Source: Spirochaetales bacterium (GTDB lineage: Bacteria > Spirochaetota > Spirochaetia > JABEVK01). Taken from it: a DNA stretch of 64,000 nucleotides. Shown piece by piece: positions 1 through 64,000 of this stretch. The notes beneath the pieces are model-generated. The model was given only the letters and a program-made list of their open reading frames with translations, made no database searches and was not told where the DNA came from. Each line of letters begins with the position of its first letter. The stretch's first letter is position 1. The stretch is taken from contig CANJXC010000008.1 of assembly GCA_947478845.1 (NCBI GenBank), forward strand, positions 62,001-126,000, in the 5' to 3' direction. Position numbers and translations under genes: made by a program.

Positions 1-497
1 TCGAAGGCCAGAGTGATGGTGAACTCACCTTGGTCGAAGTCAAGGCGGATTTTCGCCCGCCGTTTTCGTTTGTCCACGTGGATTATTTGACCCTCGAGAC
101 CCTCCATGGGTCCTGTGTGCACGCGGATGCGCTGGTTGTCGTCAAACCAAACCTGGCTCACCGGAACCACCTCTCCGAAACGCAGAAAATGCGACAGGAG
201 CTTCAGGTCGGGGCCGAGAATCTCGCTCACTTCGTTCTGGTTTTTCAGGAACGAGGCAAACCCCGGAATATTCTTGAGTCGGAGGTAGAGTTCACCCTCG
301 AGAGGTTGCTGCAACCGAAGGAATACATACCCGGGAAACAGGGGGACTTCGACTTCCTTGCGCTTGCCCTTGCGAAGGTGAAACATTTTCCGGCGGGGAA
401 ATAGCACCTGAACGGTGGCGTCCTCGAGCTGTTTGTTGGTTTGGTCAAGAAAAATCTGCTCTCGGCGCGGGGCAACCCGGATCACGTAGTAATTCAC
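1..497 (-). CDS. NusG/RfaH-family transcription elongation factor (3' end cut by window edge)
   Basis: The reading frame begins at GTG 497 and runs off the window without a stop, giving about 165 residues. The N-terminus (NYYVIRVAPRREQIF) matches the NGN domain of NusG, and PLFPGYVFLRL is the usual NGN strand-helix segment. A C-terminal KOW motif follows (VHTGPMEGLEGQIIHVDK). Family members bind RNA polymerase and modulate pausing or termination. It could be housekeeping nusG or a specialised paralogue (LoaP/RfaH type). None of the usual nusG neighbours (secE, rplK) is visible on this side, which favours a paralogue. An in-frame TAA four codons upstream fixes GTG as the start, although no Shine-Dalgarno sequence is visible. 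Only a few C-terminal residues are probably missing. Confidence 0.8.
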   Translation of the reverse strand, partial: MNYYVIRVAPRREQIFLDQTNKQLEDATVQVLFPRRKMFHLRKGKRKEVEVPLFPGYVFLRLQQPLEGELYLRLKNIPGFASFLKNQNEVSEILGPDLKLLSHFLRFGEVVPVSQVWFDDNQRIRVHTGPMEGLEGQIIHVDKRKRRAKIRLDFDQGEFTITLAF

Positions 498-550
498 TTC
501 GCAATTTTAGCATAACCGGTGTTCTGCCGAAAAGGGAAACGGAGGCCAAG

Positions 551-1018
551 ATGAAAAGACTTGCCACATGGGGATCCTTATTGCTGATGGCGGCCGCGCT
601 GAACGCCGAGACCGTGCTCATCTGCCACGCCCAAAGCCTGCCGTTGTCCTTGCAAGCCGGGTTCAAAAGCCAAGTGGCGCAGACACTTGTGGAAATGGTC
701 TTCGACTCTCTCTACGACAACGGTGATATCGCTTTTGACACCACCATGCAGGAGCAGGTAGACGACCCGACTGCCCAATGGCTCTCTGGGCTGTTGCGCA
801 ACTATGGTGCCGACAAAGTGGTCTATATCCGGGTGTATTGGAAGGCCAGTCCCACCAAGGAAGTGGTGCTCGACCACGTCAACTACGCGGTGGTGGGGCC
901 CACGGGCAAAATGCTTAAGGCTGGTTCGCTCACCGCTCCTCTGGTGGCCGCCTCCTCGAGTGAAGCTAAAGATTCCCGTGCGCTGGGAACACAGTTGGTG
1001 AAAGGGTTAACGCTGTAG
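551..1018 (+). CDS. exported protein of unknown function
   Basis: A 155-residue protein with a clear signal peptide: a Lys/Arg start, a hydrophobic stretch (WGSLLLMAAALNAE) and likely cleavage after Ala near residue 19. The mature part is soluble, of mixed alpha/beta character, with no cysteines in an obvious pattern apart from one near the N-terminus. I recognise no family. GGAGG five bases before the ATG supports the start. It stands alone, divergent from the NusG-family gene and convergent with the reductase downstream. Likely periplasmic. Confidence 0.75.
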   Translation: MKRLATWGSLLLMAAALNAETVLICHAQSLPLSLQAGFKSQVAQTLVEMVFDSLYDNGDIAFDTTMQEQVDDPTAQWLSGLLRNYGADKVVYIRVYWKASPTKEVVLDHVNYAVVGPTGKMLKAGSLTAPLVAASSSEAKDSRALGTQLVKGLTL

Positions 1019-1032
1019 ACTGCCTGGCCGGC

Positions 1033-1608
1033 CTACAATGCCGCTAATTTTGCCCCCACGCTGCCAATCCAGGCGTGGCGGGCCTCGTAACTCGACTGAT
1101 AAGTACCAAAAAACGTGTGCAGGCCCGGGTTGGTGATGCCACAGTAAGCCAGCACATTGGTACGCCAGATCTCTTGCGGGGGGTAGGTTCCTTCGGGCGC
1201 GGGGTAGTCGGTGGTGGTGAACACTGCCGCCTTGCGTCCTTCGAGAAGGGCCCGCTTCTGATTGTTCAAAAACTCGTAGCCGTCAAACTCGTAGGCTACT
1301 CCTGGGCGGAACACACGGTCGATGAAGCCCTTGAGCAGAGCCGGAGGGCCTCCCCACCAATCGGGGTGCACAAACACGAAAAACTGGCTCTTTTTCACCA
1401 GTTCCATGAGCTCCAGGGTCTTCGGGTCAAAACTAAACTTGCGGGGAATCTCGTTGTAGGGAAGTACGGGATCGAAGCCGCTTCGGTAAAGGTCGACAAG
1501 AGCCACCTCATAGGTGGAACTGAGGGCTTTCACGGCGGCCTCGGCAACGGCCTGGTTGAAGCCGCTGGTATTGGGGTGGCACAGAACGACAAGAGCGTGG
1601 GGCAACAT
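1033..1608 (-). CDS. flavodoxin-fold NAD(P)H-dependent quinone reductase
   Basis: About 191 residues of the NQO/YwrO/MdaB-like flavodoxin fold. It opens with a beta strand and FMN/FAD phosphate loop region (LVVLCHPNTSGFNQAVAEA). The HPDWWGGPPALLKGFIDRVF segment is the family hallmark that shapes the flavin and quinone site, and TTDYPAPEGTYPP lies near the second flavin loop. Expected role: two-electron reduction of quinones or similar acceptors with NAD(P)H in the cytoplasm. The frame is open about 20 codons further upstream, but family alignment favours the Met at 1608. No strong ribosome-binding site is visible. It converges on the exported protein gene. Confidence 0.8.
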   Translation of the reverse strand: MLPHALVVLCHPNTSGFNQAVAEAAVKALSSTYEVALVDLYRSGFDPVLPYNEIPRKFSFDPKTLELMELVKKSQFFVFVHPDWWGGPPALLKGFIDRVFRPGVAYEFDGYEFLNNQKRALLEGRKAAVFTTTDYPAPEGTYPPQEIWRTNVLAYCGITNPGLHTFFGTYQSSYEARHAWIGSVGAKLAAL

Positions 1609-1684
1609 GGGCGCAAAATACCACGCTCCACCCCGGGTCGTCCAGTCAGGTTCTGACTTGAATAAACCCACAAAAAAGCCTAAG

Positions 1685-1726
1685 TTGACCCAGAGACGCT
1701 GATTATGAGTATTATTGTCAGCAATA
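1685..1726 (+). promoter_or_regulatory. possible SUF operon promoter with palindromic operator
   Basis: TTGACC at 1685-1690 and TATTAT at 1710-1715 give a plausible but over-spaced (19 nt) promoter just before sufT. The palindrome TATTG-TCAG-CAATA (1713-1726) overlaps the -10 and runs up to the AGGAG ribosome-binding site. Iron-sulfur operons are often controlled by Rrf2/IscR-type or Fur repressors, so an operator here is reasonable. This palindrome does not match the IscR or Fur consensus closely. Confidence 0.35.
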
Positions 1727-1735
1727 GGAGAATCG

Positions 1736-2038
1736 ATGCCAACTGTTGAGGCTGTTTACGCCGCTGTGGGAGAAGTTCTCGACCCCGATCTGGGCCTTCC
1801 CATTCTCGATCTGGGCCTGATCTACAAAGTGGATGTGTTGGATGACAGGGTGCAAATCGACTTTACCCTCACCAGTCCTGCCTGCCCCGTGGGGGATCTG
1901 TTGGTCGAAGACCTCCAAGAAACCGTCAAGGCCCGCACAGGTGCCCAGCAGGTCACCGCGACCATAGTCTGGGATCCGCCGTGGAACCAATCCATGATGT
2001 CGGAAGAGCTGAAAATCACGTTAGGAATGCCGATCTAG
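1736..2038 (+). CDS. sufT: SufT-like MIP18/DUF59 iron-sulfur assembly factor
   Basis: About 100 residues of the DUF59/MIP18 fold. Signatures are DPDLGLPILDLGLIYKV and TSPACPVGDLL, containing the single conserved Cys and the SPxCP pattern seen in SufT and PaaD-like proteins. These proteins help deliver or mature Fe-S clusters. It is the first gene of the suf cluster, and its stop codon touches the sufC start. The ATG at 1736 is chosen because AGGAG lies five bases upstream. An in-frame TTG at 1715 would place that site inside the gene. Confidence 0.88.
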   Translation: MPTVEAVYAAVGEVLDPDLGLPILDLGLIYKVDVLDDRVQIDFTLTSPACPVGDLLVEDLQETVKARTGAQQVTATIVWDPPWNQSMMSEELKITLGMPI

Positions 2039-2797
2039 ATGAAAAAACTGACCATACAGGGCCTCAAGGCTGAAATTGATGGCAAAGCCATCCTCCATGG
2101 GGTAGATCTGGAGATGAAAACCGGCGAGATCCATGCCCTCATGGGTCCCAATGGTCACGGAAAATCGACTCTGGCCAACATCCTCATGGGTCACCCCAAA
2201 TATAAAGTGACCGCAGGAACCATCACGCTCGACGGCGAGGACCTTTTGGCCATGGATGTCACCGAACGCTCCAAGGCAGGGCTTTTCCTTGCCTTCCAGT
2301 ACCCGGTGGAAATCCCGGGTGTTACGGTGGGCAAGTTCCTCAAGCGGGCCAAAGAAATCCACATGGCGGTGGATGGAGTGAAGATGAATGTCACCGCATT
2401 CATCAAGCAGGCTCGGGAAGATATGAAGTTCCTCGAAATGGACGCCAATTTCATCAACCGCTACCTCAACGAAGGCTTTTCGGGCGGAGAAAAGAAGCGC
2501 ATGGAAATTCTGCAACTTCTGACCCTCCAGCCGAGTTTCGCCATGTTTGATGAAACCGACTCTGGTCTCGACATTGACGCCCTCAAGGTGGTGTCCAAGG
2601 GCATCAACCGACTCCGCAGCGAGGCTTTTGGCGCGCTGATCATCACTCACTACCAACGCGTTCTCAACTACATCGAACCCGATCAGGTGCACATCCTTTA
2701 TCAGGGGCGCATCGTGACCTCTGGCGGCACGGAACTTGTCCGTGCGCTGGAAGAAAAGGGCTACGACTGGGTAAAGGAAAAATACAGTGTCCAATGA
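2039..2797 (+). CDS. sufC: SufC, ATPase of the SUF Fe-S scaffold
   Basis: A 252-residue ABC-type ATPase. Walker A is GPNGHGKST (residues about 36-44), the signature is [13 protein letters not shown], and Walker B with the SufC-specific extension is [14 protein letters not shown]. SufC lacks membrane domains and powers the soluble SufBCD scaffold on which Fe-S clusters are built. It begins at the base after the sufT stop and overlaps sufB by 11 nt, so translation is probably coupled. Length is normal for the family. Confidence 0.97.
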
Positions 2798-4208
2798 AAC
2801 GATTCCCGACAATTTGACCGCCGATAACTTTGCCGACGGTTACAAGTATGGGTTTTCCACGCCCGAGAAGTCGCTGGTCAAGTCAGCCAAGGGACTCAGC
2901 GAAGAGGTGGTGAGGCAGATTAGCGCCGCCAAGAACGAACCCTCTTGGATGCTGGCCTACCGACTTAAGGCCCTCGAAACCTTTTACAAAATGCCCATGC
3001 CAGTGTGGGGAGCCGACCTTTCCGGGATCGATTTCGATGAGATTTATTACTATGCCAAGGCGTCTTCGGAATCGGCGACCAGTTGGGACGACGTGCCCGA
3101 GGACATCCGCAACACCTACGACCGCCTCGGCATTCCCGAGGCTGAGAAGAAGTTTCTCGCCGGGGTCGGAGCCCAGTACGACAGCGAAATGGTTTACCAC
3201 AACCTCCAAAAAAACCTCACCGATCAGGGAGTTATTTTCAGCAGTCCGGAAGACGCCGTGCTCAATCATCCCGACATCATCCGGCAGTACTTCGGTACCG
3301 TGATTCCCCACACCGACAACAAGTTCGCCGCGCTCAACACCGCTGTCTGGTCGGGTGGGAGCTTCATCTACATTCCCAAGGGCGTGCACGTCGACATCCC
3401 TCTTCAGGCCTATTTCCGCGTCAATACCAAAAGCTTCGGCCAGTTTGAGCGCACCCTTATCGTGGTAGACGAGGGTGCTTTCGTCCACTACATAGAGGGT
3501 TGCACGGCCCCCGTCTTCACCAAGGACAGCCTTCACACGGCGGTGGTCGAAATTGTGGCCCTTCCTGGCGCCCGGGTGCGCTACTCGACCATCCAAAACT
3601 GGTCGAACAACATGTACAACTTGGTCACCAAGCGGGCTTTTGCCTACGAGAACGCCACAGTGGAGTGGGTGGACGGCAACATCGGCAGCAAAGTGACGAT
3701 GAAATACCCAGCCATCTTCCTCATGGGCAAGGGAGCTCACGGAGAAGTAATGAGCATCGCCTTTGCCAACAAAGGACAAGAACAGGACACGGGCACCAAG
3801 ATCATGCACTTTGCCGATGATACCAGCAGCGTGGTTACTGCCAAGAGCATATCAAAATCTGGTGGTATATCAAGTTACCGGGGAATCATCAAGGCGGCTG
3901 CCGGCTTGCGCAACATCCGCTCCAAGGTGGAATGCGACGCTCTGCTTCTCGACGCGAGCGCCAAAACCAACACCTACCCCGTGATGGACATTCAAAGCGA
4001 CGACGTAAGCATGGAACACGAGGCTTCCGTGAGCAAGATCAGCGAAGAGCAACTGCTCTACCTCATGAGCCGCGGTATCGGCGAGGCCGAAGCGAGCATG
4101 ATGATTGTCAACGGCTTTATCGACCCGCTGGTCAAACAGCTTCCCATGGAATACGCCGTTGAGCTCAACCGCCTGATTGAACTGGAGATGGAGGGGTCCG
4201 TCGGATGA
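2787..4208 (+). CDS. sufB: SufB, Fe-S scaffold subunit
   Basis: 473 residues, the full SufB length. Conserved blocks include [58 protein letters not shown] and the C-terminal [18 protein letters not shown]. SufB receives sulfur from the SufS/SufU relay and forms the nascent cluster with SufC and SufD. The start is GTG at 2787 inside the end of sufC, preceded by AAGGA. It overlaps sufD by 4 nt (ATGA). Confidence 0.97.
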
Positions 4209-5419
4209 CCAAAGCCGCAACCCCGGTTCTAGCCCCAGCGCTCGAGTGGCCGGGACGAACGAACGAGGAATGGCACCGAAGCCGGCTCGACCGCTTCGCT
4301 CTTGAGACGCGAAAGGTAGCGCCCTTAGGAAAGAAGACAACCCAAGCTTTGCCGAGTGACCCCCAGTGGGCAGGCCAACTCCGGTTCATTGATGGGGCGC
4401 TCGCTGGCGCGGCGCTCGATCCGGCCCTCAAGGCCCAAGGTGTCGTGTTTGGCCCCCTGAGCGACGCGCCTGCCAGCGTGAAGAAGTTTCTGGCGGCCAC
4501 CGAAGCGCTTTGCGACACCCGGGCCTCGTCGCACCACTACCAGGCTCTCGAGTTTGGTGCTGTGCTTTATATCCCGGCGAACCTCGTTGTGGAAAAACCT
4601 TTTCTTGTGCACATCACGGAAACTCGCAACGGTGGACTCACGGTTCCCCATGTTTCGGTTCAGGCCGACCGCCTCAGTCAGGCCGCCTTGGTGGTCCGCA
4701 GTGACTCGCCAGCTCATACCCCGTTTACTTCGCACTCCGCAACGACGGTGGAACTCGCCGACGGGGCAATCTTCCGGCTTTGCGACCTACAAGATCACAA
4801 TCTCGAAGCGGCAGTGCTTGATCACAGTTTTGCCCGACTGGGCCGCGATGTGCAATTTTTTCATTGGTCGGCCTGCTTGGGTGGCGGAACCGTCAAGACG
4901 CGGTTTGAGTTTTCTCTAGAAGGCGAGGGTGCTTCGCTCAAGACCCACGGCCTGTACTTCGGAATAGGTGATCAGCACAAAGACCTCCGCATTGCCACCA
5001 CCCATAGGGCTCCCAACACAACGAGCTACGCCCTCTACAAAGGGGCGGTCCGCGACCGTTCGCGCACCATTTTTCAAGGGCTGATCGAGGTGTCTCCCCA
5101 AGCCCCCCGAACCGACGCCTACCTCAGCAACAAGAACCTTATACTCAACGACGGAGCGCGCGCTGACAGCCTCCCGCAATTGAAGATCGACACCAACGAC
5201 GTAAAATGCTCTCACGGCTCCACCACCGGCAAGGTCAATGAGGACGAGGTGTTTTACCTGACTTCTCGCGGATTCTCCCGCGATGAGGCTAGGCTACTGA
5301 TTGCAGAAGGCCTTTTTGCAGAGCTCATCGATGAAGCTCCCGAGCCTCTGCGCGAAGAACTCTCACGCCGAGTCGAGGATTCCCTTCGGTCGCCACCGGT
5401 TGCCTCAGGCAGTCCATGA
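4205..5419 (+). CDS. sufD: SufD, Fe-S scaffold subunit
   Basis: 404 residues, a SufB paralogue with a variable N-terminal helical part and a conserved C-terminal beta-helix. The family signature appears near the end ([17 protein letters not shown], then [16 protein letters not shown]), including the conserved Cys and His. It partners SufB and SufC in the cytoplasmic scaffold and is implicated in iron entry. ATGA overlaps couple it to sufB upstream and to sufS downstream. Confidence 0.93.
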
Positions 5420-6678
5420 AGGCAGCTGACCTAGCCGAACTTACCACTGCCCAAAAAAAAGTTAACGCTTTAAGGCTGGATTTTCCGCTGCTCAACAAGC
5501 CTCTGACTTTCGGCGGGAAACCCCGCCCGCTCGTGTACTTCGACAACGCCAACACCACACAGAAACCACGGCAAGTAATAGGGGCTCTGGTCAGTTATTA
5601 CGAAAACAGCAACGCCAACGTCAGCCGAGCCATCCACAGCCTGGGCGAAGAAAGCACCCGCATCTACGAAGGCGCCCGCGACCGTGTGAAGAGCTTTCTC
5701 AACGCCGCTCACAGGGAAGAGATCATTTTCACGAGAGGCACCACCGACTCGATCAATCTGGTGGCTCAGTCCTTCACCAGCCTCTTGAAGTCGGGCGACG
5801 AGATAATGGTTACCGAGATGGAGCACCATGCCAACCTTGTGCCTTGGCAGATGGCGGCGCAGTCGCTCGGCCTCACGATCAAGGTGTTACCTTTCACCGA
5901 CGAAGGTGTCCTGCAAATCGAAAAAATGCCTGACCTGTGGTCCGACCGGATTCGACTGGTTGCGGTGACGGCCACGAGCAACGTGCTCGGCACGGTGAAC
6001 CCGGTGGCCGAAATCATTCGCTTCGCTCATGAGCGGGGGGTTCCTGTGCTTGTCGATGGGGCTCAGAGCGTGGCCCATCAGAAGGTGGATGTTCAGGCAC
6101 TCGACTGTGATTTTCTGGCTTTCGGCAGCCACAAAATGTGCGGACCTACCGGTTTCGGTATCCTCTACGGCAAGAAAGAGTGGCTTGAGAAACTTCCCCC
6201 AGTGCAAGGTGGGGGCAACATGATCCGCGCCGTATGGGCAGACCATTTTGAGACCAACGTCCTACCATACAAGTTTGAGGCCGGAACACCTCACATGGAC
6301 GGTGCGGCTGGCTTTTCAGTCGCCCTCGACTACCTGGAAAGTGTCGGTCTTGATTTTATCTACCGTTATGAAAAGTTGCTCTTGGCCTACACCATGGATA
6401 AGGTCGGTGATTTACCGGGCTTGCACGTTTATGGCGTGGCGCCGGAAAAGGGTGGCATTTTGAGTTTCCTGATCGATGGCATCCACGCTCACGACCTTGC
6501 CGCCTTTCTTGATACCAAGGGAATAGCCATCCGAGCAGGGCACCACTGTGCGCATCCGTTGGCCCGACGTCTAGGGGTGGTCAGCACGGCAAGGGCAAGC
6601 TTTTATTTCTACAATACGATGGCCGAAGTCGACCTGTTCAGCGATGCCCTGCGCGAAGCCATCGCCAAGCTCTCGTAA
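5416..6678 (+). CDS. sufS: SufS, group II cysteine desulfurase
   Basis: 420 residues of fold-type I PLP enzyme. Visible features are YFDNANTTQKP near residue 40 (usually DNAATT), the PLP-stacking His in EMEHHANLVPWQ, the Schiff-base Lys in FGSHKMCGPTGFGILYG, and the persulfide-forming Cys in RAGHHCAHPLARRLG. It removes sulfur from cysteine and hands it to SufU. It closes the sufTCBDS run. Its last 41 nt overlap the 3' end of the opposite-strand nuclease gene. Confidence 0.95.
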   Translation: MKAADLAELTTAQKKVNALRLDFPLLNKPLTFGGKPRPLVYFDNANTTQKPRQVIGALVSYYENSNANVSRAIHSLGEESTRIYEGARDRVKSFLNAAHREEIIFTRGTTDSINLVAQSFTSLLKSGDEIMVTEMEHHANLVPWQMAAQSLGLTIKVLPFTDEGVLQIEKMPDLWSDRIRLVAVTATSNVLGTVNPVAEIIRFAHERGVPVLVDGAQSVAHQKVDVQALDCDFLAFGSHKMCGPTGFGILYGKKEWLEKLPPVQGGGNMIRAVWADHFETNVLPYKFEAGTPHMDGAAGFSVALDYLESVGLDFIYRYEKLLLAYTMDKVGDLPGLHVYGVAPEKGGILSFLIDGIHAHDLAAFLDTKGIAIRAGHHCAHPLARRLGVVSTARASFYFYNTMAEVDLFSDALREAIAKLS

Positions 6679-7549
6679 AAAGCGAGGGGACACTTGCAAC
6701 GTCCCAAGCTACCGTAGCCTGAATCATCAGATGATCCGAGGGAAGGAAGTTTCGCTGCTCCCGATTGAGCGGAATCGGCCCTTCCAAGACGTGGGCTTTG
6801 GTAACTGCGAGGTCGTTGGAAACAAAAATATAGTCCAATTGGGTAAAATGCGGTTCCCTACCGAAGTGGTAATGGGTGCGCCGCTGTTCCACCGGTACGC
6901 CGACGGCTTCGAGAACATCCCGAAAGGGTAGCCTGAGGAACGCTTGGTATTCAAATTGCGCTTGCCCGGGGATCAGAATACCGTTGAAGTCTCCCATCAC
7001 GATGCACCTTGTTGTTGGCACCATGGAACTAAGCCACGCGACTTCCTTGAGCCGATGCTCCAAACCCCAATCGGACCCAAGCTGACTCTTCAGATGGACG
7101 ACAAACACTTGCAGATGGCCTGCGGAGGCACCAAGGTTCAGTCGCAGAACGTTTCTCGCGAACGCCCCCGGCACATTGCTGGCGGTTGCTCCGGGGAAAC
7201 GCCCCTTTCTTACCAGTGCTCCAACGTAGATTCCTCGACGGGAGTTTTCCTCAAATAGGAAGGTGTCGAAGCGGCTGCCCAAGTAAAGACGATTGAACGC
7301 CTCGAGAGTTTCGCAGCCACCTACTTCGCATAGTCCCACGACCTCTAGCCTGGCGCCTAAAATCATCTTGGCAATCCCTTGGATTTTGCGACGTTCCTTG
7401 TTCGGGTTGTAGATTGAGGTATTCATAGCCTGGTAGTCGGCGTCACTGAGGGCGTCGAGTTGCCGTCGCGTGGAAATCCCTTGGAGAAGAAGCGAGAAGT
7501 TTTCCGCATTGAAAGACGCGACCCGAACTGACAGTTTCACGAATGGCAC
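6638..7549 (-). CDS. endonuclease/exonuclease/phosphatase-fold protein
   Basis: 303 residues of the EEP (DNase I-like) superfamily. Catalytic motifs are RVASFNAENF (Asn), VVGLCEVGG (metal Glu), VVHLKSQLG, IVMGDFNG (Asp, Asn) and the C-terminal LPSDHLMIQA (Asp-His pair). Substrate cannot be read from sequence; members cleave DNA, RNA, sphingolipids or phosphoinositides. No signal peptide is evident. The start is GTG 7549 with no clear ribosome-binding site. It sits antisense between sufS and sufU, overlapping the sufS 3' end, so it breaks what would otherwise be a single suf cluster. Confidence 0.85.
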   Translation of the reverse strand: MPFVKLSVRVASFNAENFSLLLQGISTRRQLDALSDADYQAMNTSIYNPNKERRKIQGIAKMILGARLEVVGLCEVGGCETLEAFNRLYLGSRFDTFLFEENSRRGIYVGALVRKGRFPGATASNVPGAFARNVLRLNLGASAGHLQVFVVHLKSQLGSDWGLEHRLKEVAWLSSMVPTTRCIVMGDFNGILIPGQAQFEYQAFLRLPFRDVLEAVGVPVEQRRTHYHFGREPHFTQLDYIFVSNDLAVTKAHVLEGPIPLNREQRNFLPSDHLMIQATVAWDVASVPSLFTRAWRWLRAGHR

Positions 7550-7604
7550 TTTACTTGCGGCCGGCGTCCTTGTCGAGCCTGCCCAAAACGGCTACTTTCA
7601 ACCC

Positions 7605-8021
7605 ATGGCCTTTGACGAAATGTACCAGGAAATAATCCGCGATCACTACAAAAATCCGCGGAACAAGCGACCTCTGACTCACCTCAAGGCTGTGGAAAAC
7701 CCTTCCTGCGGCGATAGCGTCAAGGTTGAAGTTGACAGCGACTCGCACCAAATCCGGCAGGTCAGCTTTGACGGCAGCGGTTGCTCGATTTCGATGTGCA
7801 GCGCCTCCATGATGTCGGAACTGCTGTCGGGAAAATCTGTTTCCGAGGCCAAAACGCTGGTGCGCCGGTTCCTGTCGGTAATTCGCGGGGAACTCCCCCC
7901 CGATACCCTAGACGACCTAGGCGACCTAGCCGCCCTTAAGGGCATAGTAGAACTCCCCGTGAGGGTGAAGTGTGCTACGCTGGCTTGGCATGCCGTAGAG
8001 AAGGCTCTCGAAACAGTATAG
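7605..8021 (+). CDS. sufU: SufU, sulfur-transfer partner of SufS
   Basis: 138 residues of the IscU/NifU-N fold. It has the three conserved cysteines in PSCGDSVKV, GSGCSISMCSAS and VKCATLAW, and the insert between the second and third Cys that separates SufU from IscU. It accepts persulfide from SufS. The Met at 7605 (MAFDEMYQEIIRDHYKNPRN) matches the family start. The open frame extends upstream across the divergent nuclease start but lacks family similarity there. It is separated from sufTCBDS by the opposite-strand nuclease gene. Confidence 0.92.
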   Translation: MAFDEMYQEIIRDHYKNPRNKRPLTHLKAVENPSCGDSVKVEVDSDSHQIRQVSFDGSGCSISMCSASMMSELLSGKSVSEAKTLVRRFLSVIRGELPPDTLDDLGDLAALKGIVELPVRVKCATLAWHAVEKALETV

Positions 8022-8059
8022 GCTAAAATCGCGACTTGCTTCTTGCCAAGCCAGCGTAG
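7975..8059. repeat. 16-bp perfect inverted repeat bridging the sufU 3' end
   Basis: CTACGCTGGCTTGGCA at 7975-7990, inside the end of sufU, is perfectly complementary to 8044-8059 in the intergenic region, with a 53-nt spacer. The mRNA could fold the 3' end of sufU into a long stem. Possible roles are transcript stabilisation or bidirectional termination between the convergent sufU and ddl genes. There is no T-run, so simple intrinsic termination is not supported. Confidence 0.6.
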
Positions 8060-8074
8060 CGTACTCGGCCCACG

Positions 8075-8146
8075 TGCAGTTTGCGCGAACGCAAACTGCA
8101 AGGCGTAAGGCCCGAAGGGCCGTCGCCAGGCTCGCAGGGCCGTCGC
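8075..8146. repeat. REP-like palindromes between sufU and ddl
   Basis: 8075-8085 and 8090-8100 form an 11-bp perfect hairpin with a CGAA tetraloop. Immediately after it, GGCG at 8102-8105 and CGCC near 8124 enclose GGCCC-GAA-GGGCC, a nested hairpin. Near-direct copies of GGGCCGTCGC follow. This resembles a repetitive extragenic palindrome cluster at a convergent gene junction. Whether it recurs in the genome cannot be seen from one window. Confidence 0.5.
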
Positions 8147-8153
8147 TCGGTGT

Positions 8154-9242
8154 TTATCTAGGGCGCAAGGTTAACTCGACCATGCGGGTGAGAAGCGCTT
8201 TTTTTGAAACTCCTGAGACTTCCCAAGCCCGCACAAACGGCGAGCTCGCATTCAGGCCAGGCATTGTGTTGACTTCGTTCAGGAGCGGACCTCCAGTTCG
8301 GGCGTCCCAGAAAGAATCAACTCGGCAGATTCCCTCCATTTCGAGGGCAAGAAACACGTCTTCGGCAAACCGCTTCATTGTCTTTGTGTCCTCGGGTGAC
8401 AAGCGTGCGGGGATGATGTCTGGCAGCGACTGCGCCCCGTATTTGCTGTCATAGCCAAAGTTTTCGGGAGCGCTGGTGTACTCCACCACCACGGAGGATT
8501 CTATTTGATCCTTATGGCCGATCACTCCGACGGCGTACTCGATTCCGCGGACCTCGGCCTCGATGAGAACCAAGTCGTCGTATTCAAAGGCCTCAACGAG
8601 CGCACGCTGGAGTTCTTTAGGGTCTTTTACCCGGTTGACGCCAATCGAACTTCCGAGCCTGACGGGTTTCACGAACAGAGGGAAGTCTACGTCGTTTTGC
8701 TTTAAGGTGTTCAGGACCTTTTTGTTAAAGGCCTCGGAAGAGTTGTCCCTGCTGCTTCGGGAAACCTCAAGCCCAAACGTGGTTGCTAGACCTCGGTGTC
8801 CGGCCGCTAGCTTAGTTAGAACTTTGTCCATGCCGAGGACTGAGCCGATGAAATTACAGCCCACGTAGGGAATGCCTAAGGTCTCAGCAAGGCCCTGAAA
8901 TCCGCCATCCTCACCCAATCGCCCGTGAAAGACCGGGAAAAGGACATCGGGCCTAGGCGGTTGCTCTGCTTGGGCGGCATCCCGCAGAAGTGCCATCCAG
9001 TCGCCTACCTTGTCACTGTCACGGAACAGCAACACCTGGTTTAACCTAAAGAACTCATCAATGGTCGCCAGCAGGTCTGAAGGTGTTGCGAAGTTTCCAT
9101 CGGGGCGAATGTACTGCGCGGAAACTTCAAAGCGTTCCCGGTCGAGAAAAATCAGGACAAACATAGCCGATTTGAAACTGATCCAATGTTCAGGGCTATT
9201 GCCGCCCATCCATACCGAAACCAGCTTTTTGACCGTGCTCAA
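8154..9242 (-). CDS. ddl: D-alanine--D-alanine ligase
   Basis: 362 residues of ATP-grasp ligase. Shown by VSVWMGGNSPEHWISFKSA (N-terminal loop), DVLFPVFHGRLGEDGGFQG, GIPYVGCNFIGSVLGMDK, the ATP Lys in FVKPVRLGSSIGV, the second ligand block EGICRVDSFW, and the metal triad region LLNEVNTMPGLNASS. It makes D-Ala-D-Ala for peptidoglycan, and the N-terminal substrate loop is slightly atypical. The start is TTG 9242, overlapping the upstream stop as TTGA. It is the last gene of the long leftward operon. Confidence 0.92.
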   Translation of the reverse strand: MSTVKKLVSVWMGGNSPEHWISFKSAMFVLIFLDRERFEVSAQYIRPDGNFATPSDLLATIDEFFRLNQVLLFRDSDKVGDWMALLRDAAQAEQPPRPDVLFPVFHGRLGEDGGFQGLAETLGIPYVGCNFIGSVLGMDKVLTKLAAGHRGLATTFGLEVSRSSRDNSSEAFNKKVLNTLKQNDVDFPLFVKPVRLGSSIGVNRVKDPKELQRALVEAFEYDDLVLIEAEVRGIEYAVGVIGHKDQIESSVVVEYTSAPENFGYDSKYGAQSLPDIIPARLSPEDTKTMKRFAEDVFLALEMEGICRVDSFWDARTGGPLLNEVNTMPGLNASSPFVRAWEVSGVSKKALLTRMVELTLRPR

Positions 9243-9820
9243 ATTGTATCCTTGTAGCGAGTCTTTAAAGTTCGGGAAACGTGAAAGCGTGCCAGCCCAG
9301 CCTCAACTTCGGCTTGAAAAAAGTGTTCTCTTGAGGCTCCGCTTTCTTCGAGCAACTTGAGAAACCCATCACTGGGGATCAACTTCGGCGATACATCAAC
9401 CACGACCCGGGTCTGTGCTTCGCTTGAGTGGGTTGCCACCAGCACCCACCCCGTCAACCGCAGGAAGCGTTGGGAGGCATTCTCGGCCGACTCCTGCACC
9501 GGCTTGTTCTGCCCCGAATGAAGGATATACTGACGAATGTTCGCACTTTCGACAGGTGGCTGAAGGCTGTTTTGCCTCATGGCCCACACAAAACCCTCTG
9601 CCGAGGCGCCCGCATAGGGGAGCCCCAAGAACTCAAGCATACCCTGCACGTGTCCTGTGGACGAGGAGACCAAAGGGAAGACGAAATCCAGACTCAAGCG
9701 TCGCAAATCGTTCAGGCTCGCCAGCTCTTCCACGCGAATCACTGGCCAATTTGCCGCAAAAAGGCCGGGCTCCGCGGCCCGGTCTTTGCTGACAAGAAAG
9801 GCCGGTCGCGCCATGTTCAC
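9239..9820 (-). CDS. truncated Ddl paralogue (no functional ATP-grasp)
   Basis: 193 residues. The segment LDFVFPLVSSSTGHVQGMLE followed by FLGLPYAGASAEGFVWAMRQ aligns with the VFPVFHGRLGEDGG...GIPYVGC...GMDK part of the neighbouring Ddl. The later part resembles a reduced central domain (GWVLVATHSS, then FFQAEVEAG), but the ATP-binding Lys and the whole C-terminal metal/ATP domain are absent. It is therefore not a ligase by itself. It could be a regulatory or structural partner of Ddl. It is coupled on both sides (GTGA with the MFS gene, TTGA with ddl). The start is GTG 9820, with ATG 9814 an alternative. Confidence 0.6.
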   Translation of the reverse strand: MNMARPAFLVSKDRAAEPGLFAANWPVIRVEELASLNDLRRLSLDFVFPLVSSSTGHVQGMLEFLGLPYAGASAEGFVWAMRQNSLQPPVESANIRQYILHSGQNKPVQESAENASQRFLRLTGWVLVATHSSEAQTRVVVDVSPKLIPSDGFLKLLEESGASREHFFQAEVEAGLARFHVSRTLKTRYKDTI

Positions 9821-12285
9821 TTCGGTACTTCTGAGAGTTCAGTTTTGGAGCGAGGCTTCAGATTGGCGCTGAAAAGGCCAAACACCGCGGCACCAGCCGT
9901 GATCACCACCCCAAGAATTGCAGCGCTCTTCAGGTAACCAAAACTCGTCATCATGGTACCAACCAAAACGGGTACAAAGACGGTGAACATTTTTTCCCAA
10001 GTCAGGAAGATAGAGAGGAACTTGGTTTCCCCGTATTTCTCGGAGGCTTTGGTCATCGAAAGGTAAGAACTGATCACTGTGTCGAACAACAATCCGCCGA
10101 TGCCGATAGCCGCTACAACGAAAATCATCGACCAGACCCCGCTTTGGACGAAGAACACCGACAGGAATATGCCTGTCACCAGGTTTCCGAACACAATGAG
10201 GTTCTTTTCATTGCGGGTTCTGTCGGAGTACCTTGCGAGCAGGGGTGAGGCGAGGCTGAAGAGCCCATATATGGTCAGCACGCGGCCGATGTTGGCCTCC
10301 GAAAGACCCGACTCGCTCATAGCCAGTGGAAGGGTGTACTGAAACAGTCCGAAGAAAGCAAGCTGCACGGGAATGGAGGCGAAGAGGAGAGTCACAAGGG
10401 TAGTCCGGTCACGGAAGGGCGCAAAGAGGTCGGTCCACTTGGACTTCACGGCCTCAATGGTTGTGTAAACCGGCGGCCTGTTGGGGTGAAAGAAGAAGAC
10501 GAAAACACCCATTGCCACCGACAACACAGCCGATACCAACAGACCGTTGCGGTAACCTAGATGAGAGACCAGAATACCTCCGAGCACCACGGCGCAGATA
10601 CTGGCGGCAGCAAAACCGGCTCCCCAAGCGGCGAAACCGGAGGTCCGGTGTTCTTTTTCCGTGGTTTGGACCACCAGCCCGGCGCTCGCTGCCAGCACAC
10701 CACCATAGCCGAGGCCAGAAATCAGGCGCATCAGCATCAAAAGAGGCAAAGATTCCGAAAAGGCCGAGAGAAAATTGCCCGCGAGCAACATAGTTCCCGA
10801 CACCAAAAACAGACTCCGGAGGCTGAACCGGTTGGAGAGGGCCCCAATGAGCGGGACAAAAACCACCACACCAAACAGGTGAGCGGAAAACGGTAGGCCT
10901 TTGACAGCGTCGGCACTCAGCGACAGGAAAAGCACAGGAGAACGCGTGTAGAGATCGGAAATGAACAACGGCATGAACGACAGCGGAAGCAGTTCAGCCA
11001 TGAAGAAAAGGAACGCGGTGAACCGGATAATCTTGATCCCCACCTCGTGTTCCGGGACAGTAACTTTAATTTTTCGGTCTGGACGCCTCGAAAGCAGGCC
11101 AAGCGCCAACAGAAACTCGACGCTAAAAATCAAAGAGACCAGGGTCACCGTCAGGGCGTCTAGGAAGCGGTCAACAAGAATGGCATCGAGAAACTTCTGG
11201 TCCACACGACTGAACAGATAGCCCTGCAAAGCTCCATCCGATCCCTTGAGACCTGACCGAAACCATCCGCTGTTAGGAGCGTACTCGATAGTCGGTATCG
11301 TTGGAGGGGTAGTGGCCGCATTTGGGTAGATGCCCGCGCGGTCAGCGCTGTAAAGAACCTTGCCTTTCGTGTCTGTCAGCCAAAGTCCTTCGGTTTCAGG
11401 AGCATCACGAACTTGATCCCCAAGGATGGTTTCCACTTTTTTCCAGTGCTCGGGGGCAATTTGAAGGTCGAGCAATTTAGCCAGGGTTTTGGTCTGCGAC
11501 TCGACCAGCACCTCCACGTTTTTCTGATAGATTTTAACCAGAATCTCTGTGAACCGGCCGTTTGTCGAACCTGCGTAGCCCAGGATGGAAACCAGAAGCA
11601 CGCCCACGATGGCGAAAGAAATACGGGTAACGAGTTTGACGTGAGATGGTTTCTTTTCCGGCAACGGTGACTCCGGAGCGTCTGCTTTTTCCCGGATGAG
11701 CCTGAAAAACAACAATGTAAAAAGAGCCAGAGAAACCAGCAAGAAGACCGAGACGACCAGGAGTCCATACCCCGCTTCCCGCTCCAACTGGGCCCTGATG
11801 CCCTCTCGGCTAAAGCCCAACCAGACAAGCCCCTTGAGTTGCGTCTGGTTGAAGTAAAGCGGTAGCGCCAAGAGGACCTGATCACCCTGAATCACGAACT
11901 TGAAAGCACCGGATTTGTCACCTTTGAGGTTGGGGAAGACGGGGTAGTTCTTGGCCTCTACTTCCGCGAGGTAGTCTTTTCCGTCGACTGCGTATCGGTC
12001 GAGCGTGGGGCTGGTGAGAGCAAGAAAGGTGATTCCTTCGTAGCGAGTTTTCAGATTCGCGAAATCGCGTTCGGTACCACTGAAAAGCGACAGCGGTTTT
12101 CCGAAACCCATCCCACGCTCAAACGAGGTTTGCAAATCTCGGGCCGCGACAAGCTTTTGCGAGATTTCCGCTTGTGTCAGAGCTTTTTCAGTGCTGGCTT
12201 GCACCTGCAGATGGTTGAGAATCTGGGCCATGCCAATGATGACAAGGCCACCAACGAGCAAATAGAGGGGAAGTTTAGGTTTCAT
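9817..12285 (-). CDS. sensor-MFS fusion membrane protein
   Basis: 822 residues in three parts. Residues 1-200 hold one membrane helix, an extracytoplasmic domain of about 145 residues resembling a single Cache sensor, then another helix. Residues 218-390 repeat the plan with a second Cache-like domain between two helices. From about residue 418 there are around twelve hydrophobic segments of an MFS transporter, with an MFS loop pattern at GALSNRFSLRSLF and PLLARYSDRTRN. Either a transporter gated by outside ligands or a receptor using an MFS core as signal domain. It overlaps the binding-protein gene (ATGA) upstream and the truncated ddl downstream. Confidence 0.75.
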   Translation of the reverse strand: MKPKLPLYLLVGGLVIIGMAQILNHLQVQASTEKALTQAEISQKLVAARDLQTSFERGMGFGKPLSLFSGTERDFANLKTRYEGITFLALTSPTLDRYAVDGKDYLAEVEAKNYPVFPNLKGDKSGAFKFVIQGDQVLLALPLYFNQTQLKGLVWLGFSREGIRAQLEREAGYGLLVVSVFLLVSLALFTLLFFRLIREKADAPESPLPEKKPSHVKLVTRISFAIVGVLLVSILGYAGSTNGRFTEILVKIYQKNVEVLVESQTKTLAKLLDLQIAPEHWKKVETILGDQVRDAPETEGLWLTDTKGKVLYSADRAGIYPNAATTPPTIPTIEYAPNSGWFRSGLKGSDGALQGYLFSRVDQKFLDAILVDRFLDALTVTLVSLIFSVEFLLALGLLSRRPDRKIKVTVPEHEVGIKIIRFTAFLFFMAELLPLSFMPLFISDLYTRSPVLFLSLSADAVKGLPFSAHLFGVVVFVPLIGALSNRFSLRSLFLVSGTMLLAGNFLSAFSESLPLLMLMRLISGLGYGGVLAASAGLVVQTTEKEHRTSGFAAWGAGFAAASICAVVLGGILVSHLGYRNGLLVSAVLSVAMGVFVFFFHPNRPPVYTTIEAVKSKWTDLFAPFRDRTTLVTLLFASIPVQLAFFGLFQYTLPLAMSESGLSEANIGRVLTIYGLFSLASPLLARYSDRTRNEKNLIVFGNLVTGIFLSVFFVQSGVWSMIFVVAAIGIGGLLFDTVISSYLSMTKASEKYGETKFLSIFLTWEKMFTVFVPVLVGTMMTSFGYLKSAAILGVVITAGAAVFGLFSANLKPRSKTELSEVPK

Positions 12286-13493
12286 GGGGCCACCTCGCTG
12301 GTAATAGTCGATGCAAAGACGTCGTCGGCACCGAGCACGACGTCAACCGGGATGTCAAAGCCAATGCGCCTAGCTTCGGCAAGGTTCAAGGCAATGTGGG
12401 GCATATGGGCATTCACCTGCGGCAAAGTGTTGGGTGCTACACCCGAGAGAATGCGGGTGAGTTTCTTGGCGCTATAGAGGCCTTCGATAATCTGAACAGT
12501 ATTAGACTCGCCAAGCATCGTTCCCATCTTGACGAAGTCCGGGCCCTCCATGATGAAGGTGGGGATCTTGTACCGTTCCGCAAGGGCCAACACCCGAGCA
12601 AGACTGTTAGAGGTAAGACCAGCCTGAATCGCGAGGTAGATGGCGTCCACCTTGGTGCCCAGTGACCTTACTGCGGCGAGATAGGCCTCTTCAGCCTTGG
12701 GAATGTCCTTCGGGTCCGGCGGGTCTTCCAAGACTTCGGTATTAGGAATCACCTGAAAGCCAAGGTCCTTTGCAGCCTGCTGAACCTTGTCGAGGGCTGC
12801 GTAGGCCCGGCCTGTGTCGGTATCGGTGTAAATCAGACCCAGGCGTTTGAAGCCCACCACACGGTGAAAAAGGCGAATCTGCCGGTCGTAGACATCGGGA
12901 TCGAAGCTGGCAGAAACCAGAGGAGAACCTGAATCTGTAGCACTGACAATGATGCCCGAACCGATGGGGTCAGAAACGCTCTCTACCATCACAGGAACCT
13001 TGACCTGACCGGCTACCACCAACTTCTTGACAAACTTACCGGCGCCCGTTCCTAGCGAAATCACAAGGTCAACGCCCGAAGCATCGCCTAAAAGCGCCTT
13101 CATCGCGGCCGGCGCCTCAACGTCTTCGGTCCAGTTCAAGTCGACGAAGGCTTCGGGAACAAACTCCACAAAGGCCGAGTTACCGCTCCAAGCCTTAAGA
13201 ATGTCGCGGATGAACGGACTTTCCGGATCCGCCGGCTTATCTGGTAACGGTACTTTCTCAGCCCAGCCTAAATCGACCAGACCATCGCGTATACTGATCA
13301 GCACGTCGTTGTAGGCAAAATAGTTTCCGCTTTGGATGACACCAATGCGGAACACCTGGCCACCTTCCTTTTTGAAGGGCTTCACTACGTCTTCCGTCGC
13401 TACCGGTGCGTTAGCGAGTGTTTCGGTCTTAGAGCCAGTACAACCCGCCAAAATCAAAATTGAAATCAAGAGTAACCCAACCAAACTTTTCAT
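12282..13493 (-). CDS. ABC-type substrate-binding lipoprotein (TrpX-like family), orphan
   Basis: 403 residues. A lipobox (LILAGC) after a short hydrophobic stretch predicts lipid anchoring at Cys 17. The rest is a periplasmic-binding fold of the ABC_sub_bind (COG2984) type: FRIGVIQSGNY, DLVISLGTGAGKF, VESVSDPIGSGII, RLGLIYTDTDTGRAYA, DAIYLAIQAGL. Known members bind aromatic amino acids or similar small molecules. No ABC permease or ATPase gene is in the window, so it may feed the coupled sensor-MFS protein or the receptor cyclases. AGGAG stands five bases before the ATG. It overlaps both neighbours by 4 nt. Confidence 0.85.
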   Translation of the reverse strand: MKSLVGLLLISILILAGCTGSKTETLANAPVATEDVVKPFKKEGGQVFRIGVIQSGNYFAYNDVLISIRDGLVDLGWAEKVPLPDKPADPESPFIRDILKAWSGNSAFVEFVPEAFVDLNWTEDVEAPAAMKALLGDASGVDLVISLGTGAGKFVKKLVVAGQVKVPVMVESVSDPIGSGIIVSATDSGSPLVSASFDPDVYDRQIRLFHRVVGFKRLGLIYTDTDTGRAYAALDKVQQAAKDLGFQVIPNTEVLEDPPDPKDIPKAEEAYLAAVRSLGTKVDAIYLAIQAGLTSNSLARVLALAERYKIPTFIMEGPDFVKMGTMLGESNTVQIIEGLYSAKKLTRILSGVAPNTLPQVNAHMPHIALNLAEARRIGFDIPVDVVLGADDVFASTITSEVAP

Positions 13494-14560
13494 ATTGTCT
13501 CCTGTTCAATAACACGCAATTGCAAAAAAGGCGAAAGAAAACTGCGGGCAACGGCCTCGTATCCCGCCTGAAAACTCAAACGGCCTCCAACAGCCGGAAC
13601 CGCAGCGTCGGTGCAGTCCAACACGGTATACTCGTGAGTCTGACCGACGAGGAAGCTTTTCGCGTCCATTGGACGAAGTGCCGACATCGGGGCAAGGTTT
13701 TCACCGCCGTCGAGTACGGCTCTTTGCCTGAGCCCTGTCAGCGTGGAGTGCATTCTCTGTCCAAAGGCATTGAGTCCCACTTCACCCGGGGCTATCTCTC
13801 CTACGGTCTTTTTCCAAACCTCAAGCACCTCTAAATCCAGCGTGAAGACCCCTTCATCAAGTTCCATTATCGGTACACCCTTACTGGTGTTGAAGCCGAA
13901 AAAGGCTGCTTCGCCAAGACGGAACTCGGTAAACTCCGTGGGAAATCCTTGGCGAAGGTTCTCCCAATAGACTGTCCCTCCCACCGAGAGGCCAGGCAGC
14001 TGGACGCCACTTAACTTTCTCACCCGACGCAGGCCGGCTGCGCAGCGTTCCATACTCTCTGAAGTCGGGATGATGCCCGAGAGGCACCCGAGATTGGCTC
14101 CCAAACCCTCCACGGCAATTCCTTTCAAACTGGCCAAATGTTTCACTACTGTCGGCAAGTCGTCCCAAGGGACCCCATCACGCAGGTCACCGGCCTCTAC
14201 CATCACAGAAACTCTCAGCGCAGGCAGGCTGAGGCTCTCACGGGCCTGACCAAGGGCCTCGGCTACTCGGGTGTCCGACAAGAAAACCCGGTCGCAATGG
14301 CGAGCAGTCTCGAGGGCATTGGAAACTTTGGGCCGCAAATGGACCCTTTCGGTGACTGCCTGAGGGAGTCGGGCAAGGTTCACAGCATGGAGATCGGCGA
14401 TCCTCGAAAGGGCCGAGTGGTTAATAAGAGTCAGCAGGTCGGGCCGAGACTGGATAACCTTGGTAACCAGAAGCAAATCCAAGTTTCGAGCTTTGGCAAA
14501 AGCCTGCACGGTGTCGAGGTTCTTGCGGAGTTTACCAACGTGAAAGAGAAGTTCCGCCAA
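13490..14560 (-). CDS. fold-III PLP amino-acid racemase (alanine/ornithine racemase-like)
   Basis: 356 residues of PLP barrel plus C-terminal beta domain. The N-terminal LRKNLDTVQAFAKARNLDLL followed by LVTKVIQSRPDLL carries the Schiff-base Lys. LSVMVEAGDLRDGV, LGANLGCLSG and FRLGEAAFFG follow the pattern of ornithine/alanine racemases of the Orr/YhfX group rather than classical Alr. Substrate is uncertain. The start is TTG 14560, immediately after the TAG of cyclase A1 and in the same frame, with weak GGGGA six bases before. It overlaps the lipoprotein gene by 4 nt. Confidence 0.75.
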   Translation of the reverse strand: MAELLFHVGKLRKNLDTVQAFAKARNLDLLLVTKVIQSRPDLLTLINHSALSRIADLHAVNLARLPQAVTERVHLRPKVSNALETARHCDRVFLSDTRVAEALGQARESLSLPALRVSVMVEAGDLRDGVPWDDLPTVVKHLASLKGIAVEGLGANLGCLSGIIPTSESMERCAAGLRRVRKLSGVQLPGLSVGGTVYWENLRQGFPTEFTEFRLGEAAFFGFNTSKGVPIMELDEGVFTLDLEVLEVWKKTVGEIAPGEVGLNAFGQRMHSTLTGLRQRAVLDGGENLAPMSALRPMDAKSFLVGQTHEYTVLDCTDAAVPAVGGRLSFQAGYEAVARSFLSPFLQLRVIEQETI

Positions 14561-17128
14561 CTAGAGTCCCCACAGCTGGTAGGTGTCATCACCATCCTCG
14601 AAAGCTCCTAACGGTTTGGCGCGCTCCTGCAAACTAGGCTCAAGGGTGGAGTAGACCTCTTGCGTGAACACCATTCCAATTTTGTGATGTTTGGTTTCCG
14701 CCTCGAGCTTGTTGACCAGATCGACTGCCGGCGAGATCACCGTGACTGAAAGACGCTTAGGTTCGCCAACCACGCCGAGGATGAGCTCTTCTCGATGCAC
14801 ACCAACTCCAAAGTTGATCTCAACCTTACCTTGGTCCACACGACGCCGATTGAACTCTTTGAGGGCCTCGCGCATATCCAAGCCGGCTTCGACCGCGTCT
14901 TGAGGCCGACCAGGGAACAGTGCCTGAATGGCGTCACCGATATAGCGGTCGATAAAGCCATTGTGAGCGCGGATGACAGGACCCATAACATTGAAGTATT
15001 CATTGACGAAATCGAAGTTTTCCTTGGGAGACATACCCTCCGAGAGGGTGGTGAACCCACGAATGTCACAGAAGAACACCGTCATATCCGCCTTGACCTG
15101 ATCACCACTTTGCACCTGCGACAGCTCTTCCTTTTGCAAGAAGTCCAAGAATGCCTGGGGCACAAAACGGGCGTTGGCGTCCCTCACTTCGGTCAACCGC
15201 GTGAAGAACTCCTTCAAACGCGTGCTCATCGTATTGAAGTCGGTGGCGAGGTCACCGATTTCATCTCGCCGTCTTGTTTTCACCTTGATACCGAGCTCAC
15301 CGCCCATCAACTGGTGCGAGGCATCTCGGAGGTAGCCCAAGGAAAGGAAAATCAAAATGTCGATGATGGTGAGCAGTACGAGCACGGTCGATACGACGGC
15401 GAGAATGCCGTAAAACATCTCCCCAAGGAAGAGCTGAGTGTTCTCAGTCACGGTGTTGTAGTTGTGATACACCTCAAGAACCCCGGTTATAACTCCCCCT
15501 TGGTCGCGAATAGGAGCCATCGCCGCAAGGTATTGGCCGTATTCGTCGCTATAAAGGGCCGACTCAACCGTACCCCCGCGAGCTGCCGCAAAATGAGCCG
15601 GTTGCGCTCCACCGTAGGGAAACATGACCCCATAATAGGAGGAGGAGTTTTTCACAAAGTAAAATCGACTATTTTCAAACTTGTAGACCACCGCACGCAG
15701 GTCCTTGTCCCACGCATTGGCATTCGAACTGAGAACTTGGTCGTACTGGCGACCCAGGTCCACGTGCGCGGGAGACTGCCAGTCGGAAGCGAGGCGGATT
15801 GTCTCAACCAGCGAACCATCGATCAGGCGCGCACCGAGTTGAGCGGTGAGTTTTAGCTTCGAACGGAGTTCTTTCTGCAAGTTCTGATCCCATACTCCGT
15901 ACACGGCAATCGAACCCACACTTACCGAGAGAATTACTACCGGGAGGTAAATGAGGAACTGCGTGATAATCAGCGAGGTTTTTTTGGCGAACAAGCGACG
16001 CACCAAGCCAATCACCGACCAGGTTGCAAGCAGCAACGCCAGAAGGTCGGCGGTAAGAAAGCAGAGGGTGATGACCAGCTCGAAGACATTTTTATTGCCA
16101 CCGTTCAGCACCTGTAAAGTTCCATCGGGGTCCATGAGGAATACAAGGTTGTTGAACTTGTCAACGATGGCTAAAGTGCCCGAAGGGCCGACCGCAATGG
16201 CTTCGATCGAAGGGGTGTTACGGCCTTTTTTAAGGACTGTTTCTTCCGTGAACAGGGTTTCCAACCGAAGGGAATCGAGTGTATCGGCCCTGTAGACTGC
16301 AGATTGAAGGTTGTCGAGCAGATAAACTTCCCCTCCCGGTCCTGTTTTGATATCCCAGGGTTTTTTGAGTCCGAGTCCGGCGAAAGGAGGGGTAGAAATC
16401 GCGTCTTTCAAGCCCAGAAGGTGAAGTCCACCGGCCCGATCGGCTCCGATGATCCCTTGCGGAAGGTGAATGGCATTGGTCACCAGATCGAGGGCCGCGA
16501 CAGTCGTGAACACCGTTTCATGATCGGCCACGGCAATACTCTTGCCGGATGGCTCGAGGTCGCGCTTGAGGATGAGCAGTTTGCCGTTGGTCTGGTAGGA
16601 GTAGTAAAGGAAACCATCCTTTACTTTGAGACTGCCGATGTGCTGATCGTCGGAGGGAGCTTTGGACTGATCGTAATCTACGTGGACCAAGACCCCGGCG
16701 AAAGCACCACCCGAGGTGAACTTGACTATCTCCTCTGCCTGAAGGCTATCGTCGGGGTTGCGGATGTAGTTGTACGCCAGCACGCCACCATCAGGGATGG
16801 CCGCAAGCCTGTAGGTCTCGTAGAATCCGCCAGATCGCTTGCCGCCGATGACCTGCCATCGCTCTTGGCCGTCGGTTGAGAGGCACACAATTCTCCGTGA
16901 CGCATTGTCGATGACATAAAGGTTGTTTTGGCTGTCGAGATCGGCATAGACGGGGTAATTTAGCAACACGTTGCGGAAAATTTCTCCCGAAAACAGGTCA
17001 TCAGCCGCCGGGCGCCCCCAAACAAGGGCGATAACTAGGAAGACCACGGCTAAGGGAAAAGAAAAACGCAGACCATCTTGGAACAGTCGCAAGTAGGTTT
17101 GAAGTCGAACTAGGGGTTTGGCGTTCAT
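14561..17128 (-). CDS. receptor class III cyclase A1: propeller-Cache-HAMP, C1-like catalytic domain
   Basis: 855 residues. Order: helix about 22-37, beta-propeller with NHL-like repeats 45-345, helices near 350-375 and 390-412, Cache-like domain 415-570, helix 575-600, HAMP 610-655, cyclase 680-850. Both metal ligands are present: D688 in FFCDIRGFTTL and D732 in RYIGDAIQALF. The partner-site residues are changed: R728 for Lys, D803 for the transition-state Asn and K807 for Arg, while T796 is kept. This is the C1-type half of a split active site. Start ATG 17128 has GAGGAA formed over the B1 stop. The upstream open frame overlaps B1 and is rejected. Confidence 0.85.
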   Translation of the reverse strand: MNAKPLVRLQTYLRLFQDGLRFSFPLAVVFLVIALVWGRPAADDLFSGEIFRNVLLNYPVYADLDSQNNLYVIDNASRRIVCLSTDGQERWQVIGGKRSGGFYETYRLAAIPDGGVLAYNYIRNPDDSLQAEEIVKFTSGGAFAGVLVHVDYDQSKAPSDDQHIGSLKVKDGFLYYSYQTNGKLLILKRDLEPSGKSIAVADHETVFTTVAALDLVTNAIHLPQGIIGADRAGGLHLLGLKDAISTPPFAGLGLKKPWDIKTGPGGEVYLLDNLQSAVYRADTLDSLRLETLFTEETVLKKGRNTPSIEAIAVGPSGTLAIVDKFNNLVFLMDPDGTLQVLNGGNKNVFELVITLCFLTADLLALLLATWSVIGLVRRLFAKKTSLIITQFLIYLPVVILSVSVGSIAVYGVWDQNLQKELRSKLKLTAQLGARLIDGSLVETIRLASDWQSPAHVDLGRQYDQVLSSNANAWDKDLRAVVYKFENSRFYFVKNSSSYYGVMFPYGGAQPAHFAAARGGTVESALYSDEYGQYLAAMAPIRDQGGVITGVLEVYHNYNTVTENTQLFLGEMFYGILAVVSTVLVLLTIIDILIFLSLGYLRDASHQLMGGELGIKVKTRRRDEIGDLATDFNTMSTRLKEFFTRLTEVRDANARFVPQAFLDFLQKEELSQVQSGDQVKADMTVFFCDIRGFTTLSEGMSPKENFDFVNEYFNVMGPVIRAHNGFIDRYIGDAIQALFPGRPQDAVEAGLDMREALKEFNRRRVDQGKVEINFGVGVHREELILGVVGEPKRLSVTVISPAVDLVNKLEAETKHHKIGMVFTQEVYSTLEPSLQERAKPLGAFEDGDDTYQLWGL

Positions 17129-17135
17129 TCGTTCC

Positions 17136-19856
17136 TCATTTCTCTGTGATTTTGACCGCTGGAGACCAGGGCTCGGGAAGGCCCTCAGCCAGAAGTTTAC
17201 GGCACCGGTCTGCATGGCGACGTACGACCGGGTCGTGCGGCAAGACAGCGGCCACTGCTTCAAACGCCAACAGCGCATCCTCCACGTTGCCAGCCTCCCA
17301 AAGGCCAAAGGCGGTTTCATAGGAGGGCAGTTGTGCCAAAAGCGGCTTCACCGAGCTTTGCTCGGGGTCAAGGGGTTGGCAGATCAACAGTGGCTCTTTC
17401 TTTCCTTTGACCATCACGTAGTCGAGTTTTCGGAAGGGATTGCGCTGCTTCCAATCGGCCATGTCGTCACCGGCAATCAGTGCAAGGGTAGAAAAAGTAA
17501 CGACACAGGAGACTTCGTAGATTCGCCCGATACCGTTAAGCCGGCTGGTTAGATTCACCGAGTCGGCTATCACCGTACCTTCCATGCGCTCTTCTTCTCC
17601 GACGATGCCCAGCATCAACGGACCATGGTGGATCCCGAAGGTAAACTGAAGGGCTTCGCTGCCCCCGCGTGAACGACGCTCATTGTACCCTTCGAGTTTC
17701 CGGCTTATGGCTCTCCAAGCGGCCAAGGCGTTTCGCGGCTCACCCGGAAACAAGGCCATGTAAGACTCACCCATGTATTTGTCGATCGAACCTTTGTTTT
17801 CACGGATGAGGGGCACGGCGCCCGCCAAATAGCTGTTGAGGAACTTGAACAGACCTTGAGCCGACATCTGGCCCGTGAGTTTGCGGAAGTTCTGCACACT
17901 CGAGAACATGACGGTCATTTCCCGCTTGGTCTGATGGCCGAGCTTTAGTTCCGTCAGGTCGTCTACGCCGAGCAGAGCAATCAAGTCGCTGGGAACAAAC
18001 CGTGCGCTTGCCTCGGTGAGGGCATTAATGTTTTGCATGTAACCGCGCAGACGGCTCGACATGGTCTCGAAATCCCGGCTCAGTTGTCCGGTTTCATCCT
18101 TGTTCTTGAGTGTTTCTGAGAGTTCCAGATTGCCCTTGGCAATTTCCCGGGTCATGCGGCGCAGCGAATTGACCGACCGGAGCAAAACCAGCGTGGCCAT
18201 GACGAACAGGAAGACGATGAATCCACCCATGATAAGAGCAGTATTGAACGCGCTGGTCAGGGAGAGTTTTTCGAGCTCTAGCTGAAGGTCAGCGTACCTA
18301 CCGATTTCTATGACCCCTAAGGGTTTGCCTCTGGCATCGTCGAGCGACGCGAAGGCAGCGTTATACATTCCGTAGTCGTCAGAATAGTTGGTGAAGTACT
18401 TACCGCTGGTGGTGAACAGAGCCTTGGCTCCGTCGGGCAGCAACGTGTAGGGATAGTCAACTCCAAAGGTTCCAGAGTCCGTGTAAACATAATAGGGTAG
18501 CGATCGGATGTTGCGGTAGATGGCCAGGTAATTGTACGCATTGGACTCTGTTCCCGCGATCTGAAGGCTTTTTGCGGCGACTTTGAGCCGTTCATACGCC
18601 TCCGAGGTGAAATCGGAAGGCTGGTTCAATTTCTCGACGGCCTCCGAGGGAATCAATTTGGCCACCAGGTTGGCAGCGTTCATCAGGGTCTTCTGAACTT
18701 GGTCCCGGTAGCGTTCCGACAAGGACGAATTGACCCGTTCGACGGCGATCACTTGGGCGAGAATGATTACAGGTACCAGAAGAAAGAGCTGACTGACCAG
18801 GAGCGGAATCCAGCCCCGCAGAACATAGCGGTAAACGAGAAACAAGACCACCAGAAGGCTGAGCCCCGCGATGCCTAGCGCAATCCAGAAGAGCCACCGA
18901 CCTTGCTTTTCTGATTCTGAGATCAGCGCACCCTCGTAGGCGGTGTATTGGTCTGGCGAGTTGGAAAACAAGAGCCGCTGATTTTCTTTGTCGGCAATGG
19001 CCAGCGACCCATTGGGCGCCAACGTCATGGAGTCGGCAAAAATACTGCCAGTTTTGGAGCCACTCAGAATGCGGGTCATGGAAGAGTTCTCTTCGCGACG
19101 GAAAATAGACCCGTCGAGGAGGTCAAGCACCAGCAGGCGTCCATCGTCCATGAACTTCAAGTCCCACGGTTTGCGAATGCCCTCGAGATTGATCTCGTGC
19201 CAAGCACTGGTTGGTTCAGCTTCCCAGAGACTGCCGTCCCGTGCCGCGCCCACGAGTCTCCCTTCGGCGGTACCAGCAAGAGCAACAAAGTCGCGGACCT
19301 TGGGGAGGGTTCGAAGGACTTCGGGGTTTTTGCCTTCGAGGTCTAAGGCGGTGAGGGTGATCGACACCCCATCGCAATAAAGGGTATAGATCTTGTCTTT
19401 CTGAACGAAGAAGCTGAAATAGCTGGGAAACTCCTCGGTGTCCTGTTCGTTGGGAAGTGTCCATAACGTACTTTCCAGCAGGCCGTTTGAGCCGTAACGC
19501 TGTATCTGTATGGACTCCGCCTTGAACTCGGCTCCGGTCTTGGGAACCCAGTTATACACATAAAGGCGGTCTTTCGAGTCTGTTGCCAGTCCGTGAGCAT
19601 AGTAGAAGTCTTGAGTGCGTTTGCCGCCTTCCTTAATCCATCGAAGGCTTCCATCGTTTTTGAGGGCCACGATGCGGCGCATTCCGGTATCGATCACATA
19701 GGAACTACCAGTCTGATCAACAGCTGTAAGGAACGGAAAATAAAAGGGAACCCTCTGAACAAAGGGCGAAGCCATGAATTTCTGGGCGTTAAACCCGGCA
19801 AACCCTCCCGCAGCGACAAACAGTGCCGAGAAAAATACGAGCAGTATACGATTCAT
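17136..19856 (-). CDS. receptor class III cyclase B1: propeller-Cache-HAMP, C2-like catalytic domain
   Basis: 906 residues with the A1 layout plus a C-terminal TPR-like tail (about 830-906). Signal anchor 4-22, propeller 35-305, helices near 318-345 and 350-372, Cache-like domain to 535, helix 538-562, well-formed HAMP to 610, cyclase about 645-800. The metal Asp are lost: S653 in MFSSVQNF and E697 in KYMGESYMALF. The complementary set is intact: K693, T761, N768 and R772 (TVIADSVNLTSRL). MFSSVQNF resembles the MFASIANF of mammalian C2 domains. It cannot bind the metals alone but could complete A1. It lies 7 nt before A1 in the same operon. Confidence 0.87.
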   Translation of the reverse strand: MNRILLVFFSALFVAAGGFAGFNAQKFMASPFVQRVPFYFPFLTAVDQTGSSYVIDTGMRRIVALKNDGSLRWIKEGGKRTQDFYYAHGLATDSKDRLYVYNWVPKTGAEFKAESIQIQRYGSNGLLESTLWTLPNEQDTEEFPSYFSFFVQKDKIYTLYCDGVSITLTALDLEGKNPEVLRTLPKVRDFVALAGTAEGRLVGAARDGSLWEAEPTSAWHEINLEGIRKPWDLKFMDDGRLLVLDLLDGSIFRREENSSMTRILSGSKTGSIFADSMTLAPNGSLAIADKENQRLLFSNSPDQYTAYEGALISESEKQGRWLFWIALGIAGLSLLVVLFLVYRYVLRGWIPLLVSQLFLLVPVIILAQVIAVERVNSSLSERYRDQVQKTLMNAANLVAKLIPSEAVEKLNQPSDFTSEAYERLKVAAKSLQIAGTESNAYNYLAIYRNIRSLPYYVYTDSGTFGVDYPYTLLPDGAKALFTTSGKYFTNYSDDYGMYNAAFASLDDARGKPLGVIEIGRYADLQLELEKLSLTSAFNTALIMGGFIVFLFVMATLVLLRSVNSLRRMTREIAKGNLELSETLKNKDETGQLSRDFETMSSRLRGYMQNINALTEASARFVPSDLIALLGVDDLTELKLGHQTKREMTVMFSSVQNFRKLTGQMSAQGLFKFLNSYLAGAVPLIRENKGSIDKYMGESYMALFPGEPRNALAAWRAISRKLEGYNERRSRGGSEALQFTFGIHHGPLMLGIVGEEERMEGTVIADSVNLTSRLNGIGRIYEVSCVVTFSTLALIAGDDMADWKQRNPFRKLDYVMVKGKKEPLLICQPLDPEQSSVKPLLAQLPSYETAFGLWEAGNVEDALLAFEAVAAVLPHDPVVRRHADRCRKLLAEGLPEPWSPAVKITEK

Positions 19857-19954
19857 AGCCTCATGGTAATCTATTTTCTTCGGAGAAGTAACCCTTTATC
19901 GGCTCGCTTTGATCTGGGTTTGCACACAATCAGATCGAGGGGGAAGAGCCAAAA

Positions 19955-22474
19955 TTACAGCCCATACAACCGCATACCTATCCCGAGGTTCTCGCTTTCA
20001 GCCAACTTGGAGGCTCGGGCCCGTAAGCCCGGTGCTTGCGCCTTCCAGACGGGTTCGGTCATCGCCATTTCCACATGATAGGTCCCCGTGGCCGTCTCGA
20101 CCTGGTTCACGAGCTCAAACGCATCAGAAAGGAGGTTAACGGCAAGCCGGTTAGGCTCTCCCACCACGCCGATCAGGACCTCCTGTTGGTGAACTCCCAT
20201 GCCAAAGGCAACAGCAACCCCACCTGTGGCCACGCGCTCGCGGTTGAAACCTACGAAAGTTTCGCTCATTTCGAGGCCGGCCTTTACGGCATCGCTGGGC
20301 TGGCTGGGAAAGACCGCCAGGATAGCTTCGCTGCGATAGTGCTGTATGAATCCGCCGTGGCGGCGGATCACCGGGCCCATAACGGCCAGGTAGGAATTGA
20401 CGAAGCTTAGGGTTTCCTCAGGGGTCATGCTCTCTGTAAGCGAACTGAAACTGCGCAGTTTGATCACCAAGAGGGTTACTTTCTGCTGAAACCGGTCGCC
20501 ACTTTCAAGCTCTGCCAGACTTTCTTTGCCCAAGTAGACCGTCAACTCAGGCGACACAAACCTTGTGTTTCTGTCCCTAATTTCCTTGAGCCGGCCCAAA
20601 TGATTGATCATTCGTGAACTCAGGGTGACAGATTCTCGTGCCAGGTTGGCGATGTCATCTTCTTCACGAGTACTGTCGGAGGTTCTCTGAAAAAAACCAA
20701 GCGTCAGGAAGAGAAGTAGATCACTTGTGATCAGGAGTAAAAGCACCAAGAGAACCGAATAAACTGAGCCCCTGAACAGGTTGTCATTGTAGACACTGAA
20801 CATCTCACGTGAGGAATTGTCGGGGAGGTACACCTCGAGGACCCCCGTCACCTCTCCCGAAAGTCCTTTAAGCGGTGCCAGAGCGCTGAGGTAGGCACCA
20901 TACTCGCCGAAGTACCGGGTGAACTGCACCTGTGCGCCGCGGGCAGTTGCATAATGCGCCCGGGTGGCCCCGCTGAAGGGATACATCACCCCAAGTGACG
21001 GGACAGAACACGCACTAAAAAACTCATCGCTCCAGTACTTGTGCACCACCGCATGAACGGATTGTTTCCAGGAGTTCGTGCTGCCGTTAACAAGGTCGTG
21101 GATCTGTTGCTCGAGTTTCCTATAAGCAGAAGATTCCAAGTCAGATGCCTTGCCAAGCTCCGCGGCCAGACTGCCGTCGACTGTCTGACTACCCATTGTG
21201 GCTAAGAACATCAGCCTAGCTTGTAGCTCCTTCTGATAACGGTCCTCAATTAACTGGAAGATGCTGACCGAGCCAATAGAGGAACTAATGACAACCAGGG
21301 GCAACAACAGAGCCACCTGCTTGACGACGATGGAGATGCCAGTAGACAGGAATCGCCTGAGCATGCCGACCGTCGACCAGAGAACCAAAACGAAGGAACA
21401 AGCGCCAACCACCACCCAAAGGAGGTCGGTGAACTGCTCGAAGTCCGCCTTCGGTGAGCCTTCGAAAACAAGGATCTTGCCGTCCGCTTGTTGAAGGAAC
21501 ACAGCATTGTTGCCCTTGTCGACGATGCCTAGAGTCCCTGAGGCCGAGATGGCAATGCTCGCGAAAGTCGGCTTCTTGCGACCTGAGTTTAACACCTCTG
21601 CCTGCCCAAACACTTGTTCTAGGGTAGCCGACGTCAACGCCGGGGCCTTCCAGACTGACCGGCCCAACACATCGAGGACATACAAGCTGCCGTCGGCTCC
21701 AGCTTTGATGTCCCACGGTTTTTGCATCTGTTTGTTCCACGCAAACCGAGGCTCTGTGACAGTTCCGGTCTCGGCCAGCACACAGACCATTCCGGATCGC
21801 TCGCACATCACCAGGCCTTCAGGCAGATGAAGGACCCCGGTCACGTAGTCGAGGTTAGGGGGAAGTGCCGCTGAGAACACGATTTTGTGTTCGTTTGTGT
21901 CCTTGCTTCCACCTACGGCAATGGGACGCTCACGCACGAGGAGCCGTCCGTGCTCCTGGAAAAGGTAACGAAGCGAGTTGCCTATCACCACGAAAGCGCC
22001 GATGTGCCCCCCCTCGCGTTGGTCTTTAACAGACGTCGAATGCACCAAAGTCCCTTCCAAGGATCCCGAGGAGTTGTAGGAAAGGATTTCCTCGGCTTCC
22101 AAGCTCCCGTCTATGTGATCCCTGAGGGCGTTGTACACCAACACTCCGCCTTCGGGTCGAGCGACCACCCGGTCAGACTCGTAGAATCCGTTGGTTCTTT
22201 TGCCGCCAACGAGAGACCAGCGTTCCTTTCCCGAGGGAGTGAAACTCAAGATCCTCCTCGAGTTGTCGTCGATGACGTAAAGGTTCTCCTGAAGGTCAAA
22301 CTCTAGTGCTGTCGGGTAGTGGAGCGTTCGCGGAGTGTTCAAGCGGCCCTGTAGAGCGTCGGAAACCGGTCCCACAGCGAACCCAAGTGAAAGAAAAGCT
22401 GTGATCACCGCCAAAGGCAGAACCACAAAAAGACCATCTCTGAATCGGAAAATGAACTTTAAAAAACCCCTCAT
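19955..22474 (-). CDS. receptor pseudo-cyclase A2: propeller-Cache, inactive catalytic domain
   Basis: 839 residues, a paralogue of A1 with the same propeller, four membrane helices and Cache-like domain. The HAMP region is eroded (only its second half is recognisable). The cyclase fold is retained but all key residues are altered: K672 and E716 replace the metal Asp, H712 the substrate Lys, N780 the adenine-contact Thr, E787 the Asn and Q791 the Arg. No catalysis is expected. It may act as receptor, dimer partner or nucleotide-binding regulator. Start ATG 22474 overlaps the B2 stop (ATGA). A 98-nt gap separates its stop from B1. Confidence 0.83.
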   Translation of the reverse strand: MRGFLKFIFRFRDGLFVVLPLAVITAFLSLGFAVGPVSDALQGRLNTPRTLHYPTALEFDLQENLYVIDDNSRRILSFTPSGKERWSLVGGKRTNGFYESDRVVARPEGGVLVYNALRDHIDGSLEAEEILSYNSSGSLEGTLVHSTSVKDQREGGHIGAFVVIGNSLRYLFQEHGRLLVRERPIAVGGSKDTNEHKIVFSAALPPNLDYVTGVLHLPEGLVMCERSGMVCVLAETGTVTEPRFAWNKQMQKPWDIKAGADGSLYVLDVLGRSVWKAPALTSATLEQVFGQAEVLNSGRKKPTFASIAISASGTLGIVDKGNNAVFLQQADGKILVFEGSPKADFEQFTDLLWVVVGACSFVLVLWSTVGMLRRFLSTGISIVVKQVALLLPLVVISSSIGSVSIFQLIEDRYQKELQARLMFLATMGSQTVDGSLAAELGKASDLESSAYRKLEQQIHDLVNGSTNSWKQSVHAVVHKYWSDEFFSACSVPSLGVMYPFSGATRAHYATARGAQVQFTRYFGEYGAYLSALAPLKGLSGEVTGVLEVYLPDNSSREMFSVYNDNLFRGSVYSVLLVLLLLITSDLLLFLTLGFFQRTSDSTREEDDIANLARESVTLSSRMINHLGRLKEIRDRNTRFVSPELTVYLGKESLAELESGDRFQQKVTLLVIKLRSFSSLTESMTPEETLSFVNSYLAVMGPVIRRHGGFIQHYRSEAILAVFPSQPSDAVKAGLEMSETFVGFNRERVATGGVAVAFGMGVHQQEVLIGVVGEPNRLAVNLLSDAFELVNQVETATGTYHVEMAMTEPVWKAQAPGLRARASKLAESENLGIGMRLYGL

Positions 22475-25158
22475 GGCTTGCTCTCGATTTGGGGGTAGGG
22501 CAGGGCAGCGTCCCACTGGTTTTGAGTTGGGTTTTCAAGGAAACTGCGGCATCGGCGGGCATGGTTGCGCACGACAGCATCGTGAGGATCCCTTGACCCC
22601 AAGAACTCAAATCCTTCCAAGGCAGCCCTGAGATCACCCTTTTCGAAGGCGTCAAAGGCGTGGGCGTAGGTGGGAAGGTGATCCAACAGCGTGGAGTTGC
22701 CTCGGTCTAGCTCATCGAGAGGCTCACAGATGGGAACTCGCTCTTGGTTATGTCCCAATACCACAACTCCGAGGTTTCTGATCGGGAAGTTCCGAACTTG
22801 GTCCAAAGTTTCAGAGCTGGCCACGCAGGGAACCTCGTAGTGGAGGCATAGACGGTTGAGAATGTGAGCTAGGTTGACCTCTGCGGAGATGACCGCTGTT
22901 TCCAATCGTTGTGTCTCACCGATGATCCCGAGCATCATCGGTCCCTTGTGGAGCCCGAAGGTGACCGGAACCGCTTTTTTTTTGAAGCGGGACGGTTGGC
23001 GATTGGCCATGCGGCGGCTGATGAGGGTGAAGGCTTCCAGGGCATCCTCGGGCGTCCGTGGAAACAGGGCCCGATAGGATTCACCCAAGTATTTTTCAAT
23101 AAAGCCGCGGCTTTCCCGGATCAGCGGCGCCACCGAGTCAAAATACCCATTGAGATGACGGAAGGCACCCTGACTCGAAAGGTGGCCGTTGAACTTGCCC
23201 AAATCGACAAGTGTGCTGAACATCACAGTCATCTCGCGCTGCGACAGGTCGCCAAGTTTCGGTGCCGAAGCGTGCCTAAGCTCCAGCAGGTCGATAAAAT
23301 CTCTGGGCACAAAACGGGCACTGGCCGTCGTGAGAGCTATGTTTTCCGTTAGCTTTAGTTTGTGGGTGTGAGTCAGGGAGCCAAAACCGCGCATCAACCG
23401 CAGAACCTCGTCGCGGCCTTTCAGTTCCACCGGAAGTTCCTGATGGCCCAAAAGGATCTCTCGGGCGATGCGCCGGAGAATGTTCAGGGAGCGCACCAGC
23501 AAGAGCGAAACAAGGAACAGGATGAAGAAAAAAACGCCTCCACTGAGCGTCGCGAACAGCCGTGCGCCCGCGAAGTAGGAGTTTTCGACATCTTTCACCA
23601 AGTCGGTGAACAGGCCCACCTCCACGACTCCTGCGGTTTTACCAGTGGCGGTGGAAATGCTGGAAAAGCCTCCTGCATAGTTACCGTAGTCGTCAGAATA
23701 ATCGGCGTTTATCGCCCCGGGGATTGTAAACAGCCCTTGTGCCTTGTCAGGATAAAGGGGGTAGGGGTAAGACACCCCGAAGGTACCAGATCCTGTGAGC
23801 ACGATTTGCGCTCTCGAACTCAAGTTGCGATAAAGCGCGATGTACGAGAAAGCGCTGGTCTGCCTGCCAATGGTCCGAATGGCAAGTGCGGCCTTGTTCA
23901 GTCGCCGATAGGCCTCAGAATCGAGGTCTTTCGGTTCATCAAGTGCCTCCAAATCCTCGGGGCTGAGGGTCTTGGCAACCAGTTGGGCCGCGTTGAGTAA
24001 AGTACTGTGAACTTCGTCGCTGTAACGGCTGTAAAGGCCCTCAAAAACCTGGTTGATTGTGACCGCTTGGGCCAGGACAAGAATGGGTACAAACAAAGTG
24101 ACCTGTAAGACCACAAGCGGGACGCGACGCTTGAGAACAGCAAGCCAGAAGTTCAACAGAAACACCAACAAGGCCAAGCTACCGATTACTACAGCTACCC
24201 ACGTGAACCAGTGGGCAAAGACTGTTGGGGCGTTGAAGAATGCGCCGTCCTGGAACGAATACTGACCGGCAAACGGGGTCAAGATAAGCCGCTGGCGTTC
24301 CTTGTCGGCAATAAGAAGTGTCCCATTGGAAGCCACTGAAAAGGTGTCGGCTAAAGTTCCCTGTGTCATACGACTGTCCAGAACTATCGTCTGTTTTCCG
24401 TCCAGTCCCCGTTTCATAATGGATCCCTTCACCAGGTCGAGGATGAGAAGGCTTCCGTCGGGATGGTATTTCAGGGCCCACGGTTTGACAATTCCTTGAG
24501 CGGAAGCGGGCTTCCAGTCGTCCCCCGGTACCGCCTTCCAGAGGGTACCGTTTCTGGCAGCTCCCGACAGGGTCCCGTCCGGCTGACTGACAATAGAAAC
24601 GAAGTCTATGGTGGAAGCGACCGACCTCAGCAGTTTGGGCGTTCCGCCGGTAACAGGTAAGGCAAATAGGTCGTATTTGATCCCGTCACCATGAACGACG
24701 TAGATTGTATCATTCTGGATACTGAACGATAGGTAGTTAGGAAAGGCATCGGATTGGGCCGTGTTTTCGAGCCGGAAGACGGTCGACAGAAACTTGCCAT
24801 CGACGCTGTAGCGTTGAACTTGCATTTCCTGTGCCACCCAATCTTGCCCTGAGGCCGGCAACCAGTTGAGGAGGTAAAGGTTGCCTTCGCTGTCGAGCTC
24901 CAAGCTCACAGCGTTGTAAAACCCCTCTGAACGCTTGAGGCCGTCCAGGGCCCAACGCAGACTACCATCCCGTTCAAGAGCAACCAGCCTCCCCATGGCA
25001 GAATCGGAGGTGTAGGTGCGTCCCGAGGGGTCAATTGCTGTAGCGAACGGAAACCTCAGCGCCAACCGGTCTCGCCAAGGTTCGGCCTTCAAATCTTCGG
25101 CATGGTAGAAAACCCAAGTGCCACAGAGCAGGAAGAGAACCCCAAAAGCCACCGACAA
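22471..25158 (-). CDS. receptor pseudo-cyclase B2: propeller-Cache, degenerate catalytic domain
   Basis: 895 residues, a paralogue of B1 including the C-terminal TPR-like tail. The metal positions are T649 and E693. K689 and N762 remain, but the Arg position is I766 and the Thr position A755, so neither half-site is complete. The HAMP is weak. The propeller segment (ATAIDPSGRTYTSDSAMGRL) and Cache-like region are well kept, so ligand sensing is probably under selection. The only start near the family N-terminus is TTG 25158, 35 nt after the upstream stop, without a clear ribosome-binding site. It overlaps A2 by 4 nt. Confidence 0.82.
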   Translation of the reverse strand: MSVAFGVLFLLCGTWVFYHAEDLKAEPWRDRLALRFPFATAIDPSGRTYTSDSAMGRLVALERDGSLRWALDGLKRSEGFYNAVSLELDSEGNLYLLNWLPASGQDWVAQEMQVQRYSVDGKFLSTVFRLENTAQSDAFPNYLSFSIQNDTIYVVHGDGIKYDLFALPVTGGTPKLLRSVASTIDFVSIVSQPDGTLSGAARNGTLWKAVPGDDWKPASAQGIVKPWALKYHPDGSLLILDLVKGSIMKRGLDGKQTIVLDSRMTQGTLADTFSVASNGTLLIADKERQRLILTPFAGQYSFQDGAFFNAPTVFAHWFTWVAVVIGSLALLVFLLNFWLAVLKRRVPLVVLQVTLFVPILVLAQAVTINQVFEGLYSRYSDEVHSTLLNAAQLVAKTLSPEDLEALDEPKDLDSEAYRRLNKAALAIRTIGRQTSAFSYIALYRNLSSRAQIVLTGSGTFGVSYPYPLYPDKAQGLFTIPGAINADYSDDYGNYAGGFSSISTATGKTAGVVEVGLFTDLVKDVENSYFAGARLFATLSGGVFFFILFLVSLLLVRSLNILRRIAREILLGHQELPVELKGRDEVLRLMRGFGSLTHTHKLKLTENIALTTASARFVPRDFIDLLELRHASAPKLGDLSQREMTVMFSTLVDLGKFNGHLSSQGAFRHLNGYFDSVAPLIRESRGFIEKYLGESYRALFPRTPEDALEAFTLISRRMANRQPSRFKKKAVPVTFGLHKGPMMLGIIGETQRLETAVISAEVNLAHILNRLCLHYEVPCVASSETLDQVRNFPIRNLGVVVLGHNQERVPICEPLDELDRGNSTLLDHLPTYAHAFDAFEKGDLRAALEGFEFLGSRDPHDAVVRNHARRCRSFLENPTQNQWDAALPYPQIESKP

Positions 25159-25193
25159 AAAATGTGGAAAACCGGATGGATTGGCGATGGCGA

Positions 25194-25979
25194 CTACATT
25201 GTTTTCCAGAATCGGAAATGCGAGGCCTCGATTTCCTTAAGGGACGGCAACGGGTAGAAACGGCTTTCTGACCGACCGGCAAACATGAAGCCGTGCCTTA
25301 GATGCCGGAAACTTACTTTTCCCAGCGGGTTGGCCAACGAAAGCCCCTTGGTGTGCTTGTCAACGTACTTTCGCAGCTCAAGTACCGACTCGCGCAGCAC
25401 CGAAGGATGGATATCGGGAATGGGGGCTGGCGCCAAGGGATTTGCCTCGAAACTGGTCAAGAACTCATCGATGTCGAGGTCGATTTGCGTGTAGAACATT
25501 TTCGGGGCACCCACCTTACTTTTGGGGCTGGTGATAAAGGTGGAGAAGTCAGGAAAGCTGTAGTCCGAGAGAACCATCATAGAAACAGGAGCGATTTCCG
25601 CATAAACCCGGATCAGACCCGCCTTGTGGGTTGCGTCGTACGGGCCCGCCGACAATTTCAGGGTGTGACCCTCCGGGGTGGTAATGTAGAGGTCCAAGAG
25701 GGCCTCAAAGCCGATATGCTCCAGAACCCGGTAGGTGCTGATATATTTAGTGGATTTTGGGCGGCCGTCGCTGTGGGGCGCCATATCCTTCAGGCAATCT
25801 TCGATGGGGAAATAGGGATGACGGTAGGAGGGCTCGATTTCAGCAAAAATCAATTTGCCAGAGTAATACTTGCTGGAGCCGGAGATGAAATGTCTACTAA
25901 AATCCTGCGGTTCGAGCTGCGAGCCCACGAGGGCCTGATTAGGGAACAGTATCATGTACAGTCGAGTAGTCGAGCTCAT
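25194..25979 (-). CDS. cytoplasmic protein of unknown function heading the cyclase operon
   Basis: 261 residues, with no signal peptide or membrane segment. I recognise no family. Visible traits are an N-terminal beta segment (RLYMILFPNQALVGSQ), many aromatic residues, repeated Tyr-rich strands (SSKYYSGKLIFAEIEPSY) and a C-terminal helical part. The start ATG 25979 has AGGAG eight bases upstream. An in-frame ATG at 26000 would lie upstream of the predicted transcription start and is rejected. Being first in the operon, it may regulate or accompany the receptors. Confidence 0.65.
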   Translation of the reverse strand: MSSTTRLYMILFPNQALVGSQLEPQDFSRHFISGSSKYYSGKLIFAEIEPSYRHPYFPIEDCLKDMAPHSDGRPKSTKYISTYRVLEHIGFEALLDLYITTPEGHTLKLSAGPYDATHKAGLIRVYAEIAPVSMMVLSDYSFPDFSTFITSPKSKVGAPKMFYTQIDLDIDEFLTSFEANPLAPAPIPDIHPSVLRESVLELRKYVDKHTKGLSLANPLGKVSFRHLRHGFMFAGRSESRFYPLPSLKEIEASHFRFWKTM

Positions 25980-25998
25980 GAATGAGACTCCTTTCCTC

Positions 25999-26027
25999 AT
26001 TTAATGACGCGGCGGAGTGCTTGTCAA
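25999..26027 (-). promoter_or_regulatory. promoter of the cyclase/Ddl operon
   Basis: On the minus strand, TTGACA (26027-26022), a 17-nt spacer and TTAAAT (26004-25999) form a near-consensus vegetative promoter. Transcription should begin near 25992, leaving a leader of only about 13 nt that is mostly the AGGAG ribosome-binding site before ATG 25979. Confidence 0.75.
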
Positions 26028-26054
26028 GAAACGAAAAAAACTTTTAGGTCCCTC

Positions 26055-26084
26055 TTGATTCTTTTGTCCAAATCGATTTTATTA
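26055..26084 (+). promoter_or_regulatory. probable promoter of the five-tRNA cluster
   Basis: TTGATT at 26055-26060 and TTATTA at 26079-26084 with an 18-nt spacer, ending about 25 nt before tRNA-His. The site is divergent from the cyclase-operon promoter. Confidence 0.5.
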
Positions 26085-26109
26085 ATGGTCGTCGACTGAC
26101 GACTGACAT

Positions 26110-26183
26110 GGTGGTTGTAGCTCAGTTGGTAGAGCTCCAGATTGTGGTTCTGGCTGTCGCGGGTTCGAGCCCCGTCATCCACC
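26110..26183 (+). tRNA. tRNA-His(GTG)
   Basis: Cloverleaf with anticodon stem CCAGA/TCTGG and loop TTGTGGT, anticodon GTG. It has the extra G(-1) opposite C73 typical of tRNA-His (GGTGGTTG against CATCCACC, one T-T mismatch). The T-arm GCGGGTTCGAGCCCCGT is standard. CCA is not encoded. Confidence 0.93.
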
Positions 26184-26209
26184 CGAGCAACCGCAAGGTT
26201 GTCGTAGCT

Positions 26210-26283
<74 letters not shown>

Positions 26284-26320
26284 TTTCTGGTTTATGGTTT
26301 TTTGAAAAGGGTATTTGAGA

Positions 26321-26393
26321 GGGCCGATAGCTCAGCTGGTAGAGCAGCAGACTCTTAATCTGCGGGTCCAAGGTTCGAATCCTTGTCGGCTCA
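26321..26393 (+). tRNA. tRNA-Lys(CTT)
   Basis: Acceptor GGGCCGA/TCGGCTC, anticodon stem GCAGA/TCTGC, loop CTCTTAA with anticodon CTT, discriminator A. A second Lys tRNA (TTT) lies at 51448-51520. Confidence 0.95.
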
Positions 26394-26420
26394 AGTATCG
26401 CGCGCCCTGATCAGGTGCTT

Positions 26421-26502
26421 GCGAGAGTGGTGAAATTGGTAGACACGCTGGATTTAGGTTCCAGTGCCGAAAGGTGTAAGGGTTCGAGTCCCTTCTCTCG
26501 CA
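26421..26502 (+). tRNA. tRNA-Leu(TAG)
   Basis: Acceptor GCGAGAG/CTCTCGC, anticodon stem CTGGA/TCCAG, loop TTTAGGT with anticodon TAG, and the long variable arm expected of a class II tRNA (TGCCGAAAGGTG region). Length 82 nt. Confidence 0.95.
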
Positions 26503-26556
26503 CGTCAAGTGAGCCGCTTCGTTCTGTGTGGGCCGGTTGATCTTCGGAAGATTCTT

Positions 26557-26628
26557 GCGAAAGTAGCTCAGTGGTAGAGCTCCACCTTGCCAAGGTGGAT
26601 GTCGCGGGTTCGAGTCCCGTCTTTCGCT
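26557..26628 (+). tRNA. tRNA-Gly(GCC)
   Basis: Acceptor GCGAAAG/CTTTCGC, anticodon stem CCACC/GGTGG, loop TTGCCAA with anticodon GCC, discriminator T. It is the last tRNA of the cluster, ten bases before the terminator. Confidence 0.95.
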
Positions 26629-26637
26629 CTTGCAAGA

Positions 26638-26671
26638 GGCGGTCCAGAAGTTCTGGATCGCCTTATTTTTT
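26638..26671 (+). terminator. intrinsic terminator of the tRNA cluster
   Basis: About 11-bp stem (26638-26648 with 26652-26662, one G-T pair) followed by TTATTTTTTT. Confidence 0.85.
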
Positions 26672-26839
26672 TCCGCGGCCGTCGAGAGCTTCTGAGGGCC
26701 GGTTCCGCTTTGCGAGAAGCTCTCAGAAATCCACACGTACAAAGGTACGATCTGGTTTCTGAGTCTCCTTTTCGTTTCACGGAACCCGCTTCTCGTGACG
26801 CTCTCGAAGGCCCCGGTACTTCAGAAGTCGAGGAACCGC
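26672..26839 (+). promoter_or_regulatory. inverted-repeat-rich region before tig
   Basis: GAGAGCTTCT (about 26684-26693) pairs with AGAAGCTCTC (about 26716-26725). Next, CTCAGAAATC pairs loosely with GGTTTCTGAG around CGTACAAAGGTACG. The result is two or three nested hairpins in the 168 nt between the tRNA terminator and trigger factor. No clear promoter motif stands out, so this may be a structured 5' leader. Confidence 0.4.
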
Positions 26840-28204
26840 ATGATCGTCAGCCAAGAGATCAAAAAGCTTGAGAAGTCAGCCGTCGAGCTGAAACTCACCA
26901 TCGCCCAGGCGGCCGCCCGCGCCGAATACGACGGGCTGCTGGCTAAGTACGTCAAGGATGCCATGTTGCCCGGCTTCCGTCGGGGGAAGGTCCCGTTGTC
27001 GGTGCTCGAAAAAAAGTTCGGCGAAGGCCTCAAGGCCGAAGCCCTTCAAACTCTGGTGGACAAATCTCTGCACGAGGTGTTTGAGACCATCGACGAGAAG
27101 CCCTTGAGCTACAGCCAGCCGGAAATCATCGACAAGAACCTCGAGCTCAGCCTCGACAAAGACTTCACTTTCACGCTCCGATACGATGTTTTCCCGAAGT
27201 TTGACCTACCCGCCTACAAGGGCATAGAGGTGGAGGAACCCCAGGTGACCTTGGGCCAAGAGGACGAAAAGCGCGAGCTTGAGCTGATTCAGGAGCAAAA
27301 CTCGATGGTCATCGACAAAGCTGGCGATGCGAAGGGTGTGGTCAAAGTGGCCAAGGGCGACACCGTGACCGTCAACTATGTTGAGCTCGATTCCGCGGCT
27401 ACCGAGATTGAAAACACCCGTCGCCAGGATTTTGTATTCACCGTAGGTAGCGGCTACAACTATTACAAGATCGATGAAGAAATCGTCGGCATGAAAAAAG
27501 ATGCCGAAAAGAACCTCAGCAAGTCCTACCCTGAGGATTTTGAGACTCGGGAACTTGCGGGCTCTACGCGGTCACTTAAAGTGAAGGTCACAGCCATCAA
27601 GGAAAAGAAGCTTCCCGAGATCAACGACGAGCTAGCACAAGACGTGAGCGAAGAGTTTCACACCTTAGCCGACCTCAAAAAAAGCATCAACGACCGCTTG
27701 GTCAAGAACGTCGAGAACGCCGTGCGCCAGAAGAATATTGACGCCGTGCTTGAGAAAGTCGCAGCTCAGACATCCTTTGAATTGCCCGAGTCTATGATCC
27801 GCGCCGAAATGGAAAACACGTGGCGCAATTTTGCTGGCAACAGCAGAATGCGCCCCGAGCAACTGGAGCAGATGGTGGGCCCCGAGGGCAAGCAACGCAT
27901 GCTCGATGAATGGAAGCCCCAGTCTGAGGTGGCCCTGCGTCGCCGCCTTGTCATGGAAAAAATTCTTGAGGCCGAACAGATCGAATGCAGCCCCGAGGAA
28001 CTCGAGTCCGAGCTGGCCACTCAGGCTGATGCCAGCAAGATCACTCTGGAGGAAGCCCGCGACTACTTTACGAAAAACGGCTTGATGAACTACCTCGAGC
28101 ACGATGTGCGCGACCGCAAGCTAGCCGATTTTCTTTTGGCCGCGAGCAAGATCAAGAAGGGAAAGAAACTCTCATATGTGGACTTGATAGGACAAAAGGA
28201 GTAG
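26840..28204 (+). CDS. tig: trigger factor, ribosome-associated chaperone
   Basis: 454 residues. N-terminal ribosome-binding domain with the signature [17 protein letters not shown] (residues about 40-56), a central FKBP-type PPIase domain ([16 protein letters not shown], with divergent active-site residues), and a long helical C-terminal cradle (about 245-454). It binds nascent chains at the ribosome exit. The start at 26840 is set by GAGGAA four bases upstream; an in-frame start at 26795 lacks family similarity. It heads tig-clpP-clpX-lon. Confidence 0.95.
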
Positions 28205-28214
28205 TTTTTCCTGC

Positions 28215-28829
28215 ATGAATTCTTACATGAGCAATCTGGTCCCCATGGTCGTCGAGCAAACCGGCGCCGGCGAGCGGGCCTACGATATCTTCTCTCGGCT
28301 ATTAAAGGACCGTATCGTGTTTGTGGACGGAGAAATCCATGACGTGATGGCCGACCTCGTGGTGGCTCAGTTGCTTTTCCTGGATGCCCAGGACCCGGAA
28401 AAGGATATTTCCGTCTATATCAACTCACCTGGCGGCAGCGTGACTGCTGGGCTGGCGATCTATGACACCATGCAGTGGGTGCATTGCGACGTACAAACCA
28501 TTTGTGTGGGTCAGGCGGCTTCCATGGGAGCCCTCCTTTTGGCCGGAGGAAGCGCCGGAAAGCGTTACTCACTCCCATCGAGCCGCATACTGGTGCACCA
28601 GCCTTGGGGCGGTGCCCAAGGTCAGGCCCGCGACATAAAAATTCAGGCCAGTGAGATTGTTCGCCTGAAAAACTTGACTATAGACATTTTCGCCAAGCAC
28701 ACGGGCAAGACCGCCAAGGAAATCGCCTCAGATCTTGAAAGGGACTATTTCCTTTCGGCGACCGAAGCGGTAGCCTATGGCCTGATCGACAAAGTGCTCA
28801 CCCGGGATAAACATGGCAAAAAAGAATAG
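28215..28829 (+). CDS. clpP: ClpP protease subunit
   Basis: 204 residues. The catalytic Ser is in [14 protein letters not shown], the His in [14 protein letters not shown], and the Asp follows in the [11 protein letters not shown] block. The processing region [10 protein letters not shown] is typical. It forms the tetradecameric chamber served by ClpX. AGGAG lies about 12 bases before the ATG. Its 3' end overlaps clpX by 17 nt. Confidence 0.97.
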
Positions 28830-30111
28830 CGATGTAGTCGACCACTGTTCGTTTTGCCACCGGCCAGCGAACCAGGTACAGCGGTTGATCACCGGTGAAG
28901 GCGTGGCCATCTGTACCGATTGCATTGCTGCGTGCACCCGTATCGTGGAACAGGAAGCCAGTGAGGCGTCAGAGTTCACCCTTGGCACCGATCTTCCCAC
29001 CCCGAAAGAACTGAAGGCGTTTCTTGACCAGTATGTAATAGGCCAAGACGAAGCAAAGAAAGTGCTTTCCGTGGCGGTCTACAACCACTACAAACGTATT
29101 TCCAATCCGATCGTCGCTGAAGACAGCGAAGTCGAAATGGAAAAGTCCAATATTCTCTTGGTGGGACCCACCGGCACCGGAAAGACGCTTCTTGCCCGCA
29201 CTCTGGCCAAGAAACTGAAAGTGCCCTTTGCGATTGCCGACGCCACAACCCTTACCGAGGCCGGCTATGTTGGTGAGGACGTGGAAAACATCCTCCTCAA
29301 GCTCATCCAGTCGGCCGGAGGCAACATCGCCGCAGCCGAGCGGGGAATCGTCTACATCGATGAGATCGACAAGATCAGCAAAAAGGGCGAAAACGTTTCG
29401 ATAACCCGCGATGTGTCGGGCGAGGGGGTTCAGCAGGCGTTGCTCAAAATCATCGAAGGAACCCAAGCCAATGTACCCCCGCAGGGCGGACGAAAGCATC
29501 CCAACCAAGACTACCTCAAGATTGACACCACGAAGATCCTCTTCATCGTCGGTGGGGCCTTTGTGGGCCTTGATAAAATCATACAGCGAAGGGTGAGCAA
29601 GGGTTCGATGGGTTTCGGCACCGAGGTGGTGACCCAAGGTGCCAAGAGCAACCACGAGTTGTTCAAGCACCTTCACCCTGAGGATCTGGTCCGCTTTGGG
29701 CTCATCCCCGAGTTTATCGGTCGGTTGCCGGTGATGGTGAGCCTGGACGAACTGTCGAGGGATGACCTTTTGCGCATCACCACGGAACCCAAAAACTCCA
29801 TTATTCGCCAGTATCAGGTGGCCCTTGGCCTCGACAACACCGACCTCCTGTTTGAAACTGAAGCCATCCTTTCAATTGCCGATCAGGCTATTGTGCGCAA
29901 GACAGGCGCGCGTGGGCTGCGCGCAATCGTGGAGGGGGCCATGCTGGAACTGATGTACGAAATCCCGTCTTTGCCGGGCAAGAAGCGTGTTGTCATCACC
30001 AAAGAAGTATTCACCGACGGGGTGAAGCCGGTAATACAGACCGATCCCTCCGAGATGAGCCAGCCTTGGATCCGAGAGATCCATGTGTTTCCTGGAAAAG
30101 CCGCAGGCTGA
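28813..30111 (+). CDS. clpX: ClpX, unfoldase of ClpXP
   Basis: 432 residues. N-terminal C4 zinc finger ([11 protein letters not shown], then CTDCIAAC), Walker A GPTGTGKT, Walker [11 protein letters not shown], pore-loop region [10 protein letters not shown], sensor and box motifs to the [12 protein letters not shown] block. It recognises, unfolds and feeds substrates to ClpP. It starts inside clpP and is followed two bases after its stop by the lon GTG. Confidence 0.97.
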
Positions 30112-30113
30112 TA

Positions 30114-32507
30114 GTGCTCAAGGATTTGCTTCCTTCGGTTCTGCGTCCCAAGGCCCTCAAAAAAGACCTCCCGCTTCTGGCTGTGAAGGACGTGCTGGTG
30201 TTCCCGCAGTTGGTCACCCCGTTTTTCGCCGCTAAGGGTTCAAGCGTCAAAGCCCTCGAAATTGCCTTGGCAGAGGGCCAAGAAATTTTCGTTGTTCCGC
30301 AGAAAAACAAAGTAGACGAGCCCGGTGCTGCCGACCTTTATCCGCTCGGGGTAGTGGCTGGAGTTCTGCAAACCTTGAAACTTCCGGATGGCTCGGTGCG
30401 GGTGCTGGTGGAGGGACGAGAGCGGGCTCGACTGGTGCGCTACAACAGCCGTCCCGACTACGTACGTGCCGAAATTGCCGTGTTGGAGTCAACGGTCGAT
30501 ATCGGCAATGAAGCCTTGTCCTTAATGCAGATTGTTCTCGGGACACTCAAGAGTTACAAAGAACTTCAGGGCAAAATCAGCAAAGAAAAGATGACTCTTA
30601 TCCTCGAAACCGACCGCTCGGATACCCTGGTTGACCTCATTGTTCCCCATTTGGGGGTGAGCGACGAGAAGAAACTGGAGTTCTTCCTAGAGGAACGGCC
30701 CCTAGTGCGGCTCGAAAACTTAGCCGTGACCATTCAGGTCGAACTAGAACTCTCGGGATTGCAGTCGGAAATCCATAAGAAAGTGAAAGGGCGCCTGGAG
30801 TTGAACCAGCGGGAGTATTACCTCAACGAGCAGTTGAAGGAAATCCACAAGGAACTGGGGCACGATGACGGCGACCCCACGGGCACCGTCGAACTTCGTA
30901 AGAAGATCGAAGCGCTCGAGTGCCCTGTCGAGGTGCGTGAAAAGGCGCTCAAGGAATGCAACCGGCTGGCAAAACTCCAGACCACCACTCCCGAGGCTGG
31001 AATCCTGCGCACGTATCTTGAGTGGGTAACCGACCTTCCATGGGGCAAGAGAACCCTCGACACTCCAGGCATTGCTTCGGCGCAGGCCGTTCTCGACGAA
31101 GACCATTTTGACATGAAAAAGGTCAAGGAACGCATCCTCGACTTCCTTGCCGTCCGCCAGATCCAAGGACGCCTCAAAGGACCAATCTTGTGCTTGGTGG
31201 GGCCGCCTGGAACCGGAAAGACCTCTCTCGGACGCTCAATCGCGCGGGCTTTGGGGCGAAGTTTTGTGCGCATCAGCCTAGGCGGGGTGCGCGATGAGGC
31301 CGAGATCCGGGGACATCGCAAGACCTACGTGGGCGCCTTGCCGGGAAAGATTCTCCAATCGATGAAGAAAGCCGGGGCCTCCAATCCCGTTTTCCTCCTC
31401 GACGAGATCGACAAAATGGCCAGCGATTTCCGTGGCGACCCGGCGGCGGCATTGCTCGAAGTTCTTGATCCAGAACAAAACTCGACCTTTGTCGATCATT
31501 ATCTGGAAGTGCCCTACGATCTGGCCGATGTGTTGTTCATCACGACAGCCAACAGCCTTCACACCATTCCTCGTCCCCTTCAAGACCGGATGGAGGTCAT
31601 TGAGGTGCCCGGTTACACCGACGTTGAAAAGCAGAAGATTGCCGAAGGCTTTATCATTCCAAAGCAATTGAAAGAAAATGGGCTTGGCAATGCGCCTATT
31701 ACCTTTGCCGCCGAGGCGTTGCAGACCCTTATCCATTCGTACACGATGGAATCCGGGGTGAGGTCGCTCGAACGTCAAATTGCTTCAGTACTGCGCAAAA
31801 CCGCACGGCGCCTGGTTGAGGAGGGAAAACTGCCCCTTCCCGCACCGACAGAGGGGCGTGAGGAAGAAGTGTTGCCGAAACAAGTCATCAGCGAAGCTCA
31901 GATTCAGGCCTACCTTGGACTTCCTTTGTGGAGGGACGACAAAAGGCTCGCCGAGGCGCGCGCGGGTGTCGCGAACGGACTGGCATGGACGGAAGTCGGA
32001 GGCAAGGTGCTCAGCGTTGAAGTCTCGCTTTTTCCCGGTAAGGGCGAGCTCATCCTGACCGGAAGCCTAGGCGATGTCATGAAGGAATCGGCCCGAATAG
32101 CCTTGAGTTTTCTCAAGAGCCACGGAAAGGTCTGGGGTCTGAAGGCAGACTTTTCCAAAGACAAAGACATTCACATCCATTTTCCCGAGGGAGCGATTCC
32201 TAAGGACGGCCCGAGTGCCGGGATCACGGTAGTAGCAAGCCTGCTCAGTGCCTTCCGCGAGCTTCCTCTCAACGCCGGGCTGGCCATGACCGGCGAGGTT
32301 ACCCTCACCGGACGGGTGCTCCCCATCGGGGGGGTCAAAGAGAAAGTACTGGCGGCCTACCGGCATGGTCTCAAAACGGTCTTCCTTCCCGAAGACAACC
32401 GACGCAACCTCGAAGAGATACCCGAGGAAGTGCTGGATGACGTGAAGTTCCTTTTTGCCGCGACCGTGGAGGAGGCCTTGCCGCAAATGTTTTCCAGTCT
32501 TTCTTGA
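30114..32507 (+). CDS. lon: Lon ATP-dependent protease
   Basis: About 797 residues. N-terminal substrate-binding domain (LPLLAVKDVLVFPQLVTPFF), coiled coil, AAA+ module with Walker A GPPGTGKTSLGRS and Walker B VFLLDEIDKM, then the protease domain with catalytic Ser in PKDGPSAGITV and Lys in GGVKEKVLAAYRHGL. The GTG at 30114 fits family N-termini. The same frame is open upstream inside clpX, but that part has no Lon similarity. It degrades misfolded and regulatory proteins. Confidence 0.96.
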   Translation: MLKDLLPSVLRPKALKKDLPLLAVKDVLVFPQLVTPFFAAKGSSVKALEIALAEGQEIFVVPQKNKVDEPGAADLYPLGVVAGVLQTLKLPDGSVRVLVEGRERARLVRYNSRPDYVRAEIAVLESTVDIGNEALSLMQIVLGTLKSYKELQGKISKEKMTLILETDRSDTLVDLIVPHLGVSDEKKLEFFLEERPLVRLENLAVTIQVELELSGLQSEIHKKVKGRLELNQREYYLNEQLKEIHKELGHDDGDPTGTVELRKKIEALECPVEVREKALKECNRLAKLQTTTPEAGILRTYLEWVTDLPWGKRTLDTPGIASAQAVLDEDHFDMKKVKERILDFLAVRQIQGRLKGPILCLVGPPGTGKTSLGRSIARALGRSFVRISLGGVRDEAEIRGHRKTYVGALPGKILQSMKKAGASNPVFLLDEIDKMASDFRGDPAAALLEVLDPEQNSTFVDHYLEVPYDLADVLFITTANSLHTIPRPLQDRMEVIEVPGYTDVEKQKIAEGFIIPKQLKENGLGNAPITFAAEALQTLIHSYTMESGVRSLERQIASVLRKTARRLVEEGKLPLPAPTEGREEEVLPKQVISEAQIQAYLGLPLWRDDKRLAEARAGVANGLAWTEVGGKVLSVEVSLFPGKGELILTGSLGDVMKESARIALSFLKSHGKVWGLKADFSKDKDIHIHFPEGAIPKDGPSAGITVVASLLSAFRELPLNAGLAMTGEVTLTGRVLPIGGVKEKVLAAYRHGLKTVFLPEDNRRNLEEIPEEVLDDVKFLFAATVEEALPQMFSSLS

Positions 32508-32538
32508 GTTGACGCCAAAAGCGGGCTAGACTTAAAAC

Positions 32539-32790
32539 ATGGAAGTCCGCCTTTGCCAAGGTTGCTCGCAAGTTGTTCACGCCCGATACAGCTTTTGCCC
32601 CCAATGTGGGTCTGCGCTGAAAGTGACCCCTGATTTGGAGGCACTTCTCGACAGATGCCTCAAACCTTTGGAAGAAATGGAGCAGAAGAATAATGTTCGC
32701 CGGTTAGAACTGTTGCTTTCGCGTCTTCTGCTCTTAGAGGAAGGACTTGGCGCCCTTTTGGGAGAAGAACAGGCTCAGGCCTGCCGATAA
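32539..32790 (+). CDS. small zinc-ribbon protein
   Basis: 83 residues. Two metal-binding knuckles (CQGCSQVVHARYSFCPQCG) form a zinc ribbon, followed by a helical, leucine-rich C-terminal half (RRLELLLSRLLLLEEGLG) that may be a coiled coil. Function unknown. It lies 31 nt after lon and 7 nt before the propeller/deacetylase-like gene, so it is probably co-transcribed with one or both. Confidence 0.65.
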   Translation: MEVRLCQGCSQVVHARYSFCPQCGSALKVTPDLEALLDRCLKPLEEMEQKNNVRRLELLLSRLLLLEEGLGALLGEEQAQACR

Positions 32791-32797
32791 GGTTACC

Positions 32798-35071
32798 ATG
32801 AAGCGCTTGACCCACGTGATTGCCGCCCTGCTGGTGTGTGGCTTTTTGGAAGCCGAAGTGGCATTTTCGGGGTTGGACCTCGGCTCCAATTCTCAGATGA
32901 TCTTCCAAGCGACCCGCTCCCCCTGGTCGGGATCCTCCTACGGTGTTTGGTTTCGGACCGACCTCTCGGTGTCGTCGCCTTCTTCTGCGGTGCTGGAACC
33001 AATGACCTTTTACCCGGAATCGGCTGTTTGGTTGCCAAAAGTGGGACAACTCCAAATTCAAAATGGGTTTGGTGTCTGGCGGCTTGACCCCCAGTCTATG
33101 GCTCTGAAGTCTGTCGCTCCGAGGTCCTTCGAGAAACGAATACCGCTCTCCCAAGGTAGGGAGCTGCCAATCCTGTTTTCGCCAGACTCCCAATATGCGC
33201 TAACCTTCGACCGTCTGTCTTTGGCACGGGGCGACCTCATGCTTTTTGATGTGGCCAAGGACAGCAGCCAACCGGCAGGTTTGGGTCTGGATTTGACCTG
33301 GAACGCGGTCCCCGCCGCCTGGTCGCCCGACAGCCAGTTCTTTGTCTACGAGAAAAAGGGGGAGCTCTACTACTATTCCATCCGTCAGGCCAAAGAGCAG
33401 CGGGTTCCTGAGGAATCGCTGAGGTGGCTGGGGCCAGGCATGATATCGAGCGTAACCTGGAGTTCAACAAGCGAACTTTACTACGTTCAGGGAGATGTTC
33501 TTTACCGCATCCTGCCTGAGGAGTTCTTCACCCGCAGCCTTTACAAAGGCCAACTGCAGACCTGGGGCATACTCGGCAAACTGCCCTTCCCTTACACTCC
33601 GGCTCGGGACGCATTCTGGATCGACTCCCCGGGGCGCAACATTTTGTTCAATCTCGGTGGGAGAACCCTGTTTTACTACCCGCTGGAATACCTTGACTTC
33701 TATCAGACCAAGGCTCTGTCTCCCTTGACCTATCTGCCTCTCCCACAAAACCTCTCGATAAGGAAGGTTCTGTGGGGCAAAGATGGCCGCATTACCTTGC
33801 TCACCAGCAGCTTGTCGAAGGGCAAGGATGAGACCCAGGTGCTGAGGTTGACCGCCACCGGGACTCAGATCATGCCCATAGGCAGTACCCCAGTGCTCGA
33901 CATCTCCTTCTCTCCCGATGAAGCCTGGATTCTGGCCACAACTGCCACCGGTGTATCTCTTCGCGAGGCCACCACTCTTTCCGAGAAAAAGGCGTACAAA
34001 CTGGACGGGCTGGTCGCTGCGTTCTGGATGGACCAAAACAATCTCATTGCCAGCGGCAAGCAGGCCACGGTGCGAATCAACCTGCAGGATGGCTCGGTGA
34101 AGCAGTTGCTGTTAGGCGCCCTCGACCAGATGGGCACCTCCGATGTCGGGGGTCTTGCCGGCCGCCAGGGCAAGAGCTGGTACCTCTGGCAGGGTAAGGG
34201 TCAGTGGAAGCTCTCCGGAGTGGATCTTAAATTGGCCGAAGCCCAGACGGCTAATACCAGTTTCCGTATCTATACCGGCGACTTGAACTCAGGCCCCTAC
34301 ACCAACTGGGTACTGGTGCGCAATCTCAAAGCCCTCACAACTCAGCCGCTTTTCCCTCAACCTCTCAAGCCCTACGACGAGTTTCCTCCCCTCGACAACG
34401 ACTCTGCGGCCTTAGGCAACGGTAGTGATGCCCCGTTTGTGCACGGCTCAAGGCAACGCGCGCGGGAGTTGGCTATCACCATCGATGCCCTTGACACCCC
34501 TGAAGGCCTTCCTCAGGTGCTACGGGCCCTGCGCAATTGGGGTTTCAAGGCGACCTTCTTCATCAACGGGGAGTTTCTTCGGCGTAACCCGCAGGCATCG
34601 ATGGAAATCGCTCAGAGTCCGCATGAAATTGGAAGCCTTTTCCACATTCCGTTTGACCTTTCAACCCCCGGCTATGTGATCGATTCGGCCTTTGTAAAGC
34701 AGGGTCTAGCCCGGCAAGAGGATGACTGGTTTTCTGTGACAGGTAAGGAATTGTCGCTCTTGTGGCACGCCCCAGGCTGGGTGCAGGGACCCTTGCTTCT
34801 GACCGGAGCGCGTGAAGCCAATTACCTGACCTTTGGTCACGATGTTGCTGTCAAAGTCGACGGGAACAGATCTGCGGACACCACTGTGCTGCTGGAACAG
34901 ATCCTCGCAGCCAAGCTTCCTGGCTCCATCATCCCCTTGACGTTGGGTATGAAAGACAGTAAAACGGGGGAGTCTTTCTTCAACCGTCTGGATCTTCTGC
35001 TCAACGCGTTGGTCGAATCGGGGTACAATGTAGTGCCTGTATCGCAACTGGTCGATAAGTCCCGGAAATGA
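32798..35071 (+). CDS. exported beta-propeller protein with degenerate NodB-like domain
   Basis: About 757 residues. Signal peptide (LTHVIAALLVCGFLEAE), then roughly 500 residues of WD40/TolB-like propeller repeats (LFSPDSQYALTF, AWSPDSQFFVYE, SFSPDEAWILAT), then a C-terminal polysaccharide-deacetylase fold (LAITIDALDTPEG, GFKATFFINGEFLRRNP, HEIGSLFHIP). The usual TFDDG motif is TIDAL and the HxxxH zinc motif reads SLFHIP, so catalysis is doubtful. A carbohydrate- or peptidoglycan-binding role is possible. Start ATG 32798 precedes the signal peptide; the longer frame overlaps the zinc-ribbon gene. Confidence 0.75.
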   Translation: MKRLTHVIAALLVCGFLEAEVAFSGLDLGSNSQMIFQATRSPWSGSSYGVWFRTDLSVSSPSSAVLEPMTFYPESAVWLPKVGQLQIQNGFGVWRLDPQSMALKSVAPRSFEKRIPLSQGRELPILFSPDSQYALTFDRLSLARGDLMLFDVAKDSSQPAGLGLDLTWNAVPAAWSPDSQFFVYEKKGELYYYSIRQAKEQRVPEESLRWLGPGMISSVTWSSTSELYYVQGDVLYRILPEEFFTRSLYKGQLQTWGILGKLPFPYTPARDAFWIDSPGRNILFNLGGRTLFYYPLEYLDFYQTKALSPLTYLPLPQNLSIRKVLWGKDGRITLLTSSLSKGKDETQVLRLTATGTQIMPIGSTPVLDISFSPDEAWILATTATGVSLREATTLSEKKAYKLDGLVAAFWMDQNNLIASGKQATVRINLQDGSVKQLLLGALDQMGTSDVGGLAGRQGKSWYLWQGKGQWKLSGVDLKLAEAQTANTSFRIYTGDLNSGPYTNWVLVRNLKALTTQPLFPQPLKPYDEFPPLDNDSAALGNGSDAPFVHGSRQRARELAITIDALDTPEGLPQVLRALRNWGFKATFFINGEFLRRNPQASMEIAQSPHEIGSLFHIPFDLSTPGYVIDSAFVKQGLARQEDDWFSVTGKELSLLWHAPGWVQGPLLLTGAREANYLTFGHDVAVKVDGNRSADTTVLLEQILAAKLPGSIIPLTLGMKDSKTGESFFNRLDLLLNALVESGYNVVPVSQLVDKSRK

Positions 35072-35073
35072 GC

Positions 35074-35101
35074 CTTAAGGCTTTTTCGGAAACCGCCGAA
35101 A
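35074..35101 (+). terminator. weak terminator-like hairpins before fliS
   Basis: AGCCTTAAGGCT runs into TTTTT, followed by TTTCGG-AAACCG-CCGAAA. The first is a short stem with a T-run and could partly end transcription of the preceding gene. Confidence 0.35.
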
Positions 35102-35141
35102 TACGAGAGAAGACATTGGATCGTCGCCCCAGGAGGGAAGC

Positions 35142-35570
35142 ATGAGTGTTCTGAGAAACCCGTTGAACGCCTATCGAGAGGTGTCGGTGCGGACGGCCAC
35201 CCAAGGCAAGCTGATCGTGATGCTCTACGACGAAGCCGTCAAGCAACTCGACCTAGCCATATCCCTACTTTCGCAAAAGTCAAAACAGCTCGACAAAGTC
35301 CACAACGCGTTGATCAAAACCCAAGACATTATCACCGAACTGATGACCGGCCTTGACTTCGACCGAGGTGGCGAGATGGCCCGCAATCTGATGAGCCTCT
35401 ACGTGTTTTTCAATGAGAAAATCCGTGACGGAAACATGAAGAAGGACATTGAGCCTCTCAAGCTGGTTCGTAGTTTCGTCGCTGACCTGCGTTCTGCATG
35501 GGTTCAGATCGCCAACTCCAAGGTGGATGAAATGCCCCGACCCCAATTGGGTGTGAACATAGCGGGCTAA
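35142..35570 (+). CDS. fliS: FliS, flagellin export chaperone
   Basis: 142 residues, all helical. NAYREVSVRTATQGKLIVML then YDEAVKQLDLA is the FliS signature near residues 8-40. FliS binds the flagellin C-terminus and prevents premature polymerisation before export. GGAGG precedes the ATG. No flagellin or hook genes are in the window. It is followed by a second putative flagellar chaperone. Confidence 0.92.
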   Translation: MSVLRNPLNAYREVSVRTATQGKLIVMLYDEAVKQLDLAISLLSQKSKQLDKVHNALIKTQDIITELMTGLDFDRGGEMARNLMSLYVFFNEKIRDGNMKKDIEPLKLVRSFVADLRSAWVQIANSKVDEMPRPQLGVNIAG

Positions 35571-35594
35571 AGTTCCCCGCGAAAGGAATTCCCT

Positions 35595-36056
35595 ATGGCG
35601 CTAACAAAAGAAGAGGTCGACCGACGAGTCGCCTTGCTCAAGAGGTTGAAATCTACCCTGCTCGAGCAGCGAGAGAAGTTCCGCAGCTACATGCGGGTTC
35701 TCGATGCGGAGAAAGTGAGCATCGAGGACGACAAGGTGGAAACACTGCGGGCCCAGGTGGAGCTCGAAGAAAATCTAGTTGCCGAAATCCAAAGCTTTCA
35801 AAAGGTGATCGATCCGCTCGAAGCTGTCTGGAAGCAGTCCTATGCTGTTGACGACCACGAGGTGGCGGAACTCAAGCAGTCACTGGCGAACCTGAAAACT
35901 CAGGTCCTCGAAAAGAACCAGATGAATCGCACCCTGCTAAGCTCCCGCATGGCCTACCTCCAAAATGAAATTCTCCGTCTTCGACCCACCGTACGCGGTC
36001 GAAACCCCTACACTGGCCAGCGCGCTGTCTCGACATTGGTCGACATCACAACGTAA
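35595..36056 (+). CDS. coiled-coil protein, probably FlgN-like flagellar chaperone
   Basis: 153 residues, almost entirely heptad-rich helix up to about residue 130, then a short tail (RGRNPYTGQRAVSTLVDITT). Size, coiled-coil content and position right after fliS fit the FlgN family, which escorts hook-filament junction proteins. The sequence alone is not decisive. AAGGAA lies before the ATG. Confidence 0.6.
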   Translation: MALTKEEVDRRVALLKRLKSTLLEQREKFRSYMRVLDAEKVSIEDDKVETLRAQVELEENLVAEIQSFQKVIDPLEAVWKQSYAVDDHEVAELKQSLANLKTQVLEKNQMNRTLLSSRMAYLQNEILRLRPTVRGRNPYTGQRAVSTLVDITT

Positions 36057-36065
36057 ACTTTAGGG

Positions 36066-38828
36066 ATGAGTTCCCCGAAAGTACTGTTGCTGGACGCCTT
36101 TGCGCTGATTTTCCGTTCCTACCACGCCTTTGCCGACCGGCCCATTCTGAATGGCGAAGGCCAGAACATCAACGCGTTCTTCGGCTTTTTCAAAACCCTC
36201 TTTCAGTTGGTGCGGGAACAAAAACCCACCCATCTCGTGGTCATGTACGATTCCCGTACCCCCACGTTCCGCGATGCCCTGTATGACCAGTACAAAGCCC
36301 ATCGAGACGCAGCCCCCGACGACCTTTTGGCCAATCTTCCCCTTATTGAGCAGACTCTGGAGGCCCTTGGAGTTGTGGCCATGCAACAGGATGGTTTCGA
36401 GGCGGACGACCTTATAGCCACGGCCTCACGCTGGTGCCAGCAGCAGGAGATCGAGTGCGTTATCGTGAGTAACGACAAGGATTTGATGCAGTTGGTGGGA
36501 GGAAGTGTCACCATTCTGCGCAGCGGCTTCAAGGGTGGGTGGTCGCGGCTTGGTCCCGAAGGAGTGTTCGAGAGCAAGGGAGTGCGTCCAGACCAGATTG
36601 CCGACTATCTGGCGCTGGTGGGCGATAGCGCCGACAACATTCCCGGCGTGAAGGGCATCGGCGACAAGACCGCTATCGGATTGTTGGCCGACTTCGGAAG
36701 CCTCGAGGGCATTTACAACAACCTTGCCGGCATCCCCAAAGCGGGGGTCAAAAAAAACCTGGAGGAAGGACGTCAGAACGCCACACTGAGCAAAAGCCTT
36801 ACCGTTCTGAGAGAAGACCTTGAGCTGTCCTTCTCGCTGGAAACCAGCGTGCTGTCGTGGAGGGCCGGCGCCGCGGCCGCGGAGCTGTTCCTTAAGCAGA
36901 ACTCCAAGACGCTCGCCGCCGAGGCCAGGTTGGTGGCCAAACTCGGCTCGACAAACGACGACCTAGACCCAGGCGGCTCTGAAGACGGTTCGGAGAGTCG
37001 GGCGGGCCCACAGCCACTGGTTGGCGAATATGAGGCCCTTCTCACCCTCGACGCTCTCGACGCTTGGATTGGCAGGCTGCGAGCCGCCGGTGCCGGTGCC
37101 ATCGACATCGAAACCGATAGCCTCGACACCTTTTGTTGCCGCTTGGTGGGCCTTTCGCTGGCCTGCGAGGAAGGTAAGGCGGCCTACGTGCCCCTGATTT
37201 GCGCCACCAGCGGCGAGCTCGACGGACCGCAGTTGCTCGACCAGAAAACCGTACTAGACCGGCTCAAGCCACTTCTCGAGGATGAAGGGTTTCGCGTTGT
37301 GGGTCAGAACTTTAAGTTTGACTGGAAAGTATTGCGCCGACTGGGTATTACCGTACCCCGCATCGGCTTCGACACGATGATTGCCGGCTGGTTGCTCGAT
37401 GCCGGGGCAGGGCAGTTTGGCTTGGAAGTGTTGGGGGTGAAATGGCTGGGCCTGAAAGGCCTTTCATTCAACGACATCGTGGGCAAGGGAAAGACTTTTG
37501 CTGACGTCGGGATCGACTTGGCGGTCAAATATGGGGCCGAAGACGCCGACCTGACCTGGAGGTTGTTTCGAAAGCTCGAGCCTCTGTTGGAGGCTGGGGG
37601 GCTTACCGGGCTTCTGCAGGACCTCGAGCTGCCGCTGAGCCTCCTTTTGGCGCGCATGGAGGACGAGGGTATCGTGCTGCGGGGAGAGGAATTGAACGCT
37701 TTTGGCGGTGAACTGGTGCACCGGATTGCCGACGTCGAGGCCGAGATTTTTGAGCTGTGCGGAAAGTCTTTCAACCTCGGTTCACCCAAACAACTGCAGG
37801 AAATCCTGTTCGTGGACCGGCAGCTCTCCCCGCCGGGACGGGCTAAGATCAAGACCGGTTGGTCTACCGATAGCGACATCCTCGAAGAACTTTCTGAACA
37901 GGACCCGGTTCCGGCGAAAATCTTGACTTGGCGCACCTTAAGCAAACTGAAAAGCACCTACGTGGAGACCCTCCCTCAGCTCGTGCATTCGGTGACCGGG
38001 AGGGTCCATACCCAGTACATGCAGACCGGAACAGCGACCGGTCGCTTGGCCAGCAAGGACCCCAACCTTCAGAACATTCCTATCCGGGAGGACGATGGAC
38101 GGCGGATACGCAAGGCGTTTGTTCCCCGTTCCGGTTGGAGTTTTGTTTCGGCCGACTATTCGCAGATTGAGCTGGTGGTTTTGGCGCACTTGTGTGGCGA
38201 TCCCAACTTGGTGGGGGCCTTTCTCGAAGGAGTGGATATCCATAAGCGAACCGCGAGCTTGATGCTCGCAGTTCCCCTCGACCAAGTTACCAGCGACATG
38301 CGACGTGCCGCCAAAGCCATCAATTTTGGACTCATGTACGGTATGTCGGCCTTCCGGCTGGCCAACGAGCTCAAGATCAGCCGGAAGGAGGCGCAGGCCT
38401 TTTTTGAGGCGTACAAGCGTGAGTTTGCCCGGGTGGATGGGTACTTCCAGGAGGTGATTCTGGAGGCCGAAAAGTCTGGCGAAGTGAAGACCATGCTCGG
38501 CCATCGCAGAGCACTGCCCAACATCACCGGAAGAAACCGAGTGGAGAAGCAGGCTGCCGAACGAGTCGCCATGAACACTCCCATTCAAGGAAGCGCGGCC
38601 GACATTGTCAAACTGGCTATGCTTGCCGTCGACAAGGCCCTTACGGAAGGCGGTTTCTCTGCCAAACTTCTGCTGCAGGTGCACGACGAACTGCTGCTCG
38701 AGGTTCCGCCCTCTGAAGTGGAAGCCACCAAGGCCCTTCTGAGGCGGGAGATGGAAGCTGTGCTCAAACTCAATGTTCCCTTGCGCGTGGGCATTGAAGT
38801 CGGCGCCAATTGGGGCGAACTCCATTGA
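36066..38828 (+). CDS. polA: DNA polymerase I
   Basis: 920 residues with all three activities expected. The 5' nuclease domain is at 1-300 (LLLDAFALIFRSYHAF, GFEADDLIATA, VGDSADNIPGVKGIGDKTA). The 3'-5' exonuclease has intact motif I (AIDIETDSLD). The polymerase has motif A DYSQIELVVLAHL, motif B RRAAKAINFGLMYGMSAF and motif C LLLQVHDELLLE. It acts in repair and primer removal. It ends within the start of coaE. Confidence 0.97.
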   Translation: MSSPKVLLLDAFALIFRSYHAFADRPILNGEGQNINAFFGFFKTLFQLVREQKPTHLVVMYDSRTPTFRDALYDQYKAHRDAAPDDLLANLPLIEQTLEALGVVAMQQDGFEADDLIATASRWCQQQEIECVIVSNDKDLMQLVGGSVTILRSGFKGGWSRLGPEGVFESKGVRPDQIADYLALVGDSADNIPGVKGIGDKTAIGLLADFGSLEGIYNNLAGIPKAGVKKNLEEGRQNATLSKSLTVLREDLELSFSLETSVLSWRAGAAAAELFLKQNSKTLAAEARLVAKLGSTNDDLDPGGSEDGSESRAGPQPLVGEYEALLTLDALDAWIGRLRAAGAGAIDIETDSLDTFCCRLVGLSLACEEGKAAYVPLICATSGELDGPQLLDQKTVLDRLKPLLEDEGFRVVGQNFKFDWKVLRRLGITVPRIGFDTMIAGWLLDAGAGQFGLEVLGVKWLGLKGLSFNDIVGKGKTFADVGIDLAVKYGAEDADLTWRLFRKLEPLLEAGGLTGLLQDLELPLSLLLARMEDEGIVLRGEELNAFGGELVHRIADVEAEIFELCGKSFNLGSPKQLQEILFVDRQLSPPGRAKIKTGWSTDSDILEELSEQDPVPAKILTWRTLSKLKSTYVETLPQLVHSVTGRVHTQYMQTGTATGRLASKDPNLQNIPIREDDGRRIRKAFVPRSGWSFVSADYSQIELVVLAHLCGDPNLVGAFLEGVDIHKRTASLMLAVPLDQVTSDMRRAAKAINFGLMYGMSAFRLANELKISRKEAQAFFEAYKREFARVDGYFQEVILEAEKSGEVKTMLGHRRALPNITGRNRVEKQAAERVAMNTPIQGSAADIVKLAMLAVDKALTEGGFSAKLLLQVHDELLLEVPPSEVEATKALLRREMEAVLKLNVPLRVGIEVGANWGELH

Positions 38829-39415
38829 CCCAAGGTTCGCTTGTGGTCGGGCTCGCTGGCAAAGCCGCCGCAGGCAAAAACACTCTTTTGCAGGTGTTTC
38901 TCGGACGCGGCTTTGTGGTGATCGACGCCGATCAGTTGGGTCATGAAGCACTCGACGCCTGCTCCAGTGCCCTCGTTGACCGCTTCGGCACCAACGAACG
39001 CAAAGCCTTGGGGAGGATTGTCTTCCGCGATGGCAAAGCCCTGGCAGACCTCGAGGCTATTTCTCACCCTTACATCCACAGCCGGATTTTGCAGATACTG
39101 AGAACTTTGCAGGGAAAACCTGCCGTTATCAACGGTGCTTTGCTCTCCCGCTTGAAACTTGGGACTATCCTAGACGCCGTAATCTGGGTAAAGGCGCCGG
39201 TGCTGGCCCGTCTCAAGAGAGCCAAAGCCCGTGATGACCGCAATTGGCGTTTCGTCGTACGACGAGCTTGGGTTCAGAGAAAACTCAGCGCTCAGGATTT
39301 TGGCGCCGATGTCGATATTCATAGTGTGGAAAACCGGGCAAGTCCGGAACAGGCTCGGGCCAACTTGGAGCGCATCCTGGACCGACTGCCCCATTTCCCC
39401 GAGAGGAAGCCATGA
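38825..39415 (+). CDS. coaE: dephospho-CoA kinase
   Basis: About 196 residues. P-loop GLAGKAAAGKNTLL (last Ser/Thr position Asn-Thr), the DADQLGHEAL acceptor motif, and the ISHPYIHSRI region conserved in CoaE. It phosphorylates dephospho-CoA in the final step of CoA synthesis. Start is uncertain: TTG 38825 overlaps the polA stop, and GTG 38843 directly before the P-loop strand, with AAGG upstream, is also possible. It overlaps the next gene by 4 nt. Confidence 0.85.
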   Translation: MTQGSLVVGLAGKAAAGKNTLLQVFLGRGFVVIDADQLGHEALDACSSALVDRFGTNERKALGRIVFRDGKALADLEAISHPYIHSRILQILRTLQGKPAVINGALLSRLKLGTILDAVIWVKAPVLARLKRAKARDDRNWRFVVRRAWVQRKLSAQDFGADVDIHSVENRASPEQARANLERILDRLPHFPERKP

Positions 39416-40155
39416 AGAACTCAAAAGGTATGATTATCTTGCTTGCCGGACTGGCGAGCCTCACCCTGATCATCGCAGTTGCCTACTTTTTCTTTTCCCG
39501 GGATTCGGGGACACCAAAAATGGTGGTTTCTCCCGCGGCCAGCGCCCCTGTGACACCTCTCCCGGACTCCTTTGACCCGGTGGAATGGTCACGCAAACCC
39601 CAGACTTCTACCTCCTCGTTGGAGCAGCCGGCTACAACGGCCGATACACCCGAGGGTGGCTTTGTGGTGACCATGCCCCAAGAAAAGCCCGGTAAAGCCA
39701 GCAACGCTGAAACCTCCACCAATCCTAAACCGACTGTCAACTTTCCTTCCGAAAACCCCACCGCCACCGGTAAAGTGGACTTCCCCGAGAACAACGCCAA
39801 AACGCCGGTTGCAGTACAGCCGGTGGCTGTCGCGAGCCCGGCCCCCAAAAAACCCGCCGCTGCAGAGTCTCCCGCCAAGGTGGCTGCCGCCCCCAAGAAA
39901 GTGACCGTTACCGAGTATTGGATACAGGTGGGTGCCTTCAAAGATCGTTTTCAGGCCGATTCGGTGTCGAAGAGCCTAGAGAACGAAGGCCTGAAGGGCA
40001 CCATGTCTACGGCTACCTTGGGCGGTTCCAATATCGTGCGGGTAAGAGTTGGCCCCTACACCAACCAAGAAGAAGCACAGAAGTTCTTGGCTTGGGTAAA
40101 GCCCGTGAAGGGCCTGGAAGAAAGCTATATCACCTCCACCAAGGCGACCCGCTAA
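39412..40155 (+). CDS. SPOR-domain membrane-anchored protein
   Basis: 247 residues. A short cytoplasmic start, one membrane helix (IILLAGLASLTLIIAVAYFF), a long Pro/Ala/Thr-rich linker (about 35-165), and a C-terminal SPOR domain (TEYWIQVGAFKDRFQADSV then VRVRVGPYTNQEEAQKFL). SPOR domains bind glycan strands stripped of stem peptides at division sites. ATGA overlap with coaE. Confidence 0.88.
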   Translation: MKNSKGMIILLAGLASLTLIIAVAYFFFSRDSGTPKMVVSPAASAPVTPLPDSFDPVEWSRKPQTSTSSLEQPATTADTPEGGFVVTMPQEKPGKASNAETSTNPKPTVNFPSENPTATGKVDFPENNAKTPVAVQPVAVASPAPKKPAAAESPAKVAAAPKKVTVTEYWIQVGAFKDRFQADSVSKSLENEGLKGTMSTATLGGSNIVRVRVGPYTNQEEAQKFLAWVKPVKGLEESYITSTKATR

Positions 40156-40179
40156 GACCAGTAACTCGGTTTTCTCCGT

Positions 40180-41172
40180 ATGGAACTGGTCGTATTGCTG
40201 GCTTTGTCGGGAGCCTCGGGTGCGGCTGTGCTTTGGAGCCTCAGGCGTCTTGATCCCCATCGTTGGGACAAAGGCGCCCAGGGATTTGCCTGGTTGTTCG
40301 TATTGGCAGGGGCTTTCAGCGTGCTCCCTTCGCTGGCCCTTTACCAGCTTTCGCCGCTTTGGTTCCATAGAACCTCCAGCGAAACCTGGCAATCTATCTT
40401 GTACATTTGGCTGGTTAATGCCCCCGTCGAAGAGCTGGGAAAGTACCTTACCTTCGTTATTGTTGCCTTAGTCGCAAAATCCATCCGGGAACCGCAGGAT
40501 GGTAGCGTGCAAGGGGCGCAGACGGGTTTGGGCTTCGCCCTCGTCGAAAACTTCCTGTATGGACTTGCCGGAGGTTGGGAACTTCTGCTTCTCAGGGCCT
40601 TTGTCTCGTTGCCGGGGCACATGGTTTATGGGGCAGTTTGGGGTGGATACCACGGCTATGAGGTGTATCAGGGCAGGGGCAAGGTTCGCCGCTGGTCGAC
40701 GCCACTGTTGGCCCTAGTACCCGCGGTGTTCAGCCATGCCCTTTTTAATACCCTGGCAACCCTTAGACTGCCCTTGTTCTACAACCTCCTTGCCGATGCG
40801 GCTCTGCTGGCCTTCGGAGTCTACCTCTACCATCGGCTCACCGAAGTTTCGCCCTACCGACAGCGCCGAGCTTGGAAGGATTGGGCCCGAGCCATTCCTG
40901 AACTTGAACACGCCTTGGCCCTCAACCCCGATTCCCTGGTGTTACGCCAGCGCCTGGCGGGTTACCTCCTGGCGGGGGGCGAAGGTTCCCGAGCTTTGGA
41001 GGAAATTCAGAAAGCAGAGGAACTGGCTCCCGGCGACAGGTGGAATGAGTTCTACCGGCAGGCGGCTCTCGTTCGTCTGGAAGGCGGAAGTTCCCGCACG
41101 AGGGAATCGGAGCCTTTGCCTGCCGTGGCGGGCCTCAATCCGGGTCTGTTCAAGGCGTTGTCAGGCCGTTAA
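40180..41172 (+). CDS. PrsW-like intramembrane protease with TPR-like tail
   Basis: 330 residues. About eight hydrophobic segments hold the PrsW catalytic motifs: NAPVEELGKYLTF, ALVENFLYGLAGG, SLPGHMVYGAVWGGYHGYE and FSHALFNT. From about residue 235 a soluble tail resembles one or two TPR units (WARAIPELEHALALNPDS, ALEEIQKAEELAPGD). PrsW-type enzymes can cleave anti-sigma factors or other membrane proteins; the target here is unknown. No sigma/anti-sigma gene is adjacent. Confidence 0.8.
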   Translation: MELVVLLALSGASGAAVLWSLRRLDPHRWDKGAQGFAWLFVLAGAFSVLPSLALYQLSPLWFHRTSSETWQSILYIWLVNAPVEELGKYLTFVIVALVAKSIREPQDGSVQGAQTGLGFALVENFLYGLAGGWELLLLRAFVSLPGHMVYGAVWGGYHGYEVYQGRGKVRRWSTPLLALVPAVFSHALFNTLATLRLPLFYNLLADAALLAFGVYLYHRLTEVSPYRQRRAWKDWARAIPELEHALALNPDSLVLRQRLAGYLLAGGEGSRALEEIQKAEELAPGDRWNEFYRQAALVRLEGGSSRTRESEPLPAVAGLNPGLFKALSGR

Positions 41173-41191
41173 CATAGGGGTGGAGGATTTC

Positions 41192-41668
41192 ATGACCACA
41201 GCCCAGAAAGAGGCCCTCATTGCCGAGTTTCTCAAGGGGGCCGACGCGTTTGACGACGTGCTCTCGATGTCGCCCGCCCTGCTGACCTTCCGGCCTACGA
41301 CCGAAGCCTGGACCATCCATGAGCACGTCGTACATTTCGTAGAGTCCGACCTCGCAACCTTTCACCGCTACCGTAAGGCCGTAGCCGAACCCGGTGGCCC
41401 CGTGGTGGGCTATGACGAAGAGCTTTGGGCCCATGCCCTGAACTACCACGGCACTAACCTAGCCGACAGTCTGGCTCTGCTGAAATTGCTCAGGCGCATT
41501 GCCAGCGCTCACCTCGGCTCCATCGTCGACCGCGACTGGACCACGTTGACCTACACTCATTCTAGCCAAGGCCCCGTCAACCTAGAGACTTGGATTGCCT
41601 TATACATCGATCACGTGGACTTTCACCGCAAATACATTGAGCGCAACCGGCAGCAGTTCAAAGCCTAA
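41192..41668 (+). CDS. DinB-fold protein
   Basis: 158 residues of the DinB/YfiT four-helix bundle. The metal-binding His appear as TIHEHVVHFVESD, LNYHGTNLADSL and LYIDHVDFHRKYIERNR. Members are thiol- or metal-dependent enzymes of varied function, often stress-linked. GGAGG five bases upstream fixes the start. The 3' end overlaps the convergent aldo/keto reductase by 11 nt. Confidence 0.85.
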   Translation: MTTAQKEALIAEFLKGADAFDDVLSMSPALLTFRPTTEAWTIHEHVVHFVESDLATFHRYRKAVAEPGGPVVGYDEELWAHALNYHGTNLADSLALLKLLRRIASAHLGSIVDRDWTTLTYTHSSQGPVNLETWIALYIDHVDFHRKYIERNRQQFKA

Positions 41669-42623
41669 ACAACGCCTCGCTCTCATCCTTGGTCAGGGTA
41701 AAATCCAGAGCATGCGCAGCTTCTAGGGCCTGCTTGACTTTGCTGGCTCCAGGAATGACCACCACGGTGTCGCCGTGGTAGGTTGCCAGCCAGTTGAGGG
41801 CAACTTGTCCAGCCGTTGCAGCAATTCCCCCGGCCTGATACCGGGAAGCAATTTGAACTAGGGTATCTACCAAGGGCTTGGTCTTGGCCAGCCCCTTTTC
41901 GTCCAGGCCGTTTCGCAGACGACGGAACATGTGAACCTTGGCTACTTGAGCCGGATCATTGTGAAAGCGGCCCGTAAGCAAACCTTGGGCGAGCGGCGAG
42001 TAGGCGATGATGGTGATTCCTAGTTCCTTGGCAGCCTCGAGGGTCCCGTCGGTTTCGATAGTGCGGGCTGCCAGGTTGTAGTGAACCTGGTTGGCGGCCA
42101 GAACTAGTCCTTCGCCCGCCAGAACGTGGTGAACGGTGCGCATGGCTTTGGCGTTGAAATTGCTAACTCCCACACTTTTCACCTGATTCGTCTTCAGCAA
42201 CTGTGCCAGACCGCGTGCCTGCTTTTCCAAGTTCGAGAGCGCAAACGGATTGTGAATCTGCAGGAGGTCGATGGGATAGGGACTCAGAAACTTCTGGCGC
42301 TCCCCCACCGACCGCACTAAATGACCGGCGGTGCGCATCAGGGGCATCCACTTTGTGGCCACGACCACGTCGCCAGGTTGGCGCCCCAGTCCCTGCAGTG
42401 CCGCGGCAAGCGCCTGTTCCGACTTTCCGTTGCCATAGGCTTCCGCGGTGTCAAACCAGTTGATGCCACCGTCGAGGGCGGCCTTGACGATGTCGGTCAT
42501 TGTGGCTTGGGCAAGGGTGTCCCAGACGCCCCCAATCACGCCGGCACCCTGGGAGAACTGCCAGCAGCCGAGGCCAATGGGGGTGATGTCGATGGCAGTT
42601 TTGCCAAGTTTTCGAAGTTTCAT
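41658..42623 (-). CDS. aldo/keto reductase
   Basis: 321 residues of TIM-barrel AKR. The tetrad appears as Asp and Tyr in NWFDTAEAYGNGKSE, Lys in VVVATKWMP and His in DLLQIHNPF. The NADPH-binding segment is VVIPGASKVKQALEA. Substrate unknown. AAGGAAA before ATG 42623 decides the start. Situated next to a GH3 glycosidase but in separate translation units. Confidence 0.9.
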   Translation of the reverse strand: MKLRKLGKTAIDITPIGLGCWQFSQGAGVIGGVWDTLAQATMTDIVKAALDGGINWFDTAEAYGNGKSEQALAAALQGLGRQPGDVVVATKWMPLMRTAGHLVRSVGERQKFLSPYPIDLLQIHNPFALSNLEKQARGLAQLLKTNQVKSVGVSNFNAKAMRTVHHVLAGEGLVLAANQVHYNLAARTIETDGTLEAAKELGITIIAYSPLAQGLLTGRFHNDPAQVAKVHMFRRLRNGLDEKGLAKTKPLVDTLVQIASRYQAGGIAATAGQVALNWLATYHGDTVVVIPGASKVKQALEAAHALDFTLTKDESEALFRL

Positions 42624-42704
42624 TGCGTTTCCTTTGGATGGTAAAATACTTCTGAGCTCACGAAGAAGCAACTTGGCAAAAAGGTCTCCTGAAGGGGAAG
42701 GCCT

Positions 42705-44843
42705 TCAGGGAGCCAACGTTAACTCGGTTTTACACACCTCAACGCCGAGCTCATGGCTACGGGAATCCGGTTGCCCTGTACCGGCCCATAGAATCAACTT
42801 GCCCCTTGTAAAAGCCCGTGTACCATCCTGGTGCACGCTCGCAATTTGGCGTTCACCTACCTTCAAAGTGAGGGTTTTGGTTTCCCCGGCCTGAAGTTCC
42901 AGCCTCTCGAAGCCAGCCAGTTCAAACCTAGCCGCCTTAAGGCCGGTTTCTTTGCGCAAGTAGAGCTGTACCACCTCGGCCGCTGCAACACGATGGGGAT
43001 TGGTCACCTTTACCGTCACTGTTAGGCTTTGGCGCGGGCCAACCGTGCTAGGGCAAGCGATAGAGGTTACTTTCAACGGCCGGTAGTTCAAGCCGAAGCC
43101 GTAAGGGAAAAGAGGATCTGCCGAGGAATAACGGTAGGTTCGGTTGGACATGTCGTAGTCTTCAAACGGCGGCAAATCTTCGAGCCTGCGAGGTAGAGTG
43201 ACCGGTAGCTTGCCTGAGAAGTCGCGCTTTCCGAACAGCAGGTGTGCTAGCGCCGTGCCCCCTAGTTCTCCGGGGTACCACGTGTACACAATGGCAGCCG
43301 CTTTTTCCACATAGGGGCTCAGGTCGATGGCGGAACCGGCACTGACGACCAAAACAACGGGCTTGCCCTGGTTCAGTACCTTCATCAAGAACTCGTGCTG
43401 TCCCTTGGGGAGGGCAATTGAAGCCCTGTCGCCGTAGGTCGGGGTCGCAATGGCGTCGCCCTCTTCTCCCTCGAGCAGGATATTGAGCCCCATGCACGCA
43501 ATCGTCACATCGAATCCTGCTGCTTCGAAACTAGCCCAGTCGGTGGGAATCTTGCTTTCTTCAGCCAAAAGCGCGCCGTGACGAAACTCCACCTTAAGAT
43601 CCTGGTCGGCCTCTTCGGTGATACCTTCGACAAAGGTGACCAGGCGCGGGCTTAAGCCGTGATAGTTGCCCAGGAGCGCCTCGGGCGCCAGGGCATTAGG
43701 ACCTGTCAAGTAGAGGCTCTTGAGCTTGTTTTTGTCGAGGGGGAGAGTTCCGTCGTTCTTGAGCAAGACCATTGACCGAACCGCGGTTTCGTAACTCAGG
43801 TCAAGATGGTCCTGGCTACGAATCACCGAGCGGGGAATCGATCGGTAGGCTACCTTCGCTTTGGGGTCAAACTCACCGAGACGGAACCGTGTCGAAAAGA
43901 GCCGACGTAGGCTTTGGTTTATGGTTTCAACGCTGACAAAACCCATCTTCACCGCGTCTTCGAGGTGGTGGAAGAGGTTTCCGCAGTTCAAGTCACAACC
44001 CCGATTCACAGCGAGAGCCGCCGACTCCACCGGGCCCGCTGTGACCTTGTGCCCTTGGTGGAAGTCCTGCAATGCCCAGCAGTCGCTGGTCACATGGCCT
44101 TGAAAGCCCCAGTCCCCCCGCAGGGTTTTTTCCAACAGAAACTCACTTCCACAACAGGGCTCGCCATTGGTTCGGTTATAAGCTCCCATCACGCTCTCCA
44201 CCTGAGCTCCGACCACCAGTTTGCGAAAGGCGGGTAGGTAGGTGTCTTCTAAATCGTAGGGGCTTGCGATGGCGTTGAACTCATGACGGAGTTTCTCGGG
44301 GCCCGAATGGACGGCAAAATGCTTGGCGCAGGCGGCGGTTTTTAAGTAAGCGGGGTCATCGCCTTGTAGGCCACTGACGAACTGCGCGCCGATTTCGCCG
44401 GTCAAGTAGGGGTCTTCGCCGTAGGTTTCTTGACCCCGGCCCCAGCGTGGGTCGCGGAAAATATTGATGTTGGGGGTCCAAAACGTGAGACCCACGTAGC
44501 GCCCAGCGGTCCCCTTTTCCGAAAACACCTCGTACTTGGCCCGGGCCTCGTCGCTGATGGCACTTGCCACGCGATGGGCCAACTCGCGGTCAAAGGTGGC
44601 CCCCAAGCCGATCGCCTGGGGAAAAATTGTGGCGCTTCCGGCACGCGCTACTCCATGGAGGGCCTCGTTCCACCAACTGTAGGGGGCAATTCCCAACTTC
44701 TCGAGGCCAGGGGCCTCGTGGAGCATCTGCGCCACCTTTTCGGAAAGTGTGAGTCGAGACAGCAGGTCGTCTATCCGAACCGCGAGAGGAAGCTCGGGGT
44801 TGCGAAACGGAAAATCCGACCCCGTCTGTTGTATTGAGCCCAT
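42705..44843 (-). CDS. glycoside hydrolase family 3 beta-glycosidase
   Basis: 712 residues, no signal peptide, so probably cytoplasmic. The N-terminal barrel carries GLTFWTPNINIFRDPRWGRG and the nucleophile Asp in FQGHVTSDCWAL. The second domain includes TWYPGELGGTALAHLLFG and SGKLPVTLP. A C-terminal fibronectin-III-like domain (VTVKVTNPHRVAAAEVVQLY) ends the protein. The layout is closest to beta-xylosidases/beta-glucosidases of GH3. AGGGGG about eight bases before ATG 44843 supports the start; the frame extends upstream through a terminator hairpin and is not translated there. Confidence 0.9.
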   Translation of the reverse strand: MGSIQQTGSDFPFRNPELPLAVRIDDLLSRLTLSEKVAQMLHEAPGLEKLGIAPYSWWNEALHGVARAGSATIFPQAIGLGATFDRELAHRVASAISDEARAKYEVFSEKGTAGRYVGLTFWTPNINIFRDPRWGRGQETYGEDPYLTGEIGAQFVSGLQGDDPAYLKTAACAKHFAVHSGPEKLRHEFNAIASPYDLEDTYLPAFRKLVVGAQVESVMGAYNRTNGEPCCGSEFLLEKTLRGDWGFQGHVTSDCWALQDFHQGHKVTAGPVESAALAVNRGCDLNCGNLFHHLEDAVKMGFVSVETINQSLRRLFSTRFRLGEFDPKAKVAYRSIPRSVIRSQDHLDLSYETAVRSMVLLKNDGTLPLDKNKLKSLYLTGPNALAPEALLGNYHGLSPRLVTFVEGITEEADQDLKVEFRHGALLAEESKIPTDWASFEAAGFDVTIACMGLNILLEGEEGDAIATPTYGDRASIALPKGQHEFLMKVLNQGKPVVLVVSAGSAIDLSPYVEKAAAIVYTWYPGELGGTALAHLLFGKRDFSGKLPVTLPRRLEDLPPFEDYDMSNRTYRYSSADPLFPYGFGLNYRPLKVTSIACPSTVGPRQSLTVTVKVTNPHRVAAAEVVQLYLRKETGLKAARFELAGFERLELQAGETKTLTLKVGERQIASVHQDGTRAFTRGKLILWAGTGQPDSRSHELGVEVCKTELTLAP

Positions 44844-44915
44844 TGCTGTTACCCCCTGTAAGGCTCCAGCATACTCCATTCTTTTGTCGTTGGAAGCTGG
44901 GAAATCGGCACTCCC

Positions 44916-44959
44916 AAAAAAAAGAGCATTTTCAAAGCGCGTGCGCCTGAAAATGCTCT
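44916..44959 (-). terminator. intrinsic terminator upstream of the GH3 gene
   Basis: On the minus strand, an 11-bp perfect stem (AGAGCATTTTC with GAAAATGCTCT) is followed by eight T. It lies 73 nt before the GH3 start on the same strand, so it either ends a small RNA or attenuates GH3. Confidence 0.85.
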
Positions 44960-45154
44960 CTGCCTTGTGTGGGGTCGCACAGGTCAACAAAGTTGCCCAT
45001 CGCTCCAGCTCACGGCCTGTTGGTGATGCACAAAAGTGACCGCACAACACCATGATTCTCGGGATGGCGGGTAGCGCACTTTACAACAATCGCCGAAGTT
45101 TGCCGGCTCGTTGGCGGGATTGACAGAGGGGTCCGAGCACTGCACAATCATCCC
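44960..45154 (-). ncRNA. candidate structured RNA or leader upstream of GH3
   Basis: The 381-nt gap 44844-45224 has no convincing gene. On the minus strand it can fold: GGGATG (45154-45149) with CATCCC (45066-45061) closes a domain; inside, GCTCG/CGAGC (45138-45106) competes with a GCCG/CGGC hairpin (45107-45092). Then a 10-bp stem, GGTGTTGTGC with GTGCATCACC (45051-45022), needs G-U pairs that exist only in the minus-strand RNA. The 11-bp terminator follows. Hairpins plus terminator before a sugar-hydrolase gene suggest a riboswitch-like attenuator or a stand-alone small RNA. No known class was recognised and no clear promoter was found. Confidence 0.4.
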
Positions 45155-45224
45155 AGCTTGGCATTGCCGGGTTTTTTGGCGCTTAAACACTGTTCGTAGC
45201 CGTTTTTTACACCGAGGATAAACC

Positions 45225-46157
45225 ATGCCACCTGTCAATTTGACCTTTTTGGAAATGTTTCTCGACCTTCACCCTGTGTTGATCTTGCTAATCATCGCAG
45301 CTCCCCTCGCTTTGCTGGTCTGGATAGGCTTCAAGTTGAGCGACAAGTTAGGACCCGACATCGACGCCGCAGAACTGGCAAAACAAGCCCTCGCTCTTGT
45401 TTCTGGGGGCTTCATTTTTATCGGCGCTTTTGCCATTGTCACCTCCTGGGATAACCAGTCAAGGTTGGGCCAAACGGTAATCAACGAGTTTTCATCCATG
45501 ACCGCCTTGGCAGAAGACTTCGGGGCCCTTCATGTTCCCGCCGGTAAGACCATCGCGCACGCCTTGATGACGTATGCCCAGTTCGTCAAAGATACAGAAA
45601 TTGGCACCTTGGGCATGGTGAGCCCCAATAGAGAGGCTCAGCATCAAATTGCACAAATCGAGTACGACGTAGACCAATTCGTCAACTCAGCTACCCTCAA
45701 CCCGCATCAGGCCGAAATGATCTATGCCCACCTGGAAACCATCAAGGCAGCCCGTAAAGACCGGCTCACCGTGACCTTACCCAATCTCCCCGTCACTGTT
45801 GTGGTTCTAGTTGCGCTGTCTGCCTGCTTAACCCTCTTCGGAATTGCTATCTTTCCTCCTCCAAGGGTTCGTTGGATCAAGTTCTATTACCTGGGAGCCT
45901 CGCTGACTGTGGTCGTTGCCTTGGTTTTTACCGTTTTTGTGTTGCAGGCACCAAAAAATGCGGCCGAACAGGTGTCAAAACCCATCGACATTTTTATCTT
46001 TTCGGTAAAACAAGGTGGTGCCAACCTCAAGATCGGCTCTCCTGGAGAGGGGGGTGGGCAACCCCCGAAGGGAGATGGTACGTCACCACAAGGACCAGGA
46101 ACTCCGCCACCAGGGGGAGAGTCACCACCGGCGATGCTTCCCAAGCCCCGACAGTGA
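45225..46157 (+). CDS. membrane protein with Pro/Gly-rich tail (DUF4239-like)
   Basis: 310 residues. Four membrane helices (about 17-36, 60-78, 188-208, 220-242), a loop of around 110 residues between the second and third that is mostly helical, and a C-terminal disordered tail (GEGGGQPPKGDGTSPQGP). The helix-loop-helix layout recalls DUF4239/bestrophin-like proteins, but I cannot confirm it. GAGGA precedes the ATG. No operon partner. Confidence 0.6.
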   Translation: MPPVNLTFLEMFLDLHPVLILLIIAAPLALLVWIGFKLSDKLGPDIDAAELAKQALALVSGGFIFIGAFAIVTSWDNQSRLGQTVINEFSSMTALAEDFGALHVPAGKTIAHALMTYAQFVKDTEIGTLGMVSPNREAQHQIAQIEYDVDQFVNSATLNPHQAEMIYAHLETIKAARKDRLTVTLPNLPVTVVVLVALSACLTLFGIAIFPPPRVRWIKFYYLGASLTVVVALVFTVFVLQAPKNAAEQVSKPIDIFIFSVKQGGANLKIGSPGEGGGQPPKGDGTSPQGPGTPPPGGESPPAMLPKPRQ

Positions 46158-46182
46158 GATGACGTCTTAGTGGGGAGACGTT

Positions 46183-46695
46183 TCACGCCAGAGGCAAACC
46201 CAAGATGCGGCTGAGCTTGGAGGAAGTGAAGCGGTTACGCAGGTAATGACCAAACTCGAAACCAGGGGCCACTTCCTGAGGTTTCAGTCCCAGCTCTGCG
46301 GCCGAAGTTGGCGCACCCACCTTGTGAAGATAGCCTGCTAACGTTTCTGAAGACGGAACCTTGGACGCAACCACTAAGATTTTCTCCCAGTGGCTGACGA
46401 TGCGATGTTTCAGGTTTTCAAAGGCATCCTCGGTCAAGTCCAAGAAGGGAAGGGCCTCTTTCATGACCTCCTCGGCCATGTGGCCGTAACCTTCACGGAT
46501 CTTGGCGATTTCGGCCCCGCGATCCGGGAGCTTCGCAATTGACAAGCGATCGAGTACTTCCTGGCGGCTCAGGGCGCGGATTCGGGCATACTGTTGGGCA
46601 ACTAGGGTCAAAGCGTACCCCACTTGGGCCCCGTGCAACAGAATGGTTTCCCGTTGCCCCCACTCCCGCCCGCCTGTCGTCCGCATGAGGCACAA
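46183..46695 (-). pseudogene. 5'-truncated sn-glycerol-1-phosphate dehydrogenase (AraM/EgsA-like)
   Basis: 170 codons matching only the C-terminal third of an iron/zinc-dependent dehydrogenase of the AraM type: ILLHGAQVGYALTLVAQQY (metal His of the HGxxVG motif), YGHMAEEVMKEA, then LHKVGAPTSAAELGL near the end. The NAD-binding N-terminal half (normally about 250 residues) is missing; the frame starts at the edge of transposon-like DNA. The enzyme family makes G1P-type glycerol phosphate for archaeal-type or arabinose-linked lipids. Most likely a decayed remnant. Confidence 0.6.
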
Positions 46696-46867
46696 ACTTC
46701 TACCTCACATCGTCTGACAATGATTCTCTCCGTCGCCCGTCTGGCTTCCTGAGGCCGCCAAAAGACAATCCGGGGTCTGCCTGATGGCATTCCCCGGAAG
46801 GTATTTCTGACTGTCCTTTGCCGTTTCCGGACAATTGAACTTCCGGCGCCCGCCAACTTTGATTGCC

Positions 46868-47656
46868 TCAGTCATCGTCGAACATGAGGTTTGAGGCGTC
46901 GATGACGGCGACCTTTCTGGCGGCCCCTTCGAACAGGGAGCGCAGACAGATCCGGTTCACCCGACGGGGAACCCCTTGGGAGCGCTTGTGGATCTCGCTC
47001 TTGGCGCTGTCGGAGAACAAGGGGGACGGACGCCCCGCCGCCTGGACGCCATGGTCGATGTAGCGGCAGGATTCCTCCAGGCCCATGCCGGTGAACTCCA
47101 TCCACAGGCGAATGCGCGGCTGGATCGAGGCGAAGCGGGAGTATTTGAGGATGTCCCGAAGTTCCGGCTGTCCGCAGAGGATGAAGGTGACCCTGGATTT
47201 GGAGTCCCCTTCAAAACTGGCCAGGGTCTTGAGAGACAATAGAGCGCCACTCGATAGTTCCTGGGCATCGTTAATGAGAATGACCGGCTTGCGGCCGAAC
47301 TCGGTAACGGTCTTGAAGAACAGGGTATTGGCCTGGGCTTGGCCGAAGGGAGGTTCGACCAACAGTCCCTGAAGAACCGACTTCACCAAGTCCCTGGCTG
47401 ACAGTCCCAGGCCACGGAGGAAGACCGGATGGTATCGGTTGAGGTCCAGTCCTGCCTGGAAGACCCGCAGTGCGACGGACTTGCCGCCTCCGATGGGGCC
47501 GGTGAGGAGCAGGATGTCTTCGGTATGGATTCCCAAGCCAAGCATAGAGACGGCATTCTCGAGCGAAGGGGAGCGAAAGGCCGAGGCGACCTCGATGTCC
47601 TTGCCGAAAGGCATGCGGGAGAAGCCGTAGAAGTCCTGAACGGGGTGGGTACTCAA
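46868..47656 (-). CDS. transposition AAA ATPase (TniB/ExeA-like)
   Basis: 262 residues. N-terminal FYGFSRMPFGKDIEVA is typical of ExeA/TniB-type ATPases. Walker A GPIGGGKSVALR (usual GxxGxGKT/S), Walker B PVILINDAQELSSGAL, sensor region FILCGQPELRDIL. In Mu/Tn7-like elements such ATPases choose target DNA and activate the transposase. The reading frame is intact although its transposase is not. It begins 4 nt inside the transposase 3' end. Confidence 0.8.
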   Translation of the reverse strand: MSTHPVQDFYGFSRMPFGKDIEVASAFRSPSLENAVSMLGLGIHTEDILLLTGPIGGGKSVALRVFQAGLDLNRYHPVFLRGLGLSARDLVKSVLQGLLVEPPFGQAQANTLFFKTVTEFGRKPVILINDAQELSSGALLSLKTLASFEGDSKSRVTFILCGQPELRDILKYSRFASIQPRIRLWMEFTGMGLEESCRYIDHGVQAAGRPSPLFSDSAKSEIHKRSQGVPRRVNRICLRSLFEGAARKVAVIDASNLMFDDD

Positions 47657-48420
47657 AACGGAGCCTCCTGGGGTGCAGCGGGAGCGGCGGTTCCTGTCAG
47701 GTGGGAGAAGGCGATGGTAGCCAGATTCTTTTTCTGCTCATCGGCATGGCTTTTGCGCAGCTGTTCGTAGTAGCGGACACTCGCGGCCGAGACCTCGGGC
47801 TCTGAGGTCGCCCGTTCTTGGGGAACCTGGGCCACCTGGTTGGTCAGTTTGTCGGTCGTGGCTTTCTGGACGAACTTGCCCTTCAGGTAGAGGTTGACGA
47901 CCCTCAGGTCGAAGGGGTCGTAGCGGACCTCCACCACCGAGCCCTGGGGGATGTGGCCTGCCCGGTATTCGTTGGATTCCAGTTTGACGATGCCATACTT
48001 TGTGACGGTCCGGGTGGCCCGCTGGAGGAACAAGGCCTCGAACCACCCCACGTCGGTGACCCGCCGGTGGTCCTTGGGAAGCCCCTCGATGAACTGGGCA
48101 TCCGGCCCCCGGCCGGTCTGACTGTGAATGCGGGTGTTGTACTCCATCTCAACCCAAGCGCTGAAGGCGGAGTTCAATTCCTCCAGGGTCACAAACCCGG
48201 CCCGGGCGGCTTCGGCTTGGAACTCATGGAGGATGGTCTTTTTCGCCGCCTCCACCTTGCCCTTGCAGTAGGCCTTGCAGGAACCAGGGAAGGCTGACAA
48301 CGCTGACCTGAGCACCGCTAAGCTTCCTCGAACTGAACTCGAAAACCGCAGTCGGACCTGATTTTGAGCCCGAACAATGCAAGGCCTGTGGGTGTTGGAC
48401 AACGCCTCAGCCAACGTCAA
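47653..48420 (-). pseudogene. 5'-truncated DDE transposase (TniA/MuA-like)
   Basis: From about residue 45 (AYCKGKVEAAKKTILHEFQ) the sequence is the C-terminal end of an rve integrase core and its C-terminal beta-barrel: FVTLEELNSAFSAWVEMEYN, then YGIVKLESNEYRAG and VEVRYDPFDLRVVNLY. The helix-turn-helix region and the catalytic Asp residues that should precede are absent. Residues 1-40 look like chance coding (rich in Arg/Ser). The break is near 48290. Confidence 0.7.
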
Positions 48421-48834
48421 AAGAACGGGAGAAGGTATCGGGCAGAGTCAAAAGCGCGTGGCATGATTTCCGGCATCGACAGCCAGACACGGCCGGAACC
48501 GTAGCAAAGCACAGATCTGTCGAGCAGCCATCGCCGTCAAACGATGGAAATACTCTTGGAAATTACCACGGCCGCCCCGATTGAGGCGCAACCGACCCTG
48601 TTCTTCACGTGACGCAGCGCTCGAATTACAAAGAAGGAGAGGGAGGAATACCCCAAGAACAATCTGCCAGGATTCGACAACCTGGCTCCCTCGGTTGCCC
48701 CTGACTTTGGGGGTGCTAATGCCAATGTTCGTGGTGGCCGTGGCACTGCTGCGCACCGGCCGCGAAGTGTGGCGGGAACGGGCGCAAGGACACTTGGCGA
48801 ATCCGACTAGGTATTGGTTCATGGCAACAGCAAC
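48421..48834. other. 414-nt stretch without recognisable genes
   Basis: No frame on either strand resembles a known protein. A minus-strand frame of 148 codons (48448-48894) is Cys/Arg/Ser-rich, covers the tRNA-Val terminator and looks like chance. Probably mobile-element debris between the broken transposase and tRNA-Val. Confidence 0.5.
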
Positions 48835-48880
48835 AAAAAACCGGTAATTCAGCACTTTTTGGAAGCGCCATAATACCGGT
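48835..48880 (-). terminator. intrinsic terminator of tRNA-Val
   Basis: Minus-strand stem ACCGGTATT/AATTACCGGT with an inner stem GCGCTT/AAGTGC, followed by TTTTTT, 22 nt after the tRNA. Confidence 0.85.
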
Positions 48881-48902
48881 AAGTTGTTTCTCACTAATAC
48901 TT

Positions 48903-48975
48903 TGAGCGATCCAAGATTCGAACTTGGGACTTCTACCGTGTGAAGGTAGCACTCTAACCACTGAGTTAATCGCCC
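48903..48975 (-). tRNA. tRNA-Val(CAC)
   Basis: Acceptor GGGCGAT/ATCGCTC, anticodon stem CTACC/GGTAG, loop TTCACAC with anticodon CAC, T-arm CCAAGTTCGAATCTTGG, discriminator A. Single gene with its own promoter and terminator. The transposon debris lies on its 3' side. Confidence 0.95.
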
Positions 48976-48986
48976 GAACGAAAATC

Positions 48987-49015
48987 ATCATAGGGGAGGA
49001 GGCAGGGAAAGTCAA
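48987..49015 (-). promoter_or_regulatory. promoter of tRNA-Val
   Basis: Minus strand TTGACT (49015-49010), 17-nt spacer, TATGAT (48992-48987); predicted start a few bases before the tRNA 5' end at 48975. Confidence 0.75.
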
Positions 49016-49059
49016 GAATCCACTTTACAGGGTTAACCAAGGTGAGTTACGGTCTGCGC

Positions 49060-50031
49060 ATGAACTTCTGGTCCCTCCTTCCGCGTGGCTTTACCGTTCT
49101 GGCCCCAATGGAGGATGTTACTGATCACGTTTACCGCCGTCTGGTTTGCGACCAGGGGGAGCCAGACGTGCTGATGACGGAGTTCACCTCGGCGGAGATT
49201 CTTTGTTCTTCGAAGCCGGAGCGGGCCTTGCAACGGTTGGTGGTTGGAGAGGGGGAACTGACCCGCAGACCGCTGGTGGCTCAAATATGGGGCAGTGATC
49301 CGATGGCGCTCGAGAAGGCCGCCAGGCTTTGCGCTGAAAGGGGTTTTGCGGGAATCGACATCAACATGGGTTGCCCGGTCAAAAAGATTTCACGCAAAGG
49401 CGCCTGCAGCGCCCTGATACGGTTTCCTGCCCTGGCGGCCGAGCTAATCGAGGCAACCAAAATCGGCGCTGGCAACCTGCCTGTCAGCGTGAAAACCCGT
49501 ATCGGCTGGTCGAAGCCAGAAACCGATCAGTGGTGTGGTCACCTTCTGGAACAACGGTTAGCGGCGCTCACCGTTCATGGGCGCACCGTTAAACAAAAGT
49601 CGGAAGGTATGGCCGACTGGCACGAAATTGCCCGCGTGGTGGCTCTCAGAGACACCAAAGCCCCAGCCACGAAAATCATCGGCAACGGTGACCTCACCCG
49701 AGCTAACTCGGCCGAAAAGCTAGCTTCGGGGGTCGATGGGCTGATGTTTGGCCGTGGGGTTTTTGCCGACCTTGGCGTGTTCCGCCGCGAAGGCTACCGC
49801 CCCTATTCCTCTTGGACCGAAGGTGAGAAAATCGCCCTTATGGAGCGGCATCTGACCGACCACTTTCGAGCCTGGGCAAGCACCAAGGATTACCACCAAC
49901 TCAAGAAGTTCTTCAAGAATTACACGGTGGGCTTTGAAGGCTGCCTTGTTCTGCGAGAAATGCTGATGCAGACCAATACAACTTTCGAAGCGCTAGAGGT
50001 GCTTCACCCTTGGCGCACGAGGCTGCGGTAG
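49060..50031 (+). CDS. dus: tRNA-dihydrouridine synthase
   Basis: 323 residues. FMN-binding TIM barrel: VLAPMEDVTDHVYRRL, GIDINMGCPVKKISRKGAC with the catalytic Cys displaced into KGACSALI, VSVKTRIGW, LTVHGRTVKQ, KIIGNGDLT and GVDGLMFGRGVF. It reduces specific uridines of tRNA with NADPH. The ATG at 49060 starts close to the family N-terminus; GTG 49042 is an alternative. The 3' end overlaps the convergent glycosyltransferase by 28 nt. Confidence 0.92.
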   Translation: MNFWSLLPRGFTVLAPMEDVTDHVYRRLVCDQGEPDVLMTEFTSAEILCSSKPERALQRLVVGEGELTRRPLVAQIWGSDPMALEKAARLCAERGFAGIDINMGCPVKKISRKGACSALIRFPALAAELIEATKIGAGNLPVSVKTRIGWSKPETDQWCGHLLEQRLAALTVHGRTVKQKSEGMADWHEIARVVALRDTKAPATKIIGNGDLTRANSAEKLASGVDGLMFGRGVFADLGVFRREGYRPYSSWTEGEKIALMERHLTDHFRAWASTKDYHQLKKFFKNYTVGFEGCLVLREMLMQTNTTFEALEVLHPWRTRLR

Positions 50032-51194
50032 AGTGTCTCCAGCCGCGCAGCCATGCGGGCGGAGGTCCAGTTCTGGCTGTAATCCCAAGCCTCCTGGCTC
50101 TTTTGCGCGTAAAGCACCGGGTCGGTGAGCAGTTGGTGCACTCGTAAGGTGAACTCGGCAACATTTTCACCGACCATGAAGCCTCCGTTATCACCCTCCA
50201 TTACCTCGAGGGTTCCCATCTTTCCGATGGCAACCACGGGAGTGCGGCACATCATCGACTCGATGGTGACTAGCCCCTGGGTCTCGGTAACAGAGGCAAA
50301 AGTAAACACGTCCGCCAAGGCATAGAGATGCTTCAATTCCGAGCGCTTCACGTAGCCTAGGGGCAATACCAAGTCCGATAAACCCATGGAAACGATGTTG
50401 CGCTGAAATTGCTCCATGTACGGACCATTTCCTGCAACCAGCAGTGTGGTACCCGGCAGGTCTGGCTGAAGCCTTTTCACCACGTCGAGCAGGAAATCGA
50501 CATTCTTTTCCTGACCCATCCTACCCACGGCGAGGAGTAATTTCTTGCCGATCAACTGTGGGTGTCGCCTCAAGAACTCGCCACTCTCGCGCTCACTGGC
50601 CTTGTCCACTCCGCTAAAATCCGAGGGCTCGATGCCCGTCGGAATCACCTGGATGTTTGAAGACAGCCCGTAGGACTCAAGAACGATCTTCATCGCCCGG
50701 GTGGGGACCACTATGGTTTTGGCTTTGCGGAACATCAACCAGGCAAAACTGCGTGCCGCCCACTTGGCGAAGCCTGCTGGTATCAGAGGAAAGAAGAAGT
50801 TGACGTATTTTTCAAAGTACGTGTGGCAGGTCATCACCACTGGAATTCCCCGTCGCTTAGCATAAGGAATCGAGAACCACGAAAGGCTGAACTCCGTCTG
50901 ACAATGGATGAGGTCGGGTTCAAACTGGTCCAATTCCGACCAGAAGCGCTTCATCTCAAAAGGGGAAGAGATGTAATCTTCTTTCGATACCAGAACGCTG
51001 AACGATTTCATCCGGTGCACGCGAGCAACGACCGCCACCGGCATGGCACGCTCGGCCTTGGTCATGGGGTAGGTTGGTGCCCAAAGGCGCACATCGTGCC
51101 CATTTTTGATCAGTTCGTCCATGAAAAGCTGAGTTGAGACCGATACGCCATTGATTCGAGGCCAGTAGGTGTCTGTAGTGTAGGCGATCCTCAA
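50004..51194 (-). CDS. family GT4 glycosyltransferase
   Basis: 396 residues, GT-B fold. N-terminal MRIAYTTDTYWPRINGVSVS, acceptor-side His in VVMTCHTYFEKYV, hinge VIPTGIEPSDF, nucleotide-sugar site LLAVGRMGQEKNVDFLLD, and the E-x7-E motif (TETQGLVTIES). The N-terminal pattern resembles diacylglycerol glucosyl/galactosyltransferases of glycolipid synthesis, so a membrane glycolipid product is likely but unproven. The start is TTG 51194 with AGGAG six bases upstream. Confidence 0.87.
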   Translation of the reverse strand: MRIAYTTDTYWPRINGVSVSTQLFMDELIKNGHDVRLWAPTYPMTKAERAMPVAVVARVHRMKSFSVLVSKEDYISSPFEMKRFWSELDQFEPDLIHCQTEFSLSWFSIPYAKRRGIPVVMTCHTYFEKYVNFFFPLIPAGFAKWAARSFAWLMFRKAKTIVVPTRAMKIVLESYGLSSNIQVIPTGIEPSDFSGVDKASERESGEFLRRHPQLIGKKLLLAVGRMGQEKNVDFLLDVVKRLQPDLPGTTLLVAGNGPYMEQFQRNIVSMGLSDLVLPLGYVKRSELKHLYALADVFTFASVTETQGLVTIESMMCRTPVVAIGKMGTLEVMEGDNGGFMVGENVAEFTLRVHQLLTDPVLYAQKSQEAWDYSQNWTSARMAARLETLYRSLVRQG

Positions 51195-51250
51195 GATGGT
51201 CTCCTAGAAATCACATTGCCAGTTGACGGTCGTCTCGCTCCAGGTAAGGC

Positions 51251-51322
51251 TACCTCCTACGGGGATCGAACCCGTGTTTCAGGAATGAGAATCCTGAGTC
51301 CTAACCACTAGACGAAGGAGGC
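51251..51322 (-). tRNA. tRNA-Glu(CTC)
   Basis: Acceptor GCCTCCT/AGGAGGT with a G-T pair at the end, anticodon stem CAGGA/TCCTG, loop TTCTCAT with anticodon CTC. The ends are nearly identical to tRNA-Glu(TTC) 37 nt upstream, so they probably arose by duplication. Confidence 0.94.
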
Positions 51323-51330
51323 GTGAACAC

Positions 51331-51353
51331 AAAAAAAGGATGCCGCAACATCC
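51331..51353 (-). terminator. terminator-like hairpin between the two Glu tRNAs
   Basis: Minus strand GGATG-TTGCGG-CATCC followed by seven T. A five-base-pair stem, so probably partial termination or a processing signal. Confidence 0.5.
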
Positions 51354-51359
51354 CCTATT

Positions 51360-51431
51360 TACCTCCTACGGGGATCGAACCCGTGTTGGTGGAATGAAAA
51401 TCCACTGTCCTAACCACTAGACGAAGGAGGC
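51360..51431 (-). tRNA. tRNA-Glu(TTC)
   Basis: Acceptor GCCTCCT/AGGAGGT, anticodon stem GTGGA/TCCAC, loop TTTTCAT with anticodon TTC. Middle gene of the Lys-Glu-Glu cluster. Confidence 0.95.
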
Positions 51432-51447
51432 CTGTTTTCACCGAACT

Positions 51448-51520
51448 TGAGCTGGACAGGATTCGAACCTGTGACCCTCGCCTTAAAAGGGCGGTGCTCT
51501 ACCTGCTGAGCTACCAGCCC
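51448..51520 (-). tRNA. tRNA-Lys(TTT)
   Basis: Acceptor GGGCTGG/CCAGCTC, anticodon loop CTTTTAA with anticodon TTT, T-arm ACAGGTTCGAATCCTGT, discriminator A. First gene after the cluster promoter. Confidence 0.95.
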
Positions 51521-51533
51521 GATGACGGAGAGA

Positions 51534-51563
51534 AATATAGGATACGTGATCTTCTTTTGTCAA
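51534..51563 (-). promoter_or_regulatory. promoter of the Lys-Glu-Glu tRNA cluster
   Basis: Minus strand TTGACA (51563-51558), 18-nt spacer, TATATT (51539-51534), 13 nt before tRNA-Lys. Confidence 0.75.
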
Positions 51564-51578
51564 GGCAACCGAATGGAA

Positions 51579-52724
51579 CTAGAAGCGCACCGCGACGTCT
51601 GCTGCTACACCGGGTTTGCGACTTTTGCCCGTGAACTGCCCGAGTTCGTCGGAGTAGACCGCTATGTTGACGTCGAGGAAAAGAAGGTGGGCGCCGATTC
51701 CCGCAGTGAACCAGCCTTGATTGAGTCCCGCTCGAACCGAAAGGAAGGAGAGCAACTTCACTTCGCCACCGAAATGCGAACTGGCCAACAGCGAGGGAGC
51801 TGTGATGCTCATCAACAGCGGGATCGAAAAGTCCGCTTGCAGTCGAGGTTGCAGCAGAGATCCGAGAGTGCCCATTTCCGGTGTGTAGGAAAAGCCCGGG
51901 TTGATAGACATGGCCGTTAGGAAAGAGTCACCGCTCACCGCAGTGCCCCCCGTTGAGGGAAGGTTGAACGCGGCCAAGATATCGGAAGCCAAATAACTTT
52001 TCATCGTGTACTTGGTACCACCTAGATCGCGGATCGTCATTCCGACCGAAAAGGGACCCCATTCGGCGAGTGTTCCGATGTCGAAGGCCATGGCAAAGCC
52101 GTTGTACAAGCTCACAGCCCCGGTCATGGCCTTGGTGGCGTCACTGAGGCCAAAGGTGCCATAAGTTCGCTGCATGGGTCGCACATCGAGTCCGACTTTG
52201 ATTTTGAACTCATTCACGGGGATATTGAGGGCATAGCCGATCACTGCACACTGGGTGACATCTGCGGTGACGATGGCTCCGAGCAGAGACGCCCCCTTGG
52301 TGTAGGCGCTGGCCTGCGTGACCAAGCCTAGGCCTAAGCCACCGCCGACCCAGCCTATCCCTACGCCGCCTTCCCCGCCAATGCCATCCGAGGTGATGAT
52401 TGTATTCAAGGCACTCGCAATGGACGGGATATTTCCCGACATCAGAACGCTGAGGTTACTGACAATTGGGTTCAGCGACGACGGTGAGACATTGAAGGTC
52501 GGGTTGAGGGTAGTCGCCGTGAGGCTCCAACGCTCGACGGCAAAGCCCGCTGGATTGACGAACAAGGAATTGTAGCCTTTCGAAACCGCTTGGAACGCGC
52601 CGCCTTGGGCCTTGACCTCGGGGGTAACGGGAGCAAAAGTGGGGAGGTAAATGTCAGAGGCAAACCCAGCCGAAAGAGCAAAGCAGGTTAAAACCACCGA
52701 AAAAATCAGTTTCACTTCATTCAT
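51579..52724 (-). CDS. predicted outer-membrane beta-barrel protein
   Basis: 381 residues. Signal peptide (MNEVKLIFSVVLTCFALSAG, cleavage near FA-SD), then FQAVSKGYNSLFVNPAGFAV, which resembles the start of PorV/FadL-like barrels, Gly-rich amphipathic strands (GGEGGVGIGWVGGGLGLG) and a C-terminal aromatic residue (AADVAVRF) typical of outer-membrane insertion. GAGGA before the ATG. It lies 15 nt after the lipoprotein gene, forming a two-gene operon. Confidence 0.75.
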   Translation of the reverse strand: MNEVKLIFSVVLTCFALSAGFASDIYLPTFAPVTPEVKAQGGAFQAVSKGYNSLFVNPAGFAVERWSLTATTLNPTFNVSPSSLNPIVSNLSVLMSGNIPSIASALNTIITSDGIGGEGGVGIGWVGGGLGLGLVTQASAYTKGASLLGAIVTADVTQCAVIGYALNIPVNEFKIKVGLDVRPMQRTYGTFGLSDATKAMTGAVSLYNGFAMAFDIGTLAEWGPFSVGMTIRDLGGTKYTMKSYLASDILAAFNLPSTGGTAVSGDSFLTAMSINPGFSYTPEMGTLGSLLQPRLQADFSIPLLMSITAPSLLASSHFGGEVKLLSFLSVRAGLNQGWFTAGIGAHLLFLDVNIAVYSDELGQFTGKSRKPGVAADVAVRF

Positions 52725-52739
52725 AGCAGCATCCTCAAA

Positions 52740-53579
52740 TTAGATGGGCAACACACCCATAAGGGTTGTCACATAGGAATAGGGGTTGGTACCCTGGGTT
52801 GTTGAAGTCCCTGAAACCGCGTCAGAGAGGTAGCCCATCTGTGTACCAACAGTGGGAAAACTGCCGCCCGTGAGGAAGGTGTTCGGATCAGGGCTTGCCA
52901 GCAACGCCGCAACGGCCGTCGCCGCAGCTTTCCTTCCATCAGCAGTGGCTAGGTCCTCGCCCGTACTCGCCATCAAGGCACTCATGGTGGCCGAAACCAC
53001 ACCCACCTGTGCAGTGGTGCCACTATCGGAACCACTAAAGAAACTAGTGGTACTACCAGCGGATGCCGTGCTTAGTACCGAAAACGAGTTGCCAATCGTC
53101 GCCATGCTATCGAGGGTGGAAAGTAAGGCCTCGGGGGAGAGGCCGGTAAAGAAGCCGCTGACCAAGGACTGCACCGCTGTCCCCTGATTGGAGCCGCTGG
53201 CGAGCGAGGATGCGCCACCTGAGGCTAGGCTCAACAGCGGGCCAACAGCGTTATTCACGACCGAAAGGGTCGAGGTCGCATTCGTCGTAACATAGATAAA
53301 GTCTTTGGCGGCTTGCAGCTGCACCGCTGTATCTGTGCTAGCCATGCCGGCCTGGAGGGTTGTTTGCACCGCTGCCAACGCTGTCGCATCTTGAGCGAGG
53401 GAATCGATGAAACCCGGATCACTCGTGAGCTTCAGGCTCAACAGAGTTGCCGTTGCAGGAAGATCCGCAAGTACCAGCTTCGGAGGCTGATCAATAGCCT
53501 CAAAAGCGTTCATGTCAAACAAGTTAGCGCACCCTGAAAGGACAAAAACGCAACTAAACAGCCCCAAGGGTAACTTCAT
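52740..53579 (-). CDS. lipoprotein of unknown function
   Basis: About 279 residues. Signal with lipobox FVLSGC, so Cys near residue 17 should be lipidated. The mature part is extremely rich in Ala, Ser, Thr and Leu, predicted helical, with many repeats of small residues. No family recognised. GAGGAG seven bases before ATG 53579 decides the start over upstream Mets. It is co-transcribed with the barrel protein and may be its partner. Confidence 0.75.
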   Translation of the reverse strand: MKLPLGLFSCVFVLSGCANLFDMNAFEAIDQPPKLVLADLPATATLLSLKLTSDPGFIDSLAQDATALAAVQTTLQAGMASTDTAVQLQAAKDFIYVTTNATSTLSVVNNAVGPLLSLASGGASSLASGSNQGTAVQSLVSGFFTGLSPEALLSTLDSMATIGNSFSVLSTASAGSTTSFFSGSDSGTTAQVGVVSATMSALMASTGEDLATADGRKAAATAVAALLASPDPNTFLTGGSFPTVGTQMGYLSDAVSGTSTTQGTNPYSYVTTLMGVLPI

Positions 53580-53598
53580 GTTTGAACTCCTCGTCTTC

Positions 53599-53604
53599 AT
53601 TATA
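53599..53604 (-). promoter_or_regulatory. -10 box of the lipoprotein/barrel operon
   Basis: Perfect TATAAT on the minus strand, exactly 20 nt before the ATG, as in the cyclase-operon promoter. The -35 is poor. Predicted leader about 13 nt. Confidence 0.5.
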
Positions 53605-53653
53605 GCATCCACATCTGGAATTTACCATAAAACCAAAGTATGGTTTCGGGTCT

Positions 53654-54139
53654 ATGGAAATTTTGAAATACCCTTCAGAAGTCCTGCGCCAGAAGACGCT
53701 GCCGGTGGTGGACTTCGACAAAAACCTCAAACAGTTCACCGATTCCATGATCACGACCATGCTCGAGGGCAGGGGAATTGGGCTGGCGGCGCCGCAAGTA
53801 GGTACGCTGCTTTCGGTCTTTGTCCTACAGGTGGAAGAAGGAAAGCCCTTGGTGTTCGTCAACCCTGAAATTGTTGGAACCAGCATGGAAACTATTGCCT
53901 ACGAAGAAGGATGCCTATCGATTCCGGGACTGTACGAGGAAGTCGTTCGGCCCGAGGCAGTTCAGATTCAGGGGTTCAACGTCAAAGGCCGGCGGATCAA
54001 GATGGAGTGTGCCGACCTGCTTGCCCGGGTGTTTCAGCATGAACTCGACCATCTCAGGGGTGTTTTGTTCATCGACTATCTCAACGACATGAAACGTGAC
54101 CGGCTTCTAGCCCAGTACCAGAAGAACCTCAAAAAATGA
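53654..54139 (+). CDS. def: peptide deformylase
   Basis: 161 residues. The three metal motifs are intact: GIGLAAPQVG, EGCLSIPG (Cys ligand) and QHELDHLRG (two His, catalytic Glu). It removes formyl from nascent N-terminal Met. ATGA overlap with fmt, the enzyme that adds the formyl group to initiator tRNA. Confidence 0.97.
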   Translation: MEILKYPSEVLRQKTLPVVDFDKNLKQFTDSMITTMLEGRGIGLAAPQVGTLLSVFVLQVEEGKPLVFVNPEIVGTSMETIAYEEGCLSIPGLYEEVVRPEAVQIQGFNVKGRRIKMECADLLARVFQHELDHLRGVLFIDYLNDMKRDRLLAQYQKNLKK

Positions 54140-55077
54140 GAATCCTTTTTGCCGCGACCCCAGGCATCGCAGTTCCTACCCTGCGCGCCCTCGCTGCCAG
54201 CGGCCACTCGGTCAGTGTTCTCACCACCATGCCTGCTCCCACTGGTCGTGGTGGTCGGCTGTTGCCCTCCGAAATTGACCGGGAGGCTACCGGCCTGGGC
54301 TTGGAGTGTGTAAGGGCTGAAAAACTCGATGGTGGGGTGCGTTCGCTCCTTGAGGGTCGGTTTGACCTTTTGGTCAGCTTCGCTTTCGGGAAGATCTTCG
54401 GACCGAAGTTTCTAGGTTTGTTCCCTCGGGGCGGGCTCAATGTGCACCCATCGCTTCTCCCACGGTGGAGAGGGCCCTCTCCCCTCGCCGCTGCCATCAG
54501 GGCCTGCGACTCCCAAACCGGCCTGAGCCTTCAATGGCTCGACCTTGAAATGGACAAGGGAGACCTGCTGTTCCAGACCCATCGGCCCCTTGAGGGCACC
54601 GAGACCACCGCGCTGCTGACCCTCTGGGCCGCCGAGGCCGCTCCTGGGGCTCTTCTTCCTGTTCTGGCGGCCCTCGAGAGCGGAAAGGCCACAAGTTGGC
54701 GCCAAGAAGAATCCTTGGCTACGTATTGTTCTCTCATCCAAAAAACCGATGGCCGTCTCGACTGGAGCCGTGGCGCCCGCGAGCTCGACGCTTTAGTCAG
54801 GGCCAGCAATCCGTGGCCAGGGGCGACAACCTTTTGGAACCGACATCCGCTGACGTTTTGGGATTCCCGCCATTGTCTTGAAACTACCGAAGATGCCAAA
54901 CACCCTCCCGGAACAGTACTTCGCCTAGACAAGTCAACTGGCCTTTTGATAAAAACAGGAGACGGTCTTCTGGTTGCCAGGGAACTTCAGCTCCCCGCCA
55001 GGAAAAGCTTGGACTACCGGAGCTTCCTGAACGGCAGCCCTGGACTGATCGGTTCCCTTCTTGGAGACGCCTCATGA
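54136..55077 (+). CDS. fmt: methionyl-tRNA formyltransferase
   Basis: 313 residues. Formyltransferase core with LLVSFAFGKIFGPKFL, the catalytic block LNVHPSLLPRWRGPSPL and WLDLEMDKGDLLFQ, then a C-terminal OB-like domain. The start is coupled to def and the stop to the PASTA gene by ATGA overlaps. Confidence 0.95.
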   Translation: MRILFAATPGIAVPTLRALAASGHSVSVLTTMPAPTGRGGRLLPSEIDREATGLGLECVRAEKLDGGVRSLLEGRFDLLVSFAFGKIFGPKFLGLFPRGGLNVHPSLLPRWRGPSPLAAAIRACDSQTGLSLQWLDLEMDKGDLLFQTHRPLEGTETTALLTLWAAEAAPGALLPVLAALESGKATSWRQEESLATYCSLIQKTDGRLDWSRGARELDALVRASNPWPGATTFWNRHPLTFWDSRHCLETTEDAKHPPGTVLRLDKSTGLLIKTGDGLLVARELQLPARKSLDYRSFLNGSPGLIGSLLGDAS

Positions 55078-56195
55078 GCAGCCCCGCATCCCCGAAAACC
55101 GCCAAACTCAAAAAAGTGCCAAAGTCTCCCCGCAACTCACCGGGGTTTCTCGACCTTCTGCGCCTGCTGTGGAAAAACCTCAAACGTCTGGTCAAGCGGG
55201 TACTTCCTACGGCAAACGACGATCAGAACGCCCGGCTCTTCAAGAAAATGGCCTGGTCGCTCACGGGCATGGCTTTTCTCATGGTTTTTTTCGCGTTCAC
55301 AGCCTTCTTTTTCAGCCTGAAAGGTCAGGAAGAAACCATGGTTCCCAAGGTGGTCGGCAAAGACCTCGTTTCCGCCATCCTCGATTTGCAGGAAAAGGAA
55401 TTGGTACCTGTGGTCCAGGTGAAGTTCTCTACCGATCCCCGAGACAAGGGAAACGTGATTGGCCAGGACCCTCAGGGCGGTTTACTCAGCAAATCGGGCC
55501 GTCAGGTCACGTTGTGGGTGTCCAAGGGTGCCATCGTCGACACGGTGGAGAACTTCGTTGGTATGAATGTCAACGATGTTCAGCTGCATTTGAAAACCCT
55601 TTTCGCCTCGCAAGCCCAACCGCTGATCACCCTAGGCAACGACCCGACCTACATCAACAACAGCGCGCCCGAAGGAACGGTACTGGAGCAGCAACCTGTC
55701 GCCGGCACCTCGCTTAGTTCCCCCGTGGCTTTAAAGATGATCGTAAGCCGGGGACCGAAGGGGCAGACGGTGAAAGTGGGAGCCTACACCAACCAGTCGT
55801 GGACCGATGCTCTGGTTTCGCTTTCCGCTGACAACCTTCCTTTCCAGATCAGCCTCCGTAAAGCCGACCCGAACGAAAAACCCGGCCAATTCGTGTCACA
55901 AGCCCCCGCGGCCGGCGCGGAGTTGGCCAAGGGAACTCCCATCAACCTGACGTTGACCGAGCCCACGCCCCTTCCGGATGGCCGGGTGTTCCGCCTGCTC
56001 GTCACCACGTTGCCCGAATATCCGATCATGATCGACTTGAAGGTGACGCTCAAGAAACTTTCGGCGGAATCTGTCATTTTGCTGCAGATGAAACACCCCG
56101 GTGGAGTCTTTCAGCTGCCTTACTTCGGGACCCCGGGAGACATCATCACCATACAGGTCCTCGACAAGGATGTGTTTTCGCAGAAGGTGGAATGA
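55074..56195 (+). CDS. single-span membrane protein with PASTA repeats
   Basis: 373 residues. Basic cytoplasmic start of about 60 residues, one membrane helix (MAWSLTGMAFLMVFFAFTAF), then PASTA-type repeats (VPKVVGKDLVSAILDLQEKE; QDPQGGLLSKSGRQVTLWVS; QQPVAGTSLSSPVALKMIVS; QAPAAGAELAKGTPINLTL) and a C-terminal beta domain. PASTA units bind peptidoglycan fragments or beta-lactams. There is no kinase domain, unlike PknB. Coupled to fmt and birA. Confidence 0.88.
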   Translation: MSSPASPKTAKLKKVPKSPRNSPGFLDLLRLLWKNLKRLVKRVLPTANDDQNARLFKKMAWSLTGMAFLMVFFAFTAFFFSLKGQEETMVPKVVGKDLVSAILDLQEKELVPVVQVKFSTDPRDKGNVIGQDPQGGLLSKSGRQVTLWVSKGAIVDTVENFVGMNVNDVQLHLKTLFASQAQPLITLGNDPTYINNSAPEGTVLEQQPVAGTSLSSPVALKMIVSRGPKGQTVKVGAYTNQSWTDALVSLSADNLPFQISLRKADPNEKPGQFVSQAPAAGAELAKGTPINLTLTEPTPLPDGRVFRLLVTTLPEYPIMIDLKVTLKKLSAESVILLQMKHPGGVFQLPYFGTPGDIITIQVLDKDVFSQKVE

Positions 56196-56926
56196 CGCCC
56201 CTCGCGCTGCCCAATCCTTGGGGAGGCTCGTGCTGGTTTGTGGAAACCGCCGGCAGCACGATGAGCTTGGCTCTCGAGCTCGAAGCCCGGGGTGAGCCTT
56301 CCGGTACGCTGGTGCAGGCAGGAGAACAGACCGAGGGCATGGGCCGCCATGTTGGAAGGCGATGGGAAAGTCCGCGAGGCAGCAGCTTAGCCTTCACGGT
56401 GTTTTGGCGTTCCGAAGCCCTGAGGCCGCATCCGTTAGCCATCTCGCTGCGGCTGGGTTTGGGGGTGTGCCGGTGGCTTGAAAGTCTCCCGTGGGCGGTT
56501 GGTCCTTCGGTATCGCTCAAATGGCCCAACGACCTTTACCTCAACGGCCGCAAAGTGGGAGGAATCCTGGTCCGCCGACGCCTTCCTTTTGAAACCGGGT
56601 CGGTCCACGCCGGCTTAGGCATTAATCTCGGCCAGAGAGAGTTTAAAGGCGATTACCGGCACACCCCTACCTCGCTGGCTGCCGAGGGCTTGGCTCTTGA
56701 ATCAGGAAAAGCCCTTGAGGGCCTTTTGCCTCTGCTGGCACAGAGTCTCGAAGAGGTTCAAGCTAGGGAGGCCTGTGAAAAGCGTCTTTGGAAGCTCGGT
56801 GACTGTCTCGAAGTTGTGGCTCCGGGAGGTAACCCGGTGAAGGGTCAAGTTGTCGGATTGACGCAGGAGGGAAAGCTCATCTTGGAGACTCCCTCGGGTC
56901 AATTGGAGCTCAGCTCGGGGGAATGA
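56192..56926 (+). CDS. birA: biotin--protein ligase
   Basis: 244 residues. Catalytic domain with ETAGSTMSLALE, a variant of the biotinoyl-AMP loop (EGMGRHVGRRWES instead of GRGRxGRxW), SLKWPNDLYLNGRKVGGIL and GLGINL, then a C-terminal SH3-like domain (VVAPGGNPVKGQVVGL). There is no N-terminal DNA-binding domain, so it is a plain ligase. It overlaps the PASTA gene by 4 nt and the convergent photolyase by 17 nt. Confidence 0.9.
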   Translation: MTPLALPNPWGGSCWFVETAGSTMSLALELEARGEPSGTLVQAGEQTEGMGRHVGRRWESPRGSSLAFTVFWRSEALRPHPLAISLRLGLGVCRWLESLPWAVGPSVSLKWPNDLYLNGRKVGGILVRRRLPFETGSVHAGLGINLGQREFKGDYRHTPTSLAAEGLALESGKALEGLLPLLAQSLEEVQAREACEKRLWKLGDCLEVVAPGGNPVKGQVVGLTQEGKLILETPSGQLELSSGE

Positions 56927-58310
56927 AACGCTCCACATAGGCCCTGAGGTCGAACTTTCGGGCCAGCCCGCCGGAAGTCATGCACCTGACCAGCCCATAC
57001 ACTGACCTTTCTGCCCACGGTCGGTCGTGCTTTCCGAAACACCAAGCCACCCCGGCGTAGGAGTTTGGGTCGCGGCCGTCGAGGGCATAGCGGTTGTTGA
57101 GCCTTAGCGCCAGTTCCAACGCTTGGGCAGGCTCACTGTTCCATTCCAACAGTTTCTTTCCCCAATACATGCGCATGTAGCCGTGCATGATACCGGTGGT
57201 GACCAACTGGGTCTGAGCCGCATTCCAAGCCTCGTCGTGGGTGCGGGCCGTCTCCCAATCTCGGTCAGAATACACATATTCCCTTTGGTCGGCCTTGTGT
57301 TGGCCCAGTGTTCGGCGCGCCCATTCGGGTAGTCCTTGAAACGTTGCAAAAACAGGGTTGTACCACACAAAATTGATGGAAAGTTCCCTCCGTACGAGAA
57401 CTTCGTCCAAAAACTTCGAAGCCGGGTCTTCCCCGGCACGACGATAGCTCACGGCGGGTACCCAGCGCCCCGACGCCTTCAAGTCCCGAAGAAGGGTCAA
57501 AGGACTGAGGTGGCCAAAATGAAGGTAGGGGGCGAGGCCCGAGGAACCCTCGAGGTTCGGGTCGTTGCGGTCGGTGTCGTAGCGCTCAAGGCCCACCTGC
57601 ATGAAGGAAGACCACCTGTGCAGCGCCGCTGATTCGCCACCGGCCAGGTTCGTCGCAGGCACGCCGTGATCGATAGGCAACCAGTCCAGCCACGACCTGC
57701 TTGGCATACCCTCCAAGACTTTTAGTCCAGCCTCACTCCAGGCCGAAACCGCTGGGGCCCAGAAACGGCAGTTGGGAAAGGGCAAGGGTACAGGCAGTGG
57801 CTCCAGATCTGCCAAGCGCATCAGCTTGGGACGCAAGGTGGCGGCGGTCCATTCTTCGTGGTCGCTCGAGACTCCTACCGGCACCGAGATGTTATCTTCC
57901 ACCAAAATTACCGGACACTTCACGGCTTCGCTGATCTGTTGACGCCATCGGCGCTGAAGGGGCATGTAACCTTGATCCGTGACCAGAACCGCAGCCTGCC
58001 TGGCCGCCAAAGGCACTGCCTCCAGCGGCGAACCGGCAACGATGGTCAACTTCAACCCTAGCTTGGCAAGTCCTGCCGATACATCACCCAAGCCATCGAG
58101 AAGGAAGGCAAACGAACGTTCATTCGCCTCCGGATACCCGGCATCGAGGCAAAACAAAACGGCCAAGTCGAGGCCACGTTCGCCTGCGAGGCTCATAGCC
58201 TCCTGAAGGGCTAGGTTGTCTTGCACCCTGACAGAGGCTTGCATCCAGTAAAGGACGAACTCACCCTTCAGCGGGCGCGTACTTCCAAGAATTGTCTTTC
58301 TATGTTCCAC
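56910..58310 (-). CDS. phrB: class II CPD photolyase
   Basis: 466 residues. N-terminal photolyase domain (GEFVLYWMQASVRVQDN) and FAD domain. The class II hallmark NNRYALDGRDPNSYAGVAWC followed by FGKHDRPW is intact, as are MHGYMRMYWGKKLLEW and the FLDEVLVRRELSINF helix. It repairs UV-induced cyclobutane dimers with blue light. The start is GTG 58310. Suggests exposure to sunlight. Confidence 0.95.
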   Translation of the reverse strand: MEHRKTILGSTRPLKGEFVLYWMQASVRVQDNLALQEAMSLAGERGLDLAVLFCLDAGYPEANERSFAFLLDGLGDVSAGLAKLGLKLTIVAGSPLEAVPLAARQAAVLVTDQGYMPLQRRWRQQISEAVKCPVILVEDNISVPVGVSSDHEEWTAATLRPKLMRLADLEPLPVPLPFPNCRFWAPAVSAWSEAGLKVLEGMPSRSWLDWLPIDHGVPATNLAGGESAALHRWSSFMQVGLERYDTDRNDPNLEGSSGLAPYLHFGHLSPLTLLRDLKASGRWVPAVSYRRAGEDPASKFLDEVLVRRELSINFVWYNPVFATFQGLPEWARRTLGQHKADQREYVYSDRDWETARTHDEAWNAAQTQLVTTGIMHGYMRMYWGKKLLEWNSEPAQALELALRLNNRYALDGRDPNSYAGVAWCFGKHDRPWAERSVYGLVRCMTSGGLARKFDLRAYVERFIPPS

Positions 58311-58371
58311 CGCAACAAAATACCGGAGATCCTTTCAAGAAGCCAGAGGCCCGGAAACAACATTTGTGAAG

Positions 58372-59325
58372 TTAATCTAAGCGGTTGCGCCGCTCGCCCC
58401 TCGCCCAAGCCGCAAGGTTGTTTTGCACTTCCTCAAGACACCGGTGGCGAGCCTCGACGCTGGCCCAGGCTAGGTGCGGGCTCAGCACCAGTTTGTGAGG
58501 CAATTTCAAGCTCAGCAAAGGGTTTTGGGGGCTCGGTGGCTCTGGAAGCGTCACATCGAGAGCGGCTCCCGCCAGAGTTCCTTCGTCCAGTGCCGTAGCA
58601 AGAGCCGCTTCGTCCACGATGCCACCCCGACCCACGTTGATCAGCACAGCACTCTTTTTCATGCGAGCTAGCTCGCGGCCACTCAACAGGCCGCGCGTCA
58701 GGTCGTTGAGCGGGGAATGAATGCTCACGATGTCGCAGCTTTCCAACAGGTCACCAAGTTCCACCCGTGGCCAGAAGCCTGCGCGGTCGCTACCCGTGGT
58801 GCTGAAATACACAACTCGAGCGCCAAAGGCCTCTGCCAATTGCGCCACGCGAGTGCCTATACGGCCCAGCCCTAGGATGCCCCAGGTCTTGCCGGCAATT
58901 TCGTGAAAAGGCCGGCCTAAGTGCTCAAAGGTCGTCGAGCCAGGCCAGAGGGTCTTTGCGTGCTCATTCAACCAGGATGTCTGCTCAAGCAATGTGAGCA
59001 ATAACGCAAAGGTATGCTGGGCAACACTTTCGGTAGAGTAACCGACAACATTGCAAACAGCAACACCCTGACTGCGGGCGGCGTCAACGTCAACGTTGTT
59101 GTAACCCGTCGCCGTGAGGAGAATGAGTCGCAACTCGGGAAGTTCCGCCAACAGTTCACGGTCAAAAACCACCCGGTTGGCGATGGCCACCTGGCTATGG
59201 ACCAGCCTAGTTCGCCTCTGTTCGTTGTTCGTGTTATCCCACAATTGCACGGAGCCCCAAGCCTCAAAGGACGAGAAGTCCAAGCCTGGCCCCAAGCTTG
59301 CCGCATCGAGAAAGGTGAGGTTCAT
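58372..59325 (-). CDS. D-isomer-specific 2-hydroxyacid dehydrogenase
   Basis: 317 residues. Substrate domain with TATGYNNVDVDAARSQGVAV, NAD-binding GLGRIGTRVAQLAEAFG, the catalytic Arg in LINVGRGGIVDEAAL, Glu region LAGAALDVTLPEPP and His in LVLSPHLAWASVEAR. The exact substrate (glycerate, lactate, hydroxypyruvate) is not determinable. ATG 59325 matches family length; the frame is open upstream without similarity. 180 nt downstream of rpsD with no clear terminator between. Confidence 0.88.
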   Translation of the reverse strand: MNLTFLDAASLGPGLDFSSFEAWGSVQLWDNTNNEQRRTRLVHSQVAIANRVVFDRELLAELPELRLILLTATGYNNVDVDAARSQGVAVCNVVGYSTESVAQHTFALLLTLLEQTSWLNEHAKTLWPGSTTFEHLGRPFHEIAGKTWGILGLGRIGTRVAQLAEAFGARVVYFSTTGSDRAGFWPRVELGDLLESCDIVSIHSPLNDLTRGLLSGRELARMKKSAVLINVGRGGIVDEAALATALDEGTLAGAALDVTLPEPPSPQNPLLSLKLPHKLVLSPHLAWASVEARHRCLEEVQNNLAAWARGERRNRLD

Positions 59326-59505
59326 CGCTGCACAATAGCCAATGATGACCTCAGAGGGAAGACAGACACGGACCGGGGAAAAAATCAAAAAGCCGACAAC
59401 GGGCACCAACCTGTTTCCAGGGAACATCCTTCTCCCGGCGGAGGAGAGGCTGTTTTGCGGCGCCCGTGCCGGCTTTCTGCTCGAAACCAAGGGAAACGGA
59501 GTTTC

Positions 59506-60132
59506 TTACTTGGCGTAGAGTTCGATCACCATCTGTTCGTTGGCAATCGTGGGAATTTCTTCCCGTCGCGGAGTGTGGTCTACGGTGGCCCGTAGCGCGT
59601 CTTCCGCAAAGTTGATCCAGGAGCTCTTGGCCTTGCCGGAATGCTTGGCATACTGCTCGCGAACCAGTTTTTTGACGCTGTCCCGTTCCTTGACGGTAAT
59701 GACGTCGCCGCCTCTGACGCTGTAGGAAGGAATGTTGAGCAACCGGCCGTTGACGTGAAAATGGCCATGGCTGACCATCTGCCTTGCTTGGGTACGCGAA
59801 GTCGAAAGGCCAAGGCGGAAAATCACATTGTCGAGGCGTCGTTCGAGAAGGCTCATCATCGAGTCGCCGGTGATGCCGGGCATCGTCTTGGCTTTCTCGA
59901 AAATGTTGCGAATCTGGCGTTCCGACACTCCATAGGCGAACTTCAGCTTTTGCTTTTCTACCAGCTGTTTGCCGTATTCAGTCTGCTTGGTCCGTTTCTT
60001 CTTCGGCCCGTGCATACCAGGTGCGTGAGGCTTTTTCTTGAGCAGTTTGTCGTACTTCGGTTGCTCGAAAATATTGATACCCAAGTGACGCACAATCTTG
60101 CCCTTCGGGACATTTTTGCGATTCCTGTTCAT
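59506..60132 (-). CDS. rpsD: ribosomal protein uS4
   Basis: 208 residues with the S4 RNA-binding domain (LERRLDNVIFRLGLSTSRTQ then ARQMVSHGHFHVNGR). It lacks the N-terminal zinc-binding Cys, so it is the Cys-free form. It binds 16S rRNA early in 30S assembly and in many bacteria represses its own mRNA. It stands alone here, outside the alpha operon. AGGAG before the ATG. Confidence 0.97.
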   Translation of the reverse strand: MNRNRKNVPKGKIVRHLGINIFEQPKYDKLLKKKPHAPGMHGPKKKRTKQTEYGKQLVEKQKLKFAYGVSERQIRNIFEKAKTMPGITGDSMMSLLERRLDNVIFRLGLSTSRTQARQMVSHGHFHVNGRLLNIPSYSVRGGDVITVKERDSVKKLVREQYAKHSGKAKSSWINFAEDALRATVDHTPRREEIPTIANEQMVIELYAK

Positions 60133-60155
60133 GGATACTCCTCGGTTAAGATACA

Positions 60156-60210
60156 GTCTCCCCTACGGAGACAACCGCAAAACTATAGGCGAACAGCCAT
60201 GTGCCGTCAA
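60156..60210 (-). promoter_or_regulatory. rpsD promoter with 5' leader hairpin
   Basis: Minus strand TTGACG (60210-60205), 17-nt spacer, TATAGT (60187-60182). Within three bases of the expected start, GTCTCC (60172-60167) pairs with GGAGAC (60161-60156) in a hairpin. The hairpin may protect the mRNA or serve S4 autoregulation. Confidence 0.7.
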
Positions 60211-61799
60211 GACTGTGGCAATGGTGTGGTAGCAACGTAGGGTGGAATGAGCTCGGTGGCCTGCTTGCGGGTTACCGAAAACGGCAGTTTAGCCCCGTCC
60301 GACCTGTTGAGGTAAAAATGAAAATGTTCCTCTATCCCTTCAAAATCCCCGCTCGGGCGGGGAGAATCTCCACCTTCGGGGTTTAAGAACAGTCTTGTAC
60401 CCAGCCAGCTGCTTTTGAGGCTCCATGGCAGATAGTGCGGTCGCGGCAGTTGGTTCTGTGGGAAACCCAAGACAAGACCCGATGTTCCCAGACCGAAAAC
60501 AAAATCTGTGCCACAAAGGATACCCTTTCCCGGGCTTTTGCGATGAATTTCATCGCGTGAGCTCCCGTTAGGCCACAGGGAACGGGTGGTCAGCACCTCC
60601 GAGGCCCCAGGACCCACAAACTCAAGTCGAAGCGGTGCCCACCTTTCAATCGTGACGGGAGCTTTGAAGCGCGGCCAACGGATGGTCGCCGCCACAAAAA
60701 ACTCCCGGCTTTCCTCGACAAAGAAAAAATCGAGGATGAGTCTTCCTGCGCTGGAAAAGTCTTCATGCTCGAGGACCAAACTTTGGCGCAGGCCCCAAGA
60801 AAAATCTCCCTCGAAGGAAAAAGCGCTGTTGGTCACAAAAACATGTTTTTTGCCGTTCCACGTCAGCGAGCTTTCAGCGCCCTTGCACAGGATCTCTTTG
60901 CGTGCGCAATCTTCGATACGGATGAGGCGGCCACCCTGAAATCTCACCTTGAGGCTACCTTCCTGGAAATCAGTAACTCCCTGCATGTTGGCAACCAAAG
61001 CCCTTTTGCGGATACCACCGAGCGCCTCGTCAAAGTCTACCGCTTCCTTGGTACCGAGCCCGGGATAGTCCTGAGTGTGGTAGAGAATGGCCTGATGCAG
61101 AGGGGTTGAGGTGTTGGCCATTCTGAGCTCCGCAATCGCGCCTAGGCCTATTTTCGCCCGCGGGGTGTAAGTCGAGGCCTCGATGGATCGGAACTTGGTG
61201 GGAAACCGGCGGCTTAGGCGGGAAGGGCGCAGGCGTGTGAGGTCTCCCCACGGTGCCTCTGGAAGGGGTGAAACAAGGACCTTACCAGGAACCAGCCAAC
61301 AGACTCCCCGGCGCGAGCGTGAGTCGGGGTGGGTAGGACCCCAGGGCACTTGAACGGCGTCCGGCCCCGTGTGCACACAAAGACCTGCCTCCGTAGGGCG
61401 AAATATGGGTTTAGACACCTCAGAAATCCAAGGGGGAGGACTCGAGCAATCGGGAAGGAACAAGTGAGATTCCCGGGAGACCAACGCAGTCAAAGCTCGG
61501 AACTCCTGCTCGGCCTCCAGAGGGAACAAACCGTTCCAATCGAGCCCCGAAGGATGGGAACAAAAAAGGGGGTCTCCCCCATTGAGGCGCTTGCGCAGAA
61601 ACTCCGGACCCGGCCCCTGAGCGCTCAGAAGGTCTAGGCTCCTCACCGGCGAGAGGATCCAGTGGCATACCCCCGCCAACACATGGGTTCGCGAATCTAT
61701 CCTCGTCAACAGTTCCGACAAAAACCCGGAGGCAGTGGCCGTATCGAGGGCAGACAAATCAAAAAGCACGAAGTTCTGGCGCCTGCCCAGGGTTGTCAT
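60207..61799 (-). CDS. large protein of unknown function
   Basis: About 530 residues, no signal peptide, no membrane segment. N-terminal part looks alpha/beta (RRQNFVLFDLSALDTATASG), with Cys-containing segments (LCVHTGPDAVQVPWGP). The C-terminal 250 residues are rich in beta strands (LKVRFQGGRLIRIEDCARKE, FVTNSAFSFEGDFSWGL), recalling carbohydrate-processing enzyme C-domains, but no catalytic motif is evident. ATG 61799 is preferred by position; no ribosome-binding site seen, so the start is uncertain. Divergent from groL, and its 3' end reaches the rpsD -35 box. Confidence 0.6.
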   Translation of the reverse strand: MTTLGRRQNFVLFDLSALDTATASGFLSELLTRIDSRTHVLAGVCHWILSPVRSLDLLSAQGPGPEFLRKRLNGGDPLFCSHPSGLDWNGLFPLEAEQEFRALTALVSRESHLFLPDCSSPPPWISEVSKPIFRPTEAGLCVHTGPDAVQVPWGPTHPDSRSRRGVCWLVPGKVLVSPLPEAPWGDLTRLRPSRLSRRFPTKFRSIEASTYTPRAKIGLGAIAELRMANTSTPLHQAILYHTQDYPGLGTKEAVDFDEALGGIRKRALVANMQGVTDFQEGSLKVRFQGGRLIRIEDCARKEILCKGAESSLTWNGKKHVFVTNSAFSFEGDFSWGLRQSLVLEHEDFSSAGRLILDFFFVEESREFFVAATIRWPRFKAPVTIERWAPLRLEFVGPGASEVLTTRSLWPNGSSRDEIHRKSPGKGILCGTDFVFGLGTSGLVLGFPQNQLPRPHYLPWSLKSSWLGTRLFLNPEGGDSPRPSGDFEGIEEHFHFYLNRSDGAKLPFSVTRKQATELIPPYVATTPLPQS

Positions 61800-61947
61800 A
61801 TTCGATTGTTGCTTCAGCGGGCGGGCTTTAGTCAAGGATTTTAACACAAAACACTTTACGCCGGTGGGTGAAATGTGTACATTGATGGAAAGTAAGCCGG
61901 TGTATCCGGACGCTTTCCCCAAAGAATCCTATATCCTACTTATTTGA

Positions 61948-63631
<1,684 letters not shown>

Positions 63632-63695
63632 CGCCCCAAGCCGGCTGGTGTTCGCCGAACCGGAGTTGGGGCAAGAGCGTCGTAACATTGCATCC

Positions 63696-63727
63696 GAGGG
63701 CACCCTGAGAGGGGTGCTCTTTTTTTG
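63696..63727 (+). terminator. intrinsic terminator of groL
   Basis: GAGGGCACCC pairs with GGGTGCTC across TGAGA (one bulged G), then seven to eight T. Confidence 0.88.
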
Positions 63728-63803
63728 GGCGCACCGCTCTCCGCCCTCCTGACGAAACACCCATTTCGATAACCAATTGATTGGACCACCTTTTTGTGCT
63801 TCA

Positions 63804-64000
63804 ATGGCTTTCATGACGAGAAACGCTTTTGTCTTCTGTATTGGCTACAACGGTGGCACAGCCATTGTCGACCGCAAGCTCGAGGCAAGGTTTGGTCGCC
63901 TCAAGACCCGTGAACTGTTTGCCCAAGGGCTGTACAAGCCAGCACTGGCCAGTGCGTTGTTCGCTAAAAGCCAAGAGGATGTGGCTTGGCTGAAGGCCGA
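63804..64000 (+). CDS. start of a gene of unknown function (cut by window edge)
   Basis: An open frame from ATG 63804 (alternative 63813) runs to the window end, giving 65 residues (FCIGYNGGTAIVDRKLEARF, then RELFAQGLYKPALASALFAK). Predicted soluble and helical after residue 20. Too short to assign. It follows the groL terminator, so it should have its own promoter; none is obvious. Confidence 0.55.
   Translation, partial: MAFMTRNAFVFCIGYNGGTAIVDRKLEARFGRLKTRELFAQGLYKPALASALFAKSQEDVAWLKA

Follow-up and report, generated by a model that had tools for sequence, protein, structure and literature searches.

Gene arrangement at the cyclase locus

The window, by which we mean the whole 64,000-nucleotide stretch of spirochaete DNA that was analysed, carries on its minus strand four consecutive genes for receptor cyclases in the order B2, A2, B1, A1 (Table 1). 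The open reading frames at 14561-17320 and 17136-19856 (both minus strand), which correspond to A1 and B1, are real and intact. The 919-residue frame listed for A1 begins within B1 and overlaps it. We assign the start of A1 to the ATG at 17128, which is located 7 nt past the B1 stop and is preceded by GAGGAAC, and consider it likely that the A1 protein has 855 residues rather than the 919 of the longer frame. In the upstream pair, the B2 stop and the A2 ATG at 22474 share nucleotides (ATGA). Dead at almost every catalytic position, these paralogues, B2 and A2 (25158-19955), had not been mentioned in the earlier note, and this is corrected here.

An assembly artefact was considered and rejected: the four ORFs are intact, the contig has a length of 146 kb, the genome is 99.75% complete, and the division of catalytic residues described below recurs in another genome. 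The genome encodes the flagellar filament outer layer protein FlaA (E = 8.6e-86), which none of 14 control genomes has, and this identifies the organism as a spirochaete. A promoter scan returned fewer matches than in shuffled sequence and was discarded. Elsewhere in the window (32747-35071), a 774-residue protein has a polysaccharide deacetylase match that is confined to residues 570-630, the remainder being without a Pfam match.

Table 1. Features of the cyclase locus and of the genes that follow it, in window coordinates.
Feature	Position	Strand	Remarks
A1, metal-donor (C1-like) receptor cyclase	14561..17128	-	855 aa
A1 domain layout			TM1 ~19-37; NHL six-bladed propeller ~45-345; TM2 ~351-369; TM3 ~391-409; Cache-like domain (possible) ~413-572; TM4 ~575-593; HAMP; class III cyclase domain ~680-830
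A1 metal-site segment MTVFFCDIRGFT	15050..15085	-	residues 682-693, includes D688
B1, partner (C2-like) receptor cyclase	17136..19856	-	906 aa; architecture as A1
B1 VKGK motif	17400..17411	-	residues 816-819; absent from A1
B1 purine/transition-state segment	17541..17576	-	T761 to R772, includes N768
A2, paralogue of A1	19955..22474	-	39-40% identity to A1
B2, paralogue of B1	22471..25158	-	42% identity to B1
PLP-dependent Ala_racemase_N protein	13490..14560	-	next gene after A1; neighbour conserved in G280 and G445
ABC_sub_bind (PF04392) substrate-binding protein	12282..13493	-	neighbour conserved in G280 and G445
MFS transporter with N-terminal membrane/sensor-like extension	9817..12285	-	homologue at same position in G445
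D-Ala-D-Ala ligase-like ATP-grasp protein	8154..9242	-	neighbour conserved in G445

Receptor architecture

Hydropathy analysis indicates four transmembrane segments that enclose two external parts. The class III cyclase domain (PF00211, Guanylate_cyc) scores 47 bits in A1 and 48.5 bits in B1 (cut-off 21.9), and a HAMP domain (PF00672) is found between the last transmembrane segment and the cyclase domain, with 33.9 and 33.4 bits, respectively. NHL repeats are scored by Pfam above the cut-off in B1 and slightly under it in A1. Foldseek searches with a low-confidence AlphaFold model of A1 retrieved NHL propellers (the best being Brat/TRIM NHL domains, TRIM71) and the cyclase Cya2. The AlphaFold models from the window paralogues are mediocre (mean pLDDT 61 and 57), and that of A1 is adequate for naming the propeller and cyclase folds but not for a judgement on the active site.

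The propeller and the Cache-like domain that the earlier note had proposed for both chains fared differently. The propeller held, being supported by the NHL repeats and by Foldseek. The Cache-like domain remains putative and rests solely on topology and predicted secondary structure. With this reservation, A1 and B1 have what is expected of a HAMP-linked periplasmic receptor, namely the placement of HAMP, the transmembrane regions, the propeller and, by secondary structure, the Cache-like part.

Division of the catalytic residues between A1 and B1

We denote the catalytic residues as the two metal-binding Asp followed, after a slash, by Lys, the purine-binding Thr, Asn and Arg. A1 reads DD/RTDK (D688, D732; R728, T796, D803, K807) and B1 reads SE/KTNR (S653, E697; K693, T761, N768, R772). 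The two paralogues read KE/HNEQ (A2) and TE/KANI (B2). Among the 16 ordered combinations of A1, B1, A2 and B2, a complete site is obtained solely when A1 supplies the metal half and B1 the partner half, and A2 and B2 are incomplete in every combination tried among these four. For five losses placed at random among the ten catalytic positions of the two chains, the chance that all hit one or the other composite site is 2/252. A homodimeric-type enzyme would have the full residue set in one chain, which is the case neither for A1 nor for B1. A heterodimeric, C1/C2-like enzyme would have exactly one complete composite site, which is the case for A1 plus B1.

The alignment columns stayed the same with 18 full-length relatives, with an enlarged set of about 30 and with the solved bacterial cyclases 1wc0/1wc1 and CyaB (3r5g), and none of these alignments recovered the missing residues elsewhere in the deficient chain. 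With the A1 start at 17128, every residue number and identity claimed for A1 and B1 by the earlier note was confirmed. Its claims that only the A1-metal/B1-partner site is complete, and that the reverse site is dead, also held and are here extended to all four paralogues; the refuting outcome, an alignment in which the deficient chain has its Asp or Asn/Arg intact at another position, did not occur. The dead site is not fully stripped, as A1 retains Thr796 and the B1 orthologue in genome G280 (see below) retains the second Asp.

A purine-binding pair of Lys with Thr or Asp marks adenylate rather than guanylate cyclases. The pair predicted to select ATP (K693 and T761) is confirmed, and we consider it likely that A1 and B1 together convert ATP to cAMP; the substrate has not been measured and is suggested merely by these residues.

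Single-copy relatives and an orthologous pair

Searches with A1, with its receptor half and with an A-type profile covered about 620 different genomes from the same class and phylum and yielded 25 single-copy receptor cyclases that are full length or nearly so. They have the receptor architecture of A1 and B1, and all 25 are complete (DD/K, T or S, N, R). As the single-copy loci are complete, the split chains derive from a homodimer-type ancestor. A further search of the contigs of named genomes with a profile from the A1+A2 alignment found no A-type relatives and only two generic cyclases; this is a weak result, as just two peptide patterns served for the search and the window's own or near-identical records were possibly excluded.

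Beyond the window's genome, an A/B pair was found only in G280 among the approximately 620 genomes searched. G280 belongs to a different family, and its B and A genes are adjacent and in the same order as in the window. The B frame has 937 residues, 49% identity to B1 and reads TD/KTNR; the A frame has 923 residues, 48% identity to A1 and reads DD/RTDR. Thus, A and B occur together in both genomes that possess them. The earlier note would have been refuted by loci where the two do not co-occur, and this check was passed, as G280, the sole other genome with A, has B adjacent in the same order and with the same split. The evidence for A/B pairs is nevertheless limited to two genomes, a small number.

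The catalytic domain is the best-conserved part of both chains (65% between A1 and its G280 orthologue, 64% for B1), with only 45% and 42% for the propellers. This is the opposite of the pattern of a decaying pseudo-enzyme. The partition extends to the wider set of conserved positions. It is clear in the metal half, where the A-chains keep 17 and 15 of 19 such positions and the B-chains 11 and 12 of 19. It is only modest in the purine half, where 15 and 18 of 22 are kept by the B-chains and 14 of 22 by each of the A-chains. For A/B, dN/dS was left out, the orthologues being only 49% identical.

In the phylogenetic tree, A1, A2 and the G280 A-chain form one clade and B1, B2 and the G280 B-chain another, each with 100/100 support. 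A1 and A2 cluster apart from the G280 A-chain. Therefore, with both clades supported, the A/B split predates the duplication that led to A1B1 and A2B2. The branches of A2 and B2 (1.04 and 0.89) are about twice as long as those of A1 and B1 (0.50 and 0.54), whose rate matches that of the G280 chains. The faster evolution of A2 and B2 fits a loss of catalytic constraint. These two proteins (19955-25158), with intact ORFs and dead cyclase domains, are possibly non-catalytic regulators or receptors.

Gene neighbourhood in related genomes

In G445, one complete cyclase is followed by the same succession of racemase-like, ABC_sub_bind, MFS and D-Ala-D-Ala-ligase-like genes that follows A1 (27-41% identity). 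Downstream of the B-A pair of G280 come a gene for a 952-residue cyclic-nucleotide-binding protein and then the racemase and ABC_sub_bind genes. The succession from a single gene in G445 to a pair in G280 and a duplicated pair in the window can be read as a record of how the heterodimer could have originated. The block of four genes beside the cyclase (window 8154-14560; locus L121 1157-7140) is an observation in its own right, and hints that amino acids or cell-wall precursors may be sensed or handled here.

The 952-residue protein directly downstream of A in G280 (L082 2207-5065) has two cNMP-binding stretches and weak matches to TLC transporters and cupins. It is conceivable that it is an effector of the A/B pair. 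Several proteins of the window's genome match its cNMP-binding part, but a full-length match was not found there. Such a neighbour supports the idea that the product of the pair is a cyclic nucleotide.

Genes in which a receptor of the same propeller/Cache type is fused to an apparent MFS transporter adjoin single-copy cyclases at L043 4607-7588, L044 5860-8865, L045 10262-13435, L046 11327-14446, L125 4060-7047, L126 3125-6172, L129 10178-13261, L131 9987-13028 and L132 9605-12577. Many spirochaete genomes have such a fusion paired with a receptor cyclase. The neighbouring MFS-receptor was rejected as a candidate partner of the cyclases, as its output part is a transporter and cannot complete an active site.

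A second family of divided-site pairs

A second pair of adjacent cyclases, which we call type 2, is encoded on contig 2 of the window's genome (G000; L048 5921-9212). The chains have 515 and 577 residues and read DD/KTEL and HD/KTNR. Homologous adjacent pairs were found in eight more genomes from two other families, which gives nine genomes in total (L048, L142, L143, L144, L151, L152, L153, L154, L155). In all nine, both Asp are intact in the first chain, where E/G/A/T/S stands in place of Asn and L/E/G in place of Arg; in the second chain, Lys, Thr, Asn and Arg are intact and His occupies the position of the first Asp. The single-chain homologues examined are all complete (14 of 14). In a tree which took in ten of these, first chains, second chains and single chains form one clade each (98/96, 99/93 and 98/92), and first and second chains branch in closely congruent ways. 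Within a pair, the genes overlap or are at most 10 nt apart, and comparison of two close genomes gives dN/dS values of about 0.04 and 0.05. NHL, Cache and HAMP parts were not detected in type-2 chains, and the gene order is the reverse of that of A/B, with the metal donor first. The pair is unrelated to A/B and represents a separate origin. In the dead site of type 2, the metal chain retains Lys and the partner chain the second Asp, and it is possible that this site still binds something.

The Lys of the VKGK motif of mammalian C2 contacts phosphates, and C1 lacks the motif. VKGK in B1, which we take to be the counterpart of this phosphate-binding Lys, is an independent residue that was not part of the claim in the earlier note. 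It is present in B1, in its G280 orthologue and in all nine type-2 partner chains (one of which reads VQGK), and absent from A1, A2, the G280 A-chain and all nine type-2 metal chains. The C-terminal tail is kept in B1 and is missing in A1 and in the type-2 metal chains. In both systems the motif thus segregates as C2 versus C1 predicts. We regard this as supporting rather than decisive because some single-copy type-1 chains also carry a variant of the motif.

It might be argued that A1 and B1 are both pseudo-cyclases which serve for dimerisation or ligand-dependent scaffolding, their complementarity being coincidental. In favour of this, the ORFs of A2 and B2, which belong to the same operon, are intact even though nearly all their catalytic positions are dead. 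However, G280 retains the split at 48-49% identity, the catalytic domain is the most conserved part, the true pseudo-pair A2/B2 evolves about twice as fast, VKGK segregates too, and the same partition arose independently in type 2. We therefore consider this alternative improbable.

A second alternative is that one chain is active alone with altered chemistry, for example A1 as a homodimer that uses Arg728, Asp803 and Lys807, so that the pair represents two diverged enzymes. A role of R728 and D803 is possible, as both are conserved between A1 and the G280 A-chain. However, A1 and every type-2 first chain lack both of the transition-state residues Asn and Arg, whose replacements vary freely in type 2, and this alternative can practically be dismissed.

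Thirdly, A1 and B1 could each pair, instead or additionally, with another cyclase of the cell, such as a complete single one, as a regulatory subunit. The window's genome codes for 12 class III cyclase domains above the Pfam cut-off, several of them complete, and a complete chain could in principle fill either half. However, A1 and B1 are adjacent, tightly coupled, equal in sensor architecture and conserved together in G280. Moreover, the degenerate chains of this genome (A1, B1, A2, B2 and the contig-2 pair) all occur in adjacent pairs, and the remaining chains that were read are complete or keep both Asp, Asn and Arg. We consider such other partners highly improbable.

A model for the A1/B1 pair

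We consider it likely that A1 and B1 together make up a membrane-bound class III nucleotide cyclase, an obligate heterodimer of two dissimilar chains. This reading has sequence support because the losses are complementary, the split is kept in the orthologous pair and the single homologues are complete. The physical heterodimer, its joint activity, the inactivity of the single chains, the substrate and the sensing of two ligands are inferred; to this extent the claim of an obligate heterodimer in the earlier note is supported.

In this model, the ancestor would be a homodimeric receptor cyclase encoded by a single gene and having two equal sites, from which tandem duplication and complementary loss led to the pair. 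A1 and B1 would dimerise via their HAMP and catalytic domains, and the latter would meet head to tail and form one working site, to which A1 would contribute the two metal Asp and B1 Lys693, Thr761, Asn768, Arg772 and the VKGK Lys. ATP would be converted to cAMP at this site, and the mirror-image site would be dead and either idle or regulatory. Each chain has its own periplasmic NHL propeller and putative Cache-like domain, so that two different inputs may be integrated in one enzyme. The proposal of a two-input coincidence detector therefore held in part: each chain has its own sensors, but it has not been demonstrated that A1 and B1 sense different ligands, which is no more than possible, and the wording exceeds the data. 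Two further cautions apply. A2 and B2 have lost catalysis entirely, so the receptor family can persist without it, and the complete single-copy relatives make homodimers the norm in the A/B receptor family.

A bolder reading is that spirochaetes have evolved two-gene class III cyclases with a divided site at least twice, once as the A/B receptors and once as an alpha/beta pair without propeller, Cache and HAMP. They would have repeated the C1/C2 route of animals, with A/B as a two-input enzyme and a second site that could bind a regulator. The losses are shared: Asn, one further partner residue, the Lys of VKGK and the C-terminal tail are gone from the metal-donor chain, and the partner chain lacks the first metal Asp. 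By analogy, the retained second site of A/B could possibly bind a regulator as the mammalian enzymes bind forskolin. We consider this reading fairly likely.

If it is true, there are two independent bacterial cases beside living homodimer-type relatives (with G445 even in the same gene neighbourhood), and the transition from homodimer to obligate heterodimer becomes directly testable, including which loss came first, whether the idle site turned regulatory and what benefit two unlike sensors provide. A/B would also represent a natural two-chain (AND-gate-like) cAMP receptor for engineering.

Comparison with known systems

According to a review, bacterial class III adenylate cyclases homodimerise, and the step to unlike halves is placed in early eukaryotes (PMC9552081). 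A heterodimeric class III cyclase from bacteria was not found in the open-access literature searched; subscription papers and preprints were outside the scope, and absence is unproven. The claim of the earlier note that no bacterial counterpart has been described thus held for the literature searched, yet a second example is present in the same genome.

The closest parallel are the C1/C2 domains of mammalian transmembrane adenylyl cyclases (C1 of AC V and C2 of AC II; PDB 1CJK, 1AZS). There, too, one complete composite site is accompanied by a degenerate mirror site; the C1-like chain supplies the metal Asp, and the C2-like chain supplies Lys, the purine residue, Asn, Arg and the VKGK Lys. In a comparison with entries for isolated catalytic domains, A1 finds type V C1 but not type II C2, and B1 finds type II C2 and the beta-1 chain of soluble guanylate cyclase (sGC); among whole mammalian chains, C1 is the best stretch for both. 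A1/B1 differ in being two genes and receptors instead of one polypeptide, in having Thr instead of Asp as the purine residue, in their periplasmic sensors (propeller and putative Cache-like domain instead of bundles of six transmembrane segments) and, according to the tree, in their independent origin within a spirochaete family.

Metazoan sGC alpha1/beta1 is also encoded by two genes with key residues split between the subunits; its homodimers are inactive through this division, the metal Asp are on alpha, and the pseudosymmetric site lacks key residues (PMC3591389). In contrast to A1/B1, it is a eukaryotic cytosolic NO receptor that makes cGMP and has no periplasmic sensors. The chytrid rhodopsin cyclases RGC1/NeoR resemble the proposed A1/B1 enzyme in that two full receptors that differ in their sensors pair obligately, but RGC1 and RGC2 retain all catalytic residues, and obligate pairing is not due to a divided site there (PMC8815786). 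The bacterial homodimeric class III cyclases (Rv1625c/Cya, CyaB, the 1wc0 cyclase and the single-copy NHL-Cache-HAMP cyclases) share the catalytic fold and the dimer logic with A1/B1, but each of their chains is complete and the two sites are equal. The type-2 pair resembles A/B in its adjacent genes, its exactly complementary losses and the confinement of VKGK and C-terminal tail to the partner chain, and it differs in the sensor parts, which were not found, in the reversed gene order, in the replacement of the first Asp by His in all nine partner chains and in its separate origin.
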